Program-made: the position numbers and the translations under genes
The notes under the pieces: generated by a model
The model's database searches: none
The model's input: only the letters and a program-made list of their open reading frames with translations
Told to the model about the DNA's origin: nothing
Source: an uncultured Flavobacteriaceae bacterium
GTDB lineage: Bacteria; Bacteroidota; Bacteroidia; Flavobacteriales; Flavobacteriaceae
Reading direction: 5' to 3'
Length of the DNA: 64,000 nucleotides
Assembly (NCBI GenBank): GCA_947502975.1
Contig: CANNBV010000007.1
Coordinates: 62,001-126,000, forward strand
In this document: positions 1-64,000 of the stretch, in pieces
Layout: each line of letters begins with the position of its first letter
Position numbering within the stretch: position 1 is the first letter of the stretch

Positions 1-1
1 T

Positions 2-1024
2 GAAGGAGCTGCTAAAAATAATTTAAATGCTGCAGTTGGTTTTGTAGATTGGTTATCCATTGGTTCTCCTGCAAGTAGTAAAAATGCACTCACAGTTGGT
101 GCAAGTCGATCTAATAGAACATCAGGAGGAATTTCACGTCTCACTTACGGTCAAGCATGGCCAAATGATTTTCCAGATCCTCCAATTGCTGATGAAAAAA
201 TTTCAGGAAAGGCCACAAGTATAGCTGGATACAGTAGTCGAGGCCCATGTGATGACGGACGTATAAAACCAGATATTGTTGCACCAGGAACAGATATAGT
301 GTCAACTAAATCTTCTATTGCATCAATAGGTAACTTTGATGGTAGTGTTAGAGGCACTAGGAAATATGCCTTCATGGGAGGAACAAGTATGGCTTGCCCT
401 TTAGTATCTGGTTGTGCTGCAGTTGTTAGAGAATATTATAGAAAAGAAAAAAATAATGATACTCCTAGTGCTTCTCTTGTAAAAGCCACGTTAATAAATG
501 GCACAAAAGAATTACAGTCTCAAGATGCTATGTCTCCTTATAATATTATTCCTAACTTTCATCAAGGTTTTGGTCGTGTAGATATGGTGAATACTATTCC
601 AAATTCTGGGAATAATAATCTCAAACTTGCTTACATTGATAATTGGAAGAACCCTTTATCTCATTTTAATAATACAGGTGACCGAAAAAGATATACAATT
701 AGTGTAGGTGACAAACTACCTTTCCGAGTATGTTTATCATATATAGATTTGCCAGGTAGAGCACTTCAAAATAATTTAAATTTAATAGTAGAGTATAATA
801 ATAATGGCAATAGAATAAAACAAATTGGGAATGAAGCATTTACTAAAACCCCAGGAAACTATAGTATACCCGACACTAAAAATAATATTGAGATTGTTAG
901 AATAAAAAATCCTAAACCAGGTAATTTTTTAATTCAAGTCTTTGCTTTTAATCTTTTAAGAGGAGGGCAGGATTTTTCTTTAGTAGTAACAGGTGATTTA
1001 AGAAGTGATTTAATAGAAATATAA
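2..1024 (+). CDS. Subtilisin-like serine protease (S8 family), C-terminal part; 5' end outside window
   Basis: The frame is open from the first base, so the start lies upstream. The visible part holds the end of an S8 catalytic domain: an SRGP segment (YSSRGPCDDGRIKPDIVAPG) followed by the serine motif GTSMACPLVSG, whose Ser is the nucleophile. The Asp and His of the triad must lie off the window. After the catalytic domain come roughly 150 residues of beta-rich sequence like the C-terminal sandwich of many secreted subtilases. No T9SS sorting domain is seen at the C-terminus. The stop is one base before the next gene, so the protease and the metallo-beta-lactamase-fold protein are probably cotranscribed. 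Family assignment is firm; the substrate is unknown. Confidence 0.93.
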   Translation, partial: EGAAKNNLNAAVGFVDWLSIGSPASSKNALTVGASRSNRTSGGISRLTYGQAWPNDFPDPPIADEKISGKATSIAGYSSRGPCDDGRIKPDIVAPGTDIVSTKSSIASIGNFDGSVRGTRKYAFMGGTSMACPLVSGCAAVVREYYRKEKNNDTPSASLVKATLINGTKELQSQDAMSPYNIIPNFHQGFGRVDMVNTIPNSGNNNLKLAYIDNWKNPLSHFNNTGDRKRYTISVGDKLPFRVCLSYIDLPGRALQNNLNLIVEYNNNGNRIKQIGNEAFTKTPGNYSIPDTKNNIEIVRIKNPKPGNFLIQVFAFNLLRGGQDFSLVVTGDLRSDLIEI

Positions 1025-1025
1025 T

Positions 1026-2132
1026 ATGGCGACCCTAAAAATAATACAGGCAGAGCATGGTGATTGTTTTTTATTGACTTTTGATAAAAACGGAAATAAT
1101 AAAAATATGCTCATTGATGGAGGGCCAAGAGGAACCTACAGAAGGCATCTGAAAGACATATTGTTAAATGTTAATTCAAAGAATGAAATTCTTGACTTTG
1201 TAGTACTTAGTCATGTTGATTCAGATCACATTAGTGGACTCTTAGATTTATTATTTGAATTAGAAGAGCAAAGAGTTAATGGCGAACAAGAAGTGGTTGC
1301 AATAGATCAAATTTGGGCAAACACATTTCAGAATACTATTGGAGCTAATAATGATATCGTTAATAGGTTTCAAGCAGTGATGTCTACAGTTAATAATATG
1401 GAATCTGTTATGAGTAATTCTGCAATTGAAGTTTTAGGAATTAATCAAGGTAATAAGCTACGTATCCAAGCCCTTAAACTAGATATTGATTTAAATAAAG
1501 GGTTTGATGATGAACTCATTTCTATTGACACTGCAACAGACACTCTAGAAGAAGGAGAACTTAAAATTACTATGCTTGGACCAAGTAAAGAAAACCTTGA
1601 GGAGCTTAGACTAGAATGGATGAAATGGCTTGAAAATAATGAAAATGCCATTATGAGTGGAGATTTTGACGTAATGGCAAATGCAGATAAATCCAAGCCT
1701 AACTTAAGTAGTATTATGTTTTTAGCTGAGGTAAATGGAACCACTATATTGTTTACAGGAGACGGGAGAAGCGATCATTTGTACGATGCCTTAGAATCTC
1801 AAAATCTATTGGATAGTGAAGGCAAAATACATTTAGATTTTTTTAAAGTACCTCATCATGCTAGCAATAGGAATACCACTAAAACTTTTCTGAAAAAAGT
1901 AACAGCAGATAAATATATTATCTCTGCAAATGGAAGACATCACAACCCGGATTTAGCAACTCTAATTTGGTTAGTTGAAAGTGCAAAACAACGTAATGCA
2001 AATATTGAGTTAATAATTACTAATGAAACTTCAGCAACTAGAAAATTACTTGAAGAATATCCAAAGCAAGAGTATGGATATAAAATTACTTACTTAGAAG
2101 AGGATGAATCATTTGCATTAATAGAAATTTAA
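1026..2132 (+). CDS. Metallo-beta-lactamase-fold hydrolase, ComEC/Rec2 type
   Basis: The protein has 368 residues and no signal peptide, so it should be cytoplasmic. Its metal-binding motif is SHVDSDHISG at about residues 62-71 (H63, D65, D67, H68). A DGGP turn lies near residue 31, an LFTGDG segment in the middle, and KVPHHAS near residue 275. The KVPHH(A/G)S signature is typical of the ComEC/Rec2-like branch, whose members include nucleases and phosphodiesterases. It starts 2 bases after the subtilase stop and ends 4 bases before the next gene. Inference: together with the subtilase it may form a protease plus nuclease or hydrolase effector pair. The substrate cannot be read from the sequence. 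Confidence 0.9.
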   Translation: MATLKIIQAEHGDCFLLTFDKNGNNKNMLIDGGPRGTYRRHLKDILLNVNSKNEILDFVVLSHVDSDHISGLLDLLFELEEQRVNGEQEVVAIDQIWANTFQNTIGANNDIVNRFQAVMSTVNNMESVMSNSAIEVLGINQGNKLRIQALKLDIDLNKGFDDELISIDTATDTLEEGELKITMLGPSKENLEELRLEWMKWLENNENAIMSGDFDVMANADKSKPNLSSIMFLAEVNGTTILFTGDGRSDHLYDALESQNLLDSEGKIHLDFFKVPHHASNRNTTKTFLKKVTADKYIISANGRHHNPDLATLIWLVESAKQRNANIELIITNETSATRKLLEEYPKQEYGYKITYLEEDESFALIEI

Positions 2133-2136
2133 TAAT

Positions 2137-3657
2137 ATGAAAATTAAAGAGACTGATAAGTCAATTATAATATTCACATTTATATTACTTAAATCACTTA
2201 GATGTTTACTAGTAGTATTGTTAGTTTTTATACAATCAAGTAGTTTGTATTCTCAAGCGGTTAATATTGGTGTTCAAATAACTGATAAGGAGATTGAAGT
2301 GCCTAATAAGTATGTCTACATTCAAAAAATAGAACTCCAAATATTAAAAAAAAGTAAATCAAAAGGTTTCTATAATACCAATAATGATGATTTCTATAAT
2401 AAGTTCTTCGATGCTGTACCGAACGTAAAAGTAACATGGAACAAAAAAGATGGTGATAACAATTTATATGAAACCGTTATCCCACCATTGAAGCCAAATA
2501 GATTCTACAGATTAAAAGCTTCATGCTATGAAAGTGAAAGTATAACTGGCCTGTTTTTAATGATGCATGATGAAAAGAACACCAATTGGTTTACCGAGGA
2601 CAAAGAATGGATGAAACTTTTAAAGTTATTGAGTGATAAAAATGGCGACTACTCCATTACGTATGACCCTACGTTGGCAGAGATGCAACACTATAAGAGT
2701 TTAATTAAAGACATTGACCTTAGTGATTTAGATTTAAAAGAAGCTGAATATATATCTGGAATTACTGATGCTAAAGAGATTGAGAAAAAAAAGGAAGAAT
2801 TGAAATCTAAAAAGGCCAAAATCATAAATGCATTGAAAATAGCTGCTAAAAGAGTATTTGTGATTCTTAATTTTACTGAAAATCAAGATAAGTATACTGA
2901 TCAAGACTTAGTTAAATATTCTAAATGGATTTTGTCTAAATCAGAATTTAAAGAGACAGATGTTACGCAGTTTTCAACTGATATTGTAGATGCACCGGAT
3001 TATGTTAATGTTTATAATTTTTATGAAAAATACTTATTAGGAAAATTCAACGATCAAACTATCAAACCTGGAAAATTATTGGAAGAAATTAATGATGCTG
3101 TCAACATGGAAACGGAAACGTTTCAAGACGGTCAATTTTTACCAAATTATCTAGGGGAATTTATTCCTGAAATTTTAAGTAATACTGTGCCAATTTCTAC
3201 TTATTCTACATCTTTTAAATCATCATATGAATTGTCTTTAGTTCCCGATTTTGGTTATGTAGCCTATTTAAGTGATAATGAAAGCACTCCTAGGGGAGGT
3301 AATCTTTTCGTTGGAGTTAATATTTCACTTTCCCCTTCTAATAAGGATGTCCCACTCCAAATTTCTAGACTCAGCATTATGCAACGTTTGGCTATTCATA
3401 CAGGTGTTACAATTGGTTCTATTGAAGAGGCGAATGTAAGGGATAATTTTTTTGGGAATTATTCTTTGCTGGTTGGAGCGAGTTATAAGGTTTTAACACA
3501 AGGCACAAGAGTTAATGTTGGCGGGATGTTTTATAATAAGCTAGACGCCATTAATGGGAGTAAATCCATTGCAATCCAACCTTATATTGGTATTTCAATT
3601 GACTTGGAAATAAAAAAGTGGTTACAAAGTCTTTTTCCTAACATTAAAATTAATTAA
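2137..3657 (+). CDS. Secreted protein with probable C-terminal outer-membrane beta-barrel
   Basis: The 506-residue protein has a long N-terminal hydrophobic segment (about residues 10-38) ending in YSQ, like a Bacteroidota signal peptide. The middle (about 40-330) is soluble, Lys-rich and partly helical. The last 150 residues alternate polar and hydrophobic residues in strands such as NLFVGVNISLS, SLLVGASYKVL and IAIQPYIGISIDLEI, as in small outer-membrane barrels. I do not recognise the family. It follows the MBL-fold gene by 4 bases and the next lipoprotein gene starts 1 base after it, so it belongs to the same transcription unit. It probably puts a periplasmic or surface module at the outer membrane. 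Confidence 0.75.
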   Translation: MKIKETDKSIIIFTFILLKSLRCLLVVLLVFIQSSSLYSQAVNIGVQITDKEIEVPNKYVYIQKIELQILKKSKSKGFYNTNNDDFYNKFFDAVPNVKVTWNKKDGDNNLYETVIPPLKPNRFYRLKASCYESESITGLFLMMHDEKNTNWFTEDKEWMKLLKLLSDKNGDYSITYDPTLAEMQHYKSLIKDIDLSDLDLKEAEYISGITDAKEIEKKKEELKSKKAKIINALKIAAKRVFVILNFTENQDKYTDQDLVKYSKWILSKSEFKETDVTQFSTDIVDAPDYVNVYNFYEKYLLGKFNDQTIKPGKLLEEINDAVNMETETFQDGQFLPNYLGEFIPEILSNTVPISTYSTSFKSSYELSLVPDFGYVAYLSDNESTPRGGNLFVGVNISLSPSNKDVPLQISRLSIMQRLAIHTGVTIGSIEEANVRDNFFGNYSLLVGASYKVLTQGTRVNVGGMFYNKLDAINGSKSIAIQPYIGISIDLEIKKWLQSLFPNIKIN

Positions 3658-3658
3658 A

Positions 3659-4381
3659 ATGAGAATAAGTACTAAATTTCTAGTCCTAGTATTTTTAGTA
3701 GTTGGATGTAATGATGACAACGAATTTGACCCTGATAATTTAGATAATATTCTGACAATTTCTGTGGAAAATGATAATGCTCAGGCCGATGGTGTCCAAG
3801 AAATTGAGATTATTGCTATGTTCCCAGATGATTTTTCGACTGAAGCAGATGGAATGGTAGATTTTAAAGTATTTAAGGATACGGTGGAAGCATCAAGTCA
3901 AAGTATTGAATTAATTCAAGAGAATGGCATTCAGATGAAGCAGGCAACTTTAAGAGTAAAACATAATGATGCGGATTCCATAAGAGCTAAAGCCACTATA
4001 AATGTGAATAATATTCTTATTTCAAAAGAAATTTATATCAGCTTTTCAAAAGCTTTCTTAAACGAAATAAACGTTACTTCTTCCTCTTTAACCATTATGC
4101 CAAATACATTCAGTGAGATCGACATTACAACAGAATTATTCCGAAATTCAGGGACTGTAAGTCTAAGTTCTGAAGCAGAGACCATAGTTGTTGATACTTT
4201 AGGGCAACAACGGGGAATATTTAATAATTATAAGAATAAAACAGACTCAGCGGGAAAAATACTAAATAAATTTACCTTAGGTAATGATGATTATGAAGGC
4301 AAACTTTATGTTGTTAGTTCTTCTTTAAATGAGAGCAACGAGACAAAAACGGATACATTAACCATTTTTTCACAAAATTAA
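3659..4381 (+). CDS. Lipoprotein with bacterial Ig-like domain
   Basis: The 240-residue protein begins with a short lipoprotein signal (VFLVVGC, lipidated Cys about residue 17) followed by acidic residues, as in outer-membrane lipoproteins of Bacteroidota. Residues of about 30-125 resemble an invasin or Big_1-type Ig-like domain: a TISVENDNAQADGVQ opening, then alternating strands. A second sandwich probably fills residues 130-240. It sits one base after the barrel-protein gene and 6 bases before the small Cys-rich gene. The likely role is an accessory surface or periplasmic protein of the same complex; no catalytic motif is visible. Confidence 0.75.
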   Translation: MRISTKFLVLVFLVVGCNDDNEFDPDNLDNILTISVENDNAQADGVQEIEIIAMFPDDFSTEADGMVDFKVFKDTVEASSQSIELIQENGIQMKQATLRVKHNDADSIRAKATINVNNILISKEIYISFSKAFLNEINVTSSSLTIMPNTFSEIDITTELFRNSGTVSLSSEAETIVVDTLGQQRGIFNNYKNKTDSAGKILNKFTLGNDDYEGKLYVVSSSLNESNETKTDTLTIFSQN

Positions 4382-4387
4382 TTTGAT

Positions 4388-4630
4388 ATGAGTACACTAA
4401 AATCAAGGATGAATGAGATACCAGATGAAATTTTCGACGAAATTGACAAACTTTTGGCTAATTATGGTTTGGAAGATTGCGAAGCTACTGGTCTAGATAT
4501 AACATCAAAAGATCTACCTCAGGCAGCTGTAATGAATGTAACTGAGCAAGAGTGTTCGGAACAGGGTAAAAAGCGGAAATGCAAAAAACGAAAAAATGCG
4601 CCAGATTACTGCTGGTGTGCAAAACGTTAG
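4388..4630 (+). CDS. Small Cys- and Lys-rich protein, possible precursor peptide
   Basis: The 80-residue product has two contrasting halves. Residues 1-55 are acidic and probably helical at the start (a run from MNEIPDEIFDEIDK). Residues 56-80 are strongly basic and hold four of the five cysteines (C56, C65, C75, C77; the fifth is C31), with a KKRKCKKRK stretch and a final CWCAKR. There is no signal peptide. An acidic, leader-like front with a basic Cys-rich core is the layout of some processed peptides, and the operon contains a protease, but no maturation enzyme is recognisable. It starts 6 bases after the lipoprotein gene, so translation is likely. Function unknown. Confidence 0.65.
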   Translation: MSTLKSRMNEIPDEIFDEIDKLLANYGLEDCEATGLDITSKDLPQAAVMNVTEQECSEQGKKRKCKKRKNAPDYCWCAKR

Positions 4631-4793
4631 GAATTTACATTGTCTAACTAAATAATTCATGCTTATTAATTTGAAATTATAGAGTTAACGATAAATAGAT
4701 TTTTTGTTCCCTATAATTACCATTCTGTTGTTCTAGTGGATTAATTAACTTAATGATATAAATCATGACTAAAAGCAATAAAAAGATTTAACT

Positions 4794-5705
4794 ATGGAAA
4801 AATCAATTAAAATATTTACAGGCCTTTTGATTATTACTCTAGCTATTTTATCATTTACGGAAAGAAAAATTTTTAATGATGATGAAGAGGTAAATACCTT
4901 ACTTGAAGCCAGAAAGGTCATCATCAACGATATCGACAAAAAAAAGATAGATAGTCTATCTGCTATTTTTTCTGATAAGATTGAGATCGAAGACAAAGAA
5001 GTTAAAAATTCTGTTAATGCCATTAAGTCAGCAGTTAATTCGCTTCAACTAAAAGAAAATGCTCCTAGACTGAAAGAAGATACGTTTAACGCCTTAATGA
5101 CTGCTGTTGATACAAAAAATAAAGCCTTAGCGAAAAAGAGTGATGAAAACCTTGAAGTTATTAAAGAATTTAAAAACAAAACTGTATATAAATATGAAGA
5201 GTCCAAACAGAAAGACTCACCTAACATTTGGCTTATTATTTTAATTATTCTCACTGCAGGAATTATTGGAGGGTGGGCTCGTGTAAATTATGCATTGTTA
5301 TTACCAATTAAAAACGATTTACAGTCATTGATTTCTAGAATGATTTCTGTTCGAGATGAAATAGATGGTCTTCAAAATAATCAACAACCAGGTCAGGCAC
5401 AAATTAGGAATCAAGCTGTAAACCTGGTTTCACAAAAAACAGATGACCTTAAGCTGAAAATAGAAAGTATTATCAATGATTTACCTACTAAAAAACAAAG
5501 AGTTAATACAAGTATGACTTTTGGAGTAATCGCATCATCTATAGCAATATTAGCTCTAAAATTAACAGATAGCAAAGTACTTGAATTTAATGATACAATT
5601 GATTATTTTATTTTATGGGCTTGGTGTTTACTTGGAGCTGTCTATGCTAAAGATTCAATTGAAAGAATCTACAATAAAAATTTTAATCCAAATAACAATG
5701 GATAA
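4794..5705 (+). CDS. Multi-pass membrane protein with coiled-coil segments
   Basis: The 303-residue protein has an N-terminal membrane segment (about residues 8-22), a helical charged region (30-135), a second membrane segment (about 144-163), a cytosolic-looking helical stretch (165-240), and two closely spaced C-terminal membrane segments (about 243-260 and 267-285). The family is not recognised. A gap of 163 bases separates it from the previous gene, so it may have its own promoter. Its layout of a helical lobe between membrane helices loosely recalls the motor-like proteins on the opposite strand, but no MotA/ExbB signature was found. Confidence 0.7.
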   Translation: MEKSIKIFTGLLIITLAILSFTERKIFNDDEEVNTLLEARKVIINDIDKKKIDSLSAIFSDKIEIEDKEVKNSVNAIKSAVNSLQLKENAPRLKEDTFNALMTAVDTKNKALAKKSDENLEVIKEFKNKTVYKYEESKQKDSPNIWLIILIILTAGIIGGWARVNYALLLPIKNDLQSLISRMISVRDEIDGLQNNQQPGQAQIRNQAVNLVSQKTDDLKLKIESIINDLPTKKQRVNTSMTFGVIASSIAILALKLTDSKVLEFNDTIDYFILWAWCLLGAVYAKDSIERIYNKNFNPNNNG

Positions 5706-5740
5706 CATAAATTCTTACATTAGTTTATAATTAATTCATT

Positions 5741-6685
5741 ATGTTAAAAAAAATTTTATTCACTTTCGTTTATAGTTCTTTAATTTTATTAAATAACTGT
5801 GATTCTGAATCTCGATCTTCAAGAATGTCAAGTACTAATTCAACTAATGAAATTGATAATGAATTTGACAATTTTAATACTGATTTTGATGCTTTAACTG
5901 ATTCAGAATTAGCAGAAATGATTGATTACTATGCTGGACATCCTAGTGATCCTCATCTTCCTTATGGAGTTCTTGGAGCTTCTGATGAAGTTATAGAAGC
6001 TACAGACCCCCGTGAACTTGCAGATTTAATTATTGAAGGCAAAGATTTTGCTTTAAAAGAAGTGAAAAGAAACCCTAGATACCTTTTTAGTCTGGGGCGT
6101 ATAGCTTATTTTCTTAATTATGACAAAAAAGCTAATAAATGGTTAAGCTTAGCTGCAGATAATGGCTCCCCAGCAGCTAATGCTTATTTAGGCTATATGG
6201 CTTATTACAATGATAATAACCCTAAAAAAGCATTAACTTATCTCAATAAAGCTTTAAGCTCTAAATATGATGACTCTGAATTGAGAGAAATATTAGGTTA
6301 TTGTAACTTTAATGCTGAAGATGAAGGGTTTAATAACAAAGGTGTTATTTCAGCTTTATATAATAGAAATTGGTCTTTTATAGATAGAGACGAAAAGAAT
6401 AAGTTTTATTTAGCAAAAATACATGAAACCCTTTGGAGTAATGATATTTTATGGTTGGCTGATGATTCTAAAATTTTATTAGAACTAGATCCGTCATTAT
6501 CAAAAACTAAGGAATCATGGTTAGAACGAGGTGTTTCTTTTTTTGGAGGAAAAAGCGCTTTAGATGCAATGCAGTCTGTAGCAATTCAAGATGCTAAACG
6601 ATTAGCAATTCTTTACAATACCAACCCAACAGCATTTAAACATATTTATAGCGGGATATCTCAGTACATGAAAGGTAACAGTTGA
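5741..6685 (+). CDS. Lipoprotein with Sel1/TPR-like repeats
   Basis: The 314-residue protein begins with a lipoprotein signal (SSLILLNNC, Cys about residue 20) followed by a Ser/Asn/Asp-rich linker. Residues of about 100-185 contain helical repeats with the Sel1/TPR look: ALGR-like YLFSLGRIAYFLN, WLSLAADNGSPAANAYLGYM and KALTYLNKAL. Such repeats act as protein-binding scaffolds. It lies 35 bases after the membrane-protein gene and 4 bases before the toxin-like gene, so it could chaperone, tether or neutralise that product; this is inference from position only. Confidence 0.75.
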   Translation: MLKKILFTFVYSSLILLNNCDSESRSSRMSSTNSTNEIDNEFDNFNTDFDALTDSELAEMIDYYAGHPSDPHLPYGVLGASDEVIEATDPRELADLIIEGKDFALKEVKRNPRYLFSLGRIAYFLNYDKKANKWLSLAADNGSPAANAYLGYMAYYNDNNPKKALTYLNKALSSKYDDSELREILGYCNFNAEDEGFNNKGVISALYNRNWSFIDRDEKNKFYLAKIHETLWSNDILWLADDSKILLELDPSLSKTKESWLERGVSFFGGKSALDAMQSVAIQDAKRLAILYNTNPTAFKHIYSGISQYMKGNS

Positions 6686-6689
6686 TATC

Positions 6690-7487
6690 ATGAAGCAGAT
6701 TATATATTTAATAGTTTTACTTCTTACTTTATCTTTTACTGGTGGCCCTAAAAGACCAAAAGGTAATGTCCCAAAGTCTTTTAAAAAGGCTGGTAGATTA
6801 AAACCAAAATTTAATAAAGCTACTAATAAAGGTATAGCAAAGAATAAATTTAATAGAAGTTCTCGTAAGCCAATTAAGCAAAAGTTTAACAAAGTATCTA
6901 GGAAAGGAACTGCAAAAAATAAATTTAATAAGGTTGCTAAGCGCAAAGAGTTAAGGCAAAAATTTAATAAAAAATCTAAAAGAGGTTATGCGAAATCCAA
7001 TTCTAAAAAGAATGTTAGACTAAATAGATTAAATAAAAGGGCAAGAAAATTTAATTTAAATTCAAAAAGAGGTTACGCTGTATCTAGGTTTAATAAAAGT
7101 ACGGTTCAGAAAAGAAAAATTAAGAAAGGTAAAGCTGCTAAAAATAAACTAAGCTCAAATCCAAAAAAATTGTTTAAATCAGCAATTTCAAAATATAAAA
7201 ATTCAGATTTAACCCATGTTGGAAGAGCTGTAACTAAGCATCCTGAATATTTTGGTTTTAAATCTAATAATGATTTAAGAAAGGTCTATAGAACAGATGC
7301 TGCTATTAATAAGCTAGGATCAGATCGATTAAAAGAATTTTTAAGAAAAGGAGATAAGTCTGTTAATCCAAGAGGAAAAGGGAGATATCGTAGTGGTTGG
7401 ATCAATTATAGTTTGAAAGATGGAAGTATTGCTACTTGGAGTACCAATGGTAAGTTTATTGGTTTTAGAGGACCAGAATCAAAATAA
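6690..7487 (+). CDS. Secreted basic-repeat protein with C-terminal polymorphic-toxin-like domain
   Basis: The 265-residue protein has a signal peptide (residues 1-18), then a strongly basic region (20-150) built on a repeated KFN(K/R)xxxKGxAKN unit; KFN-type triplets recur about every 10-20 residues. The last 105 residues resemble C-terminal nuclease domains of polymorphic toxins. The matching features are an LTHVGRAVTKH motif at 174-184, then GRYRSGWINYSLKDGS and a final TWSTNGKFIGFRGP, aligned by eye with the (L)T(K/H)AGRA..KHG ... GRGARFD.NG.F.GFLEP pattern. RNase activity is inference. It is the last plus-strand gene before the convergent junction at about 7,490. No adjacent immunity gene is recognisable. 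Confidence 0.7.
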   Translation: MKQIIYLIVLLLTLSFTGGPKRPKGNVPKSFKKAGRLKPKFNKATNKGIAKNKFNRSSRKPIKQKFNKVSRKGTAKNKFNKVAKRKELRQKFNKKSKRGYAKSNSKKNVRLNRLNKRARKFNLNSKRGYAVSRFNKSTVQKRKIKKGKAAKNKLSSNPKKLFKSAISKYKNSDLTHVGRAVTKHPEYFGFKSNNDLRKVYRTDAAINKLGSDRLKEFLRKGDKSVNPRGKGRYRSGWINYSLKDGSIATWSTNGKFIGFRGPESK

Positions 7488-7492
7488 AGTTT

Positions 7493-8026
7493 TTACTCTA
7501 ATATTAATTCACCTTTATTATAATCGACAGAAACCTTTTTAAAATTTTCTAATGCTGATTGCCCAAAAAGGAGAGGGGCTTTAGTGTTATGAACAATAGA
7601 TGCCTCAATATCTTTTAATATAGTATTACCAATTTTAACAGTTTTAATGTTAACTAGAGTTCCTTCTGAAATATCGCCATTGGCATCCCTAAAATTAGCC
7701 GTACCCTTAATATCATCTTTAGTTAAGGTGCCATCTGTCATTAATAAATCGGCTTCTTTTTGAGAAATTGAAATAATACTAGCCCCAGTATCAAATATAA
7801 AATTCATTCTTTGTCCATTTAATTCTACAGGAATGGTATAAACACCATTTCTTTTTTGCATTTTTATTACTGTTCTTCCACTTGAATTTGCATTACGATT
7901 TTCTCTGTTTGAGGTATCTGGTCTTTCTAATCTTGTTCGGTTTAATTTTTGGGCAGATTTAGAACAACCATTGCATCCAGCTAGAGAAAAAATAGTAATA
8001 AAGATTAGAAAATATTTAATTTTCAT
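7493..8026 (-). CDS. Lipoprotein with retropepsin-like aspartic protease domain (DTGA type)
   Basis: The start at 8026 is preferred because it gives a clean lipoprotein signal (MKIKYFLIFITIFSLAGC); the upstream in-frame start adds 11 hydrophilic residues. After a short linker the domain shows the catalytic motif FIFDTGASIISIS and, later, the PLLFGQSALENF motif of the clan AA single-domain proteases (TIGR02281-like), which work as dimers. The mature protein should sit in the periplasm attached to a membrane. It lies 78 bases downstream of the OmpA/MotB-like gene on the same strand and may be the last gene of the motor-like operon. It converges with the toxin-like gene, 5 bases away. Confidence 0.88.
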   Translation of the reverse strand: MKIKYFLIFITIFSLAGCNGCSKSAQKLNRTRLERPDTSNRENRNANSSGRTVIKMQKRNGVYTIPVELNGQRMNFIFDTGASIISISQKEADLLMTDGTLTKDDIKGTANFRDANGDISEGTLVNIKTVKIGNTILKDIEASIVHNTKAPLLFGQSALENFKKVSVDYNKGELILE

Positions 8027-8104
8027 TGATTTGTTCTTGAGGGCCAATTTATAATACAAGTAAATCTATAACATTTCAGTCTTAAACCCATAAAATATGG
8101 AAGT

Positions 8105-8833
8105 TTATTTTTTATAAGCGTATAGCCATATTTCTATACGTCTTTTTTTGTTATTCTCGTTATCACCTTCTTTAAATATTATATCATTACTTAGTTTACC
8201 TGTATCAGGATCAATTAAAGGACCTGAAGACATAGGAAACCAATGTTTTATCTTATTATTTATACTTTCGTAATTCTTTAAGAAGTGATAGATACTTACA
8301 GCCCTTAACAATCCTAGGTCTGTATTGGAATTATATTCAATATTATGATATTTTTTTAATCGTAATGAGTTATAAACGTCTTCATCAAAATTTAGATTCC
8401 TATGTGTTTTTCCTACAGATTGGTTGTCGGTATGACCCACAATATAAATGGCGTTACAGCCAGAGCACTGTTCTATGTATGTAGCTAATTTTGGGACTAT
8501 TGAATCGTTTAAATACGTTGCAAAATCTTCCGGTATAACTGATTCGCGTGAAGGAAAATTAAACTCTTCTGCACCATTTAACTCAATATGAGGTAGTGTA
8601 TTGTTTACATGCTTTGCTAATTTGCTCTCATAGAATTCAGTTCTCAAAATTAAAGAGTCCAATTTAATTTCTAAATCTTCTTTTTCCTTTACTACGGTTT
8701 TTTCTTTTTCTTTTTTTGCAATTTTTTCTTTTTCATATTGTCCGTTTTTTGTTAGCAAAACAGCTGTGAATATAGAGAATACCATAGCTAAAAAGACGAA
8801 GATTTCCGTATTTCTGAGTATATCTGTTTTCAT
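8105..8833 (-). CDS. OmpA/MotB-like membrane protein (second stator pair, B subunit)
   Basis: The 242-residue protein has one N-terminal membrane helix (about residues 8-27), a Lys/Glu-rich coiled coil (33-75) and an OmpA-C-like domain (about 90-240). That domain has the IVGHTDNQ strand, NTDLGLLRAVSIYHFL with the conserved Arg, and NNKKRRIEIWL at the end. This is the MotB/OmpA architecture, with peptidoglycan binding expected. Unlike MotB, the membrane helix has no central Asp; a Glu lies at its start (E9). Its ATG overlaps the stop of the upstream MotA-like gene (ATGA, 8830-8833), so the two are translationally coupled. Confidence 0.85.
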   Translation of the reverse strand: MKTDILRNTEIFVFLAMVFSIFTAVLLTKNGQYEKEKIAKKEKEKTVVKEKEDLEIKLDSLILRTEFYESKLAKHVNNTLPHIELNGAEEFNFPSRESVIPEDFATYLNDSIVPKLATYIEQCSGCNAIYIVGHTDNQSVGKTHRNLNFDEDVYNSLRLKKYHNIEYNSNTDLGLLRAVSIYHFLKNYESINNKIKHWFPMSSGPLIDPDTGKLSNDIIFKEGDNENNKKRRIEIWLYAYKK

Positions 8834-10110
8834 AACTCTGAACCTCCTTTTCCGAATATTTTTTTTATCAATCTTGCCCTAAATCCATCTTTCTTACGGA
8901 CACTTTCATGAAGAGCCTCAAGGGCATCTTTGACTTCTTGAATATCTTTCTTTAAGTTTTGACTTTCATATAATTTACCGATTATACCTGGGTCAATATT
9001 TTCAATCCCCGTTTTTATAGCACTTAAAAATTCATTAGATAGTTTTGTGTTATTAATTATTGCTTCATTATATTTTTTAACTAAATCTTTGAATTGACTA
9101 ATCTCTTCAAGAGTGCCCTTAAAACCTTCTTTAAGAGCCTCTAAATAATCAGCTATCATTTTGTCTAGCTCACTAATCTTGTCTAACTCTCTATTAATTC
9201 TTCCTGCTAATTCCGAATAATATTCTGTGATTTTTTCCTTTATTTCTTTTTGACTTTCTTCATAAAGGCTTAATATTTTTTGGGTAAGTTCTAGAATTGC
9301 CTTTTCATAAATTTCTTGATACGCCCTTAAGTCTTTTTTTATATCATTTAATGTGGCTTTAACTTCTTGCGTATAATCTTTATTAGTTTGCCTAAGAGTT
9401 TCTAACGAAGCATTATATTGAGTAATAACTTGTTCTTGTTTTTTGTAAAGTCTACTTGAGTTTGTCACAAATGTTTCTGTAGATTTCTCGTACTTTACCT
9501 TGGTTAATAAGACCTCTTTTGTTAATTCATCTAAGGATTCTTTAAGGGTTTTTACAGATTTATTCAAATTATCATCATATTCATTGTCAGGTGTTGCTAT
9601 TAGACTTCCGAATGCCCATCCAAATATGGAAGTAATTAGTGCCATTCCTATAGGAAAAGCTACCAATGTTAAGTCTGGAGGGGAGATGTCAAGTTTTTCA
9701 AAACTATCACTAATATTTTCTTGAGTTATCGGCACAAGGCTTAAAATGGCAATAAAGAACCCTATTAAAGTTTGAATGTAACCAGCCAGTTGAATATAAT
9801 CTTTATAAAAGGATTTTAATTTGAATAAGGCCTCTGTGCCATTTTTAGCCTTATTGAATTTTATAGCAATTTTTGCCCACACAAACATCACAAAAATCAG
9901 TATAACTGGTATTATAATTAATAGATTGTTCCATGTTGATTTTTCTTTTAATTCAACTAGCTTAGTTACTGTATATTGAGCACTTATGTAGTCGTGAAGA
10001 CCATTATAATTGCAAGAAACCAATATTGCTTTCCAAAATCCCAAGATAGAAGTTGATAAAAGGCCCAGAACATATAACCAAAGGTATCCTTTGTCTTTTG
10101 TTTTACTCAT
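8830..10110 (-). CDS. MotA/ExbB-like membrane protein with long coiled-coil tail (second stator pair, A subunit)
   Basis: The 426-residue protein has four predicted membrane helices (about residues 9-27, 60-80, 105-127, 148-172). The last two, GYIQTLIGFFIAILSL and AFPIGMALITSIFGWAFGS, resemble the pore-lining TM3 and TM4 of MotA/ExbB/TolQ. Residues 180-405 form a long cytoplasmic coiled coil. The four-helix layout is closer to MotA than to ExbB. Placement directly before an OmpA/MotB-like gene with an ATGA overlap supports a stator-type complex. A 131-base gap (10111-10241) separates it from the first pair. Similarity is by pattern, so the family call is moderate. Confidence 0.7.
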   Translation of the reverse strand: MSKTKDKGYLWLYVLGLLSTSILGFWKAILVSCNYNGLHDYISAQYTVTKLVELKEKSTWNNLLIIIPVILIFVMFVWAKIAIKFNKAKNGTEALFKLKSFYKDYIQLAGYIQTLIGFFIAILSLVPITQENISDSFEKLDISPPDLTLVAFPIGMALITSIFGWAFGSLIATPDNEYDDNLNKSVKTLKESLDELTKEVLLTKVKYEKSTETFVTNSSRLYKKQEQVITQYNASLETLRQTNKDYTQEVKATLNDIKKDLRAYQEIYEKAILELTQKILSLYEESQKEIKEKITEYYSELAGRINRELDKISELDKMIADYLEALKEGFKGTLEEISQFKDLVKKYNEAIINNTKLSNEFLSAIKTGIENIDPGIIGKLYESQNLKKDIQEVKDALEALHESVRKKDGFRARLIKKIFGKGGSEL

Positions 10111-10241
10111 AGTGATAGAAAATTAAACATGTCAAGAAATCACTAATCAGACTTCAAAACTTGCGTTTTACTTTAAAATTTATGAGCTATTAACTAACTT
10201 TTAGGAGAGAAAAGTTATTTTGTGTACTTCCGTGTTAGTGA

Positions 10242-10955
10242 TTATGTTTTGTTCGCATTTCCAATTTTAGGTATTATTTGTATGATGAATCGTTGATTTT
10301 TAATTTCGTTTCTATAGTAGTTTTCAGGATCGCGTTCAAACCTACCAACTCCACCCCAACCGTTACCTGATATTTGTAAATCTATTAAGCCTTTATATTT
10401 GTCAGCTTCAAAATCAATACCTATAGATTTCCAGTAGTTCCAAAGATTATAGGCGCGTTGATAGCTTAATTCATAGTCACTAAATTGATTAGCATTTTTT
10501 AAGTGTGATGCATAACCAGAGATGATTACCAGATAGGATACTTCATTCATTTTTTCATTATTCTTCTTTTCTTCGGCTAATCTATCAATGGTATTTTGTA
10601 ACTGCCTACCAACATCAATAATTTTTCTTGAAGTTCTCTGAAAATTTCTAAGTTCACCTCTTTTAATTTTAGATTTTTTAATTACAAAATTCACATCAAA
10701 AGCCAAGGTAAAACGCTTATATATATCTTCATATCTAAATAGAAGTGTATCTTTTTTTAATGGTATTAAGTTTTGCTCTACTAAATCATAAACTTCTAAC
10801 TTTTCTTCTAAATTCTCTACTGTTTCCTCAAGTTTATTTTGCTCCCCTTTGAGCATCACAAATGTGAGAACAAATAAAACAAGCACAACAAAAAATAAGC
10901 TAATCATGAGATCAGAAAAGCTCATCCAAAAAAAATTGTTTTGTGTTTTTTTCAT
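10242..10955 (-). CDS. MotB/ZorB-like membrane protein (first stator pair, B subunit)
   Basis: The 237-residue protein has one membrane helix with the MotB-type motif SFSDLMISLFFVVLVLF; D15 is in the position of the ion-carrying Asp of MotB and ZorB. A short coiled coil follows (about 37-60), then an OmpA-like domain (about 115-235). That domain has YLVIISGYAS and the conserved ELSYQRAYNLWNYW helix, with the Arg kept. The usual GHTD Asp is replaced by the GYAS sequence, so peptidoglycan binding may be altered. Its start codon overlaps the stop of the MotA-like gene by one base (TAATG). Family assignment is good; the coupled ion is not known. Confidence 0.85.
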   Translation of the reverse strand: MKKTQNNFFWMSFSDLMISLFFVVLVLFVLTFVMLKGEQNKLEETVENLEEKLEVYDLVEQNLIPLKKDTLLFRYEDIYKRFTLAFDVNFVIKKSKIKRGELRNFQRTSRKIIDVGRQLQNTIDRLAEEKKNNEKMNEVSYLVIISGYASHLKNANQFSDYELSYQRAYNLWNYWKSIGIDFEADKYKGLIDLQISGNGWGGVGRFERDPENYYRNEIKNQRFIIQIIPKIGNANKT

Positions 10956-12517
10956 TATTTTAGTTTAAACCAGTTTTTAAACTTTGTAAAAAAGGATTTT
11001 TTATTTTTAGCACCTCTAGATTCTAGCAACTCTAATTTCTCATTTATAGCTTCCAAGATTTTATTATTACCTTCTAGTTGAGAAGAAAAAGTATTTTTAA
11101 GATCAATTGAATTTTGATTTAATTCTTCAAGCAGAGATAATTTTGAAAAATGGCTTCTGTTATTAGCTAGTTCTTTAGTCATCAAATCTTCTTCTTTAAT
11201 GACTATTTCTTTAATAGCATCAACCTGTTTAGAAGCGTGGTTTCTTAATTCATTAAGAGACTTTACTAATATATCATCCGTGTTTTTAACGGCTCCTAAA
11301 ACATATTCTCTACTATTATCAATAGCGGTGTAGTGATCATCTAAAAATGTAACTAATTTGTTAACCTCTTCAATTCTTTGATCTAGCTTCTCAGCTAGAT
11401 GTTTAAAATTGTTAGTTTCAGAAAGAATAGCATTAAAAGAATTTGATAATTTTAGACCTTTTGTGTTTACATCATCTAACAGACCTAAATACTGATTAAA
11501 CTTTGCAAATTGTTCTGAACCAGTCCTGAGTTCTACCATTATATCTAAGTTAGCTTTCACAAACTTTGCAATATCTATGGTATCTAATTTTTGTAAAATT
11601 CTATCTTGGGCTTTTATGGCATCATAGTTTTGGTTTAATAGTCCAGAAAGTTCATTAACATTAATTCCAAAATCTTCATTAAACTTAACGAGATTAGTAT
11701 GAAGGTGATGTACGCTAGACGATATACTTTTATTTATTATGGGAAGTAATTCAATTTGCATGAAAGTATAAAAATCGTTTTTAGCATCTTCTACTTCAAT
11801 TCTTGCAGATTTGTGATTAAAACTTGAATTATAAACTGTCCATCCCAGACCATAAAAACTAGCAATCATAGCTATGGATACACCTAAAAGAAAACCTTGA
11901 ACTTCAAAATTAGTTGAAGTGCTTGACGCTAAATATAAATTTGCAAGACCGAAAACTATACCTAACATAGTACCCATTAGCCCCATGTAAAGCGGTATAG
12001 TAACGGTTTGAGTGATTGAATCATCATGAGAATTTATTTTTCGTTCAACAATATCTTCAATCAACTTAAAATCTGTAGTAGCTCCTTTATTTCTTAATAA
12101 ATATACGTTTATTGAATACAAGAGCTCATCAAAAACGGGATTGGTTTTTTCATTAGGATTTATAAGACTAACTTCAGTTAGATTTGTATCAATATGCTCT
12201 TCATCATCTGGAGTATAAATGTTCCCACCTTTATCTACTTCTAAAACATCTAAATAATCATCCTCCTCATCCTCTTCATTATCATCATAAGATGAGAGTT
12301 GAGATAATATATGTTTAGGATGTACATCTCTTAAATCTTTAGAAGGGATTTTATGTTTAGTAATCTTAAAAAAATCGCTTGTAGGTACTATACGCCTTAA
12401 AAAGTTAATTTTAGATAAGGTTTTTAAACCAAATCTGGTTTGAAGCATAATAATAACACAAACTAGAACTAATTCAATTAAGGTAATGTTATCCATACTT
12501 AATTTCAACTTTTTCAA
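10955..12517 (-). CDS. MotA/ZorA-like proton-channel protein with long coiled-coil tail (first stator pair, A subunit)
   Basis: The 520-residue protein has an N-terminal helix (about 10-30), an acidic cytoplasmic loop (60-165), and two adjacent membrane helices. The first, PLYMGLMGTMLGIVFGL (about 174-197), carries the MotA/ExbB GL.GT..GI signature; the second is FLLGVSIAMIASFYGLG (about 209-229). A helical tail of nearly 290 residues follows. Three membrane helices plus a long cytoplasmic tail is the layout of ZorA of Zorya defence systems. None of the other Zorya genes (ZorC, ZorD, ZorE) is present. A second ATG at 12496 would shorten the overlap with the upstream gene from 29 to 8 bases and is an equally plausible start. 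Confidence 0.85.
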   Translation of the reverse strand: MKKLKLSMDNITLIELVLVCVIIMLQTRFGLKTLSKINFLRRIVPTSDFFKITKHKIPSKDLRDVHPKHILSQLSSYDDNEEDEEDDYLDVLEVDKGGNIYTPDDEEHIDTNLTEVSLINPNEKTNPVFDELLYSINVYLLRNKGATTDFKLIEDIVERKINSHDDSITQTVTIPLYMGLMGTMLGIVFGLANLYLASSTSTNFEVQGFLLGVSIAMIASFYGLGWTVYNSSFNHKSARIEVEDAKNDFYTFMQIELLPIINKSISSSVHHLHTNLVKFNEDFGINVNELSGLLNQNYDAIKAQDRILQKLDTIDIAKFVKANLDIMVELRTGSEQFAKFNQYLGLLDDVNTKGLKLSNSFNAILSETNNFKHLAEKLDQRIEEVNKLVTFLDDHYTAIDNSREYVLGAVKNTDDILVKSLNELRNHASKQVDAIKEIVIKEEDLMTKELANNRSHFSKLSLLEELNQNSIDLKNTFSSQLEGNNKILEAINEKLELLESRGAKNKKSFFTKFKNWFKLK

Positions 12518-13751
12518 TTAAAACCCATAAATCTCCTTCTTTTTTTAGTTTACCTGGTTTTAATGTTATAATATTTTTTGCATTTTGATCAATAGCTTGA
12601 GTGCTTTCACAAACTGGCTTTATAAAAACTTCAGGAGTATTGGTTGCTTTTTTAACAGAACCTTCTGAACTGTAAAATTCAAATACTGCATTATTTGGAG
12701 TTCTCTCATCTACAGTGATTTTATAACATGTTTTAGATTCTTGAATTTGAGACGATAAACTAGATATAGCAAATGAGCCATTTTTATTAGGCGCGTAGGC
12801 ATAAAAGTTATTTATAGTTTTAGGCTCTGGTCCAGTTTGTCTGGATTTAGTTTCTGTATGGGTACTACTAGAAACAGGTTGCTTTACAGGAGAATTATAT
12901 TGTTGTTTTTTTTCTATACTTTTCTCAAGTTTTTCCAATCTAGTTTTCAGATTTCCTACGTTATCATCAATGTGTTTTTTATAGCTATTAAATCTTTCGT
13001 TTGTAACTTCAGTATTATTTGAAGATTTAGAACCAGAAGATTCAATTGCTTGTAATCTTCTTTCAAGTGTTTCTAGTTTATAGTTTAAGCCTTTACGATA
13101 CTGGCTAAATACAAAAAATATAACAGCTAAAAATAATATTAACATCAATATAAAATATAGCCAGTTACTGCTTGTTTGTTTTTTAGCATGAGTCTTTAAT
13201 ACATTGGAAGATGTATCATATTCAATAGGATCGTTTTGTTTTGCAGTTTCAGTTGATAAGCTTTCGGGCTTTAACAAATCAAAAAAATATTCAAGCTTAG
13301 TTTTTACCCGAGATTTTTGTTTAATAATTCCAGGATATGATGTATACAAAGATTCTAGAGCCCCATTTTCATATATTCCAGTTATAATCATTAGAAGAAC
13401 TTCTTGAGTATTCATAGATTCTTCAAAATCAGCATCCAATTTAGAAATTACAGGCGAAAGTTTATTTTCTAAATTTCCAAACTCATATTTATTTAGCAAA
13501 GATTTTAACTCAGAGTATGTTATTACATCTTCTATATTACAATTATCAATAGCAGGTTTAATAAAATTATAATAGGCTTGAGCCTCATTACTATCTTTGT
13601 TTAATTCTGTATAATTTTTTGCATAAGCATCAACAAAATTGCAAGCACAATAATTTATTGCCCTATTATACTTGTTTTGAGATATTTGTGCTGGAAGAGC
13701 ATTAATTATAAAAAAAAAGATCAAGTAAGTTAAATGAATAGTGTTTTTCAT
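12489..13751 (-). CDS. Bitopic membrane protein with periplasmic and cytoplasmic domains
   Basis: The 420-residue protein starts with a signal peptide (residues 1-21, ending LPA). A periplasmic helical domain (22-190) has a CAC motif near its start. One membrane helix follows (about 196-216), then a cytoplasmic coiled coil (220-285), a Ser/Thr-rich linker and a C-terminal beta-rich domain (about 320-420). The family is not recognised. The gene lies 4 bases after the actin/Hsp70-like gene and overlaps the MotA-like gene. Inference: it could carry a signal between periplasm and the cytoplasmic ATPase and GTPase, since it has domains on both sides of the membrane. Confidence 0.75.
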   Translation of the reverse strand: MKNTIHLTYLIFFFIINALPAQISQNKYNRAINYCACNFVDAYAKNYTELNKDSNEAQAYYNFIKPAIDNCNIEDVITYSELKSLLNKYEFGNLENKLSPVISKLDADFEESMNTQEVLLMIITGIYENGALESLYTSYPGIIKQKSRVKTKLEYFFDLLKPESLSTETAKQNDPIEYDTSSNVLKTHAKKQTSSNWLYFILMLILFLAVIFFVFSQYRKGLNYKLETLERRLQAIESSGSKSSNNTEVTNERFNSYKKHIDDNVGNLKTRLEKLEKSIEKKQQYNSPVKQPVSSSTHTETKSRQTGPEPKTINNFYAYAPNKNGSFAISSLSSQIQESKTCYKITVDERTPNNAVFEFYSSEGSVKKATNTPEVFIKPVCESTQAIDQNAKNIITLKPGKLKKEGDLWVLIEKVEIKYG

Positions 13752-13755
13752 TGTT

Positions 13756-16700
13756 CTAATTTGAAATAGCTATTTTATATGCCAAATTGTTTAATGCGCC
13801 AATGAGTGGATAAAAAAATAAAGATTCCTCTAATGGAATACTATTATTACCATTTAGCCTTTCAATTTTTTCATCACGTCCACTTTTAAGATCTTCCATA
13901 ACATTAGCCTCTAGCATAGTTTTATATTCCTCTAAATGTTTTGGATTTACATCAAAATAGTTTTTAAAATTCATTTCATTATTTAGCGAAAAAATAAAAT
14001 CAATAAAACTAATGGACTCTTTATATATTTCTTTTAAAAGAGCATCATCTAAATTTTTATAAGTAATAGGTTTGTTAGATACTAATGTGTTATCAATATC
14101 TCCAATTAAAACTTCTTTGATATTATCAATATTAATAGAACTCTCAATTTCTGAATTAATTTCTAAACCTCCTTTACAAGTGACTTCTTTAGGGTCTGCT
14201 TCCATTTTTATTTCAATGTCATGACTTATCTCATGATTGAAAATTTTGGAGAATACCAGCTTAGTAAACTTGTTTAAGTTTTCTAAGTTCGTCCCTCCAT
14301 TAGCTATTAAAATAACTTTGGCACCTGTACCACTAAAAATAATATTTTTTGGGACACCTAAATCTCTTGCCTTCATTAGTTTAGCAATATGATATATAAT
14401 TGAAGCGTAAAATAATAGGAATACTATTTTTAAATCTGAATCATCAGATAAAAATCTGGAAAATTCAATAGGAACTCTTTTATCCTTTATATCCTTATTA
14501 TTAGCTAAAGAAAAATAAAAAGCAATTAAATCTTCGGATTTTTTTCTACTACTTATTTGATTATAAGCACTAAGTAATTCAGTGAGACTATTTTTTTCTA
14601 ATAGGTCCCTTACTTTGTCTTTATACTTAATAATAAAACCATTGACTTCAGGAGAGCCTCCATAACCATCCCCAAAGATTGAATTAGCAGCATATTTCAT
14701 TGATGAGAGTAGGATAGGGGATTTCCCTTTAAAAATCACCAAGTCACTTGTACCTCCACCTATATCAATAGAAACTACTGGTTTATCTGATGCCGAAATA
14801 TTTCTATTACTTTTATAGAAATAGAATGGAGCAATAGACTCTGAAAGTCTAAGAGTATGACTGGAGTCAAAATATTTTTTAAAGTAAGTATTCCAGATAG
14901 CTTCTAATTTTTTAACTTTAGTGTCATCCATACTAGAAGGGTAAAACCAAATAATTTCAGTTTTACTCAAATTCCCATTCATATTGAGTACTTTACCTCT
15001 AATAAGTAATAGGAGCTTTTCAATAAACTTTTCTACTCTAATCTTATCTTTACTGTTGGAATCTTGAAAATCAGACCATTTTAAATTAGTTGAAATATGA
15101 GTATTTCTCTTACTACCATATTTTTCATAATCAAATGGGATATTGATATCTCCCAAAGCCTCTGGTATAGAAGAAAACTCTAATTTTATATCCTCTCCAG
15201 TAACAGTACGTATTGGAAACTTAAACTCAGATTCCCCTCCAATTATTTCAGGAAAGAATTCATGCCTAATAAAGCTATTCATCTCTATAATATCAGCATA
15301 TTTGCCAACATTATCATTTATTTCAGAGCTATTAGAATGTAAAGTTGAATATTGTATTTCTTCTTTCTTTATTTCAAATGGATAAGAGCCATTTTCTCCG
15401 TCAATTTTATATTCAACATGAGTATTGGTTGTTCCAAAGTCAACAGCAAATTTTATTTTAGTTGTTCCATTTACTTGTTTTAATTTTGGTACTATTATTC
15501 CTGTTGCTGTATTATGGTTCAATTTTATGTAATCAAAATCTTGTTCAAGCGAATAGTAATCTGTCTGTATACCATCCTGTATTTTTAAGCTTCTAGACGT
15601 TTTTTCATTTTCAATAGGTTCCATTAAAGAGTTTTTATAGAACTCTAAAGCGTAGGTATAATGTTTAGTATCTAAAGCATCATCATTATCTAAAAACATT
15701 AAACGATAAAATGGTTTATCTTCATTTGTAAATTTTACAAAAGGATAAATAGCTAATGAGACTGTATTTGCTATAATATTACCTTGATTCATAGTCTCAT
15801 CAGGAACTGCGTTAGCAATACCTTTATTTTGATATGTACGAGTAAGCGTAATATGATTTATTCTTGCATTACCTCTAATTGGAATTCTTAAAATAACATC
15901 AACTGAGTTATTAAAAACCCGCATTTCAATCATTGGCATGCCATTTGGTAAGTGTTTTTGCAAATCTTCGGTATCAAAATACTCAAAAAATGTTTTGGTC
16001 AATGGAAGTAAGTAACTTTTAGATGGGTCACCACTCTCATAAATAGTATTACCATTAAAATAATCACCAGAGTTTAAAGGAAATGGTAAGCTAATGATAT
16101 AAGGTTGTAAAAAATCACTAACCGTAATGTATGGGTATTTATCTTTTTGGTTTGGTAGAGTCCTTTCATCCATTGGTCTAGAGTCAAAATGGGGGACTTC
16201 CCAACTACTATTCCATAACACGTTTGGAAATGTATACACTAAAGGTTGGTTAAGATTATTCTGTAATACTAAAGGTTTTAATTTTCCTTTATTTGAACTT
16301 ATGATTAATTCACTACTTTCAACTATAGATTTTTTTACGTTAGCAATCTTTCTTTTCTTTAAAGGAATTCCTAAAACTTCAATATTATTGTTCTCAATTC
16401 CCGTATCTAAGGTATCATAGTTATTATTTAAATCTGTAATAAGTTTATCAGGTGTTATAGTATCTAATTTAGAAATTATAGAAAAAGTACTCTTATCATG
16501 TGTGTCTAGATTTTTTATACTTAGTTCTAAATAACTATAGAAGTTTGCCATTTTTTTAGATAAATTTGGATATGCTCTAAAAAGTGAATATAAATAGATT
16601 TGAAATTCGGTATCTCTTTTATATAAGGGTTGTAAGTCTTCATCAAAAAAGATATCATTACCTTCACCAAAATCTATAAAACTTTTATCATTTGCAGAAG

Positions 16701-17202
16701 TAAAAAACAAACTAGTAGGTGATGTACCTCCAATGATTTTACTATCGTAAAATAGAAAGTACATTTTTTGTAAATCATCAAAGTTATTGGCCTCAGCATC
16801 TTGATTTAAAAATAGCTGTAAAGTTTCTCCGTACAGTCTATGCCTATGATTACTTGAATTTAATAATATATCTAAGTCTACTTTTCTATCCCATACTTCA
16901 ATCCGTACACTATCACCATATTTATCTAAATTAAAGAACATTTCGGCAACGTCTAAACAATCAGATACTAACTTATGATATATGGTTTGACCGTTTAAAT
17001 TTTTATCATCAGCGACATATTTAAAAGCTGAGCGAATAAGATCAATTCTAGCAAAAGGACTGGGTATTGAAGTGGGATCTTTTTTAGAAAAATCGCCATC
17101 TGGGTTTTTTATTGAATCTATAACCGATGGACCATAAGGTTCACCTCTGTCTTCCCAATCTTGTAAATCTTTATCTTGAAAAAGTCTTAATACTTTACCC
17201 AT
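13756..17202 (-). CDS. Large actin/Hsp70-fold ATPase with unassigned N-terminal region
   Basis: The 1148-residue protein has an actin/Hsp70-superfamily ATPase core in its second half. Phosphate-1 is FAVDFGTTNTHVEY at about 585-598, a connect-like segment is SESIAPFYFY at about 787, phosphate-2 is SIDIGGGTSDLVIF at 811-824, and the adenosine motif is IIFSGTGAK at 954-962. The first 570 residues have no motif I recognise apart from a GGTSPTSLFF segment near 158. The total length recalls large Hsp70-like proteins such as the SrfB family, but I cannot confirm that. It starts 2 bases after the tubulin-like gene, which suggests the two NTPases are made together. No signal peptide or membrane helix is seen. 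Confidence 0.88.
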   Translation of the reverse strand: MGKVLRLFQDKDLQDWEDRGEPYGPSVIDSIKNPDGDFSKKDPTSIPSPFARIDLIRSAFKYVADDKNLNGQTIYHKLVSDCLDVAEMFFNLDKYGDSVRIEVWDRKVDLDILLNSSNHRHRLYGETLQLFLNQDAEANNFDDLQKMYFLFYDSKIIGGTSPTSLFFTSANDKSFIDFGEGNDIFFDEDLQPLYKRDTEFQIYLYSLFRAYPNLSKKMANFYSYLELSIKNLDTHDKSTFSIISKLDTITPDKLITDLNNNYDTLDTGIENNNIEVLGIPLKKRKIANVKKSIVESSELIISSNKGKLKPLVLQNNLNQPLVYTFPNVLWNSSWEVPHFDSRPMDERTLPNQKDKYPYITVSDFLQPYIISLPFPLNSGDYFNGNTIYESGDPSKSYLLPLTKTFFEYFDTEDLQKHLPNGMPMIEMRVFNNSVDVILRIPIRGNARINHITLTRTYQNKGIANAVPDETMNQGNIIANTVSLAIYPFVKFTNEDKPFYRLMFLDNDDALDTKHYTYALEFYKNSLMEPIENEKTSRSLKIQDGIQTDYYSLEQDFDYIKLNHNTATGIIVPKLKQVNGTTKIKFAVDFGTTNTHVEYKIDGENGSYPFEIKKEEIQYSTLHSNSSEINDNVGKYADIIEMNSFIRHEFFPEIIGGESEFKFPIRTVTGEDIKLEFSSIPEALGDINIPFDYEKYGSKRNTHISTNLKWSDFQDSNSKDKIRVEKFIEKLLLLIRGKVLNMNGNLSKTEIIWFYPSSMDDTKVKKLEAIWNTYFKKYFDSSHTLRLSESIAPFYFYKSNRNISASDKPVVSIDIGGGTSDLVIFKGKSPILLSSMKYAANSIFGDGYGGSPEVNGFIIKYKDKVRDLLEKNSLTELLSAYNQISSRKKSEDLIAFYFSLANNKDIKDKRVPIEFSRFLSDDSDLKIVFLLFYASIIYHIAKLMKARDLGVPKNIIFSGTGAKVILIANGGTNLENLNKFTKLVFSKIFNHEISHDIEIKMEADPKEVTCKGGLEINSEIESSINIDNIKEVLIGDIDNTLVSNKPITYKNLDDALLKEIYKESISFIDFIFSLNNEMNFKNYFDVNPKHLEEYKTMLEANVMEDLKSGRDEKIERLNGNNSIPLEESLFFYPLIGALNNLAYKIAISN

Positions 17203-17204
17203 AA

Positions 17205-18713
17205 TTATATAAGTTTTTTATTAACAACAGCTGTTGTTGCTTGCGAAAATATTTCTAAAAACCGTTTTGGAGCATCAGGTGCATTACCGGTTGCTTTAGC
17301 AGCTTTGTTTAAAAAAGAAACAAAAAGCTCATCATTATTACTTGCAAATGGATTTAAGTTCTTTTTCTCTGGAGTATCTCTAACTAGTGTAAAAATGTTA
17401 TTTGATCCTAAACTAAAGTCTGTAATTTTATTTTCTTGATTAACAACCGGATTGACTGAAAAAGGACTAAAAGCTATACTGTTTCGTGATAGTTCTGCAA
17501 TCCAAACTCTAAATGAACTATTAAAAGCGGTTAGTGTTTTATAAAATCCTTGGTATAGAAAGTTTTGATCTATAACTGGTTCATATTCTTTTGCAAAAGG
17601 CGCTTTTAACCAATCTTTGAGATAATTGTTTGTAAATAAATTGAAATAAAAATATTCAATTAAATTCTGCTTCAATAAATTTTGTGAAGCACCATATAAA
17701 TTGCCAAAACTTAAATTATTGTCTCCGTTTATACCAAATTCTTTAAATTTTGGCTTAATAGCTTTTCCATTTGTGGTTTGTAAATAAGTATCATCAGTAT
17801 GTGCAAAATCAATTATAGCTAAAGCAGAACTTAATTCTATAAAATGAGCATCGTTTTGTTGATTTTTCCCACCTTCATTATTCTCATAAGTGTTGTCAGC
17901 GGCATCTCCAATATAATATAAGTGATTTACAGAATTATTACCAGAAATATTTTTTGAATAATAATGTAATGCAGCTTTAGTTTTGGTAATGAAACCATGG
18001 CTATCAATTTCAGAATTATCATTTTGTTTTACCTTAAAGTAGGGCTGAACAGTTATGGCGCCAATTTTAGAGTTTTTTAAATACTCATAGTGCTTACCTT
18101 CAATATTTGCCTTTCTGAGGTTTTTAACTAGTAAAGGAAAACCTGCAGCACCAGTACCTCCAAAAATAGAGCTAATTATAAAGATTCTATCATTAGCTTC
18201 AAAAGTATCTGCAAATGATTGAAATACTTCAGACTTGGTAAATTGATTAAGTACAACACTACCTATATTGGGATTTCCTTTGAAACCTACATCTAGGTCT
18301 GCGTCTAAATTCTTTTCAGAAAATAAAAGCTTAGCTAAGTTTTTATTGTTTCTGTCTAAACTATTAAAATCAATAAAGTCTTTGAATTTATCATTTTGAA
18401 CTCCATCTAATTCAAACCTAAAGCCATCAAAAACCTTAGCACCACCACCTTTTTCAGTAATAATATCACCTAGAGTAGTAATTTTGTTCTTAAAATATTT
18501 ATTGGGTTTGTGTCCTGCACCAGCTGTATACAAATCTTGATATTCTCGTAATAGCTTTGTAGTTCTATTAAGGTCACCACCAGCACCATCAGGGTCTATT
18601 AAAATAGGTACAATATCAAAACCTGTATCTATACCAGAAGCAAGGAGCATAGTTAAAGAGCGTATTACTCTACTTCCTGTTCCACCAATACCAAAAACAT
18701 ATAGTTTAGCCAT
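17205..18713 (-). CDS. Tubulin/FtsZ-like GTPase (Tubulin_2-like)
   Basis: The 502-residue cytoplasmic protein begins with the nucleotide-binding strand and loop YVFGIGGTGSRVIRSL (residues 5-20), then ILIDPDGAGGD. It carries the tubulin signature loop as SIFGGTGAAGFP (182-193), in place of the usual GGGTG(T/S)G. These match the Tubulin_2-like branch rather than cell-division FtsZ. Length and the lack of an FtsZ C-terminal tail also argue against FtsZ. The gene is followed 2 bases later by the actin/Hsp70-like ATPase gene, an unusual pairing of two cytoskeletal folds. Polymerisation is inferred from the family, not visible in the sequence. Confidence 0.85.
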   Translation of the reverse strand: MAKLYVFGIGGTGSRVIRSLTMLLASGIDTGFDIVPILIDPDGAGGDLNRTTKLLREYQDLYTAGAGHKPNKYFKNKITTLGDIITEKGGGAKVFDGFRFELDGVQNDKFKDFIDFNSLDRNNKNLAKLLFSEKNLDADLDVGFKGNPNIGSVVLNQFTKSEVFQSFADTFEANDRIFIISSIFGGTGAAGFPLLVKNLRKANIEGKHYEYLKNSKIGAITVQPYFKVKQNDNSEIDSHGFITKTKAALHYYSKNISGNNSVNHLYYIGDAADNTYENNEGGKNQQNDAHFIELSSALAIIDFAHTDDTYLQTTNGKAIKPKFKEFGINGDNNLSFGNLYGASQNLLKQNLIEYFYFNLFTNNYLKDWLKAPFAKEYEPVIDQNFLYQGFYKTLTAFNSSFRVWIAELSRNSIAFSPFSVNPVVNQENKITDFSLGSNNIFTLVRDTPEKKNLNPFASNNDELFVSFLNKAAKATGNAPDAPKRFLEIFSQATTAVVNKKLI

Positions 18714-18735
18714 AATCTGAATACTTTAATTTTAA

Positions 18736-19149
18736 TTAAAATTTGCCAAAGAAAATTTTGGGAATACCTTTTGTATCTGAATTCCACCATTTGAATGCAT
18801 ATGACCAGATGACAAACACAATAATACATATAACGGCATTTTTAAGCCCAAAAAGGGCATAATCTATGAATTTATACTCCAACCCTAAAGCTGTAAGGGT
18901 GTTTTGAGTTACTAATATTCCAACTACGAAATTAATGATGAAACTTATTAGAAGCATGAATAGCCAATATTTGAGCTTGGAGAATTTTGGTCTATTAAAA
19001 AAATAGAAAACTATAGTTAAAAACAGTCCCACAAAAATATTAATTAACCCAACTGAAGTATATAGTTCTTCTTGATATATATCATCTGAAAAAGTACCAG
19101 CATACCCTAACAATTCGTAGATAACAGCAAAGAAATCATTTAAATTCAT
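18736..19149 (-). CDS. Small multi-pass inner-membrane protein
   Basis: The 137-residue protein has about three to four membrane helices: one around residues 27-48 (GLINIFVGLFLTIVFYFF), one around 57-77 and one around 99-121. It ends in a short basic tail. The family is not recognised and no catalytic motif is visible. It lies 4 bases after the von Willebrand A-like lipoprotein gene and 22 bases before the tubulin-like gene, so it is part of the operon. It could anchor a cytoplasmic component to the membrane (inference). Confidence 0.75.
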   Translation of the reverse strand: MNLNDFFAVIYELLGYAGTFSDDIYQEELYTSVGLINIFVGLFLTIVFYFFNRPKFSKLKYWLFMLLISFIINFVVGILVTQNTLTALGLEYKFIDYALFGLKNAVICIIVFVIWSYAFKWWNSDTKGIPKIFFGKF

Positions 19150-19153
19150 AGAT

Positions 19154-20662
19154 TTATTTTTTAATAGTTATTTTGGTTTTTATATATGATTGTTCATCAC
19201 CATTTTTAAGATAGTAAGCTTCAGAAACTCCCTCCAATAAATATTTTAAGCCAAAGGTTTTGCTTAACTGATTTTTAATTTTTTTATCATCAATACTTGA
19301 ACTTGCACTTATCCAATTTGGAGCTTTAACAGGGAGTTCAATTTCTAAATCTTGTAATACATTATCTGCTTTAAAGCTTATAGTTATGATGTGAGTTGCA
19401 GAGGTTTTCTCTAACTTTATCCAATCATTTTTATGAACTTTAGAAGCATCAATTCTATCAATAGACCTTATTTTAAATCCTTCAGAAACTATATAGTTCT
19501 CAATAGAAGTCAAATAGTCGTCATCTACAGAAATACCACTTAAATCTATTGCTACGGCAAATTGGAAAATAGCATTTCTATATTCTAATTCATTTATACC
19601 GGTTATAGTTTTTGATTTTTTATCAATAGGTCTAAATCTACCTATAAGATTAGTATTCCTCAAAACAGTGGTGTAAGGAGAGGTTTTTGAAAAATCATTA
19701 AGTAAATAATAGCTATTAACAAAGCCTTTAAGTTTTTCTAAATCAATTGTTTTAGAAAATTGTAATACATTTTGATCTGAACCAATCACCCATATATAAT
19801 ATGGTCTTTGCGCTTCAGTTAACAGTGTTGGTTTATCATCTTTATCGTAATATTTTCCATTAAACCTTGACTCCATTTTCAAGATTATAGTAGAAAAATT
19901 AAATTCTTTAGATTTTTCAAGAAAGACGCCTTTAGTTAAACTTTTTTGAAACTCTAGAGCACCTATAGTTTCTTTTGCTTTACCCAATGAATAAATACAA
20001 TCTGAGATAAAAACAGAGATGTTATTTTGAGACGTACTATCTAGAATAATCTCGAGAACTTCATTAAGCTTACTCACAGATCTGTCTCCAACTTTATAAG
20101 GTGATTTACTTGGCTCTAATTTTTCAACAAAATCATTAACTTCAGTTATTTCAGATTTATGAATTTTAGTATTAATAAAATTTACATTGAGGTTCTCGCT
20201 ATCATAACGGTACTGAATTTGAACTAATAGATCAGAAAGTGCAGCTTCAAACTCAGTAGTTTTGTTAACATAACCATCCATACTTGCAGAATTTTCAATG
20301 TAAACATTAACTTCTGCTTTTTCGTTATTTTCTTGTGTTACAGTTTTATTAGGATTATAGATTTCAGCAACATCAGTAACATTCCGTCTTTTTTCAGCCA
20401 CATCTAGAATATAGCTATTTAACTCCTCAATATTTATATTACGTTGGTCTTTAGTAATTAATGGGAAATCCTCAGGATTTGATAACACAAACGCTTTCAT
20501 ATCTTCCCATTCATTTTTATCAATTACATTATCATTTCTCAATGCAAGATTTATTTTTTTGTCTAATTCATCTTTTGGAGTAGAACAGGAATTGAAAATT
20601 AAAATAATTAAAATATACAAGCTAAGAGAGCTATATTTTGAGGGCATTTTTTTTATACTCAT
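19154..20662 (-). CDS. Lipoprotein with von Willebrand factor A-like domain
   Basis: The 502-residue protein starts with a lipoprotein signal (ILIILIFNSC, Cys at 26; 21 if the second Met at 20647 is the start). The domain from about residue 116 opens with VNVYIENSASMDGYV, a vWA-like first strand with a degenerate MIDAS (ENSAS instead of DxSxS). Later comes ISVFISDCIYSLG, like the strand that bears the third MIDAS residue. The C-terminal 200 residues are beta-rich and unassigned. It is the first gene of the probable operon. Such domains usually bind partner proteins, so it may be the periplasm-facing sensor or ligand of the system (inference). Confidence 0.78.
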   Translation of the reverse strand: MSIKKMPSKYSSLSLYILIILIFNSCSTPKDELDKKINLALRNDNVIDKNEWEDMKAFVLSNPEDFPLITKDQRNINIEELNSYILDVAEKRRNVTDVAEIYNPNKTVTQENNEKAEVNVYIENSASMDGYVNKTTEFEAALSDLLVQIQYRYDSENLNVNFINTKIHKSEITEVNDFVEKLEPSKSPYKVGDRSVSKLNEVLEIILDSTSQNNISVFISDCIYSLGKAKETIGALEFQKSLTKGVFLEKSKEFNFSTIILKMESRFNGKYYDKDDKPTLLTEAQRPYYIWVIGSDQNVLQFSKTIDLEKLKGFVNSYYLLNDFSKTSPYTTVLRNTNLIGRFRPIDKKSKTITGINELEYRNAIFQFAVAIDLSGISVDDDYLTSIENYIVSEGFKIRSIDRIDASKVHKNDWIKLEKTSATHIITISFKADNVLQDLEIELPVKAPNWISASSSIDDKKIKNQLSKTFGLKYLLEGVSEAYYLKNGDEQSYIKTKITIKK

Positions 20663-20914
20663 ACTCTAAAATTTATTTAACTAAAATGTTAAACCTCTTA
20701 TATGAATTATTATCTATAGATATTTCTTACAAAGTAAGCAACTGTAAGAAATTATTAAACATCTTTAGATTATTGGTATATAAATCCGTTTAAACGTTAC
20801 AGCTATAATTTAGATGCTACAAATTATATCTTCAAAAAGTAAATATTTTAATTTATTGAAGAGTACTCCCTTATCCAGATATTATAGAACGGTTTATTAC
20901 CCTTATTCTTAAAA
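20663..20914. other. Intergenic region upstream of the motor-like operon
   Basis: No gene is supported here. It should contain the operon promoter for the minus-strand genes, but I could not find a clear TAnnTTTG element. An inverted repeat (ATTTCTTAC ... GTAAGAAAT, about 20722-20752) with a 13-base loop is present. Its TTCTTACAAAGTA part (20724-20736) recurs at 21605-21617 on the other side of the integrase remnant. Confidence 0.5.
20724..20736 (+). repeat. 13-base direct repeat, left copy
   Basis: TTCTTACAAAGTA occurs here and again at 21605-21617, so the two copies bracket the winged-helix fragment and the integrase fragment. The left copy is part of an inverted repeat. It could be an integrase-binding site or a scar of recombination, or coincidence in AT-rich DNA. 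Confidence 0.4.
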
Positions 20915-21065
20915 TTAAAACTTGATTTGATAAGATGTACTTCGACCATCGCCTTGAACTTTAAAAACATCTAACTCTAACAGTTTTTGTAAATCTTTCT
21001 TAACAGTAGCCCTAGATGTCTGAGTAATGCACAGTAATTTTTTCTACTGGAATATTATCAATGTT
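20915..21065 (-). pseudogene. Frameshifted winged-helix fragment
   Basis: Reading the minus strand towards the stop at 20915-20917 gives TSRATVKKDLQKLLELDVF and then VQGDGRSTSYQIKF. This is the typical end of a winged-helix domain as found at the C-terminus of Fic-family and related regulatory proteins. Upstream, an IDNIPVEKI segment continues in another frame, which implies a one-base shift near 21030. No complete gene can be rebuilt. It lies just downstream of the truncated integrase on the same strand, as expected for decayed mobile-element cargo. Confidence 0.55.
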
Positions 21066-21077
21066 ATAATTTTTACA

Positions 21078-21527
21078 TTAGAATAGCTTAATTAAATCTT
21101 TAGCTCGATTATATTTTTGTAATGAAGCTGGCAAACGCTGTCCATATTTTACTTTCCTTTCAAAATCTTTATTATGGATATCGAATATCTCGATTAGACC
21201 AATCTTTTTTTTAACCCTTACTTTATTTTTTCCGAGAATTTCTCTCTTTATCTCTAAAAGGTTAATAGCTGCATTGTTTTTGAGTAATAAGTTGAATTTC
21301 GTCTCGAACAATATAGCCAAAGAATCAAGGGATGCTTTAATTACTTTTTCTTTTTGAACTCTTAATGGTCCTCTTAAGTTACTTGTAAATTTCCAGCGCT
21401 CTTTACTAATGCATTTGCCAGTACTCATGGTAATACTTTTACCTTGATATGAAATTTTAGCATAGATAGGGGATTCGTCATTCTTATTAGACTTTTCAGA
21501 CTTAATAAAATAGATAATTTTAAGCAT
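21078..21527 (-). pseudogene. Truncated tyrosine integrase (N-terminal arm-binding and start of core-binding domain)
   Basis: The 149 residues match the front of Bacteroidota tyrosine recombinases. There is an Arm-DNA-binding strand pair (ESPIYAKISYQGKSITMSTG), a KERW motif, and the start of a SAM-like core-binding domain (SLQKYNRAKDLIKLF). The reading frame then stops, about 250 residues short of a full integrase (usually about 400). The catalytic domain with its R-H-R-Y residues is absent, so the protein cannot recombine DNA. It sits 263 bases from the 3' end of the tRNA-Ser gene, the classical place for an island integrase. It marks the right edge of the accessory region. Confidence 0.85.
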
Positions 21528-21604
21528 AGTTTCGTTTTTAAATTAATACTAAGAGATTTAAAAACATAATGATAGCCTAGTGTTTCAGGCGAATTCGCAA
21601 CGAA

Positions 21605-21617
21605 TTCTTACAAAGTA
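21605..21617 (+). repeat. 13-base direct repeat, right copy
   Basis: This TTCTTACAAAGTA copy matches 20724-20736. Immediately after it comes a group of related GTTACCC/GGGTAAC words: GTTACCCT at 21618-21625, GGGTAACCC at 21656-21664 and AGGGTAACT at 21667-21675. The outer pair forms an inverted repeat (TAGTTACCCT / AGGGTAACTA). This clustering between an integrase remnant and a tRNA gene suggests integrase or excisionase arm sites. Confidence 0.4.
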
Positions 21618-21720
21618 GTTACCCTAAGAATGGTATCGAACCTAAAATTGCAAAAGGGTAACCCATAGGGTAACTATACTATGCATTCTTAGATGCGATC
21701 TGAAAATCCTATTAAAAGCG

Positions 21721-21756
21721 AAAAACCCTTTAAAAACTGAGGTTTAAAGGGTTTTT
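21721..21756. terminator. Bidirectional intrinsic terminator
   Basis: A perfect 14-base stem (AAAAACCCTTTAAA / TTTAAAGGGTTTTT) encloses an 8-base loop and has A and T runs at its ends. It lies 34 bases beyond the 3' end of the tRNA-Ser gene and would end its transcription. Confidence 0.85.
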
Positions 21757-21790
21757 GAAATTTTATGTTTCTTTCGAAACATCGTTTCAG

Positions 21791-21875
21791 CGGAGAAAGA
21801 GGGATTCGAACCCCCGGAGGTGTGACCCTCAACAGTTTTCAAGACTGCCGCATTCGACCACTCTGCCATTTCTCC
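21791..21875 (-). tRNA. tRNA-Ser (anticodon UGA)
   Basis: Read on the minus strand the gene starts GGAGAAATGGCAGAGTGG and ends TTTCTCC plus a discriminator G. The seven-base acceptor stem is perfect. The anticodon loop is CTTGAAA with anticodon TGA. A long variable arm and the GGTTCGAATCC T-loop are present, giving 85 nucleotides as expected for tRNA-Ser. CCA is not encoded, so the CCA-adding enzyme at 41242-42660 must complete it. The 3' end faces the integrase remnant. Confidence 0.95.
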
Positions 21876-21913
21876 TTGAGTGCCTCATCAAGGTATTCCC
21901 TTGAATGCGGGTG

Positions 21914-21944
21914 CAAATATAGAACGCTTTTTTAATTCTTTCAA
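21914..21944 (-). promoter_or_regulatory. Bacteroidota-type promoter for tRNA-Ser
   Basis: On the minus strand a -33 TTG (21942-21944) is followed after 20 bases by TATATTTG (21914-21921), which matches the TTG-N17-23-TAnnTTTG consensus. The tRNA begins about 38 bases downstream of the -7 element. Confidence 0.75.
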
Positions 21945-22034
21945 ATAAAACCAAAACTTTTTAAAATAAATTTCCACTAGTTATCAATTACTTTATTTTA
22001 TAGTACATTTTAATAAAAAGACGTTCTCAAACCG

Positions 22035-22042
22035 TATTTTTG
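22035..22042 (+). promoter_or_regulatory. -7 element (TATTTTTG) of the nitroreductase gene
   Basis: TATTTTTG fits TAnnTTTG and ends 16 bases before the ATG. No TTG is seen at the -33 spacing, so this is a partial match. Confidence 0.5.
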
Positions 22043-22058
22043 TATAAAATAAATTGTA

Positions 22059-22691
22059 ATGTCAAACACAATAAAGCAGCTACAATGGCGCTATGCCACT
22101 AAAAAGTTTAATGAAGATAAAATGCTATCCGAAGAGAAACTTAACATCCTAAAACAAGCATTTAATCTTACAGCAACCTCATATGGCTTACAAACCATAA
22201 AAATGCTAGTTGTAGAAGATAAAACATTGAGAGCTAAATTAGTAGAGCACTCTTATAATCAAAGGCAAGTAGTAGATGCATCACATTTATTGGTCATATG
22301 CATACAAGAAAATATTGTAAATGCAGATGTAGACAACTACTACGAAAACATAAAAAACATTCGTGAAACACCAGACAACATATTGAAACCATATCGTGAA
22401 GGTTTATTAGAAATGGTCTCTAAAATGTCTATCCAAGAACGTCAACTATGGTCCACAAAACAAGCCTACATTGCTCTAGGAAATCTTATGACCGTTTGCG
22501 CAATAGAAGCAATAGATGCTTGCCCTATGGAAGGATTCGTTCCCTCTAAGTACGACGATATTTTAAAACTAAGCAGTAAAGGACTCAAATCTGTACTGCT
22601 CCTTCCGGTAGGTTACAGAGCAAAAGACGATATGTTTTCAGAATTTAAAAAAGTAAGACAACCAATAAACGAAGCAGTAATAGAAATATAA
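22059..22691 (+). CDS. Nitroreductase family NAD(P)H-dependent flavin oxidoreductase
   Basis: The 210-residue protein fits the NfsB-like nitroreductase family. The front has the FMN-binding RYATKKFNEDK segment (residues 11-21) and the SYGLQ segment near 41. The WSTKQAYIALGNLMTVCAIE helix and the DACPMEGF motif of the dimer interface follow. Members use FMN to reduce nitro compounds or quinones with NAD(P)H in the cytoplasm. It is a single gene with its own promoter, the first core gene to the right of the tRNA-Ser. The true substrate cannot be read from the sequence. Confidence 0.93.
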   Translation: MSNTIKQLQWRYATKKFNEDKMLSEEKLNILKQAFNLTATSYGLQTIKMLVVEDKTLRAKLVEHSYNQRQVVDASHLLVICIQENIVNADVDNYYENIKNIRETPDNILKPYREGLLEMVSKMSIQERQLWSTKQAYIALGNLMTVCAIEAIDACPMEGFVPSKYDDILKLSSKGLKSVLLLPVGYRAKDDMFSEFKKVRQPINEAVIEI

Positions 22692-22696
22692 ATAAT

Positions 22697-22781
22697 TAGG
22701 GCGTTACCACAAGGGTCGGGCTTTCGGCAGTCGCTCTCTCCTGCGTCGAGGAGCTTCAACAAATGCCTCAATCCCTAACGC
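22697..22781 (+). repeat. GC-rich intergenic REP-like element of Flavobacteriaceae type
   Basis: This 85-base stretch is clearly richer in G+C than its neighbours. It begins TTAGGGCGTTACC, contains CAAGGGTCGGGCTTTC, and ends TCCCTAACGC; GCGTTA (22701-22706) and TAACGC (22776-22781) form terminal inverted repeats. I recognise the pattern of a dispersed intergenic repeat seen in many Flavobacteriaceae genomes. Only one copy is in this window. Confidence 0.7.
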
Positions 22782-22813
22782 AAAAGACCATTTCGAAATA
22801 AAAACATACACAT

Positions 22814-24013
22814 ATGCCAGGATTTGAATTATTCGGAGATTTAGAAAGAAAAGAAGTAAACGACGTTTTAGACAATGGAGTCATTATGCGCTATGGTTTT
22901 GATGGAATGCGCAAAGGCCATTGGAAAGCCAAAGAATTAGAAAGAGAGCTACAAGATACATTTCAGTCCAAACATGTACAATTAGTCTCTAGTGGAACTG
23001 CCGCAGTTTCAGTAGCATTAGCATCAGCAGGTGTAGGCGCAGGAGATGAAGTTATTATGCCAACATTTACTTTTGTTGCCAGTTTCGAAGCCATCATGAT
23101 CCTAGGAGCAATCCCAGTTTTAGTAGATATAGATGATACTTTGGGCTTAAACCCAGAAGCTATAGCAAAGGCAGTAACACCTAAAACTAAGGCAATTATG
23201 GTTGTGCAAATGTGTGGTAGTATGGCAAATATGGAAGCCATTCAAAATGTAGCAAATACCCACAATTTGTTGGTGGTAGAAGATGCATGTCAGGCTATTG
23301 GAGGAACTTATAAAGGCAAACCTTTAGGCAGTATTGGAGATTTAGGCTGTTTCTCATTCGATTTTGTAAAAACCATTACCTGTGGTGAAGGTGGAGCAGT
23401 AGTTACCAATAGTAAAGATTATTATGTAAATGCAGACCATTATAGCGATCATGGTCACGATCATATTGGCAACGATAGAGGAGCAGAAACACACCCATTT
23501 TTAGGTTACAATTTTAGAATATCAGAACTGCATGCAGCAGTAGGTTTAGCCCAAGTAAAACGCTTACCAGAATTTTTAGCCATTCAAAAGAAGAACTTTA
23601 ATATTATTAGAGAAGCTTTATCTGAAATTCCAGAAGTAACCTTTAGAACAGTTCCAGAAGGAGGTGAAGAAAGTTGTGCTTTTTTAAATTTCTTCTTACC
23701 AGATTCGGAGACAGCTACAAAAGTTTCTAAAGCCTTCACAGAAGGGGGAATTGATGCTTGTTGGAATTATTATAATAATAATTGGCATTACATTAGAAGG
23801 TGGGAACATTTAAAAGAACTAAAGTCCTTATTCCCGATATCTAAAGAAGTAAAAGAAGGTTTAAAGTATCTAGAAACCAAAACTTTTGAAATTTCAGACC
23901 ACTACATAGCTAGAAATATCTCTTGTTTAATTAAATTGTCATGGACAGAAAAAGAGGTTATAGCGCGTGCAGAAAAAATGGCAGATATTATCAAACGCGT
24001 CTTAAATAAATAA
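22814..24013 (+). CDS. kdnA: PLP-dependent aminotransferase of the DegT/DnrJ family, KdnA-like
   Basis: The 399-residue protein is a DegT/DnrJ/EryC1/StrS fold aminotransferase. VSSGTAAVSVAL (about 58-69) binds PLP phosphate, EDACQAIGGTYKG (156-168) carries the PLP-pairing Asp, and FVKTITCGEGG places the Schiff-base Lys at about K186. The MPGFELFG start, the RYGFDGMRKGHWK segment and the DHGHDHIGNDRGAE segment match KdnA of Shewanella as I remember it. KdnA makes 8-amino-3,8-dideoxy-D-manno-octulosonate, a Kdo variant for lipopolysaccharide. KdnB, the oxidase partner, is not adjacent. The family call is firm; the KdnA assignment rests on recalled similarity. Confidence 0.8.
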   Translation: MPGFELFGDLERKEVNDVLDNGVIMRYGFDGMRKGHWKAKELERELQDTFQSKHVQLVSSGTAAVSVALASAGVGAGDEVIMPTFTFVASFEAIMILGAIPVLVDIDDTLGLNPEAIAKAVTPKTKAIMVVQMCGSMANMEAIQNVANTHNLLVVEDACQAIGGTYKGKPLGSIGDLGCFSFDFVKTITCGEGGAVVTNSKDYYVNADHYSDHGHDHIGNDRGAETHPFLGYNFRISELHAAVGLAQVKRLPEFLAIQKKNFNIIREALSEIPEVTFRTVPEGGEESCAFLNFFLPDSETATKVSKAFTEGGIDACWNYYNNNWHYIRRWEHLKELKSLFPISKEVKEGLKYLETKTFEISDHYIARNISCLIKLSWTEKEVIARAEKMADIIKRVLNK

Positions 24014-24076
24014 GATAATGTTGTAATTTATCTGTAAAGTCTCTATTCAAGTTTATATGTAAAGCAATTCATAAAA

Positions 24077-25915
24077 ATGAAGCATTGGTATATTTTAGTT
24101 ATAGTTTTCGGTATAGCTAAAATCTGTGCGCAAGACATTGATGTCTTTAAGCAATATCATGGTCGCTTTAGCTATACAGCAATAGGTAATACATTAAACC
24201 CTGCAGAGAATAATATAAACTTCTTTTGCAATATACTTGATTCATCTAGTGCAGATTTAAATATGCCACCCTCTCAAGTCATTAAAGAGGCTTTTATATA
24301 TTGGGCGGGGTCTGGTAGTGGAGATACAGCTATAACACTTAATGGAACAGACATTGAAGCAGATGATACACTTAATGTTACATTTGAAGATTCTTTTAAT
24401 GGAGATCTAACCTATTTTTCTTGTTATAAAAACATTACAGAATTAGTAACGACCATAGGAAATGGAACATATACTGTAGAAAATTTAAGTATAGCTGATG
24501 TACTGGCTACAAACCCGGGATATTGCAGTAATAGGACAAATTTTGCTGGTTGGTCTATATTTATAATTTATGAGGAGTCTACGCTACCACTTAACCAGGT
24601 AAATTTATTTCATGGATTAGAGATTATTAACAGAGAAAAACAGCGTATTGATATTACAATCTCAAATTTAAATGTAATTGATAATGAAGATGCAAAAGTA
24701 GGGTTTTTGGCTTGGGAAGGAGACCGATCTTTAAATTCTGGGGAATCACTTATTTTTCAAGGTATTGCTTTAGAGGATTTACCATTAAATCCACGCGATA
24801 ATGCTTTTAATGGAACTAATGCATATACAAGATCTAGTACATTGTATAATATGGATTTAGATGTATATGATATAGAAGATATTATAAACATTGGAGATAC
24901 AGAAGCTACTATAACATTAACTACAGGAGCTTTTAATCCACGAACTGGAGTGTTTAGCGCAGATTTAATCATCATAAATAATATTATTACAGTATTAAAC
25001 AGTCAATTACCAGATGCTATACCTGTCATAGATAACATTTCAGTTGTATGCGATAGTCGAGAGATTTTTGTGGAGTATACTGTTAATAATTTCAATTCAA
25101 CCGAGGTTTTACCTGCGGGAGTTCCTGTTGCATTTTATGTAAATGAAACCCTTTTGGGGCAAAGTGTTACAAATACTCTACTAGATATAGGGGAATCAGA
25201 AAGCAGCATTATACAATTAACAATTCCTGATAATATTCCAAATGATTTTGAATTGTTAGTTGTAGTTGACGACGACGGTACTGGCAATGGTACAGTTCAA
25301 GAAACTAATGAGTCTAATAACGAAGTTTCTCAACCTGTATCACTCATTAGTGCACCTATAGTAATTAATATCCCAGTTGTAGAGGCTTGTGATGAAGGAA
25401 ATAATACATCAGTATTTAATTTAACTGAAATTGAAGGCGTTATCGCTACAGACCCCAATATTATTTATACGTATTATGAGACATTAGAAGATTTAAATAG
25501 TTTTACTAATCCTATTTCAACACCAAATGATTATACTAATACAACTTACCCGCAATCTGTATATGTCACATTAGATAATGGGTCATGTATAGAATTTGTT
25601 GAATTACCTCTAAAAATCAATAATTGTTTTGAAGAGATAGAACAAGAAGGTGTTTCACCTAATGATGATGGGAAAAACGACGATTTTTCTCCTGACCAAG
25701 TTTATGATATTTTTGAAAATCTAGAAATAAAAATTTTCAATAGAAACGGAACACTAGTTTTTATAGGGCATAATGAAAACCCTTGGAACGGTTATTCTAA
25801 CCGAGGTATAAATAGTGGAAACCTTCTCCCTGTGGGCACTTATTATTATGTGCTTCATCTTAATGATCCTAATTACAGTAAACCTGTTACAGGGTGGATA
25901 TATTTAAACTACTAA
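24077..25915 (+). CDS. Secreted adhesin-like protein with T9SS type B C-terminal sorting domain
   Basis: The 612-residue protein has a signal peptide (residues 1-18, ending CAQ). Residues 20-310 form a beta-rich domain, and a CARDB-like segment lies at about 315-425 (VEYTVNNFNS ... VQETNESNNEVS). The last 85 residues are a gliding-motility-associated C-terminal domain of type B: SPNDDGKNDDF, then LEIKIFNRNG, NPWNGYSNRG and LPVGTYYYVL. This domain directs export and surface attachment through the type IX system. The next gene encodes a PorP/SprF-family protein, the usual partner of type B cargo. Confidence 0.93.
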   Translation: MKHWYILVIVFGIAKICAQDIDVFKQYHGRFSYTAIGNTLNPAENNINFFCNILDSSSADLNMPPSQVIKEAFIYWAGSGSGDTAITLNGTDIEADDTLNVTFEDSFNGDLTYFSCYKNITELVTTIGNGTYTVENLSIADVLATNPGYCSNRTNFAGWSIFIIYEESTLPLNQVNLFHGLEIINREKQRIDITISNLNVIDNEDAKVGFLAWEGDRSLNSGESLIFQGIALEDLPLNPRDNAFNGTNAYTRSSTLYNMDLDVYDIEDIINIGDTEATITLTTGAFNPRTGVFSADLIIINNIITVLNSQLPDAIPVIDNISVVCDSREIFVEYTVNNFNSTEVLPAGVPVAFYVNETLLGQSVTNTLLDIGESESSIIQLTIPDNIPNDFELLVVVDDDGTGNGTVQETNESNNEVSQPVSLISAPIVINIPVVEACDEGNNTSVFNLTEIEGVIATDPNIIYTYYETLEDLNSFTNPISTPNDYTNTTYPQSVYVTLDNGSCIEFVELPLKINNCFEEIEQEGVSPNDDGKNDDFSPDQVYDIFENLEIKIFNRNGTLVFIGHNENPWNGYSNRGINSGNLLPVGTYYYVLHLNDPNYSKPVTGWIYLNY

Positions 25916-25932
25916 AGGGCTTTTACTGCAAA

Positions 25933-26847
25933 ATGAAACATATTTACACTTTAGTTATTTTTTTTGTAGTTTGTTTAGAAGGCTTAAATGCACAACAAGA
26001 TCCGCAGTATACGCAATACATGTATAATCAAGCCATAATTAATCCTGCTTATGCTGGTTCTAAGGAGTATCTTCAAATTACTACTTTATACAGAAATCAG
26101 TGGACAGGTTTTCCTGGTGCCCCAAAAACCATTACAATTTCAGGACATGGACCTATTAGTAATCAAATTGGTTTAGGTGTATCTGTAATATCAGATCAAC
26201 ATGGCCCAGTTAAAGAAAACAATATTTATACAGATATTTCATATCGTATAAAAGTTAATGATAAACTTAATTTGGCTTTAGGACTAAAAGGTGGTATTAC
26301 AATTCATGATATTGGGTTAGCTACCGTTAATGTAGTTGATAACAATGATCCTTTTTTTTCTCAAAATATAAATGAAAACAACTTAAATTTAGGAGCGGGA
26401 GCGTTTTTATATAGTAACAATTACTATGTAGGTATATCTATGCCAAATATGTTACAGAGCGTACATCTAAATGAAAATGGAATACGGTTAGGCTCTGAAG
26501 CATTGCATTACTTTGTAACAGCAGGATATGTTTTTCAATTATCACAAACTACAAAGTTTAGACCTTCTTTCATGGTTAAATCTACATTAGAATCTCCTGT
26601 GTCATTTGACCTTAATACTAATTTTCTATTTTTTGAAAAATTGGAATTAGGGGCATCTTACAGATATCAAGATGCGCTTAGTTTTCTGATTAATTTTCCT
26701 GTATTTCCAAATATTCGATTAGGTTATGCCTATGATTATATAGTATCTGATATTAATTACTCAGGGCCTTCTTCTCATGAGGTTTTCCTTCAATTTGACT
26801 TAAATTTTTATTCAAATAAAAAAATTAAATCCCCTAGATTTTTCTAA
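25933..26847 (+). CDS. PorP/SprF family type IX secretion membrane protein
   Basis: The ATG at 25933 is preferred because it gives a clean signal peptide (MKHIYTLVIFFVVCLEGLNA) and lies after the stop of the upstream cargo gene (25915). The mature protein starts QQDPQYTQYMYNQAIINPAY, the family hallmark, and continues as a beta-barrel with ITISGHGPI and LGLKGGI segments. PorP/SprF proteins bind the C-terminal domains of type B cargo at the outer membrane. The pair with the preceding gene is the standard cargo plus PorP layout. The length (304 residues) is usual. Confidence 0.95.
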   Translation: MKHIYTLVIFFVVCLEGLNAQQDPQYTQYMYNQAIINPAYAGSKEYLQITTLYRNQWTGFPGAPKTITISGHGPISNQIGLGVSVISDQHGPVKENNIYTDISYRIKVNDKLNLALGLKGGITIHDIGLATVNVVDNNDPFFSQNINENNLNLGAGAFLYSNNYYVGISMPNMLQSVHLNENGIRLGSEALHYFVTAGYVFQLSQTTKFRPSFMVKSTLESPVSFDLNTNFLFFEKLELGASYRYQDALSFLINFPVFPNIRLGYAYDYIVSDINYSGPSSHEVFLQFDLNFYSNKKIKSPRFF

Positions 26848-26929
26848 AGCTGTAAATATTAATTGAGTAATTATACATATGTATGGTTTTTGTTGTGGTA
26901 CTTAATTACCAGTTATGATTTACTTGTTA

Positions 26930-26937
26930 TAGTTTTG
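26930..26937 (+). promoter_or_regulatory. -7 element (TAGTTTTG) of the GH16 gene
   Basis: TAGTTTTG matches TAnnTTTG and ends 16 bases before the ATG at 26954. No -33 TTG is seen at the proper spacing. Confidence 0.45.
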
Positions 26938-26953
26938 TTTTAAACACTAGACT

Positions 26954-28516
26954 ATGACAGTAAACTACATAAAACTAAGATTACTAATATTTATTTTTTC
27001 AATCAATCTATATGGACAACAAATGCCAATAGACTTTTCTGATAGCTCAGATAACTTTTCGGTATTTGGTAACAGTGGTTTCTCAACCAGAGTTGATCCA
27101 GATGGCTCTGGAGACATTGTTGGTCAATTTTTTAATGACGGTTCTGATATTTGGCAAGGCTTTTATATCGATTTAACATCACCAGTAGATTTAGATGCTC
27201 AAAAAGTAATCTCTTTAGACTTTTATCAGTTTGATCCTAATGCACATACCATACTAATAAAGCTAGAAAATGGCTCAAATCCAGATGTTCAGGTAAATGC
27301 AACTACAAGTGGTTCTGGTTGGAAAAATGACATTACATTTAATTTTGCTAATGCTGTTTTAGGTTCAGATGGTACTACGTCAATTAATGCTTCAGGAACA
27401 TATAGCAGATTAGTTATTTTTATTGATGGCGGTACTGCTACTGCTGGAACTTACTTGATCGATGATATAGAAGATGGTACTTTGCCAAAAGATCCAAATG
27501 CTATTGATGTTGTGTATAATGATTTAGTATGGGCTGATGAGTTTGATGTTGATGGTGCTGTAAATTCAACGAAGTGGCATCATCAAACTGTTGGTCCAAA
27601 CGGAGGCAGATGGTATAATAACGAAGAGCAACATTATACAAATAGCCTTGATAATTCTAGAGTAGAAAGTGACTATTTATATATAACAGCAAAAAAGGAA
27701 ACCATTACCCAAGATGGTGTTCAATTAGAGTATTCATCAGCTAGATTAAATTCAAAATTTGCCTTTACTTACGGTAGAGTAGATGTACGTGCTAAATTAC
27801 CAGAAGGTGATGGTACATGGCCTGCTATTTGGACGTTAGGAAAAAATATAAACGAACCAGGAGGATTTTGGCAACCAACTTATGGTACAGTTGGCTGGCC
27901 TGCTTGTGGGGAAATCGATATTATGGAACATGGCTTAGGTGCTACAAATCATGTTTCTAGCGCATTACACACGCCTTGTGCAGGTTGTAATGGTAATACC
28001 ATGAATTATCAATCTAAAGTGTTGCCAGATGTTGCAAATAATTTCCATGTATATTCAGTTAACTGGTCGCCAGATCAAATAACTTTTTTAATAGACGGAG
28101 AAGGGTTTTATACATACAATCCTTCAGTTAAGGATGCTTCTACTTGGCCTTTTTTCGAAGATCAATACATATTGCTTAATGTGGCTATGGGAGGCGCAGC
28201 AGGTACTATAGATCCCACATTTAATGAGAGTAGTATGGTTATCGATTATGTAAGGATATATCAAAATACATCTCTAAGTGTTGAAGAGGTAAGCTATAAT
28301 AACTTCAAAATATATCCAAACCCTACCTCTGATTCCATTTTTATTCAATCAGATAGGAATACAGATACTATTAGGTTGTACAATTTATTAGGAGAATTAA
28401 TGTTGACACAGAATGATGAAAAACTAATAGATTTGAGTTCGTTGGCTAATGGAATATATCTTTTGAAAATAGTTTCTGAAGGAAAAGAGTTTACTAAAAA
28501 GATTATAAAGTATTAA
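26954..28516 (+). CDS. Secreted GH16 beta-glucanase (laminarinase-like) with T9SS type A sorting domain
   Basis: The 520-residue protein has a signal peptide (to about residue 21) and a carbohydrate-binding-like beta domain (about 25-175). A GH16 catalytic domain follows (about 185-425). Its active site GEIDIMEH places the catalytic acids at E320, D322 and E325. TWPAIWTLG and WSPDQITFLIDG are further GH16 marks. The last 75 residues are a type A sorting domain (FKIYPNPTSDSIFI ... LANGIYLLKI). It probably cleaves beta-1,3 or mixed-linkage glucans such as algal laminarin outside the cell. It ends 4 bases inside the convergent ribBA gene. Confidence 0.95.
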   Translation: MTVNYIKLRLLIFIFSINLYGQQMPIDFSDSSDNFSVFGNSGFSTRVDPDGSGDIVGQFFNDGSDIWQGFYIDLTSPVDLDAQKVISLDFYQFDPNAHTILIKLENGSNPDVQVNATTSGSGWKNDITFNFANAVLGSDGTTSINASGTYSRLVIFIDGGTATAGTYLIDDIEDGTLPKDPNAIDVVYNDLVWADEFDVDGAVNSTKWHHQTVGPNGGRWYNNEEQHYTNSLDNSRVESDYLYITAKKETITQDGVQLEYSSARLNSKFAFTYGRVDVRAKLPEGDGTWPAIWTLGKNINEPGGFWQPTYGTVGWPACGEIDIMEHGLGATNHVSSALHTPCAGCNGNTMNYQSKVLPDVANNFHVYSVNWSPDQITFLIDGEGFYTYNPSVKDASTWPFFEDQYILLNVAMGGAAGTIDPTFNESSMVIDYVRIYQNTSLSVEEVSYNNFKIYPNPTSDSIFIQSDRNTDTIRLYNLLGELMLTQNDEKLIDLSSLANGIYLLKIVSEGKEFTKKIIKY

Positions 28517-29658
28517 TACTTTACATATTCCACAATCTCTAAACCATAACCAATCATACCAACACGTTTTGTTTTTTCACTATTAGAAATCAATCTTAAT
28601 TTATGAATATCTAAATCATGAAGTATTTGCGCGCCAATACCAAAATCTCTAGTATCCATGTTAATTCTAGGAGCTTTTGAAACTTCGTCTTGTTTCTGAT
28701 TTTCTTTAAGAAAAGACAATCGGTTTAGAATATTAGTGGCCTGTATTTCTTGATTAATAAAAATAATAGCACCCTTTCCATTATCATTTACAGTTTTAAA
28801 CATGGCGTTGAGTTGCTCATCAATATTATTAGTAAGCGTACCAAGGATATCATTATTAATTAAAGTAGAATTAATTCGTGTTAAAACAGGTTCATCGTTT
28901 TTCCATTGACCTTTTGTAAGCGCTATATGTATTTGATTATTAGTAGTTTGTTTATAAGCGCGTAATCTAAAATTACCAAAACGTGTTTGTATTTGAAAAT
29001 CTTCCTTTTTTTCAATTAAAGAATCATGCTGCATTCTATACGCCACTAAATCTTCAATAGACACTATTTTTAAATCAAATTTTTTAGCGACTTCAATGAG
29101 TTGAGGTAAGCGGGCCATAGTACCATCTTCATTCATTATTTCAACAATAACACCAGCTGGTTTTAAACCAGCTAACCTTGCAAAGTCTATTGCTGCTTCT
29201 GTGTGACCAGTACGCCTTAACACACCGCCTTCTTTTGCAACTAATGGGAAAATATGCCCAGGTCTGGCTAACTCAAATGGTTTTGTGTCACTATCTATAA
29301 GAGCTTTAACGGTTTTAGATCTATCACTTGCAGAAATTCCAGTAGTTACGCCATTACCACGTAGGTCTACAGAAACCGTAAAAGCAGTTTCCATAGGATC
29401 GGTATTATTGTTTACCATCATATGAAGCTCTAGATCTTTGCATCTATTTTCGGTTAAAGGCGCGCAAATAAGACCTCTCCCGTGAGTCGCCATAAAGTTT
29501 ACCATTTCTGGTGTCACTTTTTCTGCGGCTGCTACAAAATCACCTTCATTTTCACGGTTCTGGTCGTCTACAACAATAATAACTTTACCATTTCTAATAT
29601 CTTCTATTGCGTCGTGAATAGCATCTAATTGAAATTGTATTTTGTTTTCTGCTGTCAT
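28513..29658 (-). CDS. ribBA: 3,4-dihydroxy-2-butanone-4-phosphate synthase fused to degenerate GTP cyclohydrolase II
   Basis: The N-terminal RibB half (about residues 1-205) has VVDDQNRENEGDFV, HGRGLICAPL and GHTEAAIDFARLAG, the metal- and substrate-binding motifs for converting ribulose 5-phosphate to dihydroxybutanone phosphate and formate. The RibA half (about 210-380) lacks the zinc-binding cysteines and the SECLTGD segment of active enzymes; INSTLINNDILG stands there instead. This half is therefore probably inactive as cyclohydrolase, a state known from Bacteroidota. The start at 29658 is chosen over 29676 because the -7 element at 29681-29688 leaves no leader for the upstream ATG. Confidence 0.9.
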   Translation of the reverse strand: MTAENKIQFQLDAIHDAIEDIRNGKVIIVVDDQNRENEGDFVAAAEKVTPEMVNFMATHGRGLICAPLTENRCKDLELHMMVNNNTDPMETAFTVSVDLRGNGVTTGISASDRSKTVKALIDSDTKPFELARPGHIFPLVAKEGGVLRRTGHTEAAIDFARLAGLKPAGVIVEIMNEDGTMARLPQLIEVAKKFDLKIVSIEDLVAYRMQHDSLIEKKEDFQIQTRFGNFRLRAYKQTTNNQIHIALTKGQWKNDEPVLTRINSTLINNDILGTLTNNIDEQLNAMFKTVNDNGKGAIIFINQEIQATNILNRLSFLKENQKQDEVSKAPRINMDTRDFGIGAQILHDLDIHKLRLISNSEKTKRVGMIGYGLEIVEYVKY

Positions 29659-29680
29659 GGAATCTTCTAATGTCATTTTG

Positions 29681-29688
29681 CAAAGATA
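29681..29688 (-). promoter_or_regulatory. -7 element (TATCTTTG) of ribBA
   Basis: TATCTTTG on the minus strand matches TAnnTTTG. Transcription would begin near 29675, so the ATG at 29658 is favoured as the translation start. A -33 TTG is not evident. Confidence 0.55.
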
Positions 29689-29716
29689 TTGCTTATTTTA
29701 AATTATCTAAAATGAA

Positions 29717-32152
29717 TTACTCAATATCGCTTTTTATCTTCTTTTTTAAATAAAGATAAACTATAATGTATAATGGGAATCCAAGAATTAGTAAGAATAC
29801 ATTAGGTTTTTTAATAAGACTTGCAATACGATATAAGGTAAATAAATTGGAAATAGATTTGATATAATAAATACCATAAAGTCCCAATGAGACAAAACTT
29901 AATTGTATTGATGGTGATTCTAAAGAAGGTAATTTATTGTTTTTAAATACAAAAAATAACACTAACAAAACGACTCCAATAGAATATAGAATTATGGAAA
30001 AAAGAGAATGGTCGCTATAATCTTTTAATATGGGTTTTATTTTTTGATATGCTTCGTTAGAAACAGCTTTTCGTTTCGTTTCTTTTGCTTTTTTCATGAT
30101 TAACTGCAAATCTTTCTTGAGTTTTTTTCTTTCAAAGAAATAAACAATGAAGAAGAGTGGCAGTCCAAGAAGAATGAAAAAAATATTTCCGAATATTGAT
30201 TCATCTCCTGTATGCTTATTAAAATTTGAGTAACTTATAAACGCTCTAATTAGAGCAAAAATATAAATAACTTGTATTGCTAAACCAGTATAGAGTAAAA
30301 TACTTCCTGTGGTAGGGTATCCATTATTTTCTAAAATTGCACCTCCTAGATTAAACACAAGCGATATAAAATAAAGAATGATAGTTAGTTTAGCATCTTC
30401 TTTATATTTATTTTTTAAACGTATACCTTCCTCAAATTCTTCATCAATAAAATTGCCACTGAATTTAAGTTGTTGATTGGTTATCCCTCTAGAGTTTAAA
30501 ATATTTAGAGCTGTATTTTTATAAATCGTTTTGTAATTGAATTTTCTGAAGTTTTTTACTATTTCAATTAACTTCTTATTTTCATAACTATTTAATGTAG
30601 TAAATTCCTCAGTTGTAGAATCAAAAATTGTTGTGTCTTGATTATCATCTTTGTGTTTAATTCTGAACAATTTTTTTAAAGGTTCTAAAACCCCCTCTGT
30701 TTCAAACAGACCTCTATCAGCAGTAGCTTTCTTGGTTAAAAAGATACCTAAGGGCAACATAATTATCGTAGAAAACCAACTTGCTAAAATAGGATTGAAA
30801 CTACCATTTTTGGCACTATTAGTAGCAAAAATCCCTATAAAGTGATAGGTTAAAAACAATAAAATTGCAATAACCATTGGCAAGCCTATACCTCCTTTTC
30901 TAATTAAAGCACCAAGTGGCGCACCAACAAAAAATAAAATGATACATGCAAAGGGTAGAGCCAGCTTTTCATGAAAGGATATAATATGCCGGTTGTACCA
31001 TTTTTTCTTAGGCTCTATAGAATTTTTTTTATTTTTTATGATTTGATCAATACTATTTACAGCACTAATTGCATTATTTACAAATTGTGAGTTCTTTTGA
31101 TTATTAAATAAATCTTTCAATTCGCCAGAATAAATAGAATCTACAGGAATTTTTCTTTTTTCTATTTTTGGATTTTCGACCTTTAATTCACTTTGGTCAA
31201 TACTATTGTCATCCTCTGGAAGTTCTTGCACTGGCTTAATAACCTTACCTATACTACTTCTTTGGAGCAATGTTTTGCTAAAAGTATTGATATCATCATC
31301 ATGTCGAATCGTAAGTGAGTCGATAGTATAATCAAGTTCTGAAACATTGAGCATACTGTATTTGTTTGAATATGATTTATCATCAATGTCAACATTATTT
31401 AGGTTGGATAAATCGATATTCATAGTATAAACTTCAAAACTACTTTTTGCAAAAGGATATTTTTTACGTTCTTTAACCTTCTTAGGGTATACGTCTTCAT
31501 AAAAATGTCCATCATAAAGTACCAGTTTCAAGACGTTAGAATTTTCACTACTAACTAACTCTCCATTTTTTGCAGTAATTGTAGTGGCGTTTCTTCTTCT
31601 ATCTGCCGATTTTTTATGAATAACTACAGTTTCTAAAAACTGACCTCTATCTCCTGTTTTTTTATCAACTTTGATATTATAAGGTGTAGATTCTATTTCA
31701 TTAAACTGCCCTTCAGCTATGGCCATTGAAGGTTTAACTTTAGCTAAATTCTTTCTGAGGTTAAAAAAGTTATATTCACCCCACGGTATCACATTATTAG
31801 AAAACCAAAAGGCAATAAAACCAAGTATTACAATAAATACACCTAAGCTAGCCATAGCACGCTGTAGAGAAATACCAGTGGACTTCATAGCTGCAAACTC
31901 ATAATTCTCAGCAAAATTACCAAACACCATTATAGATGTTAGTAATATGGTAAGCGGTAATACTAAAGGGATTAACTTAGGTAAACCATATATAATAAAT
32001 TTTAAAATGGTGTTTAAATCTAAATCTTTTCCAGCTAATTCTTTAATGTATAACCATATCATTTGTAGCACAAAAATTAGCAACAAAATAGAGAATACAC
32101 TTAAGAAAGTTTTAAGGTATGTAGTTAGTATGTAACGGTCTAGTATTTTCAC
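29717..32152 (-). CDS. LptF/LptG-type (YjgP/YjgQ) permease with long C-terminal membrane extension
   Basis: The 811-residue protein starts with the LptF/G signature (MKILDRYILTTYLKTF) and three membrane helices. A periplasmic beta-rich domain (about 150-260) and further helices (about 375-470) follow, so it contains a whole permease of the lipopolysaccharide export complex. The usual family length is 360-480 residues. Residues 490-811 are extra and hold several more membrane helices. Within them IFFILLGLPLFFIVYFF and FLLILGFPLYIIVYLYL look like two copies of one unit. It lies 14 bases downstream of lolA, so the two envelope-transport genes are probably cotranscribed. Confidence 0.92.
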   Translation of the reverse strand: MKILDRYILTTYLKTFLSVFSILLLIFVLQMIWLYIKELAGKDLDLNTILKFIIYGLPKLIPLVLPLTILLTSIMVFGNFAENYEFAAMKSTGISLQRAMASLGVFIVILGFIAFWFSNNVIPWGEYNFFNLRKNLAKVKPSMAIAEGQFNEIESTPYNIKVDKKTGDRGQFLETVVIHKKSADRRRNATTITAKNGELVSSENSNVLKLVLYDGHFYEDVYPKKVKERKKYPFAKSSFEVYTMNIDLSNLNNVDIDDKSYSNKYSMLNVSELDYTIDSLTIRHDDDINTFSKTLLQRSSIGKVIKPVQELPEDDNSIDQSELKVENPKIEKRKIPVDSIYSGELKDLFNNQKNSQFVNNAISAVNSIDQIIKNKKNSIEPKKKWYNRHIISFHEKLALPFACIILFFVGAPLGALIRKGGIGLPMVIAILLFLTYHFIGIFATNSAKNGSFNPILASWFSTIIMLPLGIFLTKKATADRGLFETEGVLEPLKKLFRIKHKDDNQDTTIFDSTTEEFTTLNSYENKKLIEIVKNFRKFNYKTIYKNTALNILNSRGITNQQLKFSGNFIDEEFEEGIRLKNKYKEDAKLTIILYFISLVFNLGGAILENNGYPTTGSILLYTGLAIQVIYIFALIRAFISYSNFNKHTGDESIFGNIFFILLGLPLFFIVYFFERKKLKKDLQLIMKKAKETKRKAVSNEAYQKIKPILKDYSDHSLFSIILYSIGVVLLVLFFVFKNNKLPSLESPSIQLSFVSLGLYGIYYIKSISNLFTLYRIASLIKKPNVFLLILGFPLYIIVYLYLKKKIKSDIE

Positions 32153-32166
32153 AAGTGTGTGACTAC

Positions 32167-32805
32167 CTAATCAATTTTATTGATGTAATAATCTTGATAT
32201 TTATCAGCATCAAAGGTAAATAAGGTTTTTGATAATGGTTCGTTCGTTTTGAAAGAATTAACGGTTAAAGTCGTTTTCGTACCATTTTTCCCTATTTGAA
32301 TTAAGTTGTAGATATGTTTAGTAGCTGCATCAACACCCAAAAGTATATAATCAATTTCAGAGTTTGAATCGATAGGCGTTAACTTTACATATTGAATTTT
32401 TCTACCTTGAATATTTTGAACTATATCTAATGCGTAAGTATAACCATCTTCATAAAATGATAACATTTTGCTTGGAGTTATAGCATCTATCTCATCTTCT
32501 GCTTGTGTAGTGATAGTAACTTCCTCATCTTCTGGACTAATATTATAAAGTGTAGTTCCATCATAGAGGCGCGTGATACCAAGAATGTTTAATTTATACT
32601 TTTCACCTTCTAAAACTACGTCTCCACGTGTTTCTTGTTTGATGTCTTCAGTAGTGTTTTCTAAAACATATTTAAAGTCAATAGAAATATTCTTGTAGTT
32701 TTTTACTTTTTCAGAAACCTCGTTAAGTAATGTTTTTCCTTTGTTTTGGGAATACCCAGAAAAGGCAATAAGACATATAGATATTATGGTGATTAACTTT
32801 TTCAT
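32167..32805 (-). CDS. lolA: Outer-membrane lipoprotein carrier protein LolA-like
   Basis: The 212-residue protein has a signal peptide (residues 1-19, ending GYSQ) and the LolA-like half-barrel pattern: NISIDFKYVLEN, RGDVVLEGEKYKL and TLYNISPEDEEVTI. Family members bind outer-membrane lipoproteins in the periplasm and carry them across. It follows ftsK by 21 bases and precedes the LptF/G-type gene, an arrangement I know from other Flavobacteriaceae (ftsK-lolA-lptF/G). Confidence 0.92.
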   Translation of the reverse strand: MKKLITIISICLIAFSGYSQNKGKTLLNEVSEKVKNYKNISIDFKYVLENTTEDIKQETRGDVVLEGEKYKLNILGITRLYDGTTLYNISPEDEEVTITTQAEDEIDAITPSKMLSFYEDGYTYALDIVQNIQGRKIQYVKLTPIDSNSEIDYILLGVDAATKHIYNLIQIGKNGTKTTLTVNSFKTNEPLSKTLFTFDADKYQDYYINKID

Positions 32806-32826
32806 TTGTTTTGCTTTAATACAAAA

Positions 32827-35217
32827 TTAAATATTTTCATTTTCTAATAGCTCATCAAGAGATATTAAATCTGGAACTAAAACCTGACGTGCTTTACTAC
32901 CTTCAAAAGGGCCTACAATTCCTGCAGCTTCCAATTGATCGATTAAACGTCCTGCTCTATTATATCCCAGTTTCAATTTTCGCTGTAATAAAGAGGCCGA
33001 ACCTTGTTGTGCCGTTACAATTACAATGGCAGCATCTTTAAACAACTTATCTCTGTCTGATATGTCTATATCAAGACTTGTGCCACTTTCTTCGCCCACA
33101 TATTCAGGTAACATGTAAGCGTCAGGATATGCTTTTTGTGCACCAATATAATCGGTGATTTTTTCAACTTCTGGAGTATCAACAAAAGCACATTGTACTC
33201 TAATTAAATCATTACCTTGAGTGTACAACATATCTCCACGACCAATAAGTTGATCTGCACCTGAACCATCTAGGATAGTTCTAGAATCTATTTTGGATGT
33301 TACCCTAAAAGCAATACGTGCAGGGAAATTAGCTTTAATAATTCCTGTGATAACATTTACAGAAGGGCGTTGTGTTGCAATAATTAGATGGATACCAATT
33401 GCACGGGCCAATTGCGCTAAACGAGCTATGGGCGTTTCAACTTCTTTACCTGCAGTCATTATTAAATCTGCAAATTCATCGACTACCAAAACAATATATG
33501 GTAGGAACTGATGACCATCATTTGGATTCAATTTACGTGCTTTAAACTTTTTATTGTATTCTGCGATATTTCTACAAAATGCGTTTTTAAGAAGTTCATA
33601 GCGATTATCCATCTCAATACATAATGAGTTTAATGTATTGATAACTTTTGTGTTATCTGTAATAATAGCTTCCTCACTATCAGGTAATTTTGCTAAATAA
33701 TGACGTTCAATTTTATTGAAAAGCGTAAGTTCAACTTTCTTTGGATCAACTAATATAAATTTAACTTCAGCAGGATGTTTTTTATATAATAATGATGTAA
33801 GTACCGCATTTAATCCAACAGATTTTCCTTGACCTGTAGCACCAGCCATAAGAAGGTGGGGCATTTTGGCTAAGTCTACTACTAATGTTTCGTTACTAAT
33901 GGTTTTCCCGAGAGCTATAGGCAATTGCATTTCTGAGCCTTGGAATTTTTTCGAGGCAATTACTGATCGCATAGAAACTATGGTAGAATTTTTATTTGGA
34001 ACCTCAATACCAATAGTGCCTTTTCCTGGAATTGGTGCAATAATACGAATACCCAAAGCAGATAGTGATAATGCAATATCATCTTCGAGGTTTTTTATTT
34101 TTGAAATCCGAATCCCAGCATCTGGCACTATTTCATAAAGCGTCACAGTTGGACCTATTGTTGCCTTAATGCTAGAAATTCCAATTTTATAGTTCAGTAA
34201 AGTTTCAACAATTCTATTTTTATTTTCCTCAAGTTCTTCCTGATTAATTTTAATACCTTCAGTATCGTATTTCTTTAATAAATCAAGATGTGGGAATTGA
34301 TAATTACCTAATTCTAAAGTGGGATCAAACAAACCAAAATCTTCCACAAGTTTGTTTGCCAAATTATCAGTTTCAGAAACTTCTTCTTTTACAGCTTCAA
34401 CCTTTATTTCTATCTCAGGTTCTTCTTCAGGCTCAGGTTCAGATATTTTAACCTCCATAGGTGCAACTTCTGCTACTGGCACAGTTTTCTTTACAGGTTT
34501 AGACTTAAGCGTTTCTTCTGAAGGGATGTCAAATGCAGCTTTTATTGCTTCAGCTTCATCTGATAGGTTATTATCAACAACAAAAGTGTCTTCTTTTAAA
34601 TCTGAAAATTCATCTTTAATATCCTTTTTGGCTGATTTAAATAAACGCTTAAAACTATCAAACGTAACTCTAAATCGCATAGCGAGGTAAACAATTAATC
34701 CAAATAGGAGTAAGAGCGAAATCCCAATTTTACCAATATAATCTTGTAAAAAACTATTGATTTCAAAGCCTATTGTGCCTCCAAGTATATCATTTTTTGA
34801 AGCAAAAAAACCAAGAAGAACAGAAAACCAAATCATTATTAAGATACCCCAAAACCAATGCTTTCTTAGTTTAGCACTCTTAATATCCATTAATACATAA
34901 ATGCCAGATAGGAAAACTAAACCAGATAAAATAAAGGCAGAAACACCAAATCCGCGTTGAATAAAAAAGTCACTTAACCAAGCACCGATTTTACTAAGCC
35001 AATTTTGAGTATCAACATTTCGAGAAGCAAAATCAGAAAGTGTACTTTGGTCGGCTTTGCCAGTAAAGAAAAATGAGATGAATGAAATGCAAAGAATGAT
35101 ACCAAAGATTACCAAGAAACTCCCAAAAACAAGCTTTTGCTGACTAGACAACTTAAAGCTAGGTTTTTTGAGTTTAGTTTTAGTAGGTTTTTTTTTAGTT
35201 TTGGTCCTCTTCGCCAT
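32827..35217 (-). CDS. ftsK: DNA translocase FtsK/SpoIIIE
   Basis: The 796-residue protein has four N-terminal membrane helices (about 30-52, 90-110, 122-142, 162-182), an acidic linker (205-290), and the motor. The Walker A motif is GATGQGKS (459-466) and ILVDPKKVEL follows; the Walker B region is IVLVVDEFADLI. A C-terminal winged-helix gamma domain (about 735-796, SLLQRKLKLGYNRAGRL) reads the orienting DNA sequences. It pumps DNA at the septum and helps resolve chromosome dimers with XerCD. It is the first gene of an ftsK-lolA-lptF/G unit. Confidence 0.97.
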   Translation of the reverse strand: MAKRTKTKKKPTKTKLKKPSFKLSSQQKLVFGSFLVIFGIILCISFISFFFTGKADQSTLSDFASRNVDTQNWLSKIGAWLSDFFIQRGFGVSAFILSGLVFLSGIYVLMDIKSAKLRKHWFWGILIMIWFSVLLGFFASKNDILGGTIGFEINSFLQDYIGKIGISLLLLFGLIVYLAMRFRVTFDSFKRLFKSAKKDIKDEFSDLKEDTFVVDNNLSDEAEAIKAAFDIPSEETLKSKPVKKTVPVAEVAPMEVKISEPEPEEEPEIEIKVEAVKEEVSETDNLANKLVEDFGLFDPTLELGNYQFPHLDLLKKYDTEGIKINQEELEENKNRIVETLLNYKIGISSIKATIGPTVTLYEIVPDAGIRISKIKNLEDDIALSLSALGIRIIAPIPGKGTIGIEVPNKNSTIVSMRSVIASKKFQGSEMQLPIALGKTISNETLVVDLAKMPHLLMAGATGQGKSVGLNAVLTSLLYKKHPAEVKFILVDPKKVELTLFNKIERHYLAKLPDSEEAIITDNTKVINTLNSLCIEMDNRYELLKNAFCRNIAEYNKKFKARKLNPNDGHQFLPYIVLVVDEFADLIMTAGKEVETPIARLAQLARAIGIHLIIATQRPSVNVITGIIKANFPARIAFRVTSKIDSRTILDGSGADQLIGRGDMLYTQGNDLIRVQCAFVDTPEVEKITDYIGAQKAYPDAYMLPEYVGEESGTSLDIDISDRDKLFKDAAIVIVTAQQGSASLLQRKLKLGYNRAGRLIDQLEAAGIVGPFEGSKARQVLVPDLISLDELLENENI

Positions 35218-35236
35218 TATGCGCGTTTAGTTTCAG

Positions 35237-35244
35237 CAAAAATA
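35237..35244 (-). promoter_or_regulatory. -7 element (TATTTTTG) of ftsK
   Basis: TATTTTTG on the minus strand fits TAnnTTTG and lies 19 bases before the ftsK ATG. Confidence 0.5.
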
Positions 35245-35394
35245 CAAATTACTAACGTTTATCCTAGGTGGATTATTATTTTAAAATTTTGCTGTTTATT
35301 ATAAAGTGCGTTGTTACACATTATAATTGAGTCATCAAAAGATAGTAAATAAATTGTGGTATTAATGATAGTAAGTTATAATAGTTGAAAGCCT

Positions 35395-35838
35395 TTATTT
35401 CATTATCTGAATGAGATGATGTTCAAGATGATCTACATAGTCTTTTATTAAGAACCTTAAATCTTTTATAGTATTTTTATCTAATTCAATTTTATAATCT
35501 AAAATTTCTTCTGTTTGTTGAGTTATTAAATACTGAATATGATGATTTATGGATAGCCAAAATTTGAGGAGGTTTTTAGTTTCAGAATTCTGATAGTTAT
35601 TTACTCTTACTAATTCTTCTTGTTTATACGTTCTTATTTTATATGGCTTGCTTTCAAACTGAATTTCTGAGAATCGCTGGAGATTATTAATTGCGGAGTC
35701 GATTAAATGCCCTAAAATTTCTTTTTTAGACCACTTACTTTCATTGGGCTTAGCCATAAATTCATACTCATCAACGCTTGAAATATATTCTAACCCCGAT
35801 TTCAATAGATGTTCTAACTTATCTAAAGTTTCATTCAT
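35395..35838 (-). CDS. DinB-like (DinB_2) putative metal-dependent protein
   Basis: The 147-residue protein has the four-helix DinB pattern. A WSKKEILGHLIDSAINNLQR segment (about residues 35-54) and YVDHLEHHLIQI near the C-terminus supply the spaced histidines that bind a divalent metal in this fold. Members include bacillithiol S-transferases and damage-inducible proteins; which applies here is unknown. It starts 1 base after the dgkA stop, so it is cotranscribed with dgkA and tpx. Confidence 0.85.
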   Translation of the reverse strand: MNETLDKLEHLLKSGLEYISSVDEYEFMAKPNESKWSKKEILGHLIDSAINNLQRFSEIQFESKPYKIRTYKQEELVRVNNYQNSETKNLLKFWLSINHHIQYLITQQTEEILDYKIELDKNTIKDLRFLIKDYVDHLEHHLIQIMK

Positions 35839-35839
35839 T

Positions 35840-36214
35840 TTATAGGCTTACTATTTTTGGTAGATAAATAATACACCCCATAACTGCAGCACAAATAGCA
35901 GCAATAAAAACAGCACCAGCAGCAACGTCTTTTATATAGCCAATTTTTTCATGATATTCTGGGTGGATAAAGTCAGCTATTTCTTCAATAGCTGTATTAG
36001 CACCTTCTAATCCCATAACAACAGCAATAGCGAGAATTTGTATGAGCCATTCGGTTTGAGAAATTTCAAAATAAAATCCAGCTATAGTTACTAAAATAGC
36101 AATGCACAGCTGGATTTTAATACTAGATTCCTTAGTAATAAGTAGTACTGCACCTCTAAAGGCATAGCCTATACTTTTTATACGGTTTACTAAGAAAGAT
36201 TCTTTTTTAGGCAT
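35840..36214 (-). CDS. dgkA: Diacylglycerol kinase / undecaprenol kinase family
   Basis: The 124-residue membrane protein has the DgkA fold: an N-terminal amphipathic segment with RIKSIGYAFRG, then three membrane helices (about 32-49, 54-72, 97-117). The signature helix EGANTAIEEIADF carries the catalytic Glu residues. In Gram-positive bacteria this branch phosphorylates undecaprenol; in this organism either undecaprenol or diacylglycerol is possible. The gene overlaps tpx by 8 bases. Confidence 0.93.
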   Translation of the reverse strand: MPKKESFLVNRIKSIGYAFRGAVLLITKESSIKIQLCIAILVTIAGFYFEISQTEWLIQILAIAVVMGLEGANTAIEEIADFIHPEYHEKIGYIKDVAAGAVFIAAICAAVMGCIIYLPKIVSL

Positions 36215-36713
36215 CCTGTAAAGCCTCTAGAGCTGCTTTATAATTTGGTTCTTCACCAGTTTCAGAAACTTGTTCTGTAAATAATACTTTTCCTGAATTG
36301 TCTGCTACGATTACAGAACGAGATAGTAAACCATCAAATCCGCCAGTTGTAAATATTACGCCATAATCTTTACCAAATTGCCCAGTTTTAAAATCTGAAA
36401 GCATTACAACATTATCTAATCCTTCAGCAGCACAAAACTGATCTTGAGCAAAAGGTAAATCTCTAGAAATACAAAGTACAGTGGTATTATCGAGCTCACT
36501 GGCTTCGGTATTAAATTGTCTAACCGATGCAGCACATACACCTGTATTAACACTAGGAAAAATATTTAGCACTAATTTTTTACCTTTAAAATCTGCTAAT
36601 GTTTTAGTTGATAAGTCAATTGCTACTAATTCGAAATCTGAGATTTGTGAACCCATTGCCGGTAATTCTCCAGAGGTTTTTACGGGTGTTCCACCCAAAG
36701 TAATGTCAGCCAT
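36207..36713 (-). CDS. tpx: Thiol peroxidase (atypical 2-Cys peroxiredoxin)
   Basis: The 168-residue protein begins with GGTPVKTSGELPAMG, the Tpx family pattern. The peroxidatic Cys is C60 in PSVNTGVC and the resolving Cys is C94 in AQDQFCAAEG. It reduces hydrogen peroxide and lipid peroxides in the cytoplasm with thioredoxin as partner. It heads the tpx-dgkA-dinB unit and is divergent from katG, so the 278-base gap between them may hold shared peroxide-response control. Confidence 0.96.
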   Translation of the reverse strand: MADITLGGTPVKTSGELPAMGSQISDFELVAIDLSTKTLADFKGKKLVLNIFPSVNTGVCAASVRQFNTEASELDNTTVLCISRDLPFAQDQFCAAEGLDNVVMLSDFKTGQFGKDYGVIFTTGGFDGLLSRSVIVADNSGKVLFTEQVSETGEEPNYKAALEALQDA

Positions 36714-36988
36714 TTTTTGTTTTTTTAATTAGAGCATCTAAATTAAGAATATTTAAAATGTTAAAACGATAATATTAAAAATCTTTAAGAAATAATTATG
36801 AGATCAAGTAATAATTAAAAATTATAGTAGTAATGCTTTATGCTTATCTATAAAAACTATTAGCTTTTTAAAAGCAATAAGTTTTATCAATTTTAATATA
36901 ATTTATAAAAATAAGTTTTAGAAATTTTTAGTCAAAACAATTGCTAATTTTAGGTATTGATAATTAACTAGAATAATTAAATATTTAA

Positions 36989-39184
<2,196 letters not shown>

Positions 39185-39203
39185 TATGGTTGGTTAATAG
39201 TTG

Positions 39204-39242
39204 AAATTGGGATAAGCATTTGATTGTGTTTATCCCAATTTT
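39204..39242 (+). terminator. Intrinsic terminator after katG
   Basis: A 12-base stem (AAATTGGGATAA / TTATCCCAATTT) with a 14-base loop is followed by T-rich sequence. It lies 20 bases after the katG stop and 20 bases before the next start. Confidence 0.75.
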
Positions 39243-39261
39243 ATTTTATGTTTGAATAGTT

Positions 39262-39732
39262 ATGAATGATATATCGCATTTTTTTGGTGCAATACAATCG
39301 GGAGAAAAAGACCGAATAGAAACACTATTAAAGTTGCATCCTGAATTAGTAAATGGAAAAGATCCAAGAGGTTTTACTTCACTAATTTTTGCTGCTTATT
39401 TTGATAAAAAGGAGATAGTTCAAACTCTTTTAGAATATAATGCTTCAATTGATGATACTGATAGTTCTGGAAATACAGCGTTAATAGGTGTGGCTTTTAA
39501 AGGCAATACTGATTTGGCAAAATTATTAATTCAGCATGGGGCAGCTGTGAATGCACAAAACAATTTAGGCTATACACCTTTAATTTTTGCAGCAATGTAT
39601 GGTCAAACTAAAATGGTACAATTATTATTAGATCATGAAGCGGATATTTCCATAAAAGATAATGAAGATAAATTAGCCATAGATTATGCTAAAGAAAAAC
39701 AATTCAAAGCTATTGTTGAGTTACTAAGTTAA
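39262..39732 (+). CDS. Ankyrin-repeat protein
   Basis: The 156-residue protein consists of about four ankyrin repeats; typical units are GFTSLIFAAYFDKKEIVQTL, GNTALIGVAFKGNTDLAKLL and GYTPLIFAAMYGQTKMVQLL. There is no signal peptide. In several bacteria an ankyrin protein next to a catalase gene (AnkB beside KatB in Pseudomonas) supports catalase function. The position right after katG fits that role here, though the terminator between them suggests separate or read-through expression. Confidence 0.93.
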   Translation: MNDISHFFGAIQSGEKDRIETLLKLHPELVNGKDPRGFTSLIFAAYFDKKEIVQTLLEYNASIDDTDSSGNTALIGVAFKGNTDLAKLLIQHGAAVNAQNNLGYTPLIFAAMYGQTKMVQLLLDHEADISIKDNEDKLAIDYAKEKQFKAIVELLS

Positions 39733-39774
39733 TTTTCAATAGCACAATTTTATTGGAAACTATCAGTCAGTCTT

Positions 39775-40791
39775 CTACTTACTAAACCTGTGCAGTGTAA
39801 ATACCATTGCAGACAATAATAAAAAGGCACCTACTTGATGCGCAACACCCAACCAAACAGGTACTTGTAGCAATATGGTGAAAACACCTAATAAAAACTG
39901 TACACATACCATAATTAAAAGTAGCGTGATGCCAATAACTTGATCTTTAGCTAGTATGAATTGCTTACTCTTTCTCCATATAATTATAATGAAGAGTACT
40001 ACTAAGTAGGCCAAAATTCTGTGTATAAACTGTACGCCACTTTTGCCTTCAATAAAGTTTTTATATAGCGGACTTTGTTCTATATAAACGGTCTCGTGCA
40101 TAAATTTACCCTCGCTCATCATTGGCCAGTGATTGTGTATCCATCCAGCATCTAAACCTGCAACGAAAGCACCGTAGATTATTTGAATTATCAATATGAT
40201 TAATCCAAAGCGTACCAAGTTTCTAAACCCTTTTTCAATATCTTTTATTTTTGGAAATATCAAATCTAAAGCCACCCAAAACGTATAGGCAAAGGTTAAA
40301 AATGCAGTGGTTAAATGTGCAGCAAGCCTGTAGTGACTCACATCTGGTCTGTCTACCAAACCACTTTTTACCATGTACCACCCTAAAAATCCCTGAAATC
40401 CACCCATGACTAAAAGTATGACAGATTTTTTAATAGTAGGTTTTGTGAGCTGTTTAGTAAATAGGAAATACAGAAAAGGAATTATAAAAACCATTCCAAT
40501 TAATCGCCCTAAAACACGATGAAGCCACTCCCAGAAGTAAATATCTTTAAAATCTTGGAGTGTGAAATTATAGTTTAGTTTTTGATATTCAGGATATTGC
40601 TTATATAAATCAAATGCTTCTTGCCATTCTATGTCGTTCATAGGAGGAATAGTACCAGAGATTAATTTATAATTAGAAATTGATAAACCAGAATGCGTTA
40701 ATCTAGTAATACCACCTACAATTACCATAATAAAAATGAGAACACATCCTGCTAACAACCAATAAATTATTCGCTTATTATCCTTTTTCAT
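39775..40791 (-). CDS. ctaA: Heme A synthase, COX15/CtaA family
   Basis: The 338-residue membrane protein has about eight helices. Family marks are the VGGITRLTHSGLSI segment near the start, the WEWLHRVLGRLIG segment with a haem-ligand His, RLAAHLTTAF, VQFIHRILAYLV and VAHQVGAFLLL. It oxidises haem O to haem A for cytochrome oxidase in the inner membrane. It overlaps the upstream acetyltransferase gene by 14 bases and converges with the ankyrin gene. Confidence 0.95.
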   Translation of the reverse strand: MKKDNKRIIYWLLAGCVLIFIMVIVGGITRLTHSGLSISNYKLISGTIPPMNDIEWQEAFDLYKQYPEYQKLNYNFTLQDFKDIYFWEWLHRVLGRLIGMVFIIPFLYFLFTKQLTKPTIKKSVILLVMGGFQGFLGWYMVKSGLVDRPDVSHYRLAAHLTTAFLTFAYTFWVALDLIFPKIKDIEKGFRNLVRFGLIILIIQIIYGAFVAGLDAGWIHNHWPMMSEGKFMHETVYIEQSPLYKNFIEGKSGVQFIHRILAYLVVLFIIIIWRKSKQFILAKDQVIGITLLLIMVCVQFLLGVFTILLQVPVWLGVAHQVGAFLLLSAMVFTLHRFSK

Positions 40792-41242
40792 AGTTCAATT
40801 CTTTTTCAAAACAAACACTATTGTCTACACCTTTATATGGGCCAAAATTTTTAATGATTTTATACTTGTTTTTCTTGTAAAAATTAACAGCTTCAATCTG
40901 TCGCTTACCAGTTTCTAGAATGCTAGACTTGTAACCTAACTCATTTGCCCATGTTTCGAGCTCAGTTAAAATATGCGTTGCAATTTGTTTACCTCGATAT
41001 TCGGGTAAAGTAAACATGCGTTTTATTTCTACACTGTTATCACTAAAAGCTTTAAAAGCACCACATCCAACAGGGGTATCATTAATATATGCAACAACAG
41101 TATTCTTTAAAACAGCAATACCATTATATTGCATATAAAATTCATGGTCGTCTCCATCAACAGTTTTTAAATAACTATTAAGATGTGATACCAAGTCAAC
41201 AAAGTCAGGATGTTTCGAATCTGTTCGTATTAACTTTTGCAT
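40778..41242 (-). CDS. GNAT family N-acetyltransferase
   Basis: The 154-residue protein has the GNAT fold. The coenzyme A-binding motif is LPEYRGKQIATHILTELE (Q/RxxGxG/A-type, here RGKQIA), followed by SSILETGKRQIEAVNFYKKN, typical of the family. Substrate unknown. It overlaps ctaA at its 3' end, and its start overlaps the stop of the upstream cca gene by one base. Confidence 0.92.
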   Translation of the reverse strand: MQKLIRTDSKHPDFVDLVSHLNSYLKTVDGDDHEFYMQYNGIAVLKNTVVAYINDTPVGCGAFKAFSDNSVEIKRMFTLPEYRGKQIATHILTELETWANELGYKSSILETGKRQIEAVNFYKKNKYKIIKNFGPYKGVDNSVCFEKELNYEKG

Positions 41243-42660
41243 TAGTCATTTACTTTTAAGCCTAATTGTTTACCCTTGCTAATCATTAATTGATACGCTG
41301 CTTCATGATCATTTGGAATATCTCCTTCTAAAATCGCTTCTTTTATGGCTTCCTTGATGATACCTATTTCCCGTGATGGTTTTAGATTAAAGGTTGCCAT
41401 AATTTCCTCACCTGTTACTGGCGGCTGAAAGTTGCGTACTTGATCACGTTCTTCAACTTCAATTATTTTTTCACGAACAATTTTGAAATTGTTATGATAT
41501 TTATTGAATTTTCTTGGGTTTTTAGTAGTGATATCTGCTTCACAAAGCGTCATTAAATCTTCTACATAGTCTCCAGCGTCAAATACTAAACGTCTCACTG
41601 CAGAATCAGTCACTATATCTTCTGCTAAAACAATAGGACGGGAACTCATCAATACCATTTTTTGAACAAATTTCATCTTGTCATTCAAGGGCATTTTTAA
41701 GCGTTTGAATAAATGATATACCATTTTAGAACCTTCAAATTCATGTCCGTGAAACGTCCATCCTACTTTTTTACTAAATCGTTTCGTTGGTGCTTTACCA
41801 ATATCGTGAAGTAATGCAGCCCAACGCAACCATAAATCGTCTGTATGTTTTGCAATATTATCTACAACTTCTAAGGTATGATAAAAATTATCTTTATGAC
41901 GCTGACCTTCAATTTCATCAATCCCTTTAAGTGCTGTTAGTTCTGGTAGTATGTATTTTAACAACCCTGTTTTTTCTAATAGTAAAAAACCAACTGATGG
42001 TATTTTACTTTGTAATATTTTATGAAGTTCTACAACGATGCGTTCGTTTGTGATAATTTTTATACGCTCCACATTACGAGTAATAGCCTCTAAGCTCTCT
42101 TTCTCAATATTGAAATCTAATTGTGTAGCAAATCTTATGGCCCGCATCATTCTTAAGGGGTCATCACTATATGTAATATCTGCATCAAGCGGCGTACGAA
42201 TGATTTCATCTTTTAAATCTTGTATACCATTGAAAGAATCTAGTATATCTCCAAAAGTATTTTCTGATAAGCTGAGTGCTAACGCATTAATAGTAAAATC
42301 ACGACGATTTTGGTCATCTTGTAAAGTGCCGTTTTCAACAATTGGATTTCTACTATCTTCAGCGTATGATTCTTTTCTTGCGCCAACAAACTCAACTTCA
42401 GTATCATCATAGCGTAACATTGCGGTACCATAGGTTTTAAAGATTTGCACTTTAGGCTTAGTTGGTAAATTTTCTGCTACCTTTTGCGCAAGTTCAATAC
42501 CACTACCAATAGCAACAACATCAATATCTTTAGCATTACCGCGGTCTAATAAAAAATCACGTACAAATCCTCCAATAACATAGCTTTCCAAGTTAAGTTG
42601 GCTGGCCGCTTTAGAGATAACTTTAAATATATTTCCTTGTAGTGCTTCTTTGTAATTCAT
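41242..42660 (-). CDS. cca: CCA tRNA nucleotidyltransferase with HD domain
   Basis: The start at 42660 (MNYKEALQG) is preferred to the one 21 bases upstream. The class II nucleotidyltransferase head has VIGGFVRDFLLDR and the catalytic KDIDVVAIG, then RRDFTINALALSL and DPLRMMRAIRFATQLDF. An HD domain follows (LLHDIGKAPTKR, FHGHEFEGSKM), as in many bacterial CCA enzymes. It adds or repairs the 3' CCA of tRNAs, which the tRNA-Ser in this window needs since it does not encode CCA. Confidence 0.95.
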   Translation of the reverse strand: MNYKEALQGNIFKVISKAASQLNLESYVIGGFVRDFLLDRGNAKDIDVVAIGSGIELAQKVAENLPTKPKVQIFKTYGTAMLRYDDTEVEFVGARKESYAEDSRNPIVENGTLQDDQNRRDFTINALALSLSENTFGDILDSFNGIQDLKDEIIRTPLDADITYSDDPLRMMRAIRFATQLDFNIEKESLEAITRNVERIKIITNERIVVELHKILQSKIPSVGFLLLEKTGLLKYILPELTALKGIDEIEGQRHKDNFYHTLEVVDNIAKHTDDLWLRWAALLHDIGKAPTKRFSKKVGWTFHGHEFEGSKMVYHLFKRLKMPLNDKMKFVQKMVLMSSRPIVLAEDIVTDSAVRRLVFDAGDYVEDLMTLCEADITTKNPRKFNKYHNNFKIVREKIIEVEERDQVRNFQPPVTGEEIMATFNLKPSREIGIIKEAIKEAILEGDIPNDHEAAYQLMISKGKQLGLKVND

Positions 42661-42723
42661 CAATAAAATTTCAAAACTCAATTTCTAAATTCAAAAACAG
42701 AATTATGATAATAAATGAGCTAT

Positions 42724-43293
42724 TTATTTCCGCAAAACTCTAACAACATTGCTATTAGTTATTTGAATAATAGCAGATGAAGTTGTGCAAATTTTTTCCT
42801 TTTGCAAATTTACGATATAGTCTACACCTTTTAAAATAGAGGGTGCTATTTCTTTAAAGGATTTTGGAATGGTTTCTCCTTCAATATGTGCAATTGAAAC
42901 TGCTAATGCGCCATTTAATCTTCTTGACAATTGGTAACACAGTTCGTCGTCTGGAATTCTAATAGCTATTGTATTAGCTTTTGGTATTAAATTGGGCACT
43001 ATATTTTTAGGCGAATCATAAATAATCGTTGTGGGAGTATCTACAACCTCTATAATACTTTGCGCAGCAAAAGGTATTTGTTTTACATATCTACTTAACA
43101 TACGTTCATCTGCAACAAAACATGTTATATACCTTATATTATTACTTTGTTTTAGTGAATATAATTTTTCTAAGGCTTCAGTATTAGTTACATCACAACC
43201 TACACTCCAAAATGTATCCGTTGGGAATAAAACTAAGCCACCATTTTTTAAAGCTTCTACTGCGTTTTTTACTTCACTATGTATGTTAGGCAT
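42724..43293 (-). CDS. tsaC: L-threonylcarbamoyladenylate synthase (Sua5/YciO/YrdC family)
   Basis: The 189-residue protein has the YrdC pattern: NGGLVLFPTDTFWSVGCDVTN near the start (TDT-x-W loop; here FW), then KLYSLKQ, AIRIPDDE and GALAVSIAH. It would make threonylcarbamoyl-AMP for the t6A modification of tRNAs that read ANN codons. No Sua5 C-terminal domain is present, which is usual. It overlaps the glycosyltransferase gene by 8 bases. Confidence 0.93.
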   Translation of the reverse strand: MPNIHSEVKNAVEALKNGGLVLFPTDTFWSVGCDVTNTEALEKLYSLKQSNNIRYITCFVADERMLSRYVKQIPFAAQSIIEVVDTPTTIIYDSPKNIVPNLIPKANTIAIRIPDDELCYQLSRRLNGALAVSIAHIEGETIPKSFKEIAPSILKGVDYIVNLQKEKICTTSSAIIQITNSNVVRVLRK

Positions 43294-44395
43294 TATTTAA
43301 AATGGATTTATAGATTTTTATGGTTTCTTGAGCCATGTTTTCAGTAGTAAATTGTTCTAAGAGTTTTTTATAACTTTTTGCTACAAATTGTTCTTGAAGT
43401 ATTTCTGAATTCTTAAGTGTTATAAGATGTTTGCTTAAAGTTTCCGCATCATGCATAGGCGCTAAAAACCCGTTGTTTTTATGAATTATAAGTTCTGGAA
43501 TACCACCTACATCTGTGCTGATGATTGGAGATTTATGATACATAGATTCATAAATAAATTGCGGTAAACCTTCACTTTGAGATGTCATTAGAGACATATC
43601 AAATTGAGGAATATAGTTGGAAGCTTTAGGTGTATAACCCATGAAAATAATGTGATGATCTAAATCCAAATGTTTAACTTGTTCGTTAAGAGCATCAGTA
43701 CGTTCACTAAATGTTCCAATTTGAATAAAAATGAAATCATTTCGCTTTTCAACATTAACAATTCTATCAACTACATTTATAAAAGTCTCTAAATGTTTTG
43801 CTTTAATATGATTGCCGATATGTCCAACAATTGTTTTGTCATTGGGTATATTAAACTTTTTTCTAATTTGAAAAGGTGTTTCAGTACTTTTAGTTTTTAG
43901 GTTGGTACCGTGGTATACAGTAATAAGCTTATTTTTATCTATAATGGCTTTTTTAGCCACATTTAAGGTTTCGTTTGAAACACAAAGTATCTTTTTGATT
44001 TTTGAATAGTTGTATTTAAATAGTGTTTTTTTACGTGCTTTTATAGGGAATGAGGTCTTTTTACTTAAAACAAATGGCGGTAAATTGTATATTTTGTCAG
44101 CAATAATTGTTAACTGTAATGCACTTGGATCATGAATATGGATAAGGTCTATATGATGCTTTTTACAGATTCTACCAAGTTTGAATACATAGCGTAAATC
44201 CATTTTTATTCGCAACGGTGCTACAATAAAATGAATATTGGTATTAGAAAGCCGTGTTTCAAAAGGAGAATCTTTAACACATAAAACGGTGTTTTTTATA
44301 TCTGGATTAGAATTAGATAATTCACTACACAAATTTTCAATATGGTATTCACCACCACCCCAATTTGTTACTCCTGATACGTGTAAAATATGCAT
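43286..44395 (-). CDS. Glycosyltransferase family 4 (GT-B fold)
   Basis: The 369-residue protein starts with LHVSGVTNWGGGEYHIENL, the sugar-acceptor side of a GT-B fold. The donor-side half has IVGHIGNHIKAKHLETFINV, then SLMTSQSEGLPQFIYESMYH with the EGxP...E motif that contacts the nucleotide sugar, and STDVGGIPELI. It builds a surface glycan, probably lipopolysaccharide; donor and acceptor are unknown. It is divergent from the Kdo/WaaP-type kinase gene across a 155-base gap. Confidence 0.92.
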   Translation of the reverse strand: MHILHVSGVTNWGGGEYHIENLCSELSNSNPDIKNTVLCVKDSPFETRLSNTNIHFIVAPLRIKMDLRYVFKLGRICKKHHIDLIHIHDPSALQLTIIADKIYNLPPFVLSKKTSFPIKARKKTLFKYNYSKIKKILCVSNETLNVAKKAIIDKNKLITVYHGTNLKTKSTETPFQIRKKFNIPNDKTIVGHIGNHIKAKHLETFINVVDRIVNVEKRNDFIFIQIGTFSERTDALNEQVKHLDLDHHIIFMGYTPKASNYIPQFDMSLMTSQSEGLPQFIYESMYHKSPIISTDVGGIPELIIHKNNGFLAPMHDAETLSKHLITLKNSEILQEQFVAKSYKKLLEQFTTENMAQETIKIYKSILNNA

Positions 44396-44508
44396 GAAAT
44401 ATTCTTCTGAATGTCTAAGATAGAGACCTATTCAAAAGTACACCAAGCATATTGATTACACAAATTATATAATACGGTTGTACTCCGTTTTACTCAATTT
44501 TATTTAAA

Positions 44509-44516
44509 TATATTTG
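44509..44516 (+). promoter_or_regulatory. -7 element (TATATTTG) of the lipopolysaccharide kinase gene
   Basis: TATATTTG matches TAnnTTTG and lies 34 bases before the ATG at 44551. A TTG at 44478-44480 is farther than the usual -33 spacing. Confidence 0.5.
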
Positions 44517-44550
44517 CATTGAATCCTTAGCGGTATATAAACGTATTTTA

Positions 44551-45351
44551 ATGAAAACAACTTTAGTTGTACATCCTAATCATAAAGCATTAAGTGAAAA
44601 AATCGAAGATGCTATTGCAAATTTTGATAGTTATAACGAAGTGCTTGGGGCTGCTGAACGGAATGTGATTAAAAATGTAATAATTGATGGTAAAACATAT
44701 ACCATCAAATCATTTAAAATACCTAATGTAATCAACAAGATTGCATACAGGTTCTTTAGAAAATCTAAAGCTGAACGCTCATATAGTTATGCTAATAAAT
44801 TATTGGATTTAGGAATTAAAACTCCGATTCCTATAGCATATCAAAAAGAAATAACACCATTTGTATTTATAAGGAGTTTCTATATTAGTGAGTTTGTAAA
44901 TTGTGATTTGACTTACAGGGAATTAACCACTGATTTTGATATAAAAGATCACGAAGCTATTTTAAGAGCATTTACAAGATTTACGTATGAGTTGCATCAA
45001 AAAGGGGTGCATTTTTTAGACCATTCACCAGGAAATACATTAATAACTCGAAATGTTGATAGCTATGATTTCTATTTGGTAGATTTAAATAGAATGGAAT
45101 TTGGAGAATTAGATTTTGAAACGCGAGTAAAGAATTTTTCAAAACTTACCATTCATAAATCTATGATTGAGGTGATGAGTAATGAATATGCTAAATGTAC
45201 TGGAGAAGACGAAACTAAAATTTTTGATCGAATTTGGCACTACACCAAAATATTTCAAGATAAATACTACCGAAAAATCAGAATTAAAAAACGCATTTTC
45301 TTCTGGAAGAAAAAGTATCAAAATAGGGTATCTGAATCGCCAATTAAATAA
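44551..45351 (+). CDS. Lipopolysaccharide core kinase-like protein (Kdo/WaaP family)
   Basis: The 266-residue protein has a eukaryotic-kinase-like fold: a VIDGKTYTIKSFKIP strand with the ATP-binding Lys, LHQKGVHFLDHSPGNTLI as catalytic loop (Asp and Asn present), and FYLVDLNRM in place of DFG, as in Kdo kinase and WaaP. Such enzymes phosphorylate Kdo or heptose of the inner core of lipopolysaccharide on the cytoplasmic face. It is followed 2 bases later by a glycosyltransferase gene. Confidence 0.9.
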   Translation: MKTTLVVHPNHKALSEKIEDAIANFDSYNEVLGAAERNVIKNVIIDGKTYTIKSFKIPNVINKIAYRFFRKSKAERSYSYANKLLDLGIKTPIPIAYQKEITPFVFIRSFYISEFVNCDLTYRELTTDFDIKDHEAILRAFTRFTYELHQKGVHFLDHSPGNTLITRNVDSYDFYLVDLNRMEFGELDFETRVKNFSKLTIHKSMIEVMSNEYAKCTGEDETKIFDRIWHYTKIFQDKYYRKIRIKKRIFFWKKKYQNRVSESPIK

Positions 45352-45353
45352 AT

Positions 45354-46352
45354 ATGGGAGAACAACTTTATTTTGCTTTAATGCATAAATGGAAATATGT
45401 GATTGCGATTTTTAAATCAAAATTTCATAAGTCTCCAGAGTCCATCCAGAAATTAGTTTATGTAGCTAGAGAAAAAGATAAAGATTGGATTTTTGGTGCT
45501 AAGGTAAGACGTTTATCACGTTATTCTTCCTTAGATGCTACAACACATTATCATGATAAGCTAAGAGATTTACCAAAGGCTGATGGCTATTTTTTTATTT
45601 ATCAAAACTACTTCTGCCGTTGTATTCGAAGTACGCCTAGTATATTAAAAAAGAAGAATGTTGTAATGTTTACACATCCTAATTGGTCAAAAAAATACTC
45701 TAAAACACATGTGGTTTGGTGTTTGAATAAAGCCGATACTATCATTTGTTTGAATTCTGATATAAAACAGTATTTAATTGAATGTGGTGTGAACTCAGAA
45801 TTGCTTAAGGTACTTCATATCGGTACGTCTTCAACTACATTTTATGCTCACGAACGAGGAAGTGGAGATGTTGGATTTTGCTCTAACTTCGGAATACGTA
45901 AAAATCCTGATTTGATTTTTGACATTATCAAAAATATGCCAAACAAAACCTTTCATATTATCGGGAGACATTGGGAAGACTACGAAAGGTTTGATGAATT
46001 AAAAAGTTTACCGAACTTCATATATCATAATAACGTGCCATACGAATTATACCCAGAACTATATAACAAATTAGATGTTTTTGTGTCTCCATCACTTTTA
46101 GAAGGTGGGCCAGTACCAATTTTAGAAGCTATGATGTCTAACTGTGTTCCAGTAGCTTCAAAAACTGGATTTGCACCAGATTTGATTCAACATGGAAAAA
46201 ATGGCTATTTATTTGACCTTGATGCTACCTATAAAGACGTTATTCCTCTAATAGAAAAAGCATTTAAAATTAAAGAAAATACGAGGCAATATGTGATGCC
46301 TTATACTTGGGAGAATTGCTCAAAAACTATTGATGGCTATTTTTTAAGTTGA
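45354..46352 (+). CDS. Glycosyltransferase family 4 (GT-B fold)
   Basis: The 332-residue protein shows a GT-B C-terminal half: VGFCSNFGIRKNPDLIFDII, HIIGRHWEDYERF, and VFVSPSLLEGGPVPILEAM with the EGGP...E donor-binding motif, then PVASKTGFAPDLI. The N-terminal half is shorter than usual. ATG at 45384 is an alternative start. It is cotranscribed with the kinase gene and acts in lipopolysaccharide core or O-glycan assembly. It ends 9 bases inside the convergent GT2 gene. Confidence 0.9.
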   Translation: MGEQLYFALMHKWKYVIAIFKSKFHKSPESIQKLVYVAREKDKDWIFGAKVRRLSRYSSLDATTHYHDKLRDLPKADGYFFIYQNYFCRCIRSTPSILKKKNVVMFTHPNWSKKYSKTHVVWCLNKADTIICLNSDIKQYLIECGVNSELLKVLHIGTSSTTFYAHERGSGDVGFCSNFGIRKNPDLIFDIIKNMPNKTFHIIGRHWEDYERFDELKSLPNFIYHNNVPYELYPELYNKLDVFVSPSLLEGGPVPILEAMMSNCVPVASKTGFAPDLIQHGKNGYLFDLDATYKDVIPLIEKAFKIKENTRQYVMPYTWENCSKTIDGYFLS

Positions 46353-47114
46353 TTCGTTCAGTTGTTTAAGTATTTTATAGCGATACCAAACACCATAAGC
46401 ACTGAGATAACAAATGCTTAAGCCAATTCTACCATCTAAAAAACCAAACCGAAATATATAATTGATTATAAACTTATAAGTTGGTCTAAACACAAAATGT
46501 AGTATATTATTGATGCGTTTGCCTTTCTTGTGTAATTCTTCAGCTTTTAACGTGGCGTAGAGCTTCATTTTACGCTTATAATCTTCATTACTAGTGTAGC
46601 AATAATGTAACATATAAGTTTTTAAAATTTCACTTTTGCCATTTACAATCAAACTTTCGTGAACTATTTTGCTTTCATCGTAATAGGCACTATTTTTTTT
46701 AAATAACCTGTATATAGTATCAGATTGTAATCCACTAAACCGAACTATCTTTTTGTTGAAATAGAATCTACGTTTAAATAGATATGCTGAAACGTTATTT
46801 CCAGAATTAACTGCTTCAAAAATTTCACTTTTTAGCATATTAGGGATACGTTCATCAGCATCTATAAATAAGATCCATTCGTTTTTGGCCTTGCTGATGG
46901 CAAAGTTACGTTGGTCTGCAAAGTTTTTAAATGGTCTTGAAATTAGTTTTACATTTGGTAGTTCTTTTGCAAGTTTAGCTGTGTTATCTGTGCTTTCTCC
47001 ATCAATAATAATAATTTCGTCTGCAAAATCAATATTTTTTATTACCTCAACGATATGTTTTTCTTCATTGAAGGTAATTAGTAATACGGATATTTTAGTT
47101 TGTTTTTGAATCAA
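46344..47114 (-). CDS. Glycosyltransferase family 2, WaaE/KdtX-like
   Basis: The GT-A fold opens with ISVLLITFNEEKHIVEVI and contains IIIDGESTDNT, the metal-binding ILFIDADERI (DxD type), and the FADQRNFAISKAKNEW segment typical of the WaaE branch. Such enzymes add glucose to the inner core of lipopolysaccharide. The start is uncertain. A TTG at 47114 puts the conserved strand near residue 8; the longer frame from 47195 would add 27 residues and run into the divergent GT2 gene. Confidence 0.88.
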   Translation of the reverse strand: MIQKQTKISVLLITFNEEKHIVEVIKNIDFADEIIIIDGESTDNTAKLAKELPNVKLISRPFKNFADQRNFAISKAKNEWILFIDADERIPNMLKSEIFEAVNSGNNVSAYLFKRRFYFNKKIVRFSGLQSDTIYRLFKKNSAYYDESKIVHESLIVNGKSEILKTYMLHYCYTSNEDYKRKMKLYATLKAEELHKKGKRINNILHFVFRPTYKFIINYIFRFGFLDGRIGLSICYLSAYGVWYRYKILKQLNEST

Positions 47115-47160
47115 AAAAAATGAAACATTTATTTTGGTAAAAATAGCTATTTTTGAAGCA

Positions 47161-47988
47161 ATGGAAGCAATTGATGTTTCAGTAATTATCAGCACTTATA
47201 ATAAACCAGAATACTTAGAAAAAGTATTGTGGAGCTATCAGTTTCAAACATTTAAAAATTTTGAAGTTGTAATTGCTGATGATGGATCTACTAGTGAAAC
47301 TAAAACTTTAATTGATAAAATGTCAAAAGAAGTTGATTTCCATATAAAACACGTATGGCAACCCGATGACGGGTTTCAAAAAACTAAAATTTTGAATAAG
47401 GCTATTGTTACAGCAAAAGCTGATTATTTGATTTTTACAGATGGGGATTGTATTGCCAGAAATGATTTTGTGGTAACGCACTTAACGTTAAGACAGAAAG
47501 GGTACGCCTTGTCTGGTGGGTATTTTAAGCTTTCGGAATCAATTTCAAAAACCATAAGTTTAGATGTAATTGCATCTCAAGACTGTTTTAAAAGTGAATG
47601 GTTATTACAGCAAGGGCAACCCAAAAGTTTTAAGATGAATAAATTAAGCACATCAAAATTTAAAACATCATTATTAAATACGTTTACACCTACTAAGGCA
47701 ACTTTTGATGGTATGAATGTATCGGTTTGGAAGGCTGATGTTGTAAAAACAAATGGCTTTGATGAGCGTATGCAATATGGAGGAGAAGATAGAGAACTTG
47801 GGGAACGTTTGATGAACTATGGCATTAACTTTAAGCAAATACGATACAGTGCTATTTGTTTACATTTATATCATGAAAGACCCTATAAAAATGAAGATGC
47901 CTTTAAAAAAAATAAGATAATACGAGCTGAAACAAAAACACTAAATTCAAAATTTACTAAGTATGGTATTGTAAAACCTAAGGATTAA
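47161..47988 (+). CDS. Glycosyltransferase family 2
   Basis: The ATG at 47161 (MEAIDVSVIISTYNK) gives a normal family start; the in-frame ATG 27 bases upstream is less likely. The GT-A fold has VVIADDGSTSETK, the QPDDGFQKTKILNKAI segment, DYLIFTDGDCIARNDF (DxD metal site), and a C-terminal FDGMNVSVWKADV and GGEDRELGERL, as in the galactosyltransferase-like C-terminal domain. It probably extends a surface glycan. It converges with glf, overlapping by 11 bases. Confidence 0.92.
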   Translation: MEAIDVSVIISTYNKPEYLEKVLWSYQFQTFKNFEVVIADDGSTSETKTLIDKMSKEVDFHIKHVWQPDDGFQKTKILNKAIVTAKADYLIFTDGDCIARNDFVVTHLTLRQKGYALSGGYFKLSESISKTISLDVIASQDCFKSEWLLQQGQPKSFKMNKLSTSKFKTSLLNTFTPTKATFDGMNVSVWKADVVKTNGFDERMQYGGEDRELGERLMNYGINFKQIRYSAICLHLYHERPYKNEDAFKKNKIIRAETKTLNSKFTKYGIVKPKD

Positions 47989-49084
47989 GTTCCTGTCTTG
48001 TTTTGGCAAGTGCAGAACCTATAACTTGATGCATATCATAATACCTGTATTCAGCCAGTCTTCCACCAAAAATCACATTAGATTCGGTTAAAGATAATTG
48101 CTTGTATTTTTTGTATTTCTGTTGATTTTCGTCATTATTCACTGGATAATAGGCTTCCTTGTTGGGTGTCCAAGTCTCAGGATATTCTTTAGTGACAACT
48201 GTATGCTTTTGTTTACCAAATTCAAAATGCTTGTGTTCTAGAATTCTTGTATAAGGGACATCCGCATCGTTATAATTAACTACAGCATTAGCTTGATAAT
48301 TATCCATATCTAAAACTTCATGCTCAAATCGTAAAGAACGATACTCAAGCTTTCCAAACTTATAATCGTAATATTCATCAATATTTCCTGTATATACCAC
48401 TTTTTTGGCCAAGGCTTCGAGTTCATTTCTGTTTTTCAGAAAGTCAACACCTGTTCTAGTTTCAATACCTTCAAGTAAACTTTCAGTAATTTTATTATAG
48501 CCCCCATTCGGAATACCTTGATATCTATCATTGAAATAATTATTATCAAAGGTATATCTTACAGGAAGCCTTTTAATTATAAAAGCTGGTAATTCAGTAG
48601 CCTTTTTGCCCCATTGTTTTTCTGTATATTCTTTAATCAGAGTTTCATAAATATCTTTGCCAATAAGCGATAATGCTTGTTCTTCAAGATTTTTAGGATT
48701 TTTAACACCATGAGTTTTAATTTGTTCCTCAATAATTTGTTTGGCTTCACTTGGTGTTTTTACGCCCCATAATTGATGAAAGGTATTCATATTAAAAGGT
48801 AAATTATAAAGTTTTCCTTTTGAAAGTGATAATGGAGAATTGATATAATTATTAAATGTTACGAATTGGTTTACGTAGTCCCAGATATCTTTATCGTTAG
48901 TATGAAAGATATGTGCACCGTATTTGTGTACATTAATACCATCTACATTTTCGCAATACACATTACCACCCAAATGCGATCTTCTGTCTATCACAAGACA
49001 AGTTTTACCTTTTTTTGTGGCTTCGTGAGCAAATACAGATCCAAATAATCCAGCACCAACAATTAAATAATCATACTTTTGCAT
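47978..49084 (-). CDS. glf: UDP-galactopyranose mutase
   Basis: The 368-residue flavoenzyme begins YDYLIVGAGLFGSVFA, the FAD-binding dinucleotide fold, and continues with DRRSHLGGN, KYGAHIFHT, EKQWGK and the C-terminal FGGRLAEYRYYDM. It converts UDP-galactopyranose to UDP-galactofuranose, the precursor of galactofuranose in surface glycans. The length is typical. The next gene on the other side encodes a probable galactofuranosyltransferase, which fits the pathway. Confidence 0.97.
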   Translation of the reverse strand: MQKYDYLIVGAGLFGSVFAHEATKKGKTCLVIDRRSHLGGNVYCENVDGINVHKYGAHIFHTNDKDIWDYVNQFVTFNNYINSPLSLSKGKLYNLPFNMNTFHQLWGVKTPSEAKQIIEEQIKTHGVKNPKNLEEQALSLIGKDIYETLIKEYTEKQWGKKATELPAFIIKRLPVRYTFDNNYFNDRYQGIPNGGYNKITESLLEGIETRTGVDFLKNRNELEALAKKVVYTGNIDEYYDYKFGKLEYRSLRFEHEVLDMDNYQANAVVNYNDADVPYTRILEHKHFEFGKQKHTVVTKEYPETWTPNKEAYYPVNNDENQQKYKKYKQLSLTESNVIFGGRLAEYRYYDMHQVIGSALAKTRQELNP

Positions 49085-49100
49085 ACATTTATATTTTTAA

Positions 49101-49108
49101 CAAAGCTA
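49101..49108 (-). promoter_or_regulatory. -7 element (TAGCTTTG) of glf
   Basis: TAGCTTTG on the minus strand matches TAnnTTTG and ends 16 bases before the glf ATG. Confidence 0.5.
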
Positions 49109-49143
49109 GGTATATATTTAGCTAAATAAAAGGTTTCATTTCA

Positions 49144-50184
49144 ATGTATTACATTTCAAGAAATTACAAGTCATTATTTAATGCTGCAGGAAAAGCAAAG
49201 ACCGATTGTGAGTATGTTTTTGAGAAGTTGGGTTTTAAAAACTTGGGATTCAAGCAATCATCTATTCCTAATTCGGCTATTGGTACGATTAAAAATTTCT
49301 TTGGAATTTTCTTTGCATTATTAAAGTTACCTAGAAGGAGTATTATAGTAACGCAATACCCCAATAACAAGTTTAGAGGGATGATTCTTTATTTTTCAAA
49401 GCTAAAGAAATGCAAAATTATCACTTTGGTACATGACGTTAGAATTTTAAAAGGGAGAACTAAGGATGCTGAAGCTGAACTCAATCAAATTATCACTTCG
49501 GATGTTATTATAGTTCATAACCCTTCTATGAAACAATGGTTTTTAGACCAAGGTGTAACGATCCCTATAATCGTTTTAGAAATTTTTGATTATATCTCTG
49601 AGAAGAAACCCGCCCAAAATGCTGATAGGAATATTAATAATACTTATGATATTGCTTATGCTGGTGGTTTTGGTGATGGAAAAAACTCATATATTTTTGA
49701 TTTTGATGTATTAGAGAATAGTAATTATAATTTGCGATTATACGGTATAGGGTTTGATCCCAACAAGCGAAAAGTAGAAGAGGAGCAATCGGTTGTACAT
49801 TATGAAGGTGTTTTTAAATCTGATGAAGTAGCCTATAAAATTGAATCAGATTTTGGTTTGGTTTGGGACGGTATTTCTACAGAGACATGTAGCGGAAACT
49901 ATGGCGCGTATTTAAAGTTTAATAATCCTCATAAAACTTCGCTATATCTATTATGTGGCTTGCCTATCATCATATGGGATAAGGCTGCATTAGCTGGTTT
50001 TGTACAAGATAATAATATTGGAATTACTGTTGCTAACTTAAAAGATTTAAATAAAGTTTTAGGTGAATTGAGTGCAGAAGAATATCAAAAAATGAAGCAG
50101 AATGTCGCTGATATTCAAACTAAAGTTATGGAAGGCTACTTTGTAGAAACTGCTGTTAAAAAAGCTTTAAACACACTTTCATAA
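49144..50184 (+). CDS. Probable galactofuranosyltransferase
   Basis: The 346-residue protein resembles the WbbI/beta-1,6-galactofuranosyltransferase branch: ITLVHDVRIL, SDVIIVHNPSMKQWF, then FGLVWDGIS and a C-terminal KTSLYLLCGLPIIIWDKAAL. This branch uses UDP-galactofuranose, and glf lies divergently next to it (59 bases apart). The pathway link and the motifs support each other; the exact linkage made cannot be told. It overlaps the convergent family 9 glycosyltransferase gene by 6 bases. Confidence 0.85.
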   Translation: MYYISRNYKSLFNAAGKAKTDCEYVFEKLGFKNLGFKQSSIPNSAIGTIKNFFGIFFALLKLPRRSIIVTQYPNNKFRGMILYFSKLKKCKIITLVHDVRILKGRTKDAEAELNQIITSDVIIVHNPSMKQWFLDQGVTIPIIVLEIFDYISEKKPAQNADRNINNTYDIAYAGGFGDGKNSYIFDFDVLENSNYNLRLYGIGFDPNKRKVEEEQSVVHYEGVFKSDEVAYKIESDFGLVWDGISTETCSGNYGAYLKFNNPHKTSLYLLCGLPIIIWDKAALAGFVQDNNIGITVANLKDLNKVLGELSAEEYQKMKQNVADIQTKVMEGYFVETAVKKALNTLS

Positions 50185-51234
50185 TCTGTCTAAAAAATTT
50201 TTTAGTTTTTCAGAAAATAATTTTGGTTGAAATTGGGAATAATAACTTTCAATATTTTTTTTAATCTTCTTGTTAGAATTACCCTCAAAAAGTTCAGGAT
50301 TATAATCTTTAAGATGCACTGAAATATTTTGGTTTTCATTCTCAAAAATATTCCATGTGTCTTTATCTATCCATGGTGAAAATATAGCAAATGTTGGTAT
50401 ATCAATAGCTTTAGCCATATTAATTGCTCCTCCTTCATTACCGATAATAGCCTTACAGTGGTACGTTATAGCTATAAAATCTCTTAAGCTTTTTCCAAAA
50501 ATCTCTAGATGAATATGTTTTTGTGTAGTTGGTTTACAAAGGTTGTAAATTGCCTTGGCCTGTTCTATCTGCTTTGGTATATAATTAAAGAGAATTTCAG
50601 CATTAGTTATTTCAGCTATACTATCAATTACTTCTGCCATATAAGCTAAAGGATAGGTTTTAGTATCTCCACTACCCAAAACACTTATCATATATGTAGG
50701 CTGAGTTACATCGATCTTAAAATTCACTAAAAATTTTTCAGCATCCTCAATCTCTTTTGCAGTAAGATAGATTTTTGGTTTAACATCAGGAATGGTTTCG
50801 CAAATAGGCGCTAACAACTGTAATCTATTTTCAATAGCCAAACCTTTATTACTTTTTGAGATTTTAAAGCGTTTAATAGGATTTGTATAAAACTGCTGGG
50901 TATACCATTTATAGTATCCTATTTTCGTTTTTGCCTTAGAAAAAAGTGTAATAAAATTACTGGACCATTTCCCGTAAACATCAATAACAATATCATATTT
51001 TTCTTTTCGAATTGTTTTTAGAAAATTATAAAACTGCAACGTGTTTTTCTCGTTTTCGGGAGTTAAAAGTACAATGTTATCTATATCTGGGTGATGTTCA
51101 ATAACAGGTAGTGTGTGAGAATTAATTAAATAGTGAAGTTCAGCGTCTGGATAGTTCTTTTTCAAAACTGAAAAAAGAATAGCTGATGTTAATACATCTC
51201 CAATCATTTTCTGCTGAATTACTAAAATCTTCAT
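50179..51234 (-). CDS. Glycosyltransferase family 9 (heptosyltransferase-like)
   Basis: The start at 51234 (MKILVIQQKMIGDVLTSAIL) is chosen because GT9 proteins begin exactly so; the longer frame adds 16 residues without similarity. Further marks are YDIVIDVYGKWSS, YMISVLGSGDTKTYPLAYMA and IGNEGGAINMAKAIDIPTFAIF, the ADP-heptose-binding region. It probably adds heptose to the inner core of lipopolysaccharide, and is the last gene of the glycan cluster. Confidence 0.92.
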   Translation of the reverse strand: MKILVIQQKMIGDVLTSAILFSVLKKNYPDAELHYLINSHTLPVIEHHPDIDNIVLLTPENEKNTLQFYNFLKTIRKEKYDIVIDVYGKWSSNFITLFSKAKTKIGYYKWYTQQFYTNPIKRFKISKSNKGLAIENRLQLLAPICETIPDVKPKIYLTAKEIEDAEKFLVNFKIDVTQPTYMISVLGSGDTKTYPLAYMAEVIDSIAEITNAEILFNYIPKQIEQAKAIYNLCKPTTQKHIHLEIFGKSLRDFIAITYHCKAIIGNEGGAINMAKAIDIPTFAIFSPWIDKDTWNIFENENQNISVHLKDYNPELFEGNSNKKIKKNIESYYSQFQPKLFSEKLKNFLDRL

Positions 51235-51323
51235 AAGCTTCAAATTACAAACAAAAAATTCCAAATTCCAATTTAAAAACATCGGAATTTGGAATCTTTA
51301 TTTAGAATTTAAGTTTTTATAAC

Positions 51324-52139
51324 TTAAACTGCTACACTATGCTCTCTTAACGCATCGTTAAGTGAAGTTTTCTTATTTGTACTTTCTTTACGTTTTCCTA
51401 TAATTAATGCACAAGGAACATTATAACTACCAGAAGGAAATGCTTTAGCATAGCTTCCAGGTATCACTACAGATCTTGCTGGTACAATACCTTTGTATTC
51501 TTTTGGTTCATTACCGGTAACGTCAATAATTTTAGTACTCATGGTTAAAACAACACCAGCACCTAAAACAGCTTCGGTTTCTACTTTCACACCTTCAACA
51601 ACAATACAACGAGAACCGATAAATGCATTATTCTCAATAATAACTGGAGCAGCTTGTAAAGGTTCTAATACGCCACCAATACCAACACCTCCAGATAAAT
51701 GTACATTTTTGCCAATTTGAGCACAGCTACCAACTGTAGCCCAAGTATCAACCATAGTACCTTCATCCACGTATGCTCCTATATTTACATAACTTGGCAT
51801 TAAAATAGTACCAGGAGAAATATAAGCTCCATGTCTTGCAACTGCATTTGGAACTACACGAATGCCTCTTTCGGCAAAATTACGTTTTAGTGGAATTTTA
51901 TCGTGATATTCAAAAATTCCAGCTTCTAAAGTTTCCATCTTTTGGATAGGGAAATATAAAACCACAGCCTTTTTTACCCATTCATTTACCTGCCAACCAC
52001 CTTCAATAGGTTCAGCTACTCTTAGTTCACCTTTATCTAAAAGATCAACTACATGTCTTATAGTATCAGTAGTTTTACTATCGTTTAAAAGTTCTCGGTT
52101 ATCCCAAGCACTTTCTATAATCTGTTGTAATTCTGTCAT
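51324..52139 (-). CDS. dapD: Tetrahydrodipicolinate N-succinyltransferase
   Basis: The start at 52139 gives MTELQQIIESAWDNRELL, the usual DapD opening. A hexapeptide-repeat left-handed helix follows (ISPGTILMPSYVNIGAYVDEGTMVDTWATVGS as separate turns), then SGGVGIGGVLEPL and GSRCIVVEGV. The enzyme succinylates tetrahydrodipicolinate in the succinylase branch of lysine and meso-diaminopimelate synthesis. The upstream in-frame TTG at 52160 lies inside the -7 promoter element and cannot be the start. Confidence 0.97.
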   Translation of the reverse strand: MTELQQIIESAWDNRELLNDSKTTDTIRHVVDLLDKGELRVAEPIEGGWQVNEWVKKAVVLYFPIQKMETLEAGIFEYHDKIPLKRNFAERGIRVVPNAVARHGAYISPGTILMPSYVNIGAYVDEGTMVDTWATVGSCAQIGKNVHLSGGVGIGGVLEPLQAAPVIIENNAFIGSRCIVVEGVKVETEAVLGAGVVLTMSTKIIDVTGNEPKEYKGIVPARSVVIPGSYAKAFPSGSYNVPCALIIGKRKESTNKKTSLNDALREHSVAV

Positions 52140-52466
52140 TAGTATTAATATTTTGGGCAAATATACTATCTAATGACTAAAATAATAGTGTATTTCATCT
52201 TGAAATATGTTTAAAAATTTCAACAAAACACTGATGATTTTTTAAAGTTTTATACGCTGTTTTCCCTTTGAAGAAATGCGAATTATAGACGAAATACATT
52301 TTTAGTGTATTTCATCGTTAAAACTAAGCACTTCCACTATTCGTCGATGGAACTATTCCGATTTTCTAATAATCGAAAATACGATGAGATACAACTAATT
52401 TATTGCGATAGAGTATTGCATCGGATATATATTTGAACTGTCGAACAAAACGAAACGGCCCAAGTC
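52140..52466. other. Intergenic region with hairpin and short repeats
   Basis: No gene is supported. TAGTGTATTTCATC occurs twice (52186-52199 and 52303-52316). The second copy is the 3' arm of an imperfect hairpin with GACGAAATACA (52289-52299). The dapD promoter lies at its left end, and the promoter of the small secreted protein must lie at its right end. Confidence 0.6.
52158..52165 (-). promoter_or_regulatory. -7 element (TATATTTG) of dapD
   Basis: TATATTTG on the minus strand matches TAnnTTTG. Transcription would start near 52151, leaving a 12-base leader before the ATG at 52139, so it decides the start codon. Confidence 0.6.
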
Positions 52467-52730
52467 ATGAAAACAAATTTTTACATATTATTTATCCTTT
52501 TACTTTCATTTTCTGCAATGTATGCTCAAAATGAAGTTAAGACTGATAACGTAGAAACTAAAGTTACTGTTTCTGAAGCAAAAGAAGCTACAGTAATTAT
52601 AGATACTGTAAAAATTAAAGAAACTATTGCTAGAAGTAGTAGTGATATTAGAATTTTCTTGAATAGAGAAAGAAAAGTTGATAACATCAAATTAGTATTT
52701 CCTAAAATTAACAGAAGAAAATTATCTTAA
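52467..52730 (+). CDS. Small secreted protein of unknown function
   Basis: The 87-residue protein has a clear signal peptide (residues 1-20, ending MYAQ). The mature part is 67 residues, with a Thr/Val/Glu-rich first half and a basic end (SSDIRIFLNRERKVDNIKLV ... RRK). The family is not recognised. It has its own intrinsic terminator 42 bases downstream and so is transcribed alone. Confidence 0.75.
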   Translation: MKTNFYILFILLLSFSAMYAQNEVKTDNVETKVTVSEAKEATVIIDTVKIKETIARSSSDIRIFLNRERKVDNIKLVFPKINRRKLS

Positions 52731-52772
52731 TTAGAGTAAGTATTCAAATTTAATAATAAGGTTAAACACGAG

Positions 52773-52803
52773 AAAGACTGTCCGAAAAGGCAGTCTTTTT
52801 TTA
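52773..52803 (+). terminator. Intrinsic terminator after the small secreted protein gene
   Basis: AAAGACTG and CAGTCTTT pair around TCCGAAAAGG and are followed by a T run. Confidence 0.85.
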
Positions 52804-52813
52804 TTTAAAAAAC

Positions 52814-52821
52814 TACTTTTG
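52814..52821 (+). promoter_or_regulatory. -7 element (TACTTTTG) of ruvX
   Basis: TACTTTTG matches TAnnTTTG and ends 15 bases before the ruvX ATG. Confidence 0.5.
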
Positions 52822-52836
52822 TAAAAAAACAAAACT

Positions 52837-53247
52837 ATGTCCAGGATTTTGGCAATAGATTATGGTAAAGTTAGAACAGGAATAGCTGTAACAGACGAAT
52901 TACAGATAATTGCTTCTGGGTTAACTACTGTTCCTACAAAAGAATTAATTACTTTTTTAAAAGATTACATTTCAAAAGAAAAGGTAGAACTATTTTTAGT
53001 TGGAGAGCCAAAGCAAATGGATAATTCAGTATCAGAAAGTGAAGCTTTAATTATACCTTTTTTAAAAAAACTTTCGCAAGTATTTCCCAATATACCCATT
53101 ACTAGAGTAGATGAACGATTCACATCAAAAATGGCATTTCAAACCATGATTGATAGCGGGCTAAAAAAGAAACAAAGGAAAAATAAGGCTTTAGTGGATG
53201 AAATAAGTGCTACACTAATACTGCAGAGTTATTTATATTCGCAATAG
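52837..53247 (+). CDS. ruvX: RuvX/YqgF-type Holliday-junction resolvase-like nuclease
   Basis: The 136-residue protein has the RNase H fold of the YqgF family: ILAIDYGKVRTGIAVTDE with the first catalytic Asp, LFLVGEPKQMD, and ITRVDERFTSKMA with the DER motif, then LVDEISATLILQSYL. In E. coli the family is linked to 16S rRNA 5' end maturation. The following gene is def, 65 bases on, an order common in Bacteroidota. Confidence 0.95.
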   Translation: MSRILAIDYGKVRTGIAVTDELQIIASGLTTVPTKELITFLKDYISKEKVELFLVGEPKQMDNSVSESEALIIPFLKKLSQVFPNIPITRVDERFTSKMAFQTMIDSGLKKKQRKNKALVDEISATLILQSYLYSQ

Positions 53248-53286
53248 TTTTTTTTCACAATAGATTAATTTACCATACAAGAATTG

Positions 53287-53294
53287 TATTTTTG
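53287..53294 (+). promoter_or_regulatory. -7 element (TATTTTTG) of def
   Basis: TATTTTTG matches TAnnTTTG and ends 18 bases before the def ATG. Confidence 0.5.
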
Positions 53295-53312
53295 CGAAAA
53301 TAATCCTTACAA

Positions 53313-53903
53313 ATGATTTTACCGATTGTGGCATATGGAGATCCAGTTTTGAAAAAGGTTGGAACCGATATAACAAAAGATTACCCAGATTTAGATAAGT
53401 TGTTAGACAACATGTTTGATACCATGTATAATGCTATGGGAGTTGGGTTAGCAGCCCCACAGATAGGGTTGCCTATTAGATTGTTTTTGGTGGATACCTC
53501 GCCATTTGCTGATGATGAAGGTTTGCCAGAAGCCGATAGAGTAGCTTTAAAAGGTTTTAAACGTGTATTTATAAATGCTAAGATTTTAAAAGAAGAAGGG
53601 GACAAGTGGGTATTTAATGAAGGATGTTTGAGTATTCCTGACGTTAGAGAAGATGTTTTTCGAGAACCACAAATTACAATTGAATATAGTGATGAGCATT
53701 TTGAGACACATACAGAAACATTTGATGGCTTAATTGCTAGAGTAATACAACATGAATATGACCATATTGAAGGTGTATTATTTACAGATAAACTTTCAAG
53801 TTTTAAAAAACGTTTGATAAAAGGAAAACTGTCAAATATTTCAAAAGGGAAAATTAATGTAGACTACAGAATGCGTTTTCCAAATCAAAAAAAGAAGCGA
53901 TAA
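53313..53903 (+). CDS. def: Peptide deformylase
   Basis: The 196-residue enzyme has all three family motifs: GVGLAAPQIG (motif 1), EGCLSIP (motif 2, metal-binding Cys) and QHEYDHIEG (motif 3, HExxH). It removes the formyl group from the starting methionine of new proteins. The insertion around DEGLPEADRV is usual for Bacteroidota. DUF5606 follows 58 bases downstream. Confidence 0.97.
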   Translation: MILPIVAYGDPVLKKVGTDITKDYPDLDKLLDNMFDTMYNAMGVGLAAPQIGLPIRLFLVDTSPFADDEGLPEADRVALKGFKRVFINAKILKEEGDKWVFNEGCLSIPDVREDVFREPQITIEYSDEHFETHTETFDGLIARVIQHEYDHIEGVLFTDKLSSFKKRLIKGKLSNISKGKINVDYRMRFPNQKKKR

Positions 53904-53961
53904 TTTTTGTGTTGCATCTTAAAAATATGATATTTGCGCCTCTTTAAAAATAAAATTACTT

Positions 53962-54384
53962 ATGGGCTTAGAAAAAGTTTTATCCATTTCTGGAAAGCCA
54001 GGACTTTATAAATTAATAACACAAACACGTGGAGGGTTTGTAGCAGAATCTTTGATGGACGCTAAACGTATATCTATTAGTTTACAAAACAATGTTAGTG
54101 TTTTAAGTGAAATTGCAATTTATACTTTATCAGAGGAAGTTCCGCTATATAAGGTTTTAGGAAAGATTCGAGATAAAGAAAATAGCAAATTATGTAGTGT
54201 AAAACCAAAGGACAGTAAAGATAAACTTGAAGAGTATTTTTTTGATGTATTACCTGATTATGATGAAGATAGAGTATACGCTAGTGATATCAAGAAAATA
54301 GTACAATGGTACAATTTATTACAAAAACATGATATGTTAAATTTGCTTGATGATGACAGTTCATCGAGTGAAGAAGAAGAATAA
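53962..54384 (+). CDS. DUF5606 domain protein
   Basis: The 140-residue protein matches the Bacteroidota family DUF5606: LEKVLSISGKPGLYKLITQT at the start, FVAESLMDAKRISI, and VYASDIKKIVQWYNLLQKH. The C-terminal end is acidic (DDDSSSSEEEE). There is no signal peptide. Its function is unknown. It is followed directly by an intrinsic terminator that closes the ruvX-def-DUF5606 group. Confidence 0.92.
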   Translation: MGLEKVLSISGKPGLYKLITQTRGGFVAESLMDAKRISISLQNNVSVLSEIAIYTLSEEVPLYKVLGKIRDKENSKLCSVKPKDSKDKLEEYFFDVLPDYDEDRVYASDIKKIVQWYNLLQKHDMLNLLDDDSSSSEEEE

Positions 54385-54390
54385 ACGTTA

Positions 54391-54416
54391 AAACCTCCAA
54401 ATTGGAGGTTTTTTTA
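54391..54416 (+). terminator. Intrinsic terminator after the DUF5606 gene
   Basis: AAACCTCCAA pairs with TTGGAGGTTT around a short loop, followed by a T run. Confidence 0.9.
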
Positions 54417-54473
54417 TGTACTTAATGTAAGTATTAACAATTGTATACGACACTTCATTTATAAAAAACGTAA

Positions 54474-55148
54474 ATGATGAAGTCCCTTTGGTTTTTTGAA
54501 GATACTAACCTTTTTAAAATTTTATGTCCTCATAAATTTAAAGCATTCAAAAAAGATCATGATTTTGATGCTTATAAAAAACAAGACTATATCTATTTTG
54601 AAGAAGATTCTGCTAATAAAGTTTATCTAATCGAGAAGGGAAAAGTAAAGCTTGGATATTATAATGAAGATGGTGAAGAGATTGTTAAAGCTATACTTAC
54701 ACGTGGTGAGTTATTTGGAGAAACGGCAATTTTAGGAGATTCTAAACGAGACGAATTTGCAATGTCTATTGATAATACGACAAGCATCTGTCCAATAGGG
54801 GTAGATACAATGCATAATCTAATGCGCGATAATCAAACCTTCAGTTTTAAAGTATATAAGTTCATTGGTTTTAAACTGAAGAAACTAGAAAGACGTCTTC
54901 AACTTCTATTATTTAAAGATACCAAAACACGATTATTAGAGTTTTTACATGAATTATGTATGGACTATGGCTATGATTGCGAGAAAACTGGAGATAAAGT
55001 AATCCATCATCCATATACACAAAAAGATATTGCTTCGCTAATAGGCACTTCTAGGCCTACCTTAAACATTCTTTTAAACGAATTAAAAGAGGAAAATGTT
55101 ATTGAATTCACAAGAAAAGAAATAAGAATTCATAAAAATTCTGCCTAA
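54474..55148 (+). CDS. Crp/Fnr family transcriptional regulator
   Basis: The 224-residue protein has a cNMP-binding-type beta-roll (about 25-125: YIFFEEDSANKVYLIEKGKVKLGYY and GELFGETAIL), a dimerisation helix (KLKKLERRLQLL) and a winged-helix domain (about 150-222) with the recognition segment YTQKDIASLIGTSRPTLNIL. No Fnr-type Cys cluster is visible at the N-terminus, so it is probably not an oxygen sensor. Targets are unknown; the next gene is a lipoprotein that could be one. Confidence 0.93.
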   Translation: MMKSLWFFEDTNLFKILCPHKFKAFKKDHDFDAYKKQDYIYFEEDSANKVYLIEKGKVKLGYYNEDGEEIVKAILTRGELFGETAILGDSKRDEFAMSIDNTTSICPIGVDTMHNLMRDNQTFSFKVYKFIGFKLKKLERRLQLLLFKDTKTRLLEFLHELCMDYGYDCEKTGDKVIHHPYTQKDIASLIGTSRPTLNILLNELKEENVIEFTRKEIRIHKNSA

Positions 55149-55223
55149 TGTTAGGTAGCTAACATTTTATGAAAAAAGCATGTTATAATTTTGAATTATA
55201 ATAATAAAATTAAAATTATAACA

Positions 55224-56099
55224 ATGATTAAAAAAATGTTTTTTGCCCTAGCGGCAATAGGATTCTTCGCAACATCGTGTAGTAATGACGATGACAACAC
55301 AGGATCTACGACCTCAGATCTTACTTTAAACTTACAAGGATTAGAAACACTTGGTGATGATTATGTTTATGAAGGCTGGATAATCGTAGATGGTGCACCT
55401 GTATCTACAGGAACATTCTCTACCGTATCGTCAGCACAAACATTTTCTGTGAATTCAGAAATGCTAAACAAAGCAACAAGATTTGTACTATCAATAGAAC
55501 CAGCTGTAGACCCAGATCCTGCACCAGCAGATACTAAAGTTTTAGTTGGTGATTTTTCTGGTAATAGTGCTAGTTTAGGTTCAGAAGGTATTGTAGCAGA
55601 TTTCTCTACAGCTTCAGGAACTTATATTTTAGCTACGCCTACAGACACTGATGATACAAATGAAGCAAGTGGTGTATGGTTTTTAGATAATTCCAGTGGA
55701 AGCCCCGCAGTAGGATTAAACTTGCCTACACTTTCAGCTGGATGGGTATATGAAGGATGGGTAGTATTCGATGGTACTCCTGTATCTACTGGAACATTTA
55801 CTGATCCTGCAATGGCAGATGCAAATGCAGCAACTTCACCTTATAAAGGGACAGCTGGAAATGGACCTGGTTATCCAGGAGAAGATTACGTTATGGGATC
55901 TGCAGCTGGTATCGATTTTCCAACAGATTTAAAAGGAAGAACTATAGTTGTTTCTGTTGAGCCTTGGCCAGATAACAGTCCTGCGCCGTTTGCTTTAAAG
56001 CCATTAGCACACATGGTACCAGCAAATGCTGCTGACCATACTGCAATAGCTATGGGAGCAGGACCAGTAGTTAGTGTATCTGGTACTGCTACACGATAA
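55224..56099 (+). CDS. Lipoprotein with repeated RskA-C-like (anti-sigma-like) domains
   Basis: The start at 55224 (MIKKMFFALAAIGFFATSC) yields a clean lipoprotein signal. Two similar units follow, each with a YEGW(I/V)V(V/F)DG.PVSTGTF motif (about residues 46-65 and 175-195), like the extracytoplasmic anti-sigma-K domain. No cytoplasmic sigma-binding part exists, so it cannot be a true anti-sigma factor. It may act as a periplasmic or surface adhesin-like protein. An intrinsic terminator follows. Confidence 0.82.
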   Translation: MIKKMFFALAAIGFFATSCSNDDDNTGSTTSDLTLNLQGLETLGDDYVYEGWIIVDGAPVSTGTFSTVSSAQTFSVNSEMLNKATRFVLSIEPAVDPDPAPADTKVLVGDFSGNSASLGSEGIVADFSTASGTYILATPTDTDDTNEASGVWFLDNSSGSPAVGLNLPTLSAGWVYEGWVVFDGTPVSTGTFTDPAMADANAATSPYKGTAGNGPGYPGEDYVMGSAAGIDFPTDLKGRTIVVSVEPWPDNSPAPFALKPLAHMVPANAADHTAIAMGAGPVVSVSGTATR

Positions 56100-56123
56100 T
56101 TTGAAAAAGGGAATAATTAATTA

Positions 56124-56158
56124 AAAAAAGCATGATTTTTAAAAATCATGCTTTTTTC
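56124..56158. terminator. Bidirectional intrinsic terminator
   Basis: A palindrome AAAAAAGCATGATTTTT / AAAAATCATGCTTTTTT (17 bases each) serves the lipoprotein gene on the plus strand and the DUF349 gene on the minus strand. Confidence 0.9.
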
Positions 56159-56179
56159 TTTTTTAAAGGGTAGAAAACT

Positions 56180-58135
56180 CTAATATAATTTTTTTATTTT
56201 ACTCAGTTTTGACTTCCAAAGTTCCAATTCTTTTTTGTGTTTAGAGATATTCGTATTAACATCTTTTACTACAGGGTTATCTTCATCCACATTCGTGAAA
56301 AACTGCAAATTATTCTCTAATTGATTGATTTGACCTTTTATTTCATCTATTTTTTTACGAATGAAAGAACGCTCATTATCTAAACTTCTATTATCATCAT
56401 CATTACTGTTTAAGGTTTCAAGTTTAGTTTCAAACTTAATCATTTCTGCTTCGTTTCTATCAATTTTTAACTTTGAAAATAATTCATCAACGGCCTTGTT
56501 AAATTTACCTTCAATAAAACGCTTATCGTTTGGTACTTTCCCAATACTTTTCCATGTATTTACATGTTCTTTTATAAGTGTTAAATCTTTGTCTTTATCC
56601 TTAGAAAGTTTAATGTTTTTTATAGTATCAAGAAGTTTTTGTTTTTTATTAAAGGCTTCTATAAACTCTTTGTTAGCTTCGTTTCGTTTTGAATGTAACT
56701 TATCAAAATAAGAATTACAAGCGGCTTTAAATTGCTTCCAGATTTTATCACTATCTCTTCTTGGCACATGTCCAATTTTCTTCCAATCACTTTGAATTTT
56801 TTTCATCAAAGGTGTGGTGGCTTCAAAATCTTCACTGTCTTTATTATCTTCTGCAATCTTTACTAATTCTCTTTTCTTTTGAAGATTTAGGTATTGTTCC
56901 TTTTTTAAATTTTTATAAAAAGCATTCTTTTTTCTATTGAAGTTTCTTACGACGTCTTTAAATTTTGCCCAAGTAGCTTCGTTTACTTTAATAGGTACTT
57001 TACCAGCATTGAAGAAGTTTTCTCTTAGAGTTTCTACTTCTCTAATTTTCTTTTGCCATCCTCCATGAGAATTAGTTGAGTCTTCTGCTATTACTTCAAT
57101 AGTAGCAATGATTTCTTGCTTTTTTTCAAGATTTTTTTCGTAAACTTTATCTATTTCCTTGAAATAAAGCTGTTTTTTTTCATTAATCAATTTGGTTGCC
57201 GCTTTAAAACGTTCCCAAATGATTTCACGATGTTCCTTATCTACAGGTCCTAATTCCTCTTTCCACATTTTGTGCAACTCTTGCAATTCTCTAAATGCAC
57301 GCATGGCATCATCATCTTTTGCAAGTTCTTCAGCACGCTCAATAATCTTTAGCTTTTTTTCTAAGTTATGCTTAAAATCTAAATCGCGTAAGTCTCTATT
57401 TAAATGTAGAAAATCATAGAATATTTCAACGTGGTGATGGTAACTATTCCAAGCATTATTATACTTGTCTCTTGGAATAGGGCCAGTATTTCTCCAGCGT
57501 TCCTGTAATTCTTTAAAATGTTTGTAGGTAGTGTTTATATTCTCTTCAACATTTATTAAGCCTTTTAATTCTTCAATTATATCAAGTTTGTCTTTAAGGT
57601 TTTGTTTAAGATCTTGCTCAATATTTTTATAGTGCTCGTTGAGTTTGTTTCTGTAGTCTCTGTAGGCAGATTTAAATCGCTTTTGTACAGGGCTTGAATA
57701 ATAGAAGTCTATTTCGTTACCACCATCATTGATAAAATCGGCTTTTTTCTCATCTATTAAGGCATTAAATTTTGAGTTAAACTCGTTTTTTATACCATCA
57801 ACATGACTCTTTATAGCTTGCACTTTTTCGTTCTTTAGAAGTTTTTCAAGCTCAATAGCAAGTGCCTCTAAAGACATTTTATCATACTCTTTAAACTCTA
57901 TGGTATGGCGCTCTTTATTTCCTTCATCTTCCGCATCTTCTGCATTAGATTCTTCAATTTCATTGATGCCATCATCAGAAGCAGTTGATGATTCTTCTGG
58001 AGTTTCTATTTCTTCTTTTACATCATTATCAATAACTTCTGAGGTATCATTAACAACTTCATCAGTTTTAATTTCTGGTGTATCTACAGTTTCTTTTTTT
58101 CCATCTGCATCTTGCAGGTTATCTAGCTCGGACAT
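56180..58135 (-). CDS. DUF349 repeat protein
   Basis: The start at 58135 (MSELDNLQDADGKKETV) is preferred; the longer frame has a hydrophobic 16-residue front without family features. An acidic N-terminal region (about 1-85) precedes at least five DUF349 repeats, recognisable by their spaced WxxxGxxPxxxxxxxWxxF pattern (ELQERWRNTGPIPRDKYN, SDWKKIGHVPRRDSDKIW, TWKSIGKVPNDKRFIEGKF). A C-terminal coiled coil ends the protein. The length fits the family in Flavobacteriaceae; function is unknown. It precedes no other gene of its unit, with aroE upstream on the same strand. Confidence 0.93.
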   Translation of the reverse strand: MSELDNLQDADGKKETVDTPEIKTDEVVNDTSEVIDNDVKEEIETPEESSTASDDGINEIEESNAEDAEDEGNKERHTIEFKEYDKMSLEALAIELEKLLKNEKVQAIKSHVDGIKNEFNSKFNALIDEKKADFINDGGNEIDFYYSSPVQKRFKSAYRDYRNKLNEHYKNIEQDLKQNLKDKLDIIEELKGLINVEENINTTYKHFKELQERWRNTGPIPRDKYNNAWNSYHHHVEIFYDFLHLNRDLRDLDFKHNLEKKLKIIERAEELAKDDDAMRAFRELQELHKMWKEELGPVDKEHREIIWERFKAATKLINEKKQLYFKEIDKVYEKNLEKKQEIIATIEVIAEDSTNSHGGWQKKIREVETLRENFFNAGKVPIKVNEATWAKFKDVVRNFNRKKNAFYKNLKKEQYLNLQKKRELVKIAEDNKDSEDFEATTPLMKKIQSDWKKIGHVPRRDSDKIWKQFKAACNSYFDKLHSKRNEANKEFIEAFNKKQKLLDTIKNIKLSKDKDKDLTLIKEHVNTWKSIGKVPNDKRFIEGKFNKAVDELFSKLKIDRNEAEMIKFETKLETLNSNDDDNRSLDNERSFIRKKIDEIKGQINQLENNLQFFTNVDEDNPVVKDVNTNISKHKKELELWKSKLSKIKKLY

Positions 58136-58229
58136 TTTAATACATTTTAGTATTTGTAATCTTTTGTTTAAAGATACTAACAACTAAAGTATTTACAAAA
58201 AAAGGGAGACTCTTTTAACTTTGAAATAT

Positions 58230-58973
58230 TTATTTATTAAGATTCCAAATTGACCAAGCCTTTTCTGCCTGTAGCTTTAGCATCTTTAGGCCGTTCATCG
58301 TTTTTGCTCCTTTTAGCTTTCCTAATCTCAAGAACTCTGTTTCTTCAGGGTTGTAGACCAGATCAAAAAGAATATGCTTTTTTGTGATACCGTCGTATGG
58401 AATATCTGGGTGGTCTTCAATATTTGGGTACGTACCTAAAGGCGTGCAATTGACTATTATTTGATATTTTGAGATAATCTTCTCAGTCAAATCTTCGTAA
58501 GTATACTTTACCTTTTTTGAAGTAGTTCTAGATACATAGTGATATTTTATACCTTTATTTTTTAGGGCATAAAGTATAGCTTTACTTGCACCACCTGTAC
58601 CAAGAATTAAAGCCTTTTTATGATGTTTTTTTAATAAGGGTTTTAATGAATTTATAAAGCCATAACAATCTGTATTATATCCTACAAGTTTGCCTTTTTT
58701 AGTTAGCTTTATAGTATTTACGGCACCGATTTCTTTCGCTTTTTTGTTAAGTTTGTCTAGATATGGAATTACATCTTCTTTATAAGGGATGGTAACGTTT
58801 AAACCTTTTATACCTTCGGTATTATTTATAATTTCAGGAAAAGAAGATATATGCTCTATATCAAAATTCTCATAGCTAACACCAGAAATATTTTCTTTTT
58901 CAAACTTATTTTTGAAATAGTTTCTTGAAAATGAATATGATATATTTTTACCTAAGAGTCCTAATTTAAGCAT
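58230..58973 (-). CDS. aroE: Shikimate dehydrogenase
   Basis: The start at 58973 gives MLKLGLLGKNISYSFSRNYF, the substrate-binding SxS opening of AroE. The active-site Lys-Asp pair is in NVTIPYKEDVIPYLD and GYNTDCYGF, and GTGGASKAILYAL binds NADP. It reduces 3-dehydroshikimate to shikimate in aromatic amino acid synthesis. It overlaps the upstream DUF368 gene by 8 bases. The longer upstream start would enlarge the overlap. Confidence 0.96.
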   Translation of the reverse strand: MLKLGLLGKNISYSFSRNYFKNKFEKENISGVSYENFDIEHISSFPEIINNTEGIKGLNVTIPYKEDVIPYLDKLNKKAKEIGAVNTIKLTKKGKLVGYNTDCYGFINSLKPLLKKHHKKALILGTGGASKAILYALKNKGIKYHYVSRTTSKKVKYTYEDLTEKIISKYQIIVNCTPLGTYPNIEDHPDIPYDGITKKHILFDLVYNPEETEFLRLGKLKGAKTMNGLKMLKLQAEKAWSIWNLNK

Positions 58974-59982
58974 GTTTTTTTTGTTTTTGACCATATATTT
59001 CTAAACCTACTACAATAGCGAAACCTAAAATAATAAATCCAGTAGCATAATATGTTTCGGAGGTTAATTCTGGAATATAACGTTTATAGTTTTCTATAAT
59101 TTTTTGTCCTGTTGAGTCTAACATTAGCTCTCCATTGTCTAAATGCTTATAAATTGTTTTCTTCCATGGCCAAACCACTCCTAAAGATCCAACTATAAAC
59201 CCTATTATTGATGCAGTGGTAATACTTTTGTAATGCTTTAAGATATAGCTTAATAGATGAGAAAACGTAACAAGTCCAGTAACTGAGCCCAAAGTAAACA
59301 CCGTCAAAACTTTAAGCATTCTCATACGAGTTTCATCATAAATAAAATTAAAGTTTCCACTAAAAATATCAGACATGGAATCGTAAAGGGCATTTACAGA
59401 ATCTACTAGTAGTAAAACATAATTTCCTAAAAGAATTAATATAAAAGATCCAGAAAAACCCGGAAGTGTCATTCCTGAAACACTAATAATGCCGCAAAAG
59501 AAAACAAAGAATAGATTATCATTTTCCTTAGCAGGATTTAAAAAACTAATACCTAATCCAAGCGCAATGCCTAATGCTAGAGATAACAGCGTTTTATTAT
59601 TCCAATCGTTAAAATCTTTATTTATGTAGTAAATAGAGCCAACTATCATCCCGAAAAACACACTCCAAACATATAGTTCATAATGTAAAATCAGATAATC
59701 TAAAATCTTGGAAACACTAAAGTAACTAACAATCATTCCTAAGAATAAAAGCCCTAGAAATCTACCGTTTATATAGTTGAAAAAACTTTTAAACCGACCA
59801 TTGATAAGAAGCTTAAAAGCGTTTCTATTTACTTTTTTTAAGGAGTATATGAATTCTTCATAAAACCCAGCTACAAAAGCAACTACACCTCCAGAAACTC
59901 CAGGAACTTTATTGGCAGCTCCCATACCAAGACCTTTAAGTACTAGAAAGAGTTTATCATTTAGAGTTCTGGTGTTTTCCAT
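58966..59982 (-). CDS. DUF368 family undecaprenyl-phosphate translocase (copy 1)
   Basis: The 338-residue membrane protein shows the DUF368 marks: KGLGMGAANKVPGVSGGVVAF near the start, GMTLPGFSGSFILILLGNY in the middle, and about eight to nine membrane helices. DUF368 proteins (PopT) return undecaprenyl phosphate from the outer to the inner leaflet of the cytoplasmic membrane for reuse in wall and glycan synthesis. Its start overlaps the stop of a second DUF368 gene (TAATG at 59982). Two copies side by side suggest either a heteromer or split specialities. Confidence 0.92.
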   Translation of the reverse strand: MENTRTLNDKLFLVLKGLGMGAANKVPGVSGGVVAFVAGFYEEFIYSLKKVNRNAFKLLINGRFKSFFNYINGRFLGLLFLGMIVSYFSVSKILDYLILHYELYVWSVFFGMIVGSIYYINKDFNDWNNKTLLSLALGIALGLGISFLNPAKENDNLFFVFFCGIISVSGMTLPGFSGSFILILLGNYVLLLVDSVNALYDSMSDIFSGNFNFIYDETRMRMLKVLTVFTLGSVTGLVTFSHLLSYILKHYKSITTASIIGFIVGSLGVVWPWKKTIYKHLDNGELMLDSTGQKIIENYKRYIPELTSETYYATGFIILGFAIVVGLEIYGQKQKKHA

Positions 59983-60902
59983 TACTGTTTTTTGCTACCT
60001 AATTTTTCAAGAATAAAAATAGTTAAAAACCCAATAACCATTAAAATTATAGCGTAAGTGAGTTGGTTATTCCCTTCAAAATTTAAAGGAGAAATGCTTT
60101 CTGAAAGAAATGGTACTTTTTCACCATGAGAATTAGTACGAAATGAAAGTACGTTTTTCCAAGGCCATATTTTATTTAGAGAACCAATTATAAAACCAGT
60201 AAGAATAGCAAGGGTAAGATTATTATAGTTTTTAAAAAGCCATTTTAAGAGCCTTGAAAAGGATAAAAGACCAATAATTGCCCCCAAACCTACTGTGATA
60301 ATTGTTTTTAAATCAAAATTACTTATCGCCCCTAAGATAATCTTATATGAACCTAAAAGGACTAATATAAACGAACCAGATATACCTGGTAATATCATAG
60401 CACAAATTGCCAAAGCTCCAGATAAAAATAAAAACCAATTAGAATCGGATGAATCTATAGATGGAATTGTTGTAATATAATAAGCGACTAATGCACCAAT
60501 AGATAGACCTAAAATTATAGGGATATTCCATGTTTTAATTTGTTTTCCAACGAAAAGTATACTTGCTAATACTAATCCAAAAAAGAATGACCAAATTAAA
60601 ATAGGGTGATGTTCTAAAATCCATTCTAAAGCTTTTGCTAAACTTAGTACACTTATCCCAATTCCTGTAAATAGTGCTAATAGGAAATTTCCATTTAATT
60701 GAGTCCAGGCTGATTTAAAACCATCTTTCTTAAGCGTTTTAAATAAAGAAAAGTTAATACTGTTTAGTGCGTCTATAAGTTCTTCATATATACCAGAGAT
60801 AAAAGCGATTGTTCCTCCTGAAACTCCAGGAACAACATCTGCAGCTCCCATGGCAATACCCTTTAAAGAAATAATTAAATAATCTATAAATCGTCTTTGC
60901 AT
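59982..60902 (-). CDS. DUF368 family undecaprenyl-phosphate translocase (copy 2)
   Basis: The start at 60902 (MQRRFIDYLIISLKG) aligns with its neighbour better than the in-frame ATG at 60923. The marks are KGIAMGAADVVPGVSGGTIAF, AMILPGISGSFILVLLGSY and a terminal EKLGSKKQ. It is a clear paralogue of copy 1, about 300 residues, all membrane-embedded. It is part of a TPR-DUF368-DUF368-aroE series. The role, inferred from the family, is recycling of the lipid carrier that the nearby glycan genes use. Confidence 0.92.
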   Translation of the reverse strand: MQRRFIDYLIISLKGIAMGAADVVPGVSGGTIAFISGIYEELIDALNSINFSLFKTLKKDGFKSAWTQLNGNFLLALFTGIGISVLSLAKALEWILEHHPILIWSFFFGLVLASILFVGKQIKTWNIPIILGLSIGALVAYYITTIPSIDSSDSNWFLFLSGALAICAMILPGISGSFILVLLGSYKIILGAISNFDLKTIITVGLGAIIGLLSFSRLLKWLFKNYNNLTLAILTGFIIGSLNKIWPWKNVLSFRTNSHGEKVPFLSESISPLNFEGNNQLTYAIILMVIGFLTIFILEKLGSKKQ

Positions 60903-60944
60903 ACCTGATTTTTTAAAAATCAAAGGTATATAATTTGAAGTAAT

Positions 60945-62339
60945 TTACGGTTGAGAATTTAATAGACGTTTTACTTGAATATTATCTAATAGTTTAGGGA
61001 ATAGTTCATCTATAATAAAGCTATAATCGCTATTACTTTTTAATCCATTTTTTAAATGAAATATACCTTTATCTATTTCAAGAATTGAAAAATACAAACC
61101 ACCTAAGCGATATTCAATCTCAGCATTTTCAGGATAGAACTCGATTGCTTGTTCAAAATTAAAAATTGCAGCTTGTGGTTCTCCTAATTTTAATAAAATA
61201 TCACCTCGTGCAATCCAAGTATCAATTTCAAAATTACCAAGCTCTAGGGTTTTTTTGTAACCACGTTCTGCTTCTTCAAAGAAATTTAAACGATGGTTTA
61301 TTTGCGCATATAGTTTCCAATAGTTTACATTTTCAGAATCTATATTTATAGCTTTGTTAATATAATATAATGCCTTTTGAAAGTTTTTCTGTTTCTTATA
61401 AAACTTAGTAATAGCTATCCAACCCTTATCTAATAAAGGGTCTTCGTGAACTGTCTTGTAATAATATTGTAAAGCTAAATCTAAGTTTTTTATTTTTTCG
61501 TAACAATGCCCAATTCTCAATAACGCAAATGATGTTGGATCATCTAATTTTAAGGTAATATTATAACTTTCAATAGCTTCTAAATAGTTTCCTTGTTTCT
61601 CTAAAACCTTGCCGCGTTCTAGATAAGCTCCAACAAAAGTATCATCAGAAATTATGGCAAAGTCAAAAGAAGCCAGTGCCTTCTTATATTTTTTTAAAGT
61701 GATATACTGCTTTCCTAATTGGTGCCATGCTACTTCACAATAAGGATTTTTATCTAAAAATACATTTAGATAGTCTATAGCCTCACTGTGTTGTTCTAAA
61801 TAATCAAAACAGTAAATTACGTTATATAGTGCCGAGTAATCATCTATATCTTGTTCTAAACACTTCATAAAATAAGTCTTGGCATCTTCAAAGGCATCTA
61901 AAAACAAATATTCCATACCTATAAGTGAATAGATGTCTGATACTTCCGCTGTTAAATCTAAAGCATGTTTAAGAACTTCAATAGCTTTTTTATGATTATC
62001 TTGTTTTGACAAAATATTAGCTTTTTGAATAAAAATTTCTTCATTATGAGGTTCTAATTGATAGAGCTTATTTAAGAGGTTATTAGCATCATCAAGATTA
62101 TTCTCAAAAACGAAAACTTCTACTTTAAAAAGTCTTAAGTTAATAGATGTAGGGTGTTGTTGCAGCCCAAGTTTTATTGCTTTTTTTGCTAAAGCTATTT
62201 TCCCTTGGTTAAGGTAGTAATGAATGATGTTTTCAAACTCTTCAGAATCAAAAAACAAAACATGATTTGTTTTTAACATCGATTCAAACTTAGTAAGAGG
62301 TAAATTGTTGTTGTCGCTTTGACTAAACTCCATAAACAC
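60945..62339 (-). CDS. TPR-repeat protein
   Basis: The 464-residue protein consists of about ten tetratricopeptide repeats: typical units are ALDLTAEVSDIYSLIGMEYL, AWHQLGKQYITLKKYKKAL and VGAYLERGKVLEKQGNYLEA. No signal peptide or membrane helix is seen, so it is cytoplasmic or peripherally bound. A second Met two residues in is equally likely as start. Such proteins are protein-binding scaffolds; partners are unknown. It precedes the DUF368 pair by 43 bases. Confidence 0.92.
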   Translation of the reverse strand: MFMEFSQSDNNNLPLTKFESMLKTNHVLFFDSEEFENIIHYYLNQGKIALAKKAIKLGLQQHPTSINLRLFKVEVFVFENNLDDANNLLNKLYQLEPHNEEIFIQKANILSKQDNHKKAIEVLKHALDLTAEVSDIYSLIGMEYLFLDAFEDAKTYFMKCLEQDIDDYSALYNVIYCFDYLEQHSEAIDYLNVFLDKNPYCEVAWHQLGKQYITLKKYKKALASFDFAIISDDTFVGAYLERGKVLEKQGNYLEAIESYNITLKLDDPTSFALLRIGHCYEKIKNLDLALQYYYKTVHEDPLLDKGWIAITKFYKKQKNFQKALYYINKAINIDSENVNYWKLYAQINHRLNFFEEAERGYKKTLELGNFEIDTWIARGDILLKLGEPQAAIFNFEQAIEFYPENAEIEYRLGGLYFSILEIDKGIFHLKNGLKSNSDYSFIIDELFPKLLDNIQVKRLLNSQP

Positions 62340-62493
62340 GTTTGTGTGTACTGTTCAACTGAGATAAAAATAATGTTCTCATATAGGTTTTCTCAAAGGT
62401 TGTATCAAATGTTTTTAACAAAGTAATGAACAGTTCTTGGTATAATTATTTGTTTTATTACTCTAAATCTTAAAAATCAGATAGTTAATTGTA

Positions 62494-63687
62494 CTACTTT
62501 GCGGCTATATCATCTAGAATCTTAGAGATAATAGAACATCCTTTAATGATTTCATCTTCTGAAATGGTTAGTGGAGGTGTGATTCTTACAGCTTTTGGCT
62601 CAAATAATAACCAAAAAAGTATGAGACCTCTATTTTGACTTTCTAAAACTAGGGTATTCACAATTTCTGCAGATGGTAAGATTAATGCAAGCATCAACCC
62701 CTTACCTCTAATTTCTTTTATTAGGGTGTGTTTTAGTAGTTTTCTGAATAGTTTTTCTTTTATAGTAGTTTGGGCAATCAAGTTACTTTGAGTTATTTCT
62801 TTTAACGTCGCTAAAGCTGATGCTGCAATTAAGGGGTGACCACCAAAAGTTGTGATGTGTCCAAGTTTTGGGTTATCCATTAGTAAATCCATGAGCTCAT
62901 TTGAAGCAGTGAATGCACCAATTGGTAATCCACCACCAAGTCCTTTTCCTGTGACTAGAATATCCGGAATACATTTATAATGCTCAAAACCAAAGAGTTT
63001 TCCTGTTCTTCCTATACCTGGTTGAATTTCATCTAAAATTAGTAATGTTCCAGTTTCGTTACATTTTTTTCGAACATTTTCTAAATAGTTATTTCTTGGC
63101 TCAATAAAGCCAGCACCACCTTGGATAGTTTCCAAAATAACGCAAGCTGTACGCGTCGTAATATGTTTTAGGTCTGCCTCATTATTAAATTCAATAAACC
63201 GAACATCAGGCAATAAAGGTCTAAACGCTTTTTTTCTATCTTCATAACCCATAACACTTAAAGATCCCATGGTATTGCCATGATAGGCGTTTTTTGCTGA
63301 AATAATTTCACTTCTTCCAGTTGCTCTTCTCGCTAGCTTTAATGCACCTTCAATGGCTTCTGTCCCAGAATTGGTTAGGTATGTTTTTTCTAAAGGTTCA
63401 GGTAAATTATCTGCTAATAGTTTTGCAAGTTCTACAGCTGGTTTTTGGATGTATTCACCATAAACCATTACATGAAGATATTTGTTTAACTGTGTTTGTA
63501 TGGCTTCATTGACTTTATGGTGATTATGCCCTAAAGGACAAGCAGAAACGCCAGCTACAAAATCAAGATAGATATTGTTGTTAGTATCATAAATATAGCA
63601 ACCATCAGCATGTGATATTTCCATTGCCAATGGGTGAGGAGTAGTTTGCGCTTGATGTTTAAAGAAGTTTTTTTTTAACTTTCTCAA
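62494..63687 (-). CDS. Class III PLP-dependent aminotransferase
   Basis: The 397-residue enzyme has the class III features: YLDFVAGVSACPLGHNH, LTNSGTEAIEGALKLAR, AYHGNTMGSLSVMGY, LILDEIQPGIGRTG and the PLP Lys in TGKGLGGGLPIGAF. The branch includes ornithine and acetylornithine aminotransferases; the exact substrate cannot be read. No arginine-synthesis genes surround it. Its start overlaps the stop of the upstream partial gene (ATGA, 63684-63687). Confidence 0.93.
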   Translation of the reverse strand: MRKLKKNFFKHQAQTTPHPLAMEISHADGCYIYDTNNNIYLDFVAGVSACPLGHNHHKVNEAIQTQLNKYLHVMVYGEYIQKPAVELAKLLADNLPEPLEKTYLTNSGTEAIEGALKLARRATGRSEIISAKNAYHGNTMGSLSVMGYEDRKKAFRPLLPDVRFIEFNNEADLKHITTRTACVILETIQGGAGFIEPRNNYLENVRKKCNETGTLLILDEIQPGIGRTGKLFGFEHYKCIPDILVTGKGLGGGLPIGAFTASNELMDLLMDNPKLGHITTFGGHPLIAASALATLKEITQSNLIAQTTIKEKLFRKLLKHTLIKEIRGKGLMLALILPSAEIVNTLVLESQNRGLILFWLLFEPKAVRITPPLTISEDEIIKGCSIISKILDDIAAK

Positions 63688-64000
63688 GGTGATATTTTTA
63701 ATAATTTAGGATTCCATATAAGAAATTTATCTTCTCCATTTATGCTAGATATCGATGCTCTAATAGGATGATTATCATTTTCTTTTTTTGCAACAATACT
63801 AAATTCTTTCCATGAGTTGGATAACTGTATTTTTTTTAAACCATAAACAGTATAATCCCCATATTCTTCTTGTAGTACTAAATTCAACTCTCCTCTCCCT
63901 TTAAGCCATACAGACCATTTAAAAGTACCTTTTTTTTGATTTACCACTTGTAATACATAACTATATTGATTCTTTTTTATTTTTTTTCCAATTAAAGTGT
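63684..64000 (-). CDS. C-terminal part of a protein with carbohydrate-binding-like beta-sandwich; 5' end outside window
   Basis: The minus-strand frame is open to the window edge, so the start lies upstream, beyond 64000. The visible 105 residues form a beta-rich unit with the look of CBM4/9-like modules: YSYVLQVVNQK, FKWSVWLKGRGELNLVL, LSNSWKEFSIVA and a final IWNPKLL. There is no T9SS tail. The stop overlaps the aminotransferase start, so the two are probably coupled. The rest of the protein decides its role. Confidence 0.7.
   Translation of the reverse strand, partial: TLIGKKIKKNQYSYVLQVVNQKKGTFKWSVWLKGRGELNLVLQEEYGDYTVYGLKKIQLSNSWKEFSIVAKKENDNHPIRASISSINGEDKFLIWNPKLLKISP

What the first reader, a model, noticed from the sequence alone, without database searches (positions are those of the whole stretch)
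7493..20662. Operon joining two MotA/MotB-like stator pairs with a tubulin-like GTPase and an actin/Hsp70-like ATPase
Seen: on one strand, with gaps of 2-22 bases or overlaps at most junctions, lie a vWA-like lipoprotein, a small membrane protein, a tubulin-signature protein, an actin/Hsp70-signature protein, a bitopic protein, MotA-like + MotB-like, then (after 131 bases) a second MotA-like + OmpA/MotB-like pair and an aspartic protease lipoprotein. Known: MotAB/ExbBD/ZorAB complexes use ion flow to turn or push; tubulin and actin folds polymerise or switch with NTP. Inference: an envelope-spanning, ion-powered machine with two cytoskeletal NTPases, perhaps for defence, conflict or envelope sensing. 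I know of no named system with this set.
Basis: partly seen in the sequence, partly recalled or inferred. Interest (0 to 1): 0.92.

Follow-up and report, generated by a model that had tools for sequence, protein, structure and literature searches.

The report
Bacterial motor-cytoskeleton envelope machine
A bacterium carries a gene set, repeated in scattered relatives, that joins a tubulin-like protein, an actin-like protein and an ion-driven membrane motor with exported enzymes; what it does is unproven, but it looks like an uncharacterised machine of the cell envelope, perhaps for defence against viruses.

Summary

Best reading (inferred, 0.45): an anti-phage or anti-DNA-entry machine spanning the envelope, in which a wall-tethered motor and two cytoskeletal NTPases control exported hydrolases. 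Makarova and Koonin (2010) already reported tubulin-like/vWA/OmpA neighbourhoods and proposed membrane remodelling; their main text mentions no MotA, Hsp70 or nuclease and no actin-like operon partner (supplements not seen). A follow-up on nine fresh loci found only one nuclease. No function is shown.

The parts
19154..20662 (-). A: lipoprotein with vWA-type motif (ExSxSM here; canonical DxSxSM in the two cyanobacterial relatives)
   Evidence: alignment A5 with S125, M128 and D221 invariant in 23 rows; lipobox at C26; family found in 34 of 39 loci; no Pfam vWA match
18736..19149 (-). B: small membrane protein, three predicted TM segments
   Evidence: found in 30 of 39 loci
17205..18713 (-). 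C: FtsZ/tubulin-fold GTPase-like protein, divergent relative of Tubulin_2/FtsZl1 (PF13809)
13756..17202 (-). D: 1148-aa protein; residues 581-1025 actin/MreB/FtsA fold, residues 1-580 not identified
12489..13751 (-). E: bitopic protein, N-terminal hydrophobic segment, TM 198-216, conserved C-terminal part (about 250-419)
   Evidence: found in 24 of 39 loci
10955..12517 (-). F: MotA/ExbB/ZorA-like channel subunit, three TM segments and a tail of about 295 residues (likely start 12496)
   Evidence: PF01618; alignment A3 with invariant residues in PLYxGL..T..GI and GV..AM.AS..GL..T; topology; found in 22 of 39 loci
10242..10955 (-). G: MotB/ZorB-like subunit, one TM with conserved Asp (SFSDLM), OmpA-like domain
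   Evidence: PADLOC ZorB1 E 1.3e-12; best PDB match 8vvn E 7e-17; Asp in 15 of 17 family hits, the other two being a truncated copy (L056) and a weak, divergent hit (L060); always with F, 22 of 22 loci
8830..10110 (-). H: second MotA-like candidate, four TM segments and coiled coil; not conserved
   Evidence: PF01618 E 0.04; topology; only itself among 199 family genomes; no BLAST hit in L015-L034
8105..8833 (-). I: second OmpA/MotB-like candidate
   Evidence: PADLOC ZorB1 E 2.7e-7; TssL-type OmpA domain E 2.2e-5
7493..8059 (-). J: retropepsin-type aspartic protease lipoprotein (likely start about 8026)
   Evidence: PF13975 E 2.8e-17, TIGR02281 8e-16; DTGA motif; family in 7 of 39 loci
21078..21527 (-). 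Tyrosine-recombinase arm-binding fragment between operon and tRNA
   Evidence: PF17293 E 1.3e-5 over residues 7-76 of 149
21790..21875 (-). tRNA-Ser(tga), edge of the variable region
   Evidence: same tRNA with conserved right flank and other cargo in congener G132

Best explanation
An envelope-spanning, ion-powered machine, most likely an anti-phage or anti-DNA-entry system. Supported by sequence and models: F and G resemble the ZorA-ZorB motor (channel, long cytoplasmic tail, wall-binding-type domain); C and D are cytoplasmic tubulin-fold and actin-fold proteins that are near-obligate neighbours; A is a lipoprotein with vWA motifs; E crosses the membrane; many versions carry hydrolases or nucleases with export-type N-termini. 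Inferred: G senses or grips the cell wall when the envelope is disturbed, for example at phage DNA ejection; ion flow turns F; its tail acts on C-D filaments or switches at the membrane, tethered by E and B; this localises or activates the exported enzymes, which cut DNA and protein in transit through the periplasm or at the surface. In the window the only such enzyme in the operon is the protease J.
For: Recurrent gene order, 37/34/22 of 39 loci with D/A/F-G; in the 12 loci not used to build the profiles, 11/9/7. ZorB is G's best solved relative and the motor Asp is conserved. ZorAB is a proven phage-defence motor with a tail and wall-binding domain (PMC11890865, passages). Nuclease genes of three folds: EEP in 7 loci, SNase in 3, Endonuclease_NS in 1 (L073; near-duplicate L074 not counted). 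A nuclease gene lies within 12 kb of C in 8 of 20 genomes, 0.66 expected (families chosen after seeing them). Hydrolases at the operon's end: retropepsin, transglutaminase-like, trypsin-like, catalytic residues present by eye. N6-methylase genes of type I restriction type within 20 kb in 4 of 20 genomes, 0.43 expected, P 0.001, also post hoc. Patchy: 10 of 299, 13 of 395, 11 of 397 and 12 of 247 genomes, window's own included; both sampled congeners lack it. One of them carries McrC, an AAA ATPase and a helicase at the same tRNA-Ser.
Against: No phenotype is known. Of nine fresh loci looked at after the pattern was noticed, one has a nuclease gene (L097 SNase, whose own signal I did not verify); two of the nine run out of contig within about 2 kb. 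The window operon itself has no nuclease, and its genome has no PF00565 match and no PF03372 match on the operon's contig. No ZorC, ZorD or ZorE match. Seventeen of 39 loci lack the motor. The nuclease and restriction-gene enrichments are post hoc. The shared flank with the congener is on the tRNA side only. EEP proteins can be phosphatases. Export was judged from lipoboxes and hydrophobic N-termini by eye, not by a signal-peptide program.
Confidence: 0.45

Rival explanations
1. A membrane-remodelling or vesicle-forming machine, as proposed for FtsZl1 operons in 2010: tubulin and actin filaments shape the inner membrane, vWA and OmpA parts link it to wall and outer membrane. The exported enzymes would be cargo or local helpers.
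For: Direct precedent for tubulin-like, vWA and OmpA neighbours (PMC2875224). C is FtsZ-like and D matches FtsA and MreB as well as MamK, so the pair resembles the FtsZ-FtsA membrane pair.
Against: Does not explain exchangeable nucleases of three folds, nor the patchy distribution and the restriction-gene neighbourhood.
Confidence: 0.2
2. A surface or periplasmic hydrolase deployment system for scavenging DNA and protein, or for attacking neighbouring cells: the motor and filaments power positioning or release of lipoprotein nucleases and proteases.
For: Lipoprotein-type nuclease and hydrolase genes at the end of the operon in several relatives; a TPR histidine kinase and response regulator lie nearby in 7 genomes and next to the operon in L099.
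Against: No secretion-channel or immunity gene was recognised among the ten window proteins; restriction genes near several copies favour defence.
Confidence: 0.2
3. An envelope-stress sensing and repair complex: vWA lipoprotein and OmpA-type domain sense wall damage and signal through the NTPases, without immunity.
For: A distant C-D locus lies beside TerD genes (L062), and one lone C gene lies beside PspA (L101).
Against: Exchangeable nucleases would be unexplained; distribution too patchy for housekeeping.
Confidence: 0.1

Closest known systems
Zorya anti-phage systems (ZorAB motor with ZorC/D or ZorE)
   Same: Motor pair with ZorB-like subunit (8vvn E 7e-17), conserved Asp, long cytoplasmic tail on the MotA-like subunit, restriction genes nearby in some genomes.
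   Different: No ZorC, ZorD or ZorE match; adds tubulin-fold and actin-fold proteins, vWA-motif lipoprotein, bitopic and three-TM proteins, and enzymes with export-type N-termini rather than cytoplasmic ones.
FtsZl1 (Tubulin_2, PF13809) neighbourhoods of Makarova and Koonin 2010
   Same: FtsZ-like protein with vWA gene, and in several genomes OmpA-domain proteins; a Gloeothece relative of C passes the PF13809 cut-off.
   Different: C is about 500 aa without the extended coiled coil described for typical FtsZl1; the 2010 main text has no MotA, Hsp70 or nuclease and no actin-like operon partner; its typical P-loop GTPase and protein kinases were not recognised among the ten window proteins.
FtsZ-FtsA division pair
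   Same: Tubulin-fold and actin-fold proteins encoded side by side; D's weak motif matches elsewhere are to proteins of FtsA-like size (identity not verified).
   Different: Accessory and patchy; D has an extra unidentified 580-residue N-terminal part; motor and exported enzymes.
MotAB, ExbBD, TolQR, GldLM stators
   Same: Channel motif and topology; GldL E 0.0045 and TolQ E 0.13 among PDB sequence hits, the stronger rows being coiled-coil proteins.
   Different: G is nearer to ZorB (E 7e-17) than to MotB (E 7e-4) among solved structures.

Membership tests
Zorya | ZorB-type subunit with TM Asp and wall-binding-type domain | tested here: met
   wall binding itself not testable
Zorya | ZorA-type channel subunit with long cytoplasmic tail | tested here: inconclusive
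   Topology and motif fit, but F has no PADLOC ZorA match at E 1; relatives in L054 and L061 have weak ZorA matches
Zorya | ZorC/ZorD or ZorE effector gene | tested here: not met
   No such match among the ten window proteins at E 1
FtsZl1 / Tubulin_2 | FtsZ-like GTPase domain with GGGTG(S/T)G loop | tested here: inconclusive
   Fold met, loop reads FGGTGAAG, PF13809 19.9 bits below 27; distant relative passes
FtsZl1 / Tubulin_2 | extended coiled coil after the FtsZ-like domain | tested here: not met
   502-aa protein; longest helix in the model 28 residues
FtsZl1 / Tubulin_2 | neighbouring vWA gene | tested here: met
   34 of 39 loci, vWA by motif
Tubulin/FtsZ superfamily | fold | tested here: met
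Tubulin/FtsZ superfamily | GTP-dependent polymerisation | not testable with these tools
   -
Actin/Hsp70 superfamily | fold and nucleotide motifs | tested here: met
MotA/ExbB (PF01618) | score over curated cut-off for F | tested here: inconclusive
   20.7 bits and 23.5 bits against 22.9
MotA/ExbB (PF01618) | score over curated cut-off for H | tested here: not met
   14.1 bits against 22.9
vWA domain (protein A) | MIDAS motif DxSxS and profile match | tested here: inconclusive
   Canonical motif in L064 and L065, ExSxS in the window; no Pfam vWA match

The most novel reading that the evidence does not exclude
A categorically new kind of immune machine: a rotary, wall-tethered ion motor mechanically coupled to a tubulin-actin pair in the cytoplasm, which deploys interchangeable exported nucleases and proteases to destroy foreign DNA and proteins while they cross the envelope, before they reach the cytoplasm.
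Probability: 0.3. Interest if true: 0.95.

Novelty: new variant of a known kind. Interest (0 to 1): 0.84.

Why it matters
Tubulin-fold and actin-fold proteins as near-obligate operon partners of an ion-driven motor would be a new way to couple membrane energy to a cytoskeleton. If it is immunity, it would act in the envelope with exported enzymes, unlike Zorya, whose effectors are cytoplasmic. It also gives the 2010 FtsZl1 puzzle, how a cytoplasmic tubulin could work with periplasmic parts (a reviewer's objection printed with that paper), a testable bridge: the motor and the bitopic protein E.

Tried and rejected
Second MotA pair as part of the system: rejected. H has no relative in 198 other family genomes and aligns with the F family over 21 columns only; the long protein between F and G in L017 aligns no better; the 271-aa protein of the motor-less subgroup (L031) aligns over 61 columns outside the channel.

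Phage origin: no match among 50,697 phage records. Three IMG/VR contigs hold the core; I did not establish that they are viral.

Attachment-site repeat: no second copy of the last 14-20 bases of tRNA-Ser in the 32 kb held to the left of the window or in the window itself.

Nuclease prediction on fresh loci: one of nine, so the nuclease is an accessory of some lineages. Eight of these nine were screened by BLAST against known members, with Pfam run on a few chosen genes only.

Literature: ten paper searches gave one direct precedent, PMC2875224 (parts 1-3 of 5 read, the main text searched for six words, supplements not available). PMC9871819 and PMC11890865: passages only.

Not done: co-folding of C, D, E and the F tail; separate modelling of residues 1-580 of D; three of six plasmid hits (H4-H6) were not opened.

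Limits of counts: the profiles were refined on the first 27 of the 39 loci, so hits there are partly by construction; L073 and L074 are near-duplicates. At E 1e-3 a partial F hit (L031) and a weak G hit (L060) appear without their partner; at 1e-5 neither does. One search lists D matches in 184 of 395 genomes at E 0.001; nine are over 300 bits and three more weak ones lie in long ORFs, these 12 being in 12 of the 13 tubulin-bearing genomes; the other rows shown are short matches, mostly in ORFs of 354-635 aa, and the list was cut.

Full report
WHAT IS THERE. The window holds ten minus-strand genes from 20662 down to 7493, with short gaps or overlaps except 131 bases before H and 45 before J. 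I call them A to J. To the right lie a recombinase fragment and tRNA-Ser(tga) at 21790-21875. The window is part of contig C7 of a 4.5 Mb genome. The closest named relatives of protein C found are in Subsaximicrobium wynnwilliamsii (69% identity) and Kordia jejudonensis (60%).

RECURRENCE. I examined 39 loci: the window; two named genomes; nine family genomes; twelve phylum genomes; three plasmid-collection records, one Prevotella and two cyanobacterial; three IMG/VR contigs; one further family genome; eight class genomes. D lies near C, on the same strand, in 37 of 39; A in 34 (33 on the same strand); B in 30; E in 24; F and G in 22, always both; the retropepsin family in 7 (profile E 1e-5). 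Exceptions for D are a degraded copy (L056) and a lone C gene beside a PspA gene (L101). The profiles were refined on the first 27 loci; in the 12 later loci the numbers are D 11, A 9, F-G 7. In a sample of 395 genomes, all nine D matches above 300 bits fall in tubulin-bearing genomes. Frequency is low: 10 of 299, 13 of 395, 11 of 397 and 12 of 247 genomes, own genome included and samples overlapping.

EXPORTED ENZYMES. After the motor come varying genes. Hydrolases: retropepsin family in 7 loci, transglutaminase-like in L021, L023 and L027, trypsin-like in L025. Nucleases: a DNase I-like EEP family in 7 loci (Pfam; the L015 copy is short and just under the cut-off), SNase in L019, L051 and L097, and Endonuclease_NS with an N-terminal hydrophobic anchor in L073. 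That is 11 of 39 loci, not counting L074, the near-duplicate of L073. In L029, L031, L033 and L051 the nuclease gene is on the other strand, and in L029 it is several genes away. Lipoboxes or hydrophobic N-termini were read by eye. Across 20 genomes a PF03372 or PF00565 gene lies within 12 kb of C in 8, with 0.66 expected (P 1e-7); the families were chosen after seeing them. A follow-up on nine fresh loci gave one nuclease (L097, directly after the retropepsin, the same order as in L019), two loci being cut by contig ends. So the nuclease is an accessory of some lineages, not a universal part, and the window has none.

SETTING. Strong N6_Mtase genes of type I restriction type lie within 20 kb of C in 4 of 20 genomes, 0.43 expected (P 0.001, post hoc). 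In the window's genome the left neighbours outside the window look like core genes by eye. In congener G132, which lacks the operon, the same tRNA-Ser and right flank (83% identity) border McrC (PF10117, E 4e-66), an AAA ATPase and a 1601-aa helicase matching defence helicase models. Synteny is shown on the tRNA side only. No second copy of the tRNA end was found.

MECHANISM. Shown: recurrence, folds by model, motor-type residues, exchangeable enzymes. Inferred: the motor senses or grips the wall, turns on ion flow, and its tail acts on the tubulin-actin pair, which localises or activates exported enzymes against incoming DNA. ZorAB is the working analogue: a 5:2 motor whose tail, wall-binding domain and Asp are needed for defence (PMC11890865, passages). 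I give 0.45 to defence, 0.2 to membrane remodelling, 0.2 to hydrolase deployment for scavenging or attack, 0.1 to stress sensing.

PRIOR WORK. Makarova and Koonin 2010 (PMC2875224; parts 1-3 of 5 read; main text word-searched) described FtsZl1 with vWA, P-loop GTPase, kinase and OmpA-domain neighbours and proposed membrane remodelling. The main text has no occurrence of MotA, Hsp70, nuclease or proton as word starts, and its uses of 'actin' do not concern an operon partner; supplements were not available to me. PMC9871819 (passages) links these proteins to PF13809. The core seen here is therefore a divergent branch of a neighbourhood that was partly known, with additions I could not find in print in ten searches (listed in Tried and rejected).

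VERDICT. Real, conserved and mostly uncharacterised. As a system I file it as a new variant of a known kind, because its tubulin, vWA and OmpA parts were glimpsed in 2010 and its motor is ZorAB-like. It fails membership of Zorya (no ZorC, D or E) and of typical FtsZl1 (no coiled coil).

Noticed in passing
window 1-2132: A subtilase fragment (open at the window's left edge) followed by a metallo-beta-lactamase-fold protein matching PADLOC LmuA at 6.6e-64, RTasMBL and Avs1a: probably a separate defence unit next to the operon.
   Followed up: partly
window 4794-5705: Protein with a YLATT (YEATS-like-associating three TM) domain, PF20303 E 4e-10; the one paper search for it gave nothing relevant.
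   Followed up: partly
window 6690-7487: Very lysine-rich protein with a hydrophobic N-terminus and a distinct C-terminal part of about 100 residues, convergent with the operon; no Pfam match at E 0.01. It might be an exported nuclease-like protein, by eye only.
   Followed up: no
L017, L020, L023, L025, L026, L030, L031, L033, L099: A TPR histidine kinase and response regulator pair lies near the operon in seven genomes and again in L099; a family of 136 to 415 aa without Pfam match (two members scanned) also recurs in seven genomes.
   Followed up: partly
L029, L031, L033: A subgroup without MotA-MotB hits has a small protein upstream of A that looks like YidD by eye, and an EEP protein with a hydrophobic N-terminus on the other strand.
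   Followed up: partly
L062:6172-6822 and L104:1-2166: In distant relatives C and D are followed by TerD-type genes (PF02342 E 4e-51 in L062; a GYF/TPR protein in L104) instead of the motor.
   Followed up: partly
L056: A degraded copy: the C gene is split, D is missing, F and G are shortened.
   Followed up: no
L101:1076-3466: A lone C gene with no other core gene, beside a PspA/IM30 gene (PF04012 E 4.5e-20).
   Followed up: no
L016:16725-18464 and L017:15828-17585: A membrane protein of about 580 aa between F and G that looks vWA-like by eye (DxTxS-type and SDF motifs); the L017 copy has no Pfam match at E 0.01.
   Followed up: partly
L064 and L065: The A-C-D core also sits on cyanobacterial plasmids (Gloeothece verrucosa PCC 7822, Synechococcus sp. 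NIES-970), annotated mostly as hypothetical or unknown.
   Followed up: partly
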